This document shows positions 1-33,379 of a stretch of DNA of 33,379 nucleotides, in pieces; positions within the stretch are counted from its first letter, which is position 1; each line of letters starts with the position of its first letter. Source of the stretch: Burkholderiaceae bacterium (GTDB lineage: Bacteria > Pseudomonadota > Gammaproteobacteria > Burkholderiales > Burkholderiaceae); assembly GCA_947482555.1 (NCBI GenBank), contig CANKKB010000005.1:1-33379 (forward strand), given 5' to 3'. The position numbers and the translations under genes are program-made. The notes under the pieces are model-generated. The model was not told the DNA's origin, searched no databases, and worked only from the letters and a program-made list of their open reading frames with translations.

Positions 1-551
1 CTAAGTACCTCTGGATTGGTTGTTCTGATAGCCGAGTACCCGCCAATGAGATTGTTGATCTGCTTCCGGGAGAGCTCTTTGTCCATCGCAATGTGGCTAA
101 CGTAGTGGTGCATACTGATCTCAATTGCCTCTCAGTTTTACAGTTTGCGATTGATTTACTAAAAGTTGAACATGTTTTAGTTGTTGGCCATTATGGCTGT
201 GCTGGTGTGCATGCAGCACTTAGCGGCCGGCGCGTAGGACTTGCTGACAATTGGTTGCGGCATGTGAAAGATGTAGGTCAAATGCATGAGCGCTATTTAG
301 GGGAAGCCCTACCGACAGCAAAAAAACAAGATCGCTTATGCGAACTCAATGTGATCGAACAGGTGGTGAATGTCTGCGAAACAACCATCGTGCAAGATGC
401 TTGGTCTCGCGGACAAGAATTAACTATTCATGGCTGGGCTTACCGTTTAGAAAATGGCCTTATTAACGATTTAGGCATGACCGTAGGCGCGCCCGCTGAA
501 CTAGCTATTGCCTATTCTAATAGTCTCGCACGTTATCAAGCAGAACAATAA
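1..551 (+). CDS. can: Beta-class carbonic anhydrase (5' truncated by window edge)
   Basis: Frame open from the window start: KYLWIGCSDSRVPANEI...LFVHRNVANVV...VVGHYGCAGV; CxDSR and HxxC zinc-site motifs of beta-carbonic anhydrases. Confidence 0.93.
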   Translation, partial: KYLWIGCSDSRVPANEIVDLLPGELFVHRNVANVVVHTDLNCLSVLQFAIDLLKVEHVLVVGHYGCAGVHAALSGRRVGLADNWLRHVKDVGQMHERYLGEALPTAKKQDRLCELNVIEQVVNVCETTIVQDAWSRGQELTIHGWAYRLENGLINDLGMTVGAPAELAIAYSNSLARYQAEQ

Positions 552-596
552 AATAGGTGCGCAGGGCGGTTCTGTCTTTACTGATGTGAGGCAGTT

Positions 597-1490
597 TTGA
601 GCTGGCTTAAATCTGCATTGAACCATCTTTTGGTAGGGCTTTTAAATGCTTTAACCTATTTACCATATCCTGCCCTAGTACACCTGGGTTATGGCCTGGG
701 CTGGTTAGCGGCCCATATTCCTAGCGAACGGCGGCAGGTTGTTAAGACTAACTTACAGCACTGCTTTCCAGAACTTAGTACTAAAGCAATTTCTTCGTTG
801 GCTGTTGCGCATTGGTGTTTATTGGGTCGTAGCTTATTAGAACGTAGCATCATTTGGCGCGGCTCAATAAAGCAACTGAGTAACATGATTGAAGTTCGTT
901 CTGCGGTTGATCTGGCCGACCGCAAACCCCGCATTTTAGTCAACCCGCACTTCGTCGGAATTGAGGGCAGTATTATTATTAGCGCGCTGGCTAAAGAACA
1001 CAACTGGCCGCGCACTTCGGGGTTTTTTCAGCGCATGAAAACCCCTTTCTTTAATCAAAAAATTATTACTTGGCGCAATCGCTTCGGCGGAAACTCGATT
1101 GAGCGCGAGGGCAATATGATTCAGTTGATCCGCGAAATACGCGATGGTAATTTTGTGATTATTGCACCTGATATTGATTTAGGAATTAAAGATTCTGCCT
1201 TCGTGCCTTTTTTTGGCATTCTTACAAACACGATTACCGCCGTTTCGCGTCTAGCACAAGTGACTAAAGCCGAAGTTTGTATTATGAGTACCACCTTAAA
1301 AGTAGATGAATCTGGTTATATTTGTGAAATTCGTGCGCCGCTAGCAGACTTTCCCAGTACCGATGTCAATGCCGATACTGCTTTCTTAAATCAGCAAATC
1401 GAAATCCTGGTGCGTGAGCGTCCAGCAGAATACTATTGGGTGCATAAACGTTTCAAAAATAGACCAAATGGGGAAACTAGTTTTTATTAA
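597..1490 (+). CDS. lpxL: Lipid A biosynthesis (lauroyl/myristoyl) acyltransferase, LpxL/HtrB family; probable TTG start
   Basis: MSWLKSALNHLLVGLLNALTYLPYPALVHLGYGLGWL; NPHFVGIEG (HX4E-like) acyltransferase motif. Confidence 0.85.
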   Translation: MSWLKSALNHLLVGLLNALTYLPYPALVHLGYGLGWLAAHIPSERRQVVKTNLQHCFPELSTKAISSLAVAHWCLLGRSLLERSIIWRGSIKQLSNMIEVRSAVDLADRKPRILVNPHFVGIEGSIIISALAKEHNWPRTSGFFQRMKTPFFNQKIITWRNRFGGNSIEREGNMIQLIREIRDGNFVIIAPDIDLGIKDSAFVPFFGILTNTITAVSRLAQVTKAEVCIMSTTLKVDESGYICEIRAPLADFPSTDVNADTAFLNQQIEILVRERPAEYYWVHKRFKNRPNGETSFY

Positions 1491-1506
1491 GCTTTATCAT
1501 GAAGGT

Positions 1507-2259
1507 ATGACTGAGCGTATTGGACTATTTGCAGATTTGCACAGTAATTTAGAAGCTTTTGAAGCTTGTATGGCACGGGCGGGCGAGCTTGGCGTAACCC
1601 GCATGGTTTTTTTGGGTGATCTAGTTGGCTATAACGCAGATCCTGTAGCAGTATTAGATCGTATTGGTGACCTTATTGAAGCCAAAAAAGCCTTGGCTGT
1701 ACTAGGTAATCATGATGCCGCCATCTTTGAGGATTACAGCAAACGCATGAATAAATCAGCCTGGACCGCGATTGAATGGACTCGCTCCCAATTATCAACC
1801 CAGCATATTGATTTCTTAAAAAATCTCCCTTTAATTTTGCATGAGGAAGAAATTTGTTTTACACATGCCTCTGCCCATCATCCGGAAGAGTGGAATTACA
1901 TTACCGACAATCTCAGCGCTTGGAATTGTGTTGAAAGCGCAAACAAACCGTACACGTTTGTGGGGCACGTTCATGAACAAGCGCTTTTTTATCAAACTGC
2001 AGTTGGCAAATTATTGCGCTTTGCTCCTCACCATAGCGAGCCAGTTCCAGTATGGCGCTATCGTCGTTGGGTAGGTATTGTGGGGTCTTTAGGTCAGCCG
2101 CGCGATGGCATAGCTGAAGCCTGTTTTGCAATATTTGAACCAGCCATTGAAAGCTTAAGTTTTCATCGTGTGCCTTACGATAACTACACTGCCGCTGAAA
2201 AAGTGCGCTTAGCTGGTTTGCCAGATAACCTAGCCACTCGACTCATTACTGGTAAATAA
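1507..2259 (+). CDS. Metallophosphoesterase family protein
   Basis: IGLFADLHSNLEAF, FLGDLVGYNADP, VLGNHDAA, FVGHVH calcineurin-like phosphoesterase motifs; start moved from ORF 1414 to ATG 1507 (MTERIGLFAD). Confidence 0.88.
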   Translation: MTERIGLFADLHSNLEAFEACMARAGELGVTRMVFLGDLVGYNADPVAVLDRIGDLIEAKKALAVLGNHDAAIFEDYSKRMNKSAWTAIEWTRSQLSTQHIDFLKNLPLILHEEEICFTHASAHHPEEWNYITDNLSAWNCVESANKPYTFVGHVHEQALFYQTAVGKLLRFAPHHSEPVPVWRYRRWVGIVGSLGQPRDGIAEACFAIFEPAIESLSFHRVPYDNYTAAEKVRLAGLPDNLATRLITGK

Positions 2260-2262
2260 TTG

Positions 2263-3687
2263 ATGGCCACGCCAACCATGCCTGCAATAGAAGCGGTTGA
2301 TGATATTTTTCAAGAGGGCAAAATTGTTGATGGGTTTTTATTGGGCAAGGAACTGCATCGCGGCGGCATGGCAAGTCTCTATTCAGCAAAGAAGCCGGGT
2401 ATTGATTTTCCTATTCTGTTAAAAATTCCGCGCGTGGGGCGCGATCAGCCTGTTGAAAGTCTGGTGGCTTTTGAAACTGAACTCACTATTTTACGTTCAC
2501 TCAAAAGTCCATTCATTCCCCAATTTTTTGGTGCCGGCAATATGGCTACGCGACCATATATTGCAATGGAACAAATACATGGCAAAGCGCTTGAAGAGGC
2601 CATCAAGGCAGGTAAAGTATTTTCAATTGCTGAAGTGATACAAATTGGTGTCGATCTCGCGAATGCTGTGCAATCTATTCATGCGCAGGATGCTATTCAT
2701 CTTGATCTGAAGCCGGATAATATTTTGCTTGATGACCAAGGTAAATTAACCCTAATTGATTTTGGACTTGCACATCACGCCCGCTATCCCGATTTACTCG
2801 CGGAAGAAATGCTCAAAGGCGTAGGTTCTGCGCCTTATATTTCACCAGAACAAGTAATGGGGGTACGTGATGATTGGCGTAGTGATTTTTTTTCAATTGG
2901 GGTCATTCTGTATGAATTGTTAACTGGTGAATTACCTTTTGGTAATCCTCAAACTATGAGAGGATTACGGAACCGTATGTGGGCAGAACCATTTCCACCG
3001 CGCGCTCTTCGCAAAGAAATTCCCCGCTGGCTTCAAGAGGTAGTGCTGCGCTGCTTAGAGCCCAGGGCTGCTGACCGCTATCAAAGCGCCATCCAATTGC
3101 GCCAAGCACTACTTAATCCCAATTCAGTTAAATTAACCGAAAGAGCCGAACGAATTGAGCCCCCTAGTCTTTGGGGAAAAATTCTGCGCTGGTTTAGGGC
3201 TGCAGGATATGAGCCTTCAGCGTGCCCCTTACCCAGCGCTGCCATTCAAAATGCGCCGTTGATTATTGCAGCGCTCGATACTCGCCAAGGGGATACTCTT
3301 TTACTGAAGCGGATGCAAAACGCCGCAAAAAATCTCCTTTTTGCAGCACCCGAAAGCCGTCTCATTTGCCTGGCAGCCATTACGGGAACCCCAACTTATG
3401 AAGGTAATATAGAAATTGAAACAGCTAGTGGTATTGTGCGCGGCCATTTAGTGCAATTAATGGAATGGGCTAAACCGTTAAAGTTACCTCCCGAGCGAAT
3501 TTCGTATCATGTCGTTGAGGCCTTAGACCCTGCACACAGAATAGTGGAATTTGCTAAAGATAATGATGCTTCGCTTATTTTAATTGGCGCTTCCCATAAA
3601 ACCCCCAATCTCGTTACGCCATGGCGTACTGCTATGACCAAAATTGTTGAAGAATCTCCCTGTAGCGTTCATATTGTACGGACCTAA
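2263..3687 (+). CDS. Serine/threonine protein kinase with C-terminal universal-stress-protein (UspA-like) domain
   Basis: HLDLKPDNILL, DFGLA, SAPYISPEQVMG, DFFSIGVILYELLTGELPF kinase subdomains; C-terminal LILIGASHKTPN...SPCSVHIVR UspA-like. Confidence 0.88.
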   Translation: MATPTMPAIEAVDDIFQEGKIVDGFLLGKELHRGGMASLYSAKKPGIDFPILLKIPRVGRDQPVESLVAFETELTILRSLKSPFIPQFFGAGNMATRPYIAMEQIHGKALEEAIKAGKVFSIAEVIQIGVDLANAVQSIHAQDAIHLDLKPDNILLDDQGKLTLIDFGLAHHARYPDLLAEEMLKGVGSAPYISPEQVMGVRDDWRSDFFSIGVILYELLTGELPFGNPQTMRGLRNRMWAEPFPPRALRKEIPRWLQEVVLRCLEPRAADRYQSAIQLRQALLNPNSVKLTERAERIEPPSLWGKILRWFRAAGYEPSACPLPSAAIQNAPLIIAALDTRQGDTLLLKRMQNAAKNLLFAAPESRLICLAAITGTPTYEGNIEIETASGIVRGHLVQLMEWAKPLKLPPERISYHVVEALDPAHRIVEFAKDNDASLILIGASHKTPNLVTPWRTAMTKIVEESPCSVHIVRT

Positions 3688-3698
3688 AATTGACCTAA

Positions 3699-4454
3699 AT
3701 GAATACCGCCAATCAACCACCGGAAAAAGTACGGGTTTCTAAATTATTATCAGAGCTTGGGTTATGCTCACGCCGTGAGGCAGATGGCTATATTGAACAA
3801 GGTCTAGTGACCGTTGATGGCGAATTAGTATCTGAGCTTGGTACGCGCGCATTTCGGCATCAAAAAATTGAGCTTCATGCAGCTGCCCAACGACAACAAG
3901 AGGCGCGCATCACGGTAATTTTAAATAAACCCATTGGCTTTATTTCCCATTTAGATGATGATCAAGCTTACCAGCCGGCGGCATCTCTCATTACAGCCGA
4001 ACATTATTTTGCCAATCCACTAGAACCCAATCGTAGTGGACGTTTTAATACTCGCGGCCTCGCCCCAGCTGGTCGACTTGATATCGACTCTACGGGCATG
4101 CTAGTCCTAACCCAAGATGGTCGCATTGCCAAGCTACTTATTGGTGAAGACAGTCCGATTGAAAAAGAATATCTAGTGCGGGTAACAGGCAAGTTATCGG
4201 CTGCCGGTCTTGAACAACTGAATCATGGCTTATCACTAGATGGGCAATTACTTAAACGCGCGAAAGTGAGCTGGCAAAATGAAGATCAATTGCGCTTTGT
4301 CCTTCGCGAAGGGCGCAAAAGGCAAATTCGGCGGATGTGTGAACTCGTTGATCTGAAGGTGGTTGGTTTAAAACGAATACGTATTGGCCAAATTAGCTTG
4401 GGGCCCCTACCATTAGGGCAATGGCGCTACCTCAAGGTGGACGAGCGGTTTTAA
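3699..4454 (+). CDS. Pseudouridine synthase, RsuA/RluB/RluE/RluF family with S4 domain
   Basis: RVSKLLSELGLCSRREADGYIEQGLVTVDG (S4), GRLDIDSTGMLVLTQDG, EGRKRQIRRMCE. Confidence 0.9.
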   Translation: MNTANQPPEKVRVSKLLSELGLCSRREADGYIEQGLVTVDGELVSELGTRAFRHQKIELHAAAQRQQEARITVILNKPIGFISHLDDDQAYQPAASLITAEHYFANPLEPNRSGRFNTRGLAPAGRLDIDSTGMLVLTQDGRIAKLLIGEDSPIEKEYLVRVTGKLSAAGLEQLNHGLSLDGQLLKRAKVSWQNEDQLRFVLREGRKRQIRRMCELVDLKVVGLKRIRIGQISLGPLPLGQWRYLKVDERF

Positions 4455-4467
4455 TTGCGCGCGCACT

Positions 4468-4473
4468 TATAAT
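4468..4473 (+). promoter_or_regulatory. Candidate -10 element (TATAAT) upstream of prfC
   Basis: CACTTATAATAGG; perfect TATAAT hexamer ~35 nt before the inferred prfC start; no convincing -35. Confidence 0.4.
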
Positions 4474-4507
4474 AGGCGCTTTTCTGATATTTCAACGATA
4501 GCGCCCC

Positions 4508-6136
4508 ATCGAAACATATTCACCCGATAGCACGGCTGCAGAAGTTCAGCGGCGACGTAGCTTTGCCATTATTTCCCACCCAGATGCGGGAAAAACGACT
4601 CTGACAGAAAAATTGCTGCTGTATGCTGGCGCAATTCAGATTGCTGGGAGCGTTAAAGCCCGTAAAGCCAGCCGGCACGCAACTTCCGATTGGATGGAGA
4701 TTGAAAAGCAACGCGGTATTTCTGTGGCAAGCTCAGTCATGCAAATGGAATATCGCGATTGCATTATCAATTTGCTAGATACCCCTGGCCACCAAGATTT
4801 TTCAGAAGATACCTATCGCGTTTTAACTGCAGTCGATTCAGCCCTCATGGTCATTGACGCTGCGAATGGTGTTGAAGCACAAACCTTACGGCTACTGGAA
4901 GTTTGTCGGGCACGTCATACGCCGCTAGTAACTTTTATTAATAAAATGGATCGAGAAGTCAAAAGTCCACTTGATTTAATGGATGAAATTGAAACTGCCT
5001 TAGGTATGGCTGTGGTACCTTTTACTTGGCCAGTTGGAATGGGTAAATCATTTGCAGGAGTAATTGATATCGCCCAATCCAAAATGCGCTTATTTAAAGC
5101 AGGTGAAGATCGCGTTTCCGAAAGCAGCAATACATTTATTGATATTCATGATCCTGAATTAAAAAAACGGCTTGGCAGTGATTTAGATGAAGCACTTGCT
5201 GCCGTCGATTTGATTCGTAATGCCATGCCGGCATTTGATCGCGCGGCGTTTTTGGCTGGGAAACAGTCGCCAGTTTTTTTTGGCTCCGCAATTAATAATT
5301 TTGGCGTACGGGAAATTCTAAATACTTTAGTTGAGCTTGCGCCAGCCCCTGGCTCTCGCAAAGCATTACAACGCGAAGTAGAGCCTGCCGAGCCTAAGTT
5401 TTCAGCGATGGTATTTAAAATTCAAGCCAATATGGATCCTGCGCACCGTGATAGAGTGGCCTTTTTACGTATTTGCTCGGGACACTTTAAGCGCGGCATG
5501 CGTTTAAAAATTTGTCGTAATGGTAAGGAAATTCGTACCAATAATGCGCTGTCTTTCTTATCTCAGCGTCGCGATATATTAGATGAGGCCTTCCCCGGCG
5601 ACATTATTGGCCTACCTAATCACGGCTTGCTGCGTTTGGGTGATAGCTTAAGTGAAGGTGAAGAACTGCAATTTACTGGCCTGCCTTTTTTTGCGCCAGA
5701 AATTTTTCGCATGGTTGAATCAGCCGATCCAATGCGCTCCAAACAATTGCGTATTGGTCTAATGCAGTTAGGCGAAGAAGGCGCTATTCAAGTTTTTCGT
5801 CCCGTTGCTGGTGGCCCGATGTTACTGGGTGCTTTTGGACAACTGCAATTTGAGGTTGTCAGTCATCGCTTGAAAAGCGAATATGGAGCGGAGGTTCGCT
5901 TACTGCCTGCACGTTTTAATTTAGCTCGTTGGGTTAGTTCGGACGACCCACTGATCCTCAAAAAATTTATTCAAGAAAATTCCCATCGAATGGCTGAGGA
6001 TGTAGTAAACGCACCTGTATTTTTAGCAGCGCATAAATCTGAACTTGATGTTGCTCAACAACGTTGGGAAGCAATTCGCTTTCATGCCTTACGCGAACAT
6101 GCAGGCTTGGTTTATCAGTCAGCACTGGCAGGATAA
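4508..6136 (+). CDS. prfC: Peptide chain release factor 3 (RF3); apparent non-canonical ATC start
   Basis: IETYSPDSTAAEVQRRRSFAIISHPDAGKTTLTEKLLLYAGAIQ...SDWMEIEKQRGIS...LLDTPGHQDF...TFINKMDRE. The supplied ORF (4613) loses the P-loop; frame is open back to TAG at 4499-4501. Confidence 0.9.
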   Translation: METYSPDSTAAEVQRRRSFAIISHPDAGKTTLTEKLLLYAGAIQIAGSVKARKASRHATSDWMEIEKQRGISVASSVMQMEYRDCIINLLDTPGHQDFSEDTYRVLTAVDSALMVIDAANGVEAQTLRLLEVCRARHTPLVTFINKMDREVKSPLDLMDEIETALGMAVVPFTWPVGMGKSFAGVIDIAQSKMRLFKAGEDRVSESSNTFIDIHDPELKKRLGSDLDEALAAVDLIRNAMPAFDRAAFLAGKQSPVFFGSAINNFGVREILNTLVELAPAPGSRKALQREVEPAEPKFSAMVFKIQANMDPAHRDRVAFLRICSGHFKRGMRLKICRNGKEIRTNNALSFLSQRRDILDEAFPGDIIGLPNHGLLRLGDSLSEGEELQFTGLPFFAPEIFRMVESADPMRSKQLRIGLMQLGEEGAIQVFRPVAGGPMLLGAFGQLQFEVVSHRLKSEYGAEVRLLPARFNLARWVSSDDPLILKKFIQENSHRMAEDVVNAPVFLAAHKSELDVAQQRWEAIRFHALREHAGLVYQSALAG

Positions 6137-6163
6137 AGCGCTGAGTTGTGCGCATTCTGTAAA

Positions 6164-7060
6164 TTAAAGGCTGCTCTTAAGTCTCGCCCTAATGATGGGC
6201 CAATAAATATTAATTCCTAAACCTGCTATCACTAAAGTGGCAGCGGCAATTTTCCAAAGCGGCAAAGGTTCACTCAAGAAAATCGCAGCTGAACCGATTC
6301 CTAAAACAGGTACTAACAATGAAATGGGCGCAACTACTGCGGCCGGGTGGCGGGCTAAAAGCCAGGCCCAAGCGGCAAACCCAAATAAGGTATTGCCCCA
6401 AGACTGCCATAAGATGGCCGCCCATAAGGTGCTGTTAAGGCCGCCTAAACTAGTCTGAATTAAATCCCAGCCCTCAAAGATTAGCGACAGAACAATTAAC
6501 GGGATGACGCTAAAGATGCTCGACCAAACCACATATGCGAGCATATTGACTTTGCCGGCGTTGCGACTAACCGTGTTGCCTATACCCCATGATAATGCCC
6601 CTAGTAATACCAAAGCCAAACCCAGGAAATCAGTATCTTGATCAGTATGGCTTGTAATGATGCCTAATCCAACGAGGCAAACCAACAAAGCGATGAATTG
6701 GAATTGACGAATCTGCTCACGCGCAAAGTACATAGCTAGGCCAATAGTAAAGAAGGCCTGACTTTGGACTACCACCGAAGAAAGGCCGGCAGAAATATGG
6801 CTTTGCACAGCGATGTATAAGAGGCCAAATTGACCAACGCCTATAAAAAAACCGTAAGCGGCTAGGTTTAACCAAGATACTTTTGGTTTTGGTAAAAAAA
6901 AGATCGCCGGTAATAAGGCGAAGACAAAGCGCAAGGCGGCGAATAGTAAAGGTGGCAGAGTAAATAGTGTGAGCTTAATCACCACAAAATTACTGCCCCA
7001 AACGGCTACCACTGCTAAAGCCAATAGAAAATGGCTGGTAGGTAATTTTTCATTACCCAT
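6164..7060 (-). CDS. EamA/DMT-family transporter
   Basis: ~10 hydrophobic segments; WGSNFVVIKL, duplicated EamA-type repeats. Confidence 0.85.
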   Translation of the reverse strand: MGNEKLPTSHFLLALAVVAVWGSNFVVIKLTLFTLPPLLFAALRFVFALLPAIFFLPKPKVSWLNLAAYGFFIGVGQFGLLYIAVQSHISAGLSSVVVQSQAFFTIGLAMYFAREQIRQFQFIALLVCLVGLGIITSHTDQDTDFLGLALVLLGALSWGIGNTVSRNAGKVNMLAYVVWSSIFSVIPLIVLSLIFEGWDLIQTSLGGLNSTLWAAILWQSWGNTLFGFAAWAWLLARHPAAVVAPISLLVPVLGIGSAAIFLSEPLPLWKIAAATLVIAGLGINIYWPIIRARLKSSL

Positions 7061-8675
7061 GCAGAGGCTTTTGTTGTATTAATTCTGCTAGTCGTTGCGC
7101 AAGCATCATGGTTGGTGCTGCTGTATTACCCGAAGTAATAGCGGGCATTGCCGCAGCATCAGCTAATCGTAAACCGTAAATTCCCTTAACGCGTAATTCT
7201 GCGTCTAATACCGCCTGCGGATCGTCTTTTGCGCCCATCTTGCAAGTTCCTACCGGATGAAAGATGGTCGTCCCAATATTACGGGCAGCCTCTATTAGCT
7301 CAACCTCGCTTTGAAATTGCAAACCAGGCTTAAATTCTTCAGGCTGAAAGGGTGCAAATGCAGGACTACCAATAATTTTACGAGTCAAGGTTAAAGCCTC
7401 AACTGCAACCCGACAATCTTCTGGAGTTGATAAGTAATTGGTGGTAATTATCGGCGCTGCGTTGCAATCTGTTGAGTTGATGTGTACGCTGCCTCTAGAG
7501 GTGGGCCTTAAGTTACATACACTTGCAGTAAACGCATTAAAGTCATGTAAATTTTCGCCAAATTTTTCAAGTGATAAGGGCTGTACATGGTATTCCAAAT
7601 TAGCGTGCTTTTGCTCTGGCGAACTATAGGCAAAGGCCCCTAATTGCGATGGTGCCATGGCCATAGGGCCAGAGCGCTTGAAGAGATACTCCATACCAAT
7701 CATCGCCTTACCCCAAAGTGATTTGGCTTTGGTGTTAAGGGTCTCAAGGTTTTTAATTTTATAAATCATGCGTAGCTGCAAATGATCTTGTAAATTTTCA
7801 CCTACCCCCGGCAAATCTGCGTGGACTGGAATTCCTAATTGTTGGAGGCGGGGAGCCGCACCAATACCAGAACGCTCTAAAATTTGTACGCTACCAATAG
7901 CACCTGCGCATAAGATTACTTCTTGCGTACAAGCTACGGTTTGCAAGTGCTGGCCTTTAATAAACGCTACGCCTTCACAACGCTTAGTAGAGGGATTAAT
8001 CGTCAGCTTTTGCACCACTGCTTCAGTGATAACGTGAAGGTTCTTCCTGCTGGTAGTGTTTTTTAAAAAAGCTCCAGCAGCATTTAAGCGCCAGCCCGAC
8101 TTTTGATTCACATCAAAATAGCCCACGCCAAAGTTATCCCCACGATTAAAGTCCTCACTTGCAGGGATGCCCTGTTCTTGCGCCGCCTCTTTAAATATCT
8201 CTAAGATCGGCCAATTTAAGCGCTGGCGCTCGACACGCCATTCGCCACCAGCCCCATGCCAGCTATTTTGGCCGCCATAATAATCTTCAAATTCTTTGAA
8301 TCTGTTTAGGGAAGGTTGCCAGCCCCAAGCAGCATCGCCAGTTTCCTGCGCCCAGAAATCATAATCTGCAGTCTGTCCGCGCATATAAATCATGCCGTTA
8401 ATGGAAGATGATCCACCCAATACTTTGCCGCGTGGATAAATTAAACTGCGTCCATTTAAACCCGGGTCAGGCGCAGTACGAAAACGCCAATCAGTGCGCG
8501 GGTTGTCAATGCAATACAAATAGCCTACGGGAATATGAATCCAGAGGTAATTATCTTTTGTACCGGCCTCTACTAGTAATACGGTAATTGTAGGGTCTTC
8601 CGTTAGGCGCTTAGCCAACAAGCAACCTGCACTACCAGCGCCAATAATGATGTAGTCGTATTTTTTATCATTCAT
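7053..8675 (-). CDS. GMC family oxidoreductase (choline/alcohol dehydrogenase-like)
   Basis: YDYIIIGAGSAGCLLAKRLTED, YPRGKVLGGSSSINGMIYMRG, C-terminal FHPVGTCKMG...SGNTAAPTMMLAQR. Confidence 0.92.
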   Translation of the reverse strand: MNDKKYDYIIIGAGSAGCLLAKRLTEDPTITVLLVEAGTKDNYLWIHIPVGYLYCIDNPRTDWRFRTAPDPGLNGRSLIYPRGKVLGGSSSINGMIYMRGQTADYDFWAQETGDAAWGWQPSLNRFKEFEDYYGGQNSWHGAGGEWRVERQRLNWPILEIFKEAAQEQGIPASEDFNRGDNFGVGYFDVNQKSGWRLNAAGAFLKNTTSRKNLHVITEAVVQKLTINPSTKRCEGVAFIKGQHLQTVACTQEVILCAGAIGSVQILERSGIGAAPRLQQLGIPVHADLPGVGENLQDHLQLRMIYKIKNLETLNTKAKSLWGKAMIGMEYLFKRSGPMAMAPSQLGAFAYSSPEQKHANLEYHVQPLSLEKFGENLHDFNAFTASVCNLRPTSRGSVHINSTDCNAAPIITTNYLSTPEDCRVAVEALTLTRKIIGSPAFAPFQPEEFKPGLQFQSEVELIEAARNIGTTIFHPVGTCKMGAKDDPQAVLDAELRVKGIYGLRLADAAAMPAITSGNTAAPTMMLAQRLAELIQQKPLHG

Positions 8676-8731
8676 GCCATAAACTTCAATTTATTAATTT
8701 AAGGCTGAATGGCTCATTAATTTTTTTAAAA

Positions 8732-8974
8732 TTAATTACAATTAAAAATATTAACAAATTGACTTTCGTTTTCTTTAAATGATGCTTTTTTGCCATACTT
8801 CACGCAATACGCATTGGCTTGTTCTGTTAACTTCTCCATCGATTCATTGCCACTACTAATTAAGGTAACTTGATTTGAATTAGATGCGTTAGTGAGTATA
8901 TTGGCACAAGCAGTCATACCAAGGGCAAGAAAAATGGGCGCCAAACGCATTGCCATATTTGTTTTCTGATTCAT
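8732..8974 (-). CDS. Small predicted lipoprotein of unknown function
   Basis: N-terminal signal with lipobox-like LGMTAC; 80 aa. Confidence 0.55.
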   Translation of the reverse strand: MNQKTNMAMRLAPIFLALGMTACANILTNASNSNQVTLISSGNESMEKLTEQANAYCVKYGKKASFKENESQFVNIFNCN

Positions 8975-9100
8975 TTTGCAGTTGCCTTAATTTTGGTTAT
9001 TCTGATTAATTTTAGCTTGCTCGCTCTTTAGCGCACTGGCTTTGCTAGAATAAGCCGTAATTCGTTGAAAGTGAACCTCAGAAATTAATAAAGGTATGGC

Positions 9101-9259
9101 ATGAAGAAATTGAGCAAAAAAGCAAAGCTCACCATTGGTTGGACTATATTAATGACGGTGATTGGTACCGCAATTTTGCATCAATTGGCTTTTTTCTTAT
9201 TGGGTTGTGTTTCAATTGCCCTGCTTCTCATCGCCAATCAAATGGGCAAGCTTGACTAA
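9101..9259 (+). CDS. Small predicted membrane protein (52 aa)
   Basis: MKKLSKKAKLTIGWTILMTVIGTAILHQLAFFLLGCVSIALLLIANQMGKLD*; not in the ORF track because of length; two hydrophobic stretches. Confidence 0.55.
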   Translation: MKKLSKKAKLTIGWTILMTVIGTAILHQLAFFLLGCVSIALLLIANQMGKLD

Positions 9260-9648
9260 TCGCTGCTGGGCACAAGTAAGAAGCCGATTAATACAGCAAA
9301 TAAGCCCACTATCACACTACCAAGCACATAACTGCTGGCAACTAAAAATTCTTTCTCGCGAATCAAATTAAATGTTTCGAGGCCGAAAGCAGAAAATGTT
9401 GTAAAACCCCCCATGATTCCAGTAATCATAAATAAGCGCGACTGGGATGAAAACATTTCAAATTTTAAAATGAGACCGGCTAACACACCAATAACTAAAC
9501 AGCCGATCACATTGACTAAAAAAGTGCCTAATGGAAATCGCCAGTCTAAGGTTTGATAAAGTACAAGGCCAGACAACTTGAAGCGGCAAACGGAACCAAT
9601 AGCACCGCCTAGGGCCACTAAAATTATCGGGGGAATAGCCTCAAACAT
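9256..9648 (-). CDS. crcB: Fluoride ion channel CrcB/Fluc
   Basis: ALGGAIGSVCRFKLSG, FPLGTFLVNVIGCLVIGVLAG, TTFSAFGLET. Confidence 0.93.
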   Translation of the reverse strand: MFEAIPPIILVALGGAIGSVCRFKLSGLVLYQTLDWRFPLGTFLVNVIGCLVIGVLAGLILKFEMFSSQSRLFMITGIMGGFTTFSAFGLETFNLIREKEFLVASSYVLGSVIVGLFAVLIGFLLVPSSD

Positions 9649-9694
9649 GAATTAAGCTCGCAATTAGTATTAGTACAGTATATAAAAATATTAT

Positions 9695-10381
9695 TCAGGC
9701 TATCTTTTGTAAAATTTCTGTTAATACCCTAGATTCATAAGTGGGTCGGCGGCCAATTTCTTCAAAGGGTAGCGCTTGGCGGTTCACCCAGAAGGTGTCA
9801 AATCCAAACCACCCAGCGCCCACCACATCCCATGCATTACTAGAAACAAATAAGACTTCCTGCTTAGTCACTGGAAAATGATCTAGTAAAAGTCCGTAAG
9901 TTTGGGGCGCTGTTTTAAACAACCGAGTATCTGCTACTGAAATAATTTTCTCTAGATAAGGAGTAAGGTGATTACTATCGACAGCACTCGCGAGCATCTC
10001 TTTACTGCCATTCGACAGAATTGCACAGCTGATGCCTGCAACTTGGAGGCCCTTTAGCACTTCTATACTTTCAGTAAAGGCCTCTAACTTTGCATACTGG
10101 CCCATTAATTGCGCTTCATTTTCAGGCGTCAGTGGCAAGCCTAAACGTTTACAACTATAGCGCAAGGCCCTTGCTGTAATTTCCCAAAAAGATAAGTAGT
10201 ATTGGCTCCCGGTTGGGTTTGGATCGCTGATGGTGACTAGACGGGTATATTCAATTTGTCGCTCACGCCATTGCTCTGTAAGCTGCTTCCCCTTAGCAGG
10301 GTAAATTACTTCCGCGAGCTGAGCAATCGAATAAACATCAAATAGGGTGCCGTAGGCGTCAAAGGCAATTAATTTATACAT
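9695..10381 (-). CDS. HAD-superfamily haloacid dehalogenase type II
   Basis: MYKLIAFDAYGTLFDVYS; AILSNGS; FVSSNAWDVVGAGWFGFDTFWVNR; start trimmed to MYKL. Confidence 0.9.
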   Translation of the reverse strand: MYKLIAFDAYGTLFDVYSIAQLAEVIYPAKGKQLTEQWRERQIEYTRLVTISDPNPTGSQYYLSFWEITARALRYSCKRLGLPLTPENEAQLMGQYAKLEAFTESIEVLKGLQVAGISCAILSNGSKEMLASAVDSNHLTPYLEKIISVADTRLFKTAPQTYGLLLDHFPVTKQEVLFVSSNAWDVVGAGWFGFDTFWVNRQALPFEEIGRRPTYESRVLTEILQKIA

Positions 10382-10527
10382 TGGCCTATTTTCCTTGAAG
10401 TAGCCCACTAAATGCTATTATTCTCGCCTGAGATCACCATCCTGTGCCCCCATGGGGGGATTAATCAAGCCTATCTTCCCAAGCTAGCCTTCCTTAAGCC
10501 ATCGCTAATATTATTGAGGGCTTTTTT

Positions 10528-10869
10528 ATGGCTGTTGGACAAAACCAAAGAACTAGAAAAAATGATTCTATGCTCACTAAAACTGGGAAACCACGCTTAG
10601 GGCCGCTGAATCACGCACAATTAACTAAGTTAATTGAATCATCAAGCAAGCCTAAAGATAAAAATAAACTCGTACGTGCGCTTGCTAAGCAAAAGCCATC
10701 TGCAGCTACGCTTGCTGCTGCTGCCGCAGCGATTACTGCCGCAACAAATGCAGCCAGTGCTGCCGCTGCAACTGGTGCACTAGCAGCCAGCGCACCAGTT
10801 GCAGAGGCTCCCGCTACGGAAACTGTTGCTCCTGCCGCAGAATTAATACCTATTCCAGCAAGCGAATAA
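10528..10869 (+). CDS. Ala-rich small protein of unknown function
   Basis: KTGKPRLGPLNHAQLTKLIESSSKPKDKNK then a long Ala/Thr-rich tail. Confidence 0.5.
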   Translation: MAVGQNQRTRKNDSMLTKTGKPRLGPLNHAQLTKLIESSSKPKDKNKLVRALAKQKPSAATLAAAAAAITAATNAASAAAATGALAASAPVAEAPATETVAPAAELIPIPASE

Positions 10870-10887
10870 CGATTAAGTTTATTAAAC

Positions 10888-11457
10888 CTAATTACAGGCT
10901 AAATAGGTTTTTGATTTATTGGTCAGCGTGAGTTTTGCAATTTCGAGGAATTGCTGCTGTAGCTCGTTTTTGATATAGCTACTAATAATAAAGTTCGGCA
11001 CAATGGTATTTGGCTCGATAAAACTTTGATAAACAAAATTGCTTCCTGTTTCATCTTGTTTTAAGCGCCAAGTACCCTTAAACATTTTGGCGTCACCGGC
11101 AATTTGCTTAAAGTCTACGCCTCTAAAAGGGAGCTCGGTGTATTCGATGGTTGTTTTGATGGTGACCGAGAAAAATAAAATAGATTCCTTAATGGTGCGA
11201 TTGACGATGGCGACTGTGTCTGATTTACGCGTTTCCTCGGACTCAAGTACGCCAGGAATTTTTTTGGCAGCCGCATAATCAGTTAAATATCGATAGGCAT
11301 CACAATTATTTAATGGGGTCTTAAAGCTGGCATTAATTTCAAATATATCCCCTGTATTGATTACATTCACTTTGACTTGATGATCAAAGCTCTGTGCTAA
11401 AGCAAAATGGCTGATGGGCCATAGTAACGCGATGAAAAGACTAGCAGCGAGCTTCAT
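10888..11457 (-). CDS. SRPBCC (START/polyketide-cyclase-like) secreted protein
   Basis: Signal peptide, then FKTPLNNCDAYRYLTDYAAAKKIPGV and C-terminal helix typical of SRPBCC folds. Confidence 0.6.
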   Translation of the reverse strand: MKLAASLFIALLWPISHFALAQSFDHQVKVNVINTGDIFEINASFKTPLNNCDAYRYLTDYAAAKKIPGVLESEETRKSDTVAIVNRTIKESILFFSVTIKTTIEYTELPFRGVDFKQIAGDAKMFKGTWRLKQDETGSNFVYQSFIEPNTIVPNFIISSYIKNELQQQFLEIAKLTLTNKSKTYLACN

Positions 11458-11830
11458 ATTAAGGGCGCCTAGTGAAAAGTTAATTACTTATGCAATACCA
11501 TATATTTTAGGCAAGAATTTTACTTTCTGCTTAAACTATAAATTTAGTTACAAAGTAAGCTTTAATGCCCACTGGGTTTAGATTTATGCTGGTTTACTAT
11601 CTAATTAATAAATCTTCATTCAGAATAAACATGCGCTTGCCAAGACATCCTCCCATGGGCCCAGAGAAAAATACCCCTGGGGCCCCCTAAAGGAAGGCGA
11701 ATTTGTATTTGCCATTTTGCGGCTTGTTGCGTAGTATTGCGTAACCCCTATTATTATTAGATATTGCTGTTATCAATAGAACGATCTATTTATTAAATCT
11801 GTAGTGAAATAAATTGCGATAAGGAAAAAA

Positions 11831-12394
11831 ATGTCAGATCATAATCAAAAAAATAATTCAGCCGATGAAAATGTTGAAGCACTTTCGCTAGAAAATATCA
11901 TTGAAAAATTTATTTTTAATAGCCGCTGGATTCTTTCGATTTTTTATCTTTTTTTGGTGCTTACCTTAGTTTTAGTGGCAATTAAATTTCTGCATGAGTT
12001 TCAGCATTTTGCGTTTAATTTTTGGGAAGACTCTGAAGCAAAGTTTTTAACTGGCGTGCTTTCGCTGGTTGATAAAACGCTACTAGCAAACTTATTGCTA
12101 TTAGTTATTTTTTCGGGCTATGAGAATTTTGTTTCTGTTATTGGCGTTGCAAGACGTAGCACTGATCGCCCGAAGTGGATGGGTGGAGTAGATTTTGCCA
12201 GCCTAAAGCTGAAGCTGATTGGCTCGATTGTGGCACTGTCTGGCATTAACCTCTTGGCTGCATTTTTAGAAATTGAAACTGCCAATAAGGTTGACTTGGC
12301 TTGGCAAATTGGCTTGCATGTCGTGTTTTTGTTTACCGGCGTATTGTTTGCCCTCTCAGAAAAAATTGCATCGTCTGCCGAAGGTAACCATTAG
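11831..12394 (+). CDS. yqhA: YqhA family membrane protein (UPF0114)
   Basis: ENIIEKFIFNSRWILSIFYLFLVLTLVLVAIKFL; SGYENFVSVIG. Confidence 0.85.
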   Translation: MSDHNQKNNSADENVEALSLENIIEKFIFNSRWILSIFYLFLVLTLVLVAIKFLHEFQHFAFNFWEDSEAKFLTGVLSLVDKTLLANLLLLVIFSGYENFVSVIGVARRSTDRPKWMGGVDFASLKLKLIGSIVALSGINLLAAFLEIETANKVDLAWQIGLHVVFLFTGVLFALSEKIASSAEGNH

Positions 12395-12430
12395 CAAACC
12401 TCTGCTTATTACGCTTAAGAGGCATTTGAC

Positions 12431-13195
12431 TTAGGGTGCGGTATATCCAAACTTTATAAAGAGCGCTTGGGCTTGTGCGCTTTGTAAATATTGATAAATC
12501 TCCTTTGCTAACGGCGTAGGATTTTTCATTAGCACCATGCGCTGTTTTATTGGCTCATATAGCTTGTCATTTATCACGAGATATTGGGTTTCTTTTGTGA
12601 GGGCGGGTGACTGCGCTAAAGAGAGTGCAGTAATACCTAAATCTGCGGCCCCACTCTTAACGTACATCGATGCTAAAGCCACGTTATCTGCAAAGACTAG
12701 CTTGGGTTTTGCCAGCTCCCAAACCCCCATGGCCTTTAAATATTGGACTGCTGCCCTACCGTAAGGAGTAAGTTCTGGTTTAGCTAAGGCTATTTTATTA
12801 GCTTTATTAATTATCTCTATGAGCCCTTCTTTTTCGGGCCTAAGTGAAAGTCCAGATGACTTATTGGTGATTAATACAATTTTGCCTTGTGCATAAACTT
12901 TTCCCTGATCGGCTGTTTTACCTAATTTATATAATTCAAGGGGATATTGCTCATCAGCTGAAATAAATAAATTAAATGGTGCGCCATTTATTATTTGGGT
13001 AGTGAAATTTCCTGATGAGCCATAAATAATTTTTATCTCGTCTAATTTAAGCGTATTGTTAGCCGCAATAATGCTAGCAAACGCTTCCTTTAGATTGGCT
13101 GCAACGGCAATCGTAGTTGTTTGACTCCGTGCAATGCCGCTAATGGCGTATAAAATAATTAAAACTACAATAGCTTTGGCATGTGGTTTAATCAT
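12431..13195 (-). CDS. modA: Molybdate ABC transporter substrate-binding protein
   Basis: TTTIAVAANLKEAF, IIYGSSGNFTTQIINGAPFNLFISADEQYP, KPELTPYGRAAVQYL. Confidence 0.9.
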   Translation of the reverse strand: MIKPHAKAIVVLIILYAISGIARSQTTTIAVAANLKEAFASIIAANNTLKLDEIKIIYGSSGNFTTQIINGAPFNLFISADEQYPLELYKLGKTADQGKVYAQGKIVLITNKSSGLSLRPEKEGLIEIINKANKIALAKPELTPYGRAAVQYLKAMGVWELAKPKLVFADNVALASMYVKSGAADLGITALSLAQSPALTKETQYLVINDKLYEPIKQRMVLMKNPTPLAKEIYQYLQSAQAQALFIKFGYTAP

Positions 13196-13247
13196 TTATG
13201 AAGTATAGTGCCCCTCCTTAATTTAACTAACTAGCCTTGCCTTATTT

Positions 13248-13922
13248 ATGTTTCCAACTTTCATGTCTGTACGGCAAATAATTACCGCCCGATGGCGGTT
13301 AATATTTTCGTGCTTAATGGGGCTATTTGTTGCTTTTTTTTTGCTGCCGGCGCAGACTGTAGATCCTATTTCTCGCTATATTATTGGCTGGAACTTTACT
13401 GCCTGGCTTTTTGTTTTATTAATTACTCATTTAATGTTTAGCGCAAATCATGCCTCTATTCGAGCACGCGCTTTAGTAGAGGATGAAGGGCAATATCTTG
13501 TTTTAGGCATTACCGTTATTGCAACCATTACGGCCATTGCTGCTGTTATTGTTGAGCTTGCCTCAATTACAGAAATTCATGGTAACTCCCGCCTGTTACA
13601 TATTGCTTTAACCATTTCTACTATTCTTGCAACCTGGGTCTTTACACAATTTATATTTGCCTTGTACTACGCGCATTTTTTTTATTTTTCATTAGACAAT
13701 AAAAAAATACAAGAGGGCTTAATTTTTCCTGGAACGCCTCTGCCTGACTATGCTGATTTTTTATACTTTTCCTGCGTGATTGGCACGTCGGCGCAAACTG
13801 CTGATGTTAGTTTTTCTAGTAGCGTATTACGCCGCATTGGAACGGTGCATTGTATTTTGGCATTTTTTTTCAATACTACTATTTTGGCGCTGACGATTAA
13901 TATTGCTTCTGACTTAATTTAG
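13248..13922 (+). CDS. DUF1345-family membrane protein
   Basis: Four or more TM segments, FYFSCVIGTSAQTADVSFSSSVLRRIGTVHCILAFFFNTTILALTIN. Confidence 0.8.
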   Translation: MFPTFMSVRQIITARWRLIFSCLMGLFVAFFLLPAQTVDPISRYIIGWNFTAWLFVLLITHLMFSANHASIRARALVEDEGQYLVLGITVIATITAIAAVIVELASITEIHGNSRLLHIALTISTILATWVFTQFIFALYYAHFFYFSLDNKKIQEGLIFPGTPLPDYADFLYFSCVIGTSAQTADVSFSSSVLRRIGTVHCILAFFFNTTILALTINIASDLI

Positions 13923-13933
13923 GCCGGCCCACC

Positions 13934-14191
13934 TTAATATCTTTGCTTTATTTTCATCATTAAAATACAGAGGGCAAATATCAGAGTCAATCCATTAGCA
14001 ATGATCAACGGCCAGTTTTCCAGAGCAATTCCATAAACAAGCCACAAAGCTACGCCGCTGGCAAAAATGAAATACATTCCCAATGAAATTCCTGCAAGAT
14101 CTTTGGTGCGAAAAGATTTGATTGCTTGCACTAAAAATGCAGCGGTTGTTAAAAAGGCTGCTAAATGCCCTATAAACTCAATATTGATCAT
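13934..14191 (-). CDS. SemiSWEET/PQ-loop (MtN3-like) sugar transporter
   Basis: 85 aa, three TM helices, GHLAAFLTTAAFLVQAIKSFRTKDLAGISLGMYFIF. Confidence 0.85.
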   Translation of the reverse strand: MINIEFIGHLAAFLTTAAFLVQAIKSFRTKDLAGISLGMYFIFASGVALWLVYGIALENWPLIIANGLTLIFALCILMMKIKQRY

Positions 14192-14228
14192 TCTGCTGTT
14201 GATTCTATTACACCGCAGCTTATCAGCC

Positions 14229-14438
14229 TTATGAATTTAATTTTTTGCAGTAATCCTGGCAGTCCGTTAAACAACTATCTGGGTTAGCGCACCAGCTGCG
14301 CATAACTACTCCTTGCTTGCTTGACTTAGACTCATCTAAATTATCAACTTTCGCTATTCGCGTCACTTCTTTTAGACTTCTATCTAATTTAAAGAATTTT
14401 TTTATTTGGTATAAGCTATGCCAGCTTTTATTCATCAT
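14229..14438 (-). CDS. Small Cys-rich protein of unknown function
   Basis: 69 aa with C-terminal CANPDSCLTDCQDYC (CX5CX3CX3C). Confidence 0.5.
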   Translation of the reverse strand: MMNKSWHSLYQIKKFFKLDRSLKEVTRIAKVDNLDESKSSKQGVVMRSWCANPDSCLTDCQDYCKKLNS

Positions 14439-14507
14439 GACCTACTCCTTTCAACTTTTATTTATTGCCTTGAAGTAGTTATTTTCTTCTATTGATCATT
14501 TGATCAT

Positions 14508-14521
14508 TTGATCTAGATCAA
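14508..14521. promoter_or_regulatory. FNR/Anr-like binding site
   Basis: TTGATCTAGATCAA matches TTGAT-N4-ATCAA exactly, ~70 bp upstream of the 14229-14438 start. Confidence 0.6.
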
Positions 14522-14543
14522 AGGATTAGCTTGATTTACAGAA

Positions 14544-15596
14544 TTAGGTTTTTTTAAGCGCTTCTATAGACTTAGTAATTCGTATTAAATAGGTAGCAAA
14601 AGGCAGTGATTGGGCCAACTCAAAGCCGCCCTGAGCTAGCTTGCTGGCTAGCTGCGGGTCGCTCTGCACCCGTCTAATGGCTTTTTCTAGTTCAGCCAAG
14701 TTGCCTACAGGGTAAAACAAACAATTAACTTCGTGTTGCCAGCCAATATGCCTGTAAGGGGCTAGGTCTGCCATCACCACGGGAATTTTCAAATTTGCCG
14801 CCTCTAGCGGCGCCAAGGGGAAGCTCTCATCGCCAGAAGGAAAGCAGAATAAATCGGCATTCGCTAATTCAGTATTTATTTGTTCGTGGGGAACGACACC
14901 AGCCCATTCATGGCAAGGGAGTTTTTGATTCATGTAACTAATAAATTCTGGGCCAAATGTGTTGGCATGCTGTAAATCTCCAATGAACTTACAGGAAATT
15001 GCAGTGTCTTGCGCAATTTTTTCGACTACCTTAGCCAAATCAATTTGTCGTTTTCTTGCATATACAGAACCAACATTGATTACTCGAAAAGTGGAATGCT
15101 TGGTGCCCATCTGCATTTCTTTTGCAGCGAGGCGATTTGGGGAGATGCCATTCGGTATAACAACAACCTTATTTTTTGCTAGGCGATAAATAAAACTGTG
15201 AAAAACATCAAGTTTCTGCCAATCTGTTTGGAAAATAATTAAGTTGAATTTTGCAAAAAGTCGCGTTAAGTCGCCCGCGGTCATGGTTAAATTATCTAGT
15301 AAGGTTTCGCCTTCATGAACCCAAAGGACAACTGGAATACTTGCATTTAGCCTATCGATTTGTGGTGCATCTAATAAAGTATTAATAAGAACTACATCAT
15401 AATTTTGAAGATCTATATTTTTAACTGGATTAATACCATTAACCTTAAACTCTTCTTGATATAAAACTTTCATAGCATCATTGACTGCTGCGTCTACCGC
15501 CCAACCCAATTGATTTACCCAATAATGAATGGTTTTATTCAACATAATTGCCGCGCCATCGGCACCATAGCTGTGGGTTAGAGAGAGGATTTTCAT
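14544..15596 (-). CDS. Glycosyltransferase (GT4-like)
   Basis: FRVINVGSVYARKRQIDL, DLFCFPSGDESFPLAPLEAANLKIPVVMADL. Confidence 0.85.
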   Translation of the reverse strand: MKILSLTHSYGADGAAIMLNKTIHYWVNQLGWAVDAAVNDAMKVLYQEEFKVNGINPVKNIDLQNYDVVLINTLLDAPQIDRLNASIPVVLWVHEGETLLDNLTMTAGDLTRLFAKFNLIIFQTDWQKLDVFHSFIYRLAKNKVVVIPNGISPNRLAAKEMQMGTKHSTFRVINVGSVYARKRQIDLAKVVEKIAQDTAISCKFIGDLQHANTFGPEFISYMNQKLPCHEWAGVVPHEQINTELANADLFCFPSGDESFPLAPLEAANLKIPVVMADLAPYRHIGWQHEVNCLFYPVGNLAELEKAIRRVQSDPQLASKLAQGGFELAQSLPFATYLIRITKSIEALKKT

Positions 15597-17485
15597 TGGC
15601 TTGCTGAAGTTATCCCGATATCAGCTGGGCTTAAATTAGCTCTTGCTTGCTCAATCATTTTACAAAAGACATCTTCTAATTGTGCTGCAAATAATTGGGT
15701 ATCAAATAACGGTAAGTTTATTTTATTAACTAATATTTTTTGTTTTATTTTCTGTATTTTTTCAGGACTGTTCCCATATTCAATTGCTAAAGTTTCGTAG
15801 GTACTTTGATTTTCTGCAATTAACTCTGGCAAGCCAATTGCCTGCAAAAGACTAGCCGATACTCTACCGGGGAAAGTGCTGCCTTGCATTGTCAACAATG
15901 GTAAGCCAGCCCATAAAGCATCACTAGCTGTAGTGTGGGCGTTGCAAGGTGAAGTATCTAAAAATAAATCCGCCTGCTGATGGCGGGCAAGATGCTCGGC
16001 AAGGGGTAAGCGATTCGCAAAAATAAGGCGCGCTGGATCGATGCCCTGCGCCTTAGCTACATTACATAAATTTTCTTTCGCCACTAAATTATCGGCTAGT
16101 AGCCATAAAACGCTACCCTTTACTGTGCGTAATATATTCATCCATGCGGTAAATATTTGTGGGGTAATTTTGTAATTATTGTTAAAACAGCAATAAACAA
16201 AGCCGGCCTCTGGCAAGCCTAATTCAGTTCGTGAAAATTTGCAGTTAGCAATTTTGCGTTTGGCATCATTTGCTTGGTATGAATTTGGCAAGTAAGCGAT
16301 TTTCTCATTATAAAATTGCTTACTAGTAAGCGGTATTACGATGGGATCAGCGACGAGATAATCGATATAGGGGGCTCCTAGAGTTCCTGGAAAACCTAAA
16401 AAATTGACTTGTATCGGACTAGGTTTATAAGCAAAAATACCTTGTCGCCCCTTGCCAAAGTAACCATTTAAATTAACTAATATATCAATATCCATTTGGT
16501 TAATTAATTGCGCTACTTCTAAGTCTGGTAAGTTGCGAATATCAATGATTTGGTCAAATGCATCTTCTATGCGTGCTCGAATTTCACTACTGTCTGCGAC
16601 GCCATTATCAAAAGCAATAATTTCAAACTTTGCTCGATTATGATTTTCATATAGCCCCGTCATTAGAATTGAAGTGGCTTGCTCTCTAAATTCCCCACAA
16701 AGATAGCCAATTCGAATTTTTAACTTATGCTCTTTTTGAATTTTTTCTGCATGGAAGGTTTGGCGAGGATAAAAATCAGCGGCAAATATTTCGGCGCATA
16801 ACTGCAAGTCGCGTTCTGATTCTGAAAAGGCCATTAGTCCAAATGGTTCAGCCACCTTATTACCTGCAAGTAGCCCCCGATGAATTTCGTTATATAGCTC
16901 GCCTAAGCCCGCCCATTCGCAAATAAGCATTTTGTGGTGCAGCAGTATTCCGAGTAAGAAATTTTCTTGTGGCTTTATTTTGTATGCTTGACTATAGGCG
17001 GCTAACGCTTCTTGATATTGTCCTAATTCGCTTAATGTTTTCCCTTTATTAAACCAAGGCTGAATAAAATTTGGCTCAATCTCTATTGCTTTGTCATAGC
17101 AAGCTAAGGCATCGTCGATTTTACCCAAATGATCGAGACATTTTCCATAATTTACCCAGGCATTCACGTTATCAGGCGCTAATTGAGTTGCTTTAAGATG
17201 ATGCTGTAATGCTTCGCGCTCCTGCTGAGAGTCTGACAGGGCTTTGGCTAAGTTGTAATGTAGCTCACTATCATTGGGCGCAATTTTCACTGCTTTTTTA
17301 AAATATTGAATTGCTTCAGTATGTCTTTTTGCTAAACCACACACTACCCCCATTAAATGAAGGGCGGCACTATTTTTAGGTTGCGAGCGAATGCATTGCT
17401 GCAATAAAGATTCCGCACCAATGAGGTTGCCATTTTCCAATGCCATGATGGCTTGATAAAATAGCGGGGGGGTTTGAGGATTCAC
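15593..17485 (-). CDS. TPR protein with O-GlcNAc-transferase (SPINDLY/GT41-like) C-terminal domain
   Basis: N-terminal TPR repeats; RIGYLCGEFREQATS, DILVNLNGYFGKGRQGIFAYKPSPIQVNFLGFPGTLGAPYIDYLVAD, FCCFNNNYKI-like, DLFLDTSPCNAHTTASDALWAGLPLLTMQG. Confidence 0.92.
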   Translation of the reverse strand: MNPQTPPLFYQAIMALENGNLIGAESLLQQCIRSQPKNSAALHLMGVVCGLAKRHTEAIQYFKKAVKIAPNDSELHYNLAKALSDSQQEREALQHHLKATQLAPDNVNAWVNYGKCLDHLGKIDDALACYDKAIEIEPNFIQPWFNKGKTLSELGQYQEALAAYSQAYKIKPQENFLLGILLHHKMLICEWAGLGELYNEIHRGLLAGNKVAEPFGLMAFSESERDLQLCAEIFAADFYPRQTFHAEKIQKEHKLKIRIGYLCGEFREQATSILMTGLYENHNRAKFEIIAFDNGVADSSEIRARIEDAFDQIIDIRNLPDLEVAQLINQMDIDILVNLNGYFGKGRQGIFAYKPSPIQVNFLGFPGTLGAPYIDYLVADPIVIPLTSKQFYNEKIAYLPNSYQANDAKRKIANCKFSRTELGLPEAGFVYCCFNNNYKITPQIFTAWMNILRTVKGSVLWLLADNLVAKENLCNVAKAQGIDPARLIFANRLPLAEHLARHQQADLFLDTSPCNAHTTASDALWAGLPLLTMQGSTFPGRVSASLLQAIGLPELIAENQSTYETLAIEYGNSPEKIQKIKQKILVNKINLPLFDTQLFAAQLEDVFCKMIEQARANLSPADIGITSASQ

Positions 17486-17552
17486 TAATCTATTCGCATC
17501 GATTTTTTTGTCATTATTACAGCTGCTCGCCTTCTTTGGGCTAAAGACGTTA

Positions 17553-17936
17553 TTAAACCAAGGCTAAAGCCTCGATCTCAATTAAAAAACCATGATGCAA
17601 TTCGGGCACGGGAACTACGGCTCGTGCTGGCAGAGCGGCATCAGCCCATTGGGCATAGATTGTATTAAAAAGAGGCCAGTATTTAATATCAGTAATGTAA
17701 ACACGTACCTGTACTAGGTTCTCGATCCTCGAACTGGCTGCTTCTAATGCGGCCTGTAGGTTAATCAATACTTGATTGGCTTGATCTTCAAAGCTAGCGG
17801 AATTCAATTGCTGGCCTGCTGCTGTAATCGGTAGTTGTCCGGAAATAAAGGCCATCCCATTGCTAACCACGACATGGCTGTAATGCCCTCCCGGAGGGGC
17901 CATCGTCTTTGGATTGCAGTACTTAATCTTTGACAT
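17553..17936 (-). CDS. RidA/YER057c/UK114-family protein
   Basis: YSHVVVSNGMAFISGQLPI, NLVQVRVYITDIKYWPLFN, ARAVVPVPELHHGFLIEIEA. Confidence 0.9.
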   Translation of the reverse strand: MSKIKYCNPKTMAPPGGHYSHVVVSNGMAFISGQLPITAAGQQLNSASFEDQANQVLINLQAALEAASSRIENLVQVRVYITDIKYWPLFNTIYAQWADAALPARAVVPVPELHHGFLIEIEALALV

Positions 17937-17942
17937 CAGCAA

Positions 17943-19079
17943 TTACCAGCCATAAAAACGCTCCCATGCGGGGCCAATCACATACTGATCATTAATGGGA
18001 TGGTAGGTAGGAAATTGGGCTCCGGTTGCACAAGCATGATTAGGCAAAATGCGTAATTGTGTACCCACGGGAAAGCGGGATGTGATGGCTTGATCGTTAT
18101 CTGTCTTAACTTGGCTTAAGATGCCGTGCTCCTGATTTGCGGCGATGAGTTGATAACCCTCAATTACGATGCCACTTGCATCGCAAACTTGCCCATATCC
18201 ATAATCAGTTAATTGTTTTTGCGTGCCTCGATCGCGGCTCATTGCCATCCATCCTGCGTCTACAATTGCCCACCCTTTATCTACTTGGTGGCCAATCACA
18301 GTAGTTAAAACACTGAGCGCAATATCGTTTATAGAACATACTCCCACGTTTGACATTACTAAATCATAAAAAACATATACTCCCGCTCTTACTTCAGTTA
18401 CGCCCTCGAGCTGCTGTGCTGATAGTGCAGTGGGGGTTGAGCCAATGCTGACATTGGGGCATGGTAGGCCAGCAGCGCGCAGTCGGCTTGCTGCCAGTAC
18501 ACAAAGATTACGCTCTTGTTCAGCCAACATTTGTAGTGCGGCTGGGGTATTGAGGTCATAACTTGAGCCAGCATGGGTCATTACTCCGCCTAAGGTTTTT
18601 TTATGCCGATTCAAAATGTGGCCAATAGTAATTAATTCTTCGCCCTCGGGCTTCACACCTGAGCGATGACCATCCGTATCAATTTCAATCCAAACTTCAA
18701 AGGGCAATTTATGTGCCGCAGAGTAAGCCATGATGGCAGATGCAGACTCAACACTATCCGCAATAATTTTTAAAGCACATCCCCGCTGTATTAATGCAGC
18801 TGCCTGGTTTAATTTTGGCGCAACCATGCCTACTGCATACAAAATATCGTTGATACCAGCAGCAAAAAATTGCTCCGCTTCTTTAAGGGTGGAGACAGTA
18901 ATCCCTTTAGCCCCAGCAGCAATTTGAGCTTGAGCAATAGCAATACATTTTGTGGTTTTTACATGAGGCCTAAAGGCAACGCCCAAATGATTCATGCGTT
19001 GCTGCATCGTTTGAATATTGTGCGTCATCCGAGTTGTATCGACTAATGCCGCGGGCGTAGTCAGCTCATGGAAGTGCAT
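17943..19079 (-). CDS. DSD1-like PLP enzyme (D-threonine aldolase / D-serine dehydratase-like)
   Basis: TPAALVDTTRMTHNIQTMQQR...FRPHVKTTKC, IEIDTDGHRSGV, LPNHACATGAQFPTYHPI. Confidence 0.9.
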   Translation of the reverse strand: MHFHELTTPAALVDTTRMTHNIQTMQQRMNHLGVAFRPHVKTTKCIAIAQAQIAAGAKGITVSTLKEAEQFFAAGINDILYAVGMVAPKLNQAAALIQRGCALKIIADSVESASAIMAYSAAHKLPFEVWIEIDTDGHRSGVKPEGEELITIGHILNRHKKTLGGVMTHAGSSYDLNTPAALQMLAEQERNLCVLAASRLRAAGLPCPNVSIGSTPTALSAQQLEGVTEVRAGVYVFYDLVMSNVGVCSINDIALSVLTTVIGHQVDKGWAIVDAGWMAMSRDRGTQKQLTDYGYGQVCDASGIVIEGYQLIAANQEHGILSQVKTDNDQAITSRFPVGTQLRILPNHACATGAQFPTYHPINDQYVIGPAWERFYGW

Positions 19080-19639
19080 TATTCAATTTTTTGCTTTAAA
19101 TAGTTGATAACCCAAGCTGCATCGCTATCGCTTGGAAATATAGGGTAGTGCACGGCTTCAATTACGCCATTATTGACAATCAGCGTTACTCGCTTTAATA
19201 AAGTCATTCCTGCAGCAACAAAGGAGGGCATATTTAATGCTTTTTGAAATTGATAATTCATATCGCTCACAATTGGAAAAGGGAGATGCAAGCGCTCGGC
19301 CATTTCTTTTTGATATTCCGGCGTTTGTACGCTAAGGCCCAGTACCGCTGCGTTCAGTGCTTGAAGTTCTTGGTAATGATCTCTAAATGAACAGCTTTGG
19401 GGGGTGCATCCCCTCGCGCCTGGAATTTGATCCCAGCCATCGGGCAGAGCTATATTGGGCTGCCCCGTCATTGGATAACAATAGATGACTAACTTACCTC
19501 CAACCTCGCTTAGTGTAATCGTCTCGCCATTCGTAGCGCTTAATGAGACTGCCGGAAGCCGCATTCCTATTAAATGATTAGTTGCACCGTCATCTTGAGG
19601 AATAGGCAGATCTGCGGGCAGTTGATTGTAGTTAGTCAT
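19079..19639 (-). CDS. Peroxiredoxin/redoxin-domain protein
   Basis: LPAVSLSATNGETITLSEVGGKLVIYCYPMTG...GARGCTPQSCSFRDHYQEL. Confidence 0.85.
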   Translation of the reverse strand: MTNYNQLPADLPIPQDDGATNHLIGMRLPAVSLSATNGETITLSEVGGKLVIYCYPMTGQPNIALPDGWDQIPGARGCTPQSCSFRDHYQELQALNAAVLGLSVQTPEYQKEMAERLHLPFPIVSDMNYQFQKALNMPSFVAAGMTLLKRVTLIVNNGVIEAVHYPIFPSDSDAAWVINYLKQKIE

Positions 19640-19657
19640 GACAAATTTAAATGTAAG

Positions 19658-19966
19658 TTACGCCTTTGGATTCATGCGATAAAAGACCAATAAGTCATTT
19701 CTTTGAATCGGTTCAGCTAGATCGGCCTGAATATCGTTCAAGAAAGCGGCAAAGTCAGCGGTATCTTCTAGGGAAGCTGCATCGGCTGCATTTTCCCAAA
19801 TACCAAAGCCTTCAATATTATTTTGCGCTTGATTACCAACAATAATGACATCGTGTAGATCGGGGTGATGTGCCATGACTTGCTCTGCAAATTGATGATA
19901 GCGATCGCATACTTTTTTGAAGGACCCTGGCTTTGATTTTAGTGATATGTGGCCAACATGTGACAT
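19658..19966 (-). CDS. ABM-like (antibiotic biosynthesis monooxygenase fold) protein
   Basis: GHISLKSKPGSFKKVCDRYHQFAEQVMAHHPDLHDVIIVGNQ...FGIWENAADA. Confidence 0.6.
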   Translation of the reverse strand: MSHVGHISLKSKPGSFKKVCDRYHQFAEQVMAHHPDLHDVIIVGNQAQNNIEGFGIWENAADAASLEDTADFAAFLNDIQADLAEPIQRNDLLVFYRMNPKA

Positions 19967-20093
19967 AGATATGCTTTCTTTAAGTTAGTAATAAAATTGC
20001 TCGGTGGATCAATTTAAGGGTGATTGACTACTTTACTATAGGAATGCTATCGGCAACTTAATCCAGGGCACTATTAATCTTAAATCTCAACTA

Positions 20094-20498
20094 ATGAATA
20101 TTACCTATTCCCGTGCAACCCAAATTTCTGTTAAAGAAGCGATTGATCTTTATGTTAGATCGACACTTAGTGAAAGGCGCCCAATTCATAGTCATCAGAT
20201 ATTTGAGAATATGTTCAAGCATGCCAATTTAATCGTCTCTGCATGGGATGAGGATAAGCTCGTTGGTATTGCCCGCTCATTAACCGATTTCTCCCATGTT
20301 ACCTATTTATCAGACTTAGCGGTAGATGTTCAATACCAAAAGATGGGTATTGGGAAAGGGCTAATAGAAGGGACGAAATTGAATCTAGAGCCTGGGTATA
20401 TGTTGGTTCTGCTGGCCGCACCTAAAGCAAGGGAATACTATGGGCCTCTTGGCTTCGAACAGCACCCAAGCGCGTGGGTACTTAAGAAAGCGCTTTAA
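20094..20498 (+). CDS. GNAT family N-acetyltransferase
   Basis: LVGIARSLTDFSHVTYLSDLAVDVQYQKMGIGKGLIEGTK. Confidence 0.9.
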   Translation: MNITYSRATQISVKEAIDLYVRSTLSERRPIHSHQIFENMFKHANLIVSAWDEDKLVGIARSLTDFSHVTYLSDLAVDVQYQKMGIGKGLIEGTKLNLEPGYMLVLLAAPKAREYYGPLGFEQHPSAWVLKKAL

Positions 20499-20510
20499 AT
20501 ACGATGAACA

Positions 20511-21005
20511 TCATCTAGCGTATTTAATTAATTCTGCATAATCTTCTTCAAAAACCTCACCAACTTCTTTATAAATCAACTTATTTTTTGAGTCGATAAT
20601 CAGCAGTACGGGTACTCCACGAATTTTGCCAATTGCTTGATTGAGCTCAGCTGTCATCATTGCCGCCGGAAAACTATATTGGTTTTGTCGCATATATTCT
20701 TTGGCAATGGCCGGCGTTTTATCAATGGAAATAGTTAGGATATTCATTGATCCAGGAGAGATTTGCTTCGAGAATTTTTCTAGGTAGGTATTTTGGCGCT
20801 TACAAAATGGACACCATGATGCCCATAATTGAATGAGCGTATTTTTTGTATTATTTTTGGGGATTTCAAAATAAGTGCCATCTAGGGTTTGTATCTTTTC
20901 TAACGGCAGTGTTTGACCAATCTCGATTGCTATTACTGCGCTCGGAATTGCAAAAGAAGCGATAAAAATAAAAACAGCAATACGAGTTTTGATTGGCCTT
21001 AGCAT
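20511..21005 (-). CDS. TlpA-like thioredoxin-fold protein
   Basis: LIQLWASWCPFCKRQNTYLEKFSKQ (CPFC), IRGVPVLLIID. Confidence 0.9.
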   Translation of the reverse strand: MLRPIKTRIAVFIFIASFAIPSAVIAIEIGQTLPLEKIQTLDGTYFEIPKNNTKNTLIQLWASWCPFCKRQNTYLEKFSKQISPGSMNILTISIDKTPAIAKEYMRQNQYSFPAAMMTAELNQAIGKIRGVPVLLIIDSKNKLIYKEVGEVFEEDYAELIKYAR

Positions 21006-21154
21006 TTTGGGTATTGAAATAGAGTCGATTCAATTGACACATTAACTAATGCTTAATGTACTCCAAAAGACACCGCCAAAAGAAAAAATCTGTATGGGCA
21101 GCGCAATATTGGCATTCGGTAAGGCGACACTAATCCAAACAGGCCCATGAAGTC

Positions 21155-21991
21155 TCAAATAATTGGCGCAACTTCTGCTCCATGAGGTCTTTTATATCGG
21201 TTATAAGACCACATATATTGATTTGGTTTGGAGATGATCATCTCCTCAAAATATTGATTCATCAGACCACAGGCTTCGTCTAAACATAAGGGGTAGCTTT
21301 CTATCATTAGCCGAGTCTTTATGAGCCAACCTTTACCAAGCCTAAGCCTTTCGGCGCTGACGAAAAGCGTAGCCACATTGGGTTGTCGAGCTAATTTTGC
21401 TGGAAAGGAAGTGGTGTAAGCGTATTGATTAAAAAATTTAGCCCAGACTCCATCTCCTGCGCTAGGGACCTGATCAGCGAGGATACCAACCACCTCGCTC
21501 TTCAGTAATGCGCGTTTGATTTTGCGCACACCACTAAGATTTGCTTCAACAAATTCCATTTGGGGATGCTGACGTAATTTAAGTATTAACCTATTAAGCC
21601 AGAGTTTTCGGGACGGACGGTACATTACAGTAGCTCTCATGTGCTGAGCAAAAATTCTTGGCACTATTTCAAAACCGCCTAAATGGGTGGCTAAGATAAT
21701 TAAGCCCCCATCACTTTTAGACAATGCAATAATTTGCTTCAAGTGTTCAACGCTTGTTTTTACGATAGATGCTTTGGGGTGCCCCCAGATCCATAAAGTA
21801 TCGGCATAAATCATTCCGGATTCGATAGCTGCTCTCCAGGGGCTAGATTTAAAGCCGGAGTAATGTGCCGCACTGAGGTGATTTTTATTTAAGCGCCTTC
21901 GATAATGCGCAGAGCTTAAATAAACTGACAACCCTATGCCGGCTCCCATGACCTGCAAAACAGCCAAAGGTAGGGCACTAAAAAGACTCAA
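21155..21991 (-). CDS. LpxL-family lysophospholipid/lipid A acyltransferase
   Basis: LIILATHLGGFEIVPR, TVMYRPSRKLWLNRLI, GILADQVPSAGDGVWAKFF, QYMWSYNRYKRP. Confidence 0.88.
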   Translation of the reverse strand: MSLFSALPLAVLQVMGAGIGLSVYLSSAHYRRRLNKNHLSAAHYSGFKSSPWRAAIESGMIYADTLWIWGHPKASIVKTSVEHLKQIIALSKSDGGLIILATHLGGFEIVPRIFAQHMRATVMYRPSRKLWLNRLILKLRQHPQMEFVEANLSGVRKIKRALLKSEVVGILADQVPSAGDGVWAKFFNQYAYTTSFPAKLARQPNVATLFVSAERLRLGKGWLIKTRLMIESYPLCLDEACGLMNQYFEEMIISKPNQYMWSYNRYKRPHGAEVAPII

Positions 21992-22050
21992 TATGAATTA
22001 CAACATTGGCCATTCTAGACCTTATAAGAATAACTGCTTAAAGACGGTTT

Positions 22051-22090
22051 TGAGGTGCCGGGCTGAATCGAACCGCTGACACAAAGATTT
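22051..22090 (-). repeat. Degenerate tRNA-Phe 3'-half remnant (scar F)
   Basis: gaggtgccgggctgaatcgaaccgctgacacaaagatttt aligns to ggtggcccggggcggaatcgaaccaccgacacaaggatttt of scars A/B with several substitutions. Confidence 0.65.
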
Positions 22091-22091
22091 T

Positions 22092-22481
22092 TTATTCAGT
22101 CTTTTGGCGCTTAGCAATTTCTCTATTGATTTCCTCAAGCATAGATTTATTTGGCGAGATCCAATAGCCTCCTGATTTATTCACCATGTAAGTTAATGCT
22201 TCAGAAAATTGCTCAACTGATAACTCTTTCTTGCCACCTCTTAGCGGCATTGCTCTTACGCCTACATAACCATGTGCAGTAATGATTATCTGTCCTTCGC
22301 TAATTAATTTTTTCCAAGCATTTTGATCGCCTATTTTTGGAGCATTTGCGACTCCTGAGCTATGGCAAGCAGCACAGACCTCTTTATAAATGTGTGCGCC
22401 ACTAGCATTTTTTTCTTTGGCAAAAATAGACGTGGAAAAAACTAGGGTAATGATTAAGCATAGGGTGAATTGAATCTTCAT
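22092..22481 (-). CDS. c-type cytochrome (monoheme)
   Basis: Signal peptide; EVCAACHSSGVANAPKIGDQNAW; stop codon immediately beside scar F. Confidence 0.88.
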   Translation of the reverse strand: MKIQFTLCLIITLVFSTSIFAKEKNASGAHIYKEVCAACHSSGVANAPKIGDQNAWKKLISEGQIIITAHGYVGVRAMPLRGGKKELSVEQFSEALTYMVNKSGGYWISPNKSMLEEINREIAKRQKTE

Positions 22482-22506
22482 TAATAAAGCCTTAAAACGA
22501 CAATAA

Positions 22507-23154
22507 TTATTGAGTTAATGTAGGTAAAGAGCCGCTGACTACGAGATAAAAACAATACGTCCATACGATAGCTAGACCAGTGCCAACCCAATACATTGGG
22601 TACCGAATTGCTTGCTCTGGCATGCCTTGTTTATTTCCAGTAACCATAGCCCTCACTAAATTTTCTTTTTGTAAAAAGCTCATGATGATTGCAGCGGCTA
22701 TATGAATCACAACAATAATTAACGTGAGATTGGCAATTGCTTCATGTGCTCCGTTCATGAGGTCCCCAAGAAACTCTCTGACGCTCCAATAGCCGGTTAA
22801 GCCAATGAGTAGGATCAACACCATCAATGAAATCATTGCCAAAGCGCCCGCGGGATTATGTCCAATCCCAGGATGTTGGTTGCCTGTTAATAGTGACTTG
22901 ATATGACAAATCGTTTCTACAGGGCCTTTAATAAACTGAGTAAAACGAGCATACTTAGTGCCAACTATTCCCCAAATGATTCTAAACAGCACTAAGGCGC
23001 AAGCGGAGTACCCAAACGCATAGTGAATCATTTGCTGCGCCTCACTTTCAGAAGTGAGCCAAGCGCCCGTAAATGAAACCACCAAAAGCCAATGAAAGAC
23101 TCGGACAGGAAAATCCCAAACTAGAACTGTTTGTTTTGGCTTAGAAGAAATCAT
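22507..23154 (-). CDS. Cytochrome b561-type membrane protein
   Basis: VWDFPVRVFHWLLVVSFTGAWLTSE, four TM segments with conserved His. Confidence 0.88.
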   Translation of the reverse strand: MISSKPKQTVLVWDFPVRVFHWLLVVSFTGAWLTSESEAQQMIHYAFGYSACALVLFRIIWGIVGTKYARFTQFIKGPVETICHIKSLLTGNQHPGIGHNPAGALAMISLMVLILLIGLTGYWSVREFLGDLMNGAHEAIANLTLIIVVIHIAAAIIMSFLQKENLVRAMVTGNKQGMPEQAIRYPMYWVGTGLAIVWTYCFYLVVSGSLPTLTQ

Positions 23155-23609
23155 TTTGCTGGTATCCGAATATTGTCTTCATTAAAAATGCCTTTGGCGG
23201 CATCCGTATGACAAGCAGCACAATTGGCTGGACTCTTAACCCCCGCTCTTTTCCAGACCTCAGCCCTTACCTCATCATGCTTACGAATAAACCAAGCAGT
23301 TTTAGTGATGCGATTCTCTGGAGCAAAAGCCGCATACTTTTGCTTTGTAGCGGCATTTTTAAGTAGCCACTGAGTAATTTCAGATTCAGTTTTCGCATCA
23401 AGGCTTGCGTCTGTACCAAAATGCTTATCCAGACCAGACATGATATTTTGCCAATTCTTCTGAGTCAATAATCCGGGCGGGTATGCCATGTGACAGCTAG
23501 CACACTCTGCCTCATATGACTTAGGAGTATCAGCTGGCATGGCCATTCTTGCTGCAGAAGCTGGTATTGCTAATAAGGCTAATAATGATAGGAGAAAGTA
23601 GGTTTTCAT
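23151..23609 (-). CDS. Diheme cytochrome c (DHC-like)
   Basis: YEAECASCHMAYPPGLL and ANCAACHTDA: two CXXCH. Confidence 0.9.
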   Translation of the reverse strand: MKTYFLLSLLALLAIPASAARMAMPADTPKSYEAECASCHMAYPPGLLTQKNWQNIMSGLDKHFGTDASLDAKTESEITQWLLKNAATKQKYAAFAPENRITKTAWFIRKHDEVRAEVWKRAGVKSPANCAACHTDAAKGIFNEDNIRIPAK

Positions 23610-23616
23610 AAGCGCC

Positions 23617-24000
23617 CTATTTAACCGTCAATAGCCAAGAGAGTACATCGGCTTTTTCTTGGGCGGCGCACTCCCGACCGAGTACATCATTACAGTTGCG
23701 CTTAAACCACTTTTCAACCTTAGCTTGATCAGTAAATCTATCAAGGTTGCTATTGGGCGATAAAGGCTTAATAAGCTTACCTGTAACGATATGCTTGGTA
23801 TCGTGATTGGGGGGGGCTTCATGACAAGAAGCGCAACTCCACTCTTTGCCATGTTTCGCATTAAATAATTGTTCGCCGCGAGCTGAAGATGCCTTGCCGG
23901 ACTGAGACTCGTATCCCTTTAATAAATCTTGCGGGCTTGCTGCAACAGCCGCCCCAATTAAACCAAGAAATGCCAAAACTAAAACTATTTTTTTCTGCAT
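23617..24000 (-). CDS. DUF1924 / sphaeroides heme protein (SHP)-like monoheme cytochrome
   Basis: GEQLFNAKHGKEWSCASCHEAPPNHDTKHIVTGKLIKPLSPNSNLDRFTDQAKVEKWFKRNC. Confidence 0.85.
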   Translation of the reverse strand: MQKKIVLVLAFLGLIGAAVAASPQDLLKGYESQSGKASSARGEQLFNAKHGKEWSCASCHEAPPNHDTKHIVTGKLIKPLSPNSNLDRFTDQAKVEKWFKRNCNDVLGRECAAQEKADVLSWLLTVK

Positions 24001-24087
24001 GCTACTTTATCCGATATATCTAACTTTTTAAGTATGCACTCATTAAGTGACGTAATATGAGTATTAAAATAATAATGAACTTCTTTC

Positions 24088-24101
24088 ATGATTTAGATCA
24101 A
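24088..24101. promoter_or_regulatory. FNR-like site upstream of the SHP/DHC/cyt b operon
   Basis: ATGATTTAGATCAA, one mismatch to TTGAT-N4-ATCAA, ~90 bp upstream of 24000. Confidence 0.5.
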
Positions 24102-24210
24102 ATAAAGTAGGGGTGTCTTAAACCACATTGACTAACGCAAATATGTGAACTAGATGCGTCCTTTTATATAGCATCATTGCACGCAAAAAATAACTTTGCG
24201 CCCCGCAAAT

Positions 24211-24236
24211 AAAAAACCACCCGCAGGTGGTTTTAA
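24211..24236 (-). terminator. Rho-independent hairpin associated with tRNA-Phe scar A
   Basis: AAAACCACC-CGCA-GGTGGTTTT, 9-bp stem, immediately 3' of the tRNA remnant on the minus strand. Confidence 0.75.
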
Positions 24237-24243
24237 TGTTTCT

Positions 24244-24288
24244 TGGTGGCCCGGGGCGGAATCGAACCACCGACACAAGGATTTTCAA
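24244..24288 (-). repeat. tRNA-Phe 3'-half remnant (scar A): anticodon loop to CCA
   Basis: Reverse complement TTGAAAATCCTTGTGTCGGTGGTTCGATTCCGCCCCGGGCCACCA; 5' half absent; identical 45 bp to scar B. Confidence 0.85.
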
Positions 24289-24473
24289 ATATTCTCCGAT
24301 AGGCCGCTTTCGCTTTGATTTCAAGGGCTTGAGTCACCAGTCTCGACTTGTCAAAAAATTGTGCGTCCTTGTGCCGGTCAAATTTGGCAATGAAATCAGA
24401 ATCATGCGAGGGGCAATTTTTCTGTGTGTGCAGATTGTGTTGCCATTCCTGCGCCAGTCAACCACCATAGTGT

Positions 24474-24504
24474 CTTGTAATGTCGTTTTAAACGACATTA
24501 CAAG
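24474..24504. repeat. 31-bp perfect palindrome (15-bp arms, 1-nt centre)
   Basis: CTTGTAATGTCGTTT-T-AAACGACATTACAAG. Confidence 0.95.
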
Positions 24505-24566
24505 TTGCTAGAATCTAAGAAACGTCGCTTAAATAAACACTCAGCCAGAACAGGGGTCGCCTGACT

Positions 24567-25490
24567 CTATTTCTTATTAACTAACGAAACGCCTAAGACT
24601 GCGATAAGGCCGCCCACGGCCATTGAAATTAATATCGGCTCGCCAAGTAATATTGCCGAAAACAGAACACCAAATGCCGGAACCAAGTTAGTAAAAATTG
24701 CTGTGCGTGATGGTCCTACCGTTTGAATGCCTTGGTAATACCAAATAAATGGGAGAACAGTTCCAAAAGCACCTAAGTAGAAAACTGAAGTCCATACACG
24801 CCAATCTAGAAGCATCCAATCAATATCTTTGAACTCGCGAACAGCGCCAATACTTAAAAATACAAATCCCCATAAAGTGCTGTAAGTAGTGGTAACAATA
24901 GGTGAAAGCGTCTCTAAGACCTTGCGTGAAATTAATGTGCAAGTGGCCCAACTCAAAACAGCGCCAAGCATCATTAATTCGCCCAACCCAAGTGATTGAC
25001 TGATATCGGCAATGCCCCCAATCAAATCGCCACGCGTAATCACAACAATGGCGCCAAGAAGCGCAACCACGATGCCTATCCAACGACGCAAGCCAAGCCT
25101 CTCACTAAAAATGAGACCTGCCAAAATAGCAGTCACGATTGGAGTAAGACTTACAAATAAAGAGGTGCGCCCTGCAGGCACTCTTGCTAATGCGCCAAAA
25201 AAACAGATGTTGTAAAGAAAAATACCTGTAAAGCCTAAAACGGCAGTTAGCAATATTTGCTCGCGATTTAAGCGTGGCAACTTTCCTTCCATTTTTACCG
25301 CAACAATTACCAACAATATTGACGCAACAAAGAACCTGCCAAATGCCGCGGTCATTAATGGCAAGGACTGGGCCAGAAACCTTCCCGCGATAAAAGTTCC
25401 GCCCCAGAATGCAGCAACCATAACCAGCTTGAATGCCAGCAAAGGCGTCATTACTGAAAGATTGGCTATTTTCATTTTCGAAGAATACAT
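24567..25490 (-). CDS. EamA/DMT-family transporter (second copy in window)
   Basis: MVAAFWGGTFIAGRFLAQSLPLMTAAFGRFFVAS; ten hydrophobic segments. Confidence 0.85.
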   Translation of the reverse strand: MYSSKMKIANLSVMTPLLAFKLVMVAAFWGGTFIAGRFLAQSLPLMTAAFGRFFVASILLVIVAVKMEGKLPRLNREQILLTAVLGFTGIFLYNICFFGALARVPAGRTSLFVSLTPIVTAILAGLIFSERLGLRRWIGIVVALLGAIVVITRGDLIGGIADISQSLGLGELMMLGAVLSWATCTLISRKVLETLSPIVTTTYSTLWGFVFLSIGAVREFKDIDWMLLDWRVWTSVFYLGAFGTVLPFIWYYQGIQTVGPSRTAIFTNLVPAFGVLFSAILLGEPILISMAVGGLIAVLGVSLVNKK

Positions 25491-25516
25491 TACGAGAACT
25501 AATGCCAGCCCAAATG

Positions 25517-25539
25517 TAAAACCACCCGAAGGTGGTTTT
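25517..25539 (-). terminator. Hairpin terminator of the same family as those beside tRNA scars A and B
   Basis: AAAACCACC-CGAA-GGTGGTTTT; no recognisable tRNA piece attached. Confidence 0.65.
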
Positions 25540-25567
25540 ACAATTCATACTAAATTGGTAAACAAGT

Positions 25568-25924
25568 CTAACTGCTTATTGGCTCACCATATTTATTAGC
25601 ATCCTTCTCACCATCAGATACAAACCAAACAATAAGCAGAATGATGCCGATAATTGTGAAGGCGAGTAGCTGCCACCATCCACTTCTGCCAGTATCATGC
25701 AGCCTCCTTGCACCAACAGCGATGCTTGGCAGCAATAATGCCAAGGAAACTAGGCCAGTAAGCATGTTGCCAGAGTCTCCCAGAGTTAGACTACCAACGA
25801 TTGATGCTCCCCAGGTTAGCAGTATTTGAAACAAATAAAACCACCAATATTCACCTCTAGTGGCCCTGCCTTGAAAATTTGCGTATTTTCCCATGCATGA
25901 TGCAATAGCTTGGCTAAATCCCAT
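25568..25924 (-). CDS. DUF805 family membrane protein
   Basis: YANFQGRATRGEYWWFYLFQILL...SIAVGARRLHDTGRSGWWQLL. Confidence 0.92.
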   Translation of the reverse strand: MGFSQAIASCMGKYANFQGRATRGEYWWFYLFQILLTWGASIVGSLTLGDSGNMLTGLVSLALLLPSIAVGARRLHDTGRSGWWQLLAFTIIGIILLIVWFVSDGEKDANKYGEPISS

Positions 25925-26055
25925 ATCATCTCCCGTTAAATTTATATTTCTTTGTAGTTATATCTTATAATAACTATAACTAACCCTGCCATGAGACTCG
26001 TTGCCCTATTCTCACCGAGACTAATGGGGTCTAATCCTGTCGGGCCTTAAAAGAA

Positions 26056-26078
26056 AATAGCCCAACAAGTGGGCTATT
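26056..26078. terminator. Hairpin beside tRNA scar C
   Basis: AATAGCCCA-N5-TGGGCTATT. Confidence 0.65.
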
Positions 26079-26086
26079 GAGATTCT

Positions 26087-26120
26087 TGGTGGCTCGAGGC
26101 GTAATCGACCAGGGCCTAGG
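26087..26120 (-). repeat. tRNA 3'-end remnant, class II (scar C), degenerate
   Basis: tggtggctcgaggcgtaatcgaccagggcctagg; shares CCAGGGCC(T)AGG with scars D and E. Confidence 0.6.
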
Positions 26121-26285
26121 AAATCCATCCACCTAGCGCTGATACACCATTACATTAATGCCACACGCCATCGGTACTTGAATAATCGAAAGAGATAGGT
26201 TGGCAGGCTGAAACATGGGGAAATTAGAGACCTCTACTATTAAATTTTTGGTATCCTGAATCTTTCTATTTCAACTTATTTTCCC

Positions 26286-26606
26286 TTGAGTATTTACTGG
26301 CTATCACTCTTTTTGGCAGGTTTTGTGGAGATTGGCTTGCCGCTTGGCTTAAAGCTCTATGGCCTCCCTAATATGAAAATATGGGGCATCGTTTTGGCCC
26401 TTATTAGCACGACGCTAAGCGGAATACTTCTCTTGTTTTCACTTAAGGAAATTCCTATTGGAACAGCCTATGCCATATGGACTTCTATTGGCGCTGTTGG
26501 CACTTTCACTATTGGTGTTCTAGTTTTTGGAGACCCTAATATTCCGATACGCTGGTTTGGTGTTGCATTCATCTTACTTGGAGTTATTTTGCTAAAGATT
26601 GGATAG
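26286..26606 (+). CDS. Small multidrug resistance (SMR; SugE/QacE-like) transporter
   Basis: YWLSLFLAGFVEIGLPLGLKL...IPIGTAYAIWTSIGAVGTFTIGVLVFG. Confidence 0.9.
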   Translation: MSIYWLSLFLAGFVEIGLPLGLKLYGLPNMKIWGIVLALISTTLSGILLLFSLKEIPIGTAYAIWTSIGAVGTFTIGVLVFGDPNIPIRWFGVAFILLGVILLKIG

Positions 26607-26623
26607 CCAAGCCCATAAAAGAA

Positions 26624-26648
26624 AATGCCCTGCACGAAGCAGGGCATT
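26624..26648. terminator. Hairpin beside tRNA scar D
   Basis: AATGCCCTGC-ACGAA-GCAGGGCATT. Confidence 0.8.
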
Positions 26649-26658
26649 ATTTAAATCT

Positions 26659-26694
26659 TGGTGGCCCGGGGCGGAATTGACCAGGGCCTTAGGA
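26659..26694 (-). repeat. tRNA 3'-end remnant, class II (scar D)
   Basis: tggtggcccggggcggaattgaccagggccttagga. Confidence 0.7.
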
Positions 26695-26715
26695 GACTCT
26701 CATCCTACCTCTAGA

Positions 26716-26934
26716 CTACTTCCAGCTAAGGTTCAATTTCTTATGCGAAGCGGCGCAATCTCTCAAATAGAGATTAATGAGGCTTTGATAAGGAATGCCA
26801 ACCTCTTCTGATACAGATTTGAAGTAGCTCACTGAATCCTCATCCAATCTAATAGTAATGGGCTTCTTAAGCATGGAAGCATATGGATTTTTACGAGCTT
26901 TTGAGAAATCATATTCTTTACGCATCTTCATCAC
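26716..26934 (-). CDS. brnA: BrnA-family antitoxin
   Basis: KKPITIRLDEDSVSYFKSVSEEVGIPYQSLINLYLRDCA ribbon-helix-helix; adjacent to BrnT. Confidence 0.85.
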   Translation of the reverse strand: MMKMRKEYDFSKARKNPYASMLKKPITIRLDEDSVSYFKSVSEEVGIPYQSLINLYLRDCAASHKKLNLSWK

Positions 26935-26936
26935 CT

Positions 26937-27215
26937 TTAATAAGCTTTTGACTCTTTAGGGCTTGCCTTACGAGCCGAAATAATACGAACGACATTGCCC
27001 TCGCTTCGATAACAATGGCAAACCAAAATCACACGAAGAGAATGGCTTACGCCCAGCAAAATAAATCTGTCTTCATCCTCCGAATGATCGGGATCGGAAA
27101 TTAACTTAGCACTTTCATCATAAAACACCGATTTTGCTTCTTCAAATGAAACGCCGTGTTTTTTCAGATTGGCTGAAGCTTTTCTGGGCTCCCATTCAAA
27201 TCGCAATGAAGTCAT
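26937..27215 (-). CDS. brnT: BrnT-family toxin
   Basis: FEWEPRKASANLKKHGVSFEEAKSVFYDESA...VVRIISARKASPKE. Confidence 0.92.
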   Translation of the reverse strand: MTSLRFEWEPRKASANLKKHGVSFEEAKSVFYDESAKLISDPDHSEDEDRFILLGVSHSLRVILVCHCYRSEGNVVRIISARKASPKESKAY

Positions 27216-27232
27216 ATGTACATTGTACATAT
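27214..27232. promoter_or_regulatory. Palindromic operator candidate of brnTA
   Basis: ATATGTACA-T-TGTACATAT, 19-bp perfect palindrome overlapping the brnT start codon. Confidence 0.65.
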
Positions 27233-27269
27233 ATCAATTAGAAGAAGCAAGTCCGCTCGATCAAAAGAA

Positions 27270-27294
27270 AATGCCCCGCACGAAGCAGGGCATT
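27270..27294. terminator. Hairpin beside tRNA scar E (near-identical to scar D hairpin)
   Basis: AATGCCCCGC-ACGAA-GCAGGGCATT. Confidence 0.8.
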
Positions 27295-27303
27295 ATTTGA
27301 GTT

Positions 27304-27339
27304 TGGTGGCCCGGGGCGGAATCGAACCAGGGCCGAGGA
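27304..27339 (-). repeat. tRNA 3'-end remnant, class II (scar E)
   Basis: tggtggcccggggcggaatcgaaccagggccgagga; the hairpin plus remnant forms an ~85-bp direct repeat with scar D. Confidence 0.7.
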
Positions 27340-27343
27340 TGCC

Positions 27344-27862
27344 TTATCCAAGCTCTGATTCATTAAAAGCATCTCTTATATACACAGGCAAATCTATTGA
27401 GGGCGGTCTAAAGCCCGACTGGTAAAACATGTCTCCAATATGGCCGCGATGAAATGCTTTGTGATTACAGATGTGAATCAGAATGTCGCCTCTTGTCATT
27501 TCTCCAGCACTGCCATCAACAAAGGAAAAATGAACCTTTTCATTAAGTAGCGACTCACTCATCGTGTCGGCATATTCAATATACCAATCACCCATTTCAT
27601 TCAACTTCTCCGCCAGTAACTCCAAAGAATCTGGCGACTCAGTAGTGCGAGACTTAAATCCGTGATCCATTCCAAGTAAATGGGCTCGCCATATTTGATC
27701 AACAATGGCGACATGTGCCAAAGCGAATGACATTCCGCCAAATGCCGCGGCACGCTGTTTAGTCACTTCCTCAGAAGGTAGGGCGGCTATGGCGTCCAAA
27801 AGCATATTGTTTGCCCACTTGTTATAGCGTGTGAGCATTCGGATATTTCGAACAGCAGACAT
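27344..27862 (-). CDS. DinB family protein
   Basis: RMLTRYNKWANNMLLDAIAALPSEEV, IVDQIWRAHLLG, ILIHICNHKAFHRGHIGDM; start corrected to MSAVRN (the supplied ORF reads through the tRNA scar). Confidence 0.88.
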   Translation of the reverse strand: MSAVRNIRMLTRYNKWANNMLLDAIAALPSEEVTKQRAAAFGGMSFALAHVAIVDQIWRAHLLGMDHGFKSRTTESPDSLELLAEKLNEMGDWYIEYADTMSESLLNEKVHFSFVDGSAGEMTRGDILIHICNHKAFHRGHIGDMFYQSGFRPPSIDLPVYIRDAFNESELG

Positions 27863-27903
27863 ATGGCCTCTTTTGGATAAGTCAGCACAGTCTAACAAAT
27901 GAA

Positions 27904-27927
27904 AAAACCACCCGAAGGTGGTTTTGG
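27904..27927 (-). terminator. Hairpin terminator of tRNA-Phe scar B
   Basis: AAAACCACC-CGAA-GGTGGTTTT. Confidence 0.75.
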
Positions 27928-27934
27928 TGTTTCT

Positions 27935-27979
27935 TGGTGGCCCGGGGCGGAATCGAACCACCGACACAAGGATTTTCAA
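27935..27979 (-). repeat. tRNA-Phe 3'-half remnant (scar B), proposed left attachment junction of the integrative element
   Basis: 45 bp identical to scar A; sequence changes character immediately to the right. Confidence 0.85.
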
Positions 27980-28228
27980 CTCCCTTGCTAGACTCGACTT
28001 CACTTTAAAAACAAGAGGTTGTACCACCCCCTCATTTTTGTGTGCTAACTGTGTTGAGGAAAATCAAAGGGTTGAGTGCGTTTGTGTGTCAGCGTGTTTT
28101 AAACAGTTCAACAGCGTGATTTGAAAAAAGTATTTTTGCTATACCTCTCATCCCCACAACCATTCTTTTTTAAAACACACTTACTCGACGCAAAACCCCC
28201 ACAAATCGACGCATTTTTGGTTATTTCA

Positions 28229-28429
28229 TCAACGAGGGATTTGCGTTTGAGGGTTCATACGACTCTTACTTAATCGTTCTTGTTCCCTTTGACGCTTCTG
28301 ACGTTCCTTCTCATTCTTCAATGCTAACTTCGATTTCTCAACATTCTGCTTCAACGAATACACACGGTACTGTTGGGGGTTGAGAGGCTTTATGGGTTTA
28401 ATCATCTTTGCGAACTCAAAAAATCTCAT
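28229..28429 (-). CDS. Small basic protein of unknown function
   Basis: 66 aa, Lys/Arg/Gln-rich; AAGGAG upstream of ATG. Confidence 0.5.
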   Translation of the reverse strand: MRFFEFAKMIKPIKPLNPQQYRVYSLKQNVEKSKLALKNEKERQKRQREQERLSKSRMNPQTQIPR

Positions 28430-28462
28430 TTACTACTCCTTAAATAACCCGCCTCTCTAAAT

Positions 28463-28477
28463 GTTGTTTAAAACAAC
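28463..28477. repeat. Element palindrome 1 (core; full palindrome 28460-28480)
   Basis: AATGTTGTTT-A-AAACAACATT; abuts the stop codon of 28479-28916. Confidence 0.95.
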
Positions 28478-28478
28478 A

Positions 28479-28916
28479 TTATTTGATGAACCCCTCTCGC
28501 AAAGCACCGCTTACTGATTCGATTTGAGTATCTAACTCTCCTCCCTCAACTGCGGATTTCACAAGTTCCAACGTGCGGATAAGTTCATCTGCGTTAGCAA
28601 CTTCAATAGCGGTTTTACCTTTTGCTAACTCAATCACTTTGGCACCGTATCGAATATTTAGACAAACCTTTCCGTTATCCGACACAAACCACCACTGACG
28701 TACCCTCTTATCCATTTCGACGCTACGTGTAATGCCGTTGATGTCTTTAATACTTTTGAACTTCTTTGTTGTAAATGTTTCTCCAACTTTCTGTGCTTTT
28801 GCTAACTCAATCTGTTCCCATATACGCTTTGATAACTTGTAGCGTCTATGAAGCAAGGGGGACACATTAGTAGGTTTTTTAGCAGTCGTTAGTTTTAGAT
28901 TCGAAAGAATAGTCAT
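28479..28916 (-). CDS. DUF6641-like protein
   Basis: LKLTTAKKPTNVSPLLHRRYKLSKRIWEQIELAKAQ...VRQWWFVSDNGKVCLNIRYGAKVIELAKGKTAIEVANADELIRTLELVKSAVEGGELD; family from memory. Confidence 0.6.
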   Translation of the reverse strand: MTILSNLKLTTAKKPTNVSPLLHRRYKLSKRIWEQIELAKAQKVGETFTTKKFKSIKDINGITRSVEMDKRVRQWWFVSDNGKVCLNIRYGAKVIELAKGKTAIEVANADELIRTLELVKSAVEGGELDTQIESVSGALREGFIK

Positions 28917-29057
28917 TTATTTCTCCACTTGTTTAAGTGTTTTAACTGTATGTTCGTACCCCAAACTTGAACAACCTCTTTTAGTTGATACATCTCAACC
29001 TACCAAATATTTAGTCAGATTTAGCAATGATTTCTTATCACTTCACTAAATATCTAT

Positions 29058-29351
29058 ATGAATCAGAAACAAATAAACGTATTGCGAACCACTTGGTTTA
29101 AAGAAAACGGATTAAGCGAAAAGAAGTTTTCTTCAACCGACGTTCATTTACTTAAGGCACAGAAAACAGCACATAACCTTTTAGAACATCAATCACACCT
29201 ACTGACTAATACACAAACAATCAAACTTAAAACATTTATTCATTCAATGAAAAACCCACAACTACAAAAGAAAATAAGCAAAGGCACCGCATACGCAGTA
29301 TTGAATATTCAAAACAAGATAAACAGACAAAACTACCAACTTAAAAAATAA
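29058..29351 (+). CDS. Hypothetical protein (97 aa)
   Basis: Open frame with coding-like composition; no family recognised. Confidence 0.4.
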   Translation: MNQKQINVLRTTWFKENGLSEKKFSSTDVHLLKAQKTAHNLLEHQSHLLTNTQTIKLKTFIHSMKNPQLQKKISKGTAYAVLNIQNKINRQNYQLKK

Positions 29352-29579
29352 TGAAGATAAGCCACTTCTAAAAAGGGTACAAACGAGGGTTGAAATATGA
29401 CGGCTAATGACCCCTCACTTGTTGGAGACTGCTGTAAAAGTTTCTAACGTATAAGTGGATGCCGCAAGATTTCTCACAAAGCAAACCAATGCTGAAGTGA
29501 GTTGAAAGTTCTAATACATCCGTCTTTCATTAAATCTTTTTACAGCGTGTGAGGTGGGCTTTTTACCGTAAAGCACGAT

Positions 29580-29622
29580 GCGACGACTATAGTGAGTATT
29601 CATCTCTCGCTATAGCCGTCGT
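29580..29622 (+). other. Long imperfect hairpin in the 785-bp non-coding segment
   Basis: GCGACGACTATAGTGAG-TATTCATCT-CTCGCTATAGCCGTCGT; 17-bp arms, one A-C mismatch and two G-U if read as + strand RNA. Confidence 0.6.
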
Positions 29623-30136
29623 ATGGATGAATCATTCTCCGTAAATGAAAAGAACCTCAGCAACTGCGTTGCTATCGGCTTTCTTCTTATATGTAATAAA
29701 GGAGAAGAAGAAATGTGTGAAGCAGAAGCGAAGCGAATGCGAAACACAAGCGAACTTTAGTTCGCTTATACATAACCCCATAGGTTGTAAATCACCATAG
29801 GGATGATTTTTCTGATACCGCAAAAAACTGCGTACCCAAAATTTCTCCATTACATATGAGATTTCTGTATAAGTTTGTAGCAGTACATCAAATACCTTCT
29901 ACAAGCGGTTTTTATTCCTTCTTTGTACTCAGACACCCAACTTCAGTTTTCGACAGCTTATAGCGTTGATTTGACTGTGGCTCTTTGACTACAGCGTAAA
30001 TACAGTGAGTAAAGATTTCTCTACAAATCTTTTCACGTTTTGTAAGTCATTGATTTTTGGAAAGTCTTTTTTCGGTAGGAATATTTCCAATAAGAAAACA
30101 TACTAATAACAACAAAATCTTATATGGAGGTAGAAA

Positions 30137-30706
30137 ATGTCCCAAGCAAAAACTCTTACTCAATCAGAACTTGAACAAGTGCTTCGCTACATCAGCACAA
30201 AACAACGCTACAGCATTAGAAACAAAGCAATGCTACTTACAAGTTATTGGAGTGGTATGCGTGTAGGTGAAATAGCCGCTTTGCGTATATGCGATATTAG
30301 AAATGAAGATGGGACTATTAAGAATGAAGTCCGACTATCTTCTAATCAAACAAAAGGGAATTATGGAAGAACCGTCTTTATCAACGATAAGTTGCGTGAG
30401 GAATGGGGAAACTACTTAAAGTTTCACAAACCCAAAGATTTAACTAAACCACTATTTTTTACTGAGAAGAAGCACGGATTTACTGCGAATACCTTAACTC
30501 AATGGTTCTTTTGGTTGTACCGAAAGGCGGGTGTTAGTGGTGCCTCATCACATAGCGGAAGACGCACCTTTATTACTTCACTTGCTAATAAAGGTATTGG
30601 GGTTAGGGTATTAGCAAGTCTTGCGGGACATCGCAGTATTGCTATCACTCAAACCTATATTGATGTAAATGATGAAATGAAGCGGAAGGCTGTTGAGTTG
30701 GTTTAG
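30137..30706 (+). CDS. Compact tyrosine recombinase/integrase (catalytic domain only)
   Basis: SGMRVGEIAAL (Arg I), SHSGRRTF (HxxR), AGHRSIAITQTYIDV (His/Tyr); 189 aa; GGAGGT upstream of ATG. Confidence 0.92.
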   Translation: MSQAKTLTQSELEQVLRYISTKQRYSIRNKAMLLTSYWSGMRVGEIAALRICDIRNEDGTIKNEVRLSSNQTKGNYGRTVFINDKLREEWGNYLKFHKPKDLTKPLFFTEKKHGFTANTLTQWFFWLYRKAGVSGASSHSGRRTFITSLANKGIGVRVLASLAGHRSIAITQTYIDVNDEMKRKAVELV

Positions 30707-30720
30707 TTGTTTAAAACAAC
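30706..30720. repeat. Element palindrome 2
   Basis: GTTGTTT-A-AAACAAC between convergent stop codons (recombinase TAG 30704-30706 and 30722-31441 stop). Confidence 0.95.
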
Positions 30721-30721
30721 A

Positions 30722-31441
30722 TTAGGGAAATACTCCCCTACCAACATTTTCGATTCTTTTTTCTGCTTGCTTTATATATCTACCAACTGTAGCCGCCATT
30801 CGATTTCTTTTGATGAGTTTTTCACCATTAGTATCTTTTGGTTCGGGCATTGAATCTGCTAATAATCTTTTAGCAACACCAATCTCCCACAACTTCAACT
30901 TCTTATCCCCCTCTCTTGTATTTTTGTACAAGTCATAGACTTCCAATCCAATACGAAGGTTATCAATAGTGAAGTTTTGATTGATTGGGTACTTTGCTGT
31001 ACTTTTTCCAAACTTTTGAACGGGACGTCCTCTTTCGGTTGTATGTCTTTTTTTAAGTATTTGATTGAATATCTTTTTGATAGATTTTTTATCCATACCC
31101 AATGAAATCTTAAGAATCATTAAATCTTCTTTATCCCACTCATTGGGAATCTCATCTTTACTTTGAATCTCATCGATTCGTATGTCTGAACGCTTTTCAG
31201 CAAACAGTGGAACAGCTTTTACTCTCCACCACTCCCTAAAACTTTCTCCCCTTACATCCCCAAAATCTTTATACAACTCAGATAACTTTCCCTTACCTTC
31301 GTTTTCACAGCACTCCAAATAGTCGTTATTTCTTCTTAAATACTCCCACCACCAATAGTAGGGACTCATCTGTTGATACGTCGCAGTCTTTCGGTTGTGC
31401 TTCGTCCCAAAAGTCGGATAGTTCGCAAAAAACTTTACCAT
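30722..31441 (-). CDS. Unknown element protein (~240 aa)
   Basis: NRKTATYQQMSPYYWWWEYLRRNNDYLECC; start could be ATG 31441 or TTG 31456. Confidence 0.65.
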   Translation of the reverse strand: MVKFFANYPTFGTKHNRKTATYQQMSPYYWWWEYLRRNNDYLECCENEGKGKLSELYKDFGDVRGESFREWWRVKAVPLFAEKRSDIRIDEIQSKDEIPNEWDKEDLMILKISLGMDKKSIKKIFNQILKKRHTTERGRPVQKFGKSTAKYPINQNFTIDNLRIGLEVYDLYKNTREGDKKLKLWEIGVAKRLLADSMPEPKDTNGEKLIKRNRMAATVGRYIKQAEKRIENVGRGVFP

Positions 31442-31509
31442 TTTCTTAACATCCAAAATAAACCATATTCGTTAGCCATCGGAAAAAACGTCTAAAAAAC
31501 CTATACTAC

Positions 31510-31530
31510 ATATGTGGTTGCGGCACATAT
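31510..31530. promoter_or_regulatory. Operator-like inverted repeat in divergent promoter region
   Basis: ATATGTG-GTTGCGG-CACATAT, beside a TATACT -10-like hexamer at 31502-31507. Confidence 0.5.
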
Positions 31531-31555
31531 TCTTAACATTTAATAGGAGTTTAAT

Positions 31556-32371
31556 ATGGAAACTTTAGTAAAGCAAACAGCAGTTCAAAACCCAACAACT
31601 TCACAAGAAGTTGTTTTAAACAACATTCCACAAAACACCGCTTCAGCGAAACAGCAGTCTTTAAATCTGCTTGCGAAGTTAAGCGAAGAACGTCAAACGT
31701 GGGAATCCACTGTTTATCGCACCTCAAACGAAATGTTGTACAGCATCCTTCAAAGTTGCTACACAGCAGAGTATGGGATGCGTGGGGGTGAAACAGAAGC
31801 AAAAGAACGACGTGAGGGTTTAAAGGCGTTCGCATCAAAGTTAGGATTCACCTTCAAAGACTCAACCCCCACTATGAACCGTATCGTTCAGTGCGTATTT
31901 GGTGCTGTAAAGCGTTCTCGCATCACTACTTACAGTTTGGTACTGCGTGAAGCGAAAAAGCGGAATATCGCTGTTTCTGATATTCCACAGTTCATTACTG
32001 AGAATGGGGGCTTACAAGAAATCCGTTTGTCAAAGTCGGACAAATACGTATCCCCAAAACAAAAGGTAGAAAAAGCGAGTGGAACTATTGCTTCAAAGAC
32101 GCTTGCTACTGTTTCGAGTCAAACGCTGAGTCAAATCGTAGATGTAGAGAAAGTAGGGGAACTGTGCGTTTTATTAGCAACTCAAAACGCTGATAACACT
32201 TTTACTGTCAAAGCAGTTTCATACGGTAAGACAGCAGTAAATGCTACGTTGGTTTCTGTATATGGAATGTCTGTATCAGAAATGAACGAAGCCGCACGTC
32301 AAACAGAAGCCGCTAATGACAGCACCATTACAAGCGAAATCGTCAATCAAATCGTAAGCACAGTCGTATAA
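31556..32371 (+). CDS. Unknown element protein (271 aa)
   Basis: TAGGAG Shine-Dalgarno, ATG start; no recognised family. Confidence 0.7.
   Translation: METLVKQTAVQNPTTSQEVVLNNIPQNTASAKQQSLNLLAKLSEERQTWESTVYRTSNEMLYSILQSCYTAEYGMRGGETEAKERREGLKAFASKLGFTFKDSTPTMNRIVQCVFGAVKRSRITTYSLVLREAKKRNIAVSDIPQFITENGGLQEIRLSKSDKYVSPKQKVEKASGTIASKTLATVSSQTLSQIVDVEKVGELCVLLATQNADNTFTVKAVSYGKTAVNATLVSVYGMSVSEMNEAARQTEAANDSTITSEIVNQIVSTVV
31610..31624. repeat. Element palindrome 3, inside the 5' coding region of the 271-aa gene
   Basis: GTTGTTT-T-AAACAAC; overlaps AACAACTTC-ACAA-GAAGTTGTT (31594-31615). Confidence 0.95.
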
Positions 32372-32377
32372 CAATGT

Positions 32378-32400
32378 GAGGGGGGGGTAATACCCCCTCC
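32378..32400 (+). terminator. GC-rich hairpin after the 271-aa gene
   Basis: GAGGGGGGGGTAATACCCCCTCC followed by TTCT; weak T tract. Confidence 0.45.
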
Positions 32401-32421
32401 TTCTAACTATTGGAGGAATAT

Positions 32422-33120
32422 ATGAATCTACTAATCGACTTAAACGCATATCAACCAATCTCAATCAATGACATTATCTTCGGTAGCGAGGAAGGTAAAG
32501 CACGTATTTTTGAAATCGTTGAAGGGAGAAAGACTTTCCCTTCAAACGGAAAAAATGGGATTCTTTTGTATGGGGTATGGGGTAGCGGCAAAACTACATT
32601 AGCAAAGATGCTACCGACAGCGATTGAATCAATCAAAACCAACAAAGAACTATGTGATTTTGATTTCATTCAATGTAAGCAAGGTATGAACGGTGCTGAG
32701 TTGATGAAACGTATTGAAAATCAATCAATGTTGATTTCATTTAACCATAGCGGCTACCACTATTTCATTTTGGACGAAGTAGATAATCTAACCGAAGCGG
32801 CACAAGCATCACTTAAAGCGGCTATGAATACAACTCAAAGTATCTTTATTTTGACAACCAACCATATAGATAAGATTGAACGAGGGGTAGTAAATCGTTC
32901 TATTCGAGTGGATATGTGTGGTGCGTCAGCGAGAAAATGGCTTCCGTATGTAAAAGATATTCTTTCGGAAAACAACATAGAAGGAGTATCTGATGCTGAC
33001 TTGTTAAACCTTATTGAAAGTTGTAATGGTTCAGCAAGAGACATAATGGATTCTCTATCAACGATATTTGCGAGAAAAATCGAACGGCAAATAGAAGAAT
33101 CTGTTGAGTTGTTGTTTTAA
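32422..33120 (+). CDS. AAA+ ATPase, clamp-loader/RFC-like
   Basis: GVWGSGKTTLAK (Walker A), YFILDEVDNLT (Walker B), FILTTNH (sensor 1), GVVNRSIRVD (Arg-finger region); TGGAGG before ATG 32422. Confidence 0.85.
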   Translation: MNLLIDLNAYQPISINDIIFGSEEGKARIFEIVEGRKTFPSNGKNGILLYGVWGSGKTTLAKMLPTAIESIKTNKELCDFDFIQCKQGMNGAELMKRIENQSMLISFNHSGYHYFILDEVDNLTEAAQASLKAAMNTTQSIFILTTNHIDKIERGVVNRSIRVDMCGASARKWLPYVKDILSENNIEGVSDADLLNLIESCNGSARDIMDSLSTIFARKIERQIEESVELLF

Positions 33121-33125
33121 ACAAC
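33111..33125. repeat. Element palindrome 4
   Basis: GTTGTTT-T-AAACAAC overlapping the ATPase stop codon (33118-33120). Confidence 0.95.
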
Positions 33126-33140
33126 ATATATATATATTCA

Positions 33141-33167
33141 AACCCACCTATACGGTGGGTTTTTTTA
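33141..33167 (+). terminator. Rho-independent terminator
   Basis: AACCCACC-TATAC-GGTGGGTT followed by a T run. Confidence 0.85.
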
Positions 33168-33209
33168 TTGATACCATTCTTATAGTTTTTAATACTTTTG
33201 AATATTTCA

Positions 33210-33379
33210 ATGACAAACGAAACCAACACCGATTGGGAGAATATCCCACACACCAACCCAAACGCTAAGGTTAAATCCCATAGACGTGCTGTTGATACGT
33301 TAGCAATAAGACTTAAATCCGCATCCATTCGAAATGCCGACGTAAGCGGTGTATTTGAAATAGCAGACATTCCGCAACC
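33210..33379 (+). CDS. 5' end of an unknown protein (runs off window)
   Basis: MTNETNTDWENIPHTNPNAKVKSHRRAVDTLAIRLKSASIRNADVSGVFEIADIPQ..., open to window end. Confidence 0.5.
   Translation, partial: MTNETNTDWENIPHTNPNAKVKSHRRAVDTLAIRLKSASIRNADVSGVFEIADIPQ

Follow-up and report, generated by a model that had tools for sequence, protein, structure and literature searches.

Flexible genomic islands of the additive type have been described at tRNA genes in Alteromonas (PMC5217437) and Ca. Actinomarinales (PMC7771536), and fGI-2 of Ca. Methylopumilus carries tRNA-Lys end repeats (PMC10872708). Tycheposons, as summarized in the last of these papers, span 4 to 200 kb and carry a tyrosine recombinase, while tRNA-integrating islands with tyrosine integrases form the Islander class (PMC4383910). 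Additive tRNA islands are known as hot spots; a single-gene route of entry and exit is not. Here, we analyzed a stretch of 33,379 nucleotides from a Burkholderiaceae bacterium (GCA_947482555.1, contig CANKKB010000005.1), referred to as the window, whose tRNA remnants belong to a genus-wide array in freshwater Polynucleobacter. Its small cassettes, of one or two genes each, end in a copy of the tRNA tail and are stacked behind tRNA-Phe.

Results

Remnants and modules in the window

A sequence-only reading of this DNA had placed six tRNA 3'-end remnants on the minus strand. When a 22-nt tRNA-end pattern was searched with up to 3 mismatches in the window and in 100 shuffles of it, it matched at exactly 24244, 26087, 26659, 27304, and 27935, where the shuffles predict 0 matches; the copy at 22051 is decayed and was recovered by profile (nhmmer match at 22041-22098, 16.8 bits, E 0.0012), so that all six positions were confirmed. 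The hairpins reported directly 3' of five remnants were likewise located, as terminator-like hairpins, with 22051 being the remnant that lacks one. The source of the remnants is tRNA-Phe, whose intact gene was located elsewhere in the assembly, on contig C39 (minus strand, with its 3' end at position 1464). The covariance search for tRNAs suggested for the region returned nothing: an Rfam scan of the window gave no tRNA match even at E 5, implying that a dedicated profile is required to detect partial tRNAs.

Two kinds of remnant can be distinguished. Class T, represented by 24244, 27935, and the decayed 22051, is a genuine 3' half of the tRNA that begins at the anticodon loop. In class E (26087, 26659, and 27304), the tRNA-derived part begins only at the T-loop and is preceded by a conserved arm (AGGATtAGaCATCCTcGGCCCTGGT) that is missing from the tRNA; the layout is an arm of ~25 nt followed by the terminal 21 nt of tRNA-Phe, which run from the T-loop to the CCA. 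The features of the window are as follows.

21155..21991, minus: lipid A acyltransferase (Pfam), a relative of the 857-bp cassette family F1 (8 genomes)
22041..22098, minus: class T remnant, decayed (3' half of tRNA-Phe), at the cytochrome module's distal end (nhmmer and sequence)
22092..24000, minus: cytochrome module, with cytochrome c, cytochrome b561, DHC, and DUF1924 (Pfam)
24213..24234, minus: head terminator of the cytochrome module, AAAACCACC type
24244..24292, minus: class T remnant; its upstream sequence, conserved and element-borne, is AGCGAAAGCGG..TATCGGAG
24567..25924, minus: EamA transporter and DUF805 module (Pfam)
25511..25540, minus: terminator repeat between DUF805 and EamA that lacks a tRNA core (repeat family D7; nhmmer 12.6 bits)
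26056..26078, minus: head terminator, TAGCCCA type, then conserved cassette head ..TTAGACCCCATTAGTCTCGG
26087..26129, minus: degenerate class E remnant (att-like element)
26286..26606, plus: SMR transporter cassette, gene on the opposite strand (Pfam PF00893)
26624..26648, minus: head terminator of the SMR cassette, TGCCCTGC type
26659..26705, minus: class E att-like element closing the BrnTA cassette
26716..27230, minus: BrnT toxin/BrnA antitoxin cassette (Pfam; module family F0)
27270..27294, minus: head terminator of the BrnTA cassette, TGCCCTGC type
27304..27351, minus: class E att-like element closing the DinB cassette
27344..27862, minus: DinB cassette (Pfam; whole-module match to module 4 of G094, 541 versus 540 bp)
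27904..27925, minus: head terminator of the DinB cassette, AAAACCACC type
27935..27979, minus: class T remnant (3' half of tRNA-Phe, anticodon loop onward) that marks the recombinase island's distal end
30137..30706, plus: 189-aa tyrosine recombinase of the class T island, catalytic domain only (PF00589, 3.8e-27; phrog_216, 1e-42)

Pfam agrees with the gene calls that assigned single functions to the intervals between remnants (cytochromes/DHC, EamA plus DUF805, SMR, BrnT/BrnA, and DinB), and the stop codons at 22092, 26716, and 27344 do adjoin or overlap a remnant. The EamA and DUF805 module may be two fused cassettes, since a terminator-like repeat without a core lies between both genes; this repeat is a possible relic of a lost boundary. 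The DUF1924-DHC-b561 combination is an array module in G133, too. The accessory zone, proposed at 22 to 28 kb, is wider than had been thought: synteny with the nearest relative resumes only below ~20.9 kb, and 27980-33379 is part of the recombinase-bearing island, which is cut by the contig end.

Class T modules are longer than class E modules (medians of 4.6 kb and 944 bp, respectively; p 2e-12). With two recombinase profiles applied to open reading frames of at least 70 aa, all 7 modules found to encode a recombinase end in class T, and no tyrosine recombinase was detected in the class E modules examined. Considered as a possible folded single-strand site or functional RNA, class E folds well: its consensus forms two hairpins, of which one resembles an acceptor minihelix (z -1.9), but pairing barely exceeds the independent-column level, without clear covariation, and lineage can give such an excess. 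Because of their conserved non-tRNA arm and the constant family lengths across species, class E remnants look like the cassette's own recombination site.

A genus-wide array

Comparison across the genus demonstrates discrete units with defined boundaries that are shared between species, shuffled in order, and polarized away from the tRNA. The ~300 remnants, in 74 stretches, all lie 3' of an intact tRNA-Phe in the same orientation and delimit 303 modules with a median of ~1 kb. Forty-five module families are common to 2 to 14 genomes over at least 80% of both lengths, and their members are often equal in length within a few base pairs, with modules of 489, 586, and 857 bp recurring in several species. 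Module order is shuffled, 54 of 56 adjacencies being distinct. Shared modules are 86 to 100% identical, compared to mostly 70 to 78% for the core locus, and cassette identity exceeded that of the core locus in 31/31 comparisons (e.g., 100% versus 70%), in a sample where genomes are non-independent and families were picked by similarity.

The BrnTA family (F0) has 14 members including the window, thus extending to 13 other genomes, with 86 to 98% identity in the measured pairs. Separately, IMG/VR contigs hold BrnT relatives that are 38 to 62% identical. As had been expected, relatives differ in which modules they carry, the breakpoints fall at the remnants, and the flanking backbone is conserved; in G066, for instance, the backbone is colinear with the window and ~81% identical, and the array differs except for BrnTA. 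These breakpoints, together with units shared end to end, uphold the description of the modules as cassette-like.

Remnant conservation drops with distance from tRNA-Phe in 33/39 arrays (p 3e-4), and recent transfers (at least 97% identity) are enriched at the tRNA-proximal slot 0 (8/17 versus 52/269; p 0.012). The identity of shared cassettes showed no correlation with array index (rho -0.06, p 0.52). Class E arms were not found in viral contigs with two exact patterns, nor was class E found in PLSDB plasmids with an 85-nt query. A module of three arrays encoding proteins of 257 and 483 aa was considered as an IS21 transposon and rejected; the larger protein is an OprB porin.

Boundaries of the mobile unit

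We compared both module ends in same-family pairs. On the left, the 45 nt after the CCA match (83% versus 71% for random pairs; p 9e-30), while sequence upstream of the arm does not (59.5 versus 58.8) and the arm itself shows at most marginal linkage (72% versus 70%; p 0.03). On the right, sequence before the arm matches (86 versus 57), as does the arm (76 versus 68; p 2e-15), and sequence after the CCA does not (71.5 versus 70.2). Since the breakpoints lie between the arm and the post-CCA terminator, the mobile unit, as read from these alignments, is terminator plus gene(s) plus arm. Four families include pairs that reach 98.5% identity or more; the right-hand breakpoint of the best pair falls in the core in 4/4 of them and the left-hand one in 3/4, with the fourth adjoining the intact tRNA. 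Crossover at class E thus appears to fall inside the shared tRNA core, with exceptions: breakpoints outside it occur in some pairs of 95% identity or higher, and terminator type is only loosely tied to cassette family (69% versus 49%).

Class T islands and the small recombinase

Four islands (in G002, G009, G011, and G018) split tRNA-Phe after GGATTGAAAA or GGACT, have the small recombinase inside, and leave tRNA-Phe 5'-half remnants. In class T, therefore, the split tRNA is restored by an island with the integrase inside it. An IMG/VR contig carries the same recombinase between an intact tRNA-Phe and a class T remnant, and this element and an inovirus-like contig have the same tRNA 3' half as end repeats. 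As a candidate class E enzyme, the 189-aa recombinase finds no support: it uses the anticodon loop, the boundaries of class E fall within the T-loop-to-CCA core, and some arrays occur in genomes that lack it. By eye, class E bears no likeness to a dif site; XerC and XerD are the only recombinases seen in nearly every genome.

Discussion

Proposed mechanism and alternatives

We propose, as a reading that is on balance probable, that the locus is a mobile gene-cassette array in which a single tRNA-Phe gene is the entry site and class E cassettes are non-autonomous. Each class E unit consists of a head terminator, one or two genes, and the arm with the T-loop-to-CCA tRNA end. The cassette, probably circular, would recombine with the 3' end of tRNA-Phe inside the T-loop-to-CCA segment; the incomer would supply the tRNA with a terminator and with a 3' end identical to the one lost, and this displaced end would shift outward to bound the next cassette. 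Since no class E module examined encodes one, a tyrosine recombinase is presumed to act in trans. Larger class T islands, with a tyrosine recombinase of ~190 aa, insert at the anticodon loop of the same tRNA-Phe and supply the other remnants, including the two intact ones in the window. The head terminators would be expected to keep the tRNA and neighboring cassettes transcriptionally separate.

It is also conceivable, albeit rather unlikely, that cassettes move mainly by RecA-type homologous recombination, e.g., after natural transformation, between ~85-bp repeats of arm, core, and terminator, and that class E has no dedicated recombinase today. Consistent with this scenario, neighboring boundaries share up to ~85 bp of similar sequence, terminator types are partly exchanged within families, and the breakpoints of some near-identical cassettes lie in the arm or past the terminator. 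Moreover, arrays persist in genomes without the small recombinase, such as G046 with its 10 elements, and the lack of a tyrosine recombinase in the examined class E modules fits as well. However, the marginal linkage of the left arm and the strong linkage of the left terminator place most crossovers in the 21-nt core, and for each of the four most recent families the best pair likewise breaks there. Homologous recombination furthermore leaves unexplained how new genes first gain an arm and why recent transfers are biased toward the tRNA.

The sequence-only reading had invoked serial integration at one tRNA, each event displacing the old 3' half. Stacking, polarity, and the displaced halves of class T agree with it, but class E remnants are not simply displaced halves. 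A variant, in which recombinase islands integrated in this manner were later trimmed by deletion to single genes, is improbable for the array as a whole. It holds for class T, given the recombinase modules, the longer modules, and the viral end repeats; class E, by contrast, has its conserved non-tRNA arm, and independent trimming would not yield the same 489-, 586-, or 857-bp module in several species. That the remnants are repeated terminators or RNA-processing elements spread for expression, with module boundaries incidental, is very hard to credit: every post-CCA segment is a good terminator and the class E consensus forms its two hairpins, but whole repeat-bounded modules travel between species and the pairing shows no clear covariation.

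Comparison with known systems

The cassette array proposed here shares with integrons, including sedentary chromosomal integrons, an organization of small, mostly co-oriented, and shuffled units of gene plus site, toxin-antitoxin cargo, and the addition of new cassettes at one end; as an array of small exchangeable units in shuffled order, it resembles an integron array. Unlike in integrons, the entry site is a tRNA gene and each cassette brings a terminator. An integron proper is rejected: the integrase IntI (TIGR02249 above cutoff) was found in 0/61 genomes of the genus, and the attC boxes R'' (RYYYAAC) and R' (GTTRRRY) occurred in 3/207 element windows, with 3 in shuffled sequence. The locus may represent a second, integron-independent form of cassette capture, with a tRNA entry site, a T-loop-to-CCA core, single-gene cassettes with their own terminators, and a recombinase in trans, present genus-wide and occasionally in other families (Zwartia and a Baikal Alcaligenaceae MAG), a generalization that we put forward tentatively. 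If the recombinase in trans is real, abundant freshwater bacteria would have a mechanism of cassette capture that parallels the integron, with the repeat offering a simple handle for counting and sequencing their mobile gene pool.

The tycheposon analogy drawn earlier does not hold with respect to size and recombinase carriage. Both are tRNA-associated cargo elements, but class E modules have a median of 0.94 kb and no recombinase of their own; class T islands do carry one. Like Islander-class islands, class T splits the tRNA, the island restores it, and a displaced fragment marks the end; apart from a minimal recombinase of ~190 aa, these islands are ordinary.

Additive flexible genomic islands share cassettes beside a tRNA, direct repeats of part of that tRNA, and exchange between species, and the locus is itself such an island: its cassettes are bounded by tRNA fragments and are gained or lost between relatives at one locus. 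In contrast to those described, most of its units are single genes fitted with a head terminator and a dedicated, conserved arm, one tRNA is used by a whole genus, and the boundaries have been mapped statistically to the tRNA core. The sequences of many genomes directly reveal what the cassette unit is, where it ends, and that it is exchanged.

tRNA-Phe remnants in the window and in the genus

The sequence-only reading had proposed that serial tRNA 3'-end scars divide positions 22051-27979 into cassette-like modules, and its six remnants proved to lie where it had placed them. Five fit a 22-nt tRNA-end pattern with at most three mismatches (0 expected), the sixth being decayed, and at five a terminator-like hairpin follows directly 3' on the same strand; the gene functions it assigned were likewise borne out. 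The remnants derive from tRNA-Phe, and contig C39 in this assembly (1.95 Mb, 78% complete) carries the intact gene. The window is the whole of contig C5 and stops at the contig end, its link to the C39 gene being drawn from the gene order of relatives.

A T-loop-anchored alignment of elements from many genomes separated two classes. Class T, a true tRNA-Phe 3' half, has the sequence TTGAAAATCCTTGTGTCGGTGGTTCGATTCCGCCCCGGGCCACCA, running from the anticodon loop to CCA behind element-specific sequence, and class E shares only (T)TCGATTCCGCCCCGGGCCACCA with the tRNA, preceded by the conserved arm AGGATtAGaCATCCTcGGCCCTGG.

Remnants in the window, classed by T-loop alignment
27935, class T
27304, class E
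26659, class E
26087, class E
24244, class T
22051, class T, decayed

A profile search of the fetched arrays returned 275 class E and 32 class T elements and 72 intact tRNA-Phe matches. The motif GTCTAG occurs at most 45 nt upstream of the class E arm in 29 of 207 elements (1 when shuffled), and also at the class T remnant at 27935.

Among 41 genomes, order-mates outside the genus, taken as Polynucleobacter, have at most one tRNA-end match, and most genus-mates have several, clustered. All scored elements in 74 stretches beside tRNA-Phe lie 3' of the gene and are co-oriented with it, with none upstream. The exact class E pattern, sought in one genome per GTDB species, matches Polynucleobacter, some uncultured beta-proteobacterial or Burkholderiaceae MAGs, Zwartia panacis and one Baikal Alcaligenaceae MAG; the comparisons as a whole likewise draw on one genome per species, so strain-level empty sites do not come into view. 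Separately, G013 (C1:1378-5208) has a class E element together with a longer stretch of tRNA-Phe, 266 kb from the tRNA-Phe of that contig and possibly an ectopic array fragment. A second tRNA end (GGTTCAAGTCCTGGTGGGCCCACCA) occurs five times within 80 kb of G092 (1560660-1639680), once at a single mismatch; these may be another array or repeated tRNA genes.

Cassettes and their transfer

Modules have a median length of 1021 bp (n = 303), and 148 of the 303 contain a single ORF of 70 aa or longer; of the 224 modules with a dominant ORF, 176 carry it on the tRNA strand. We grouped 141 modules into 45 families, each common to 2-14 genomes and sharing at least 80% of both lengths, genomes and families in these counts being non-independent. 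Members of a lipid A acyltransferase family are 857, 857, 857, 858, 858, 859, 862 and 876 long and occupy array positions 0 to 9, and just 2 of 56 family adjacencies were seen again. The BrnTA cassette of the window is one of 14 family members (86-98% identity in the measured pairs), and in an alignment of seven copies, three of which adjoin intact tRNA-Phe, homology ends at the elements on both sides. Its DinB cassette is homologous over the whole module to one in G094 (541/540 bp). Further cargo includes Phd/YefM, patatin, an OprB porin, an SbtA-type bicarbonate transporter, an Na/H antiporter, MFS and cytochrome bd. After the terminator, 32 of 311 cassette heads carry a conserved ..GGTTAGACGCCATTAGTCTCGGATATCCCC (0 when shuffled), with a window copy at about 25990-26058.

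Positions 12431-21000 are colinear with the relative G066 at ~81% nucleotide identity, and the G066 stretch from tRNA-Phe to this backbone differs entirely from the window, save for part of BrnTA (93%). Conservation of the whole 22-28 kb block in all relatives, the outcome named beforehand as refuting the modular reading, was therefore not observed. With a 3.5-kb xerC locus as the core yardstick, shared cassettes were the more similar in 31 of 31 comparisons, a count biased by the picking of families by similarity. That selection does not explain the extreme cases, such as 100% over 489 bp against a core of 70%, or 98.7% over 1242 bp against 73%.

Position of exchange

We mapped crossovers in same-family pairs at least 85% identical against random similarity. 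At the left end, similarity exceeds random in the 45 nt past CCA but not in the sequence that precedes the arm; at the right end, the excess lies before and within the arm and does not continue past CCA. These limits place the exchange in the T-loop-to-CCA segment, and the unit comprises head terminator, genes and arm. Four families include pairs at least 98.5% identical, and the best such pairs fit these breakpoints. Several other pairs at least 95% identical break in the arm or past the terminator, so later homologous exchange is likely also at work.

In 33 of 39 arrays, elements are less conserved the farther they lie from tRNA-Phe (p = 3e-4), and the first slot is enriched for cassettes that are matched elsewhere at 97% identity or more (8/17 versus 52/269, p = 0.012). 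Both trends fit entry of cassettes at the tRNA; there is no wider correlation between cassette identity and array position.

Class T islands and small recombinases

Two profiles, from XerC/D-type and small recombinases, found seven small-recombinase modules inside the arrays; the end is class T in all seven and class E in none. In four genomes (G002, G011, G018, G009), a small-recombinase island splits tRNA-Phe at the anticodon loop, leaving the 5' half behind, and on a virus-flagged contig an 8-kb element with this recombinase is flanked by an intact tRNA-Phe on one side and a class T remnant on the other. Thus, class T is an ordinary kind of tRNA-integrating island. The window's small recombinase (30137-30706, 189 aa) is covered nearly full length by PF00589; such enzymes occur in most genomes of the genus, frequently in multiple copies, with no obvious tracking of array size.

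Several further observations concern these elements. Islands of opposite polarity lie within tRNA-Phe at four loci (L218, L219, L226, L227), leaving the 5' half, and a 13-kb inovirus-like IMG/VR contig with a secretin-like protein IV has a tRNA-Phe 3' half at both ends. A tyrosine recombinase family of about 190-255 aa, without the usual N-terminal part, is present several times per Polynucleobacter genome, spread over many loci (L124-L149 and the window); no tRNA gene lies within ~1.5 kb of the small tyrosine recombinases in 25 loci. The 15-bp palindrome GTYGTTTWAAACRAC has five window copies (24482, 28463, 30706, 31610, 33111) and also occurs near small recombinases at L142, L144 and L145.

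Relation to known systems

An integron was ruled out, both defining features being missing, as was a tycheposon, on size and recombinase. We found no published account of such arrays for Polynucleobacter in a search that did not extend to the main genomic-island paper on that genus (doi 10.1128/AEM.02266-16). The arrays match what has been described as additive flexible genomic islands beside tRNA genes (PMC5217437, PMC7771536, PMC10872708). Fig. 4F of PMC10872708 prints a 20-mer as the "last 20 bp of tRNA-Lys" (ACCAGCTGAGCTAATCCCCC); by our own reading its reverse complement looks like the 5' end of a tRNA, and the island in question may therefore belong to the 5'-half type. The Polynucleobacter arrays go further than additive flexible genomic islands in having a single-gene unit with a dedicated arm and a head terminator, and an exchange point that could be mapped.
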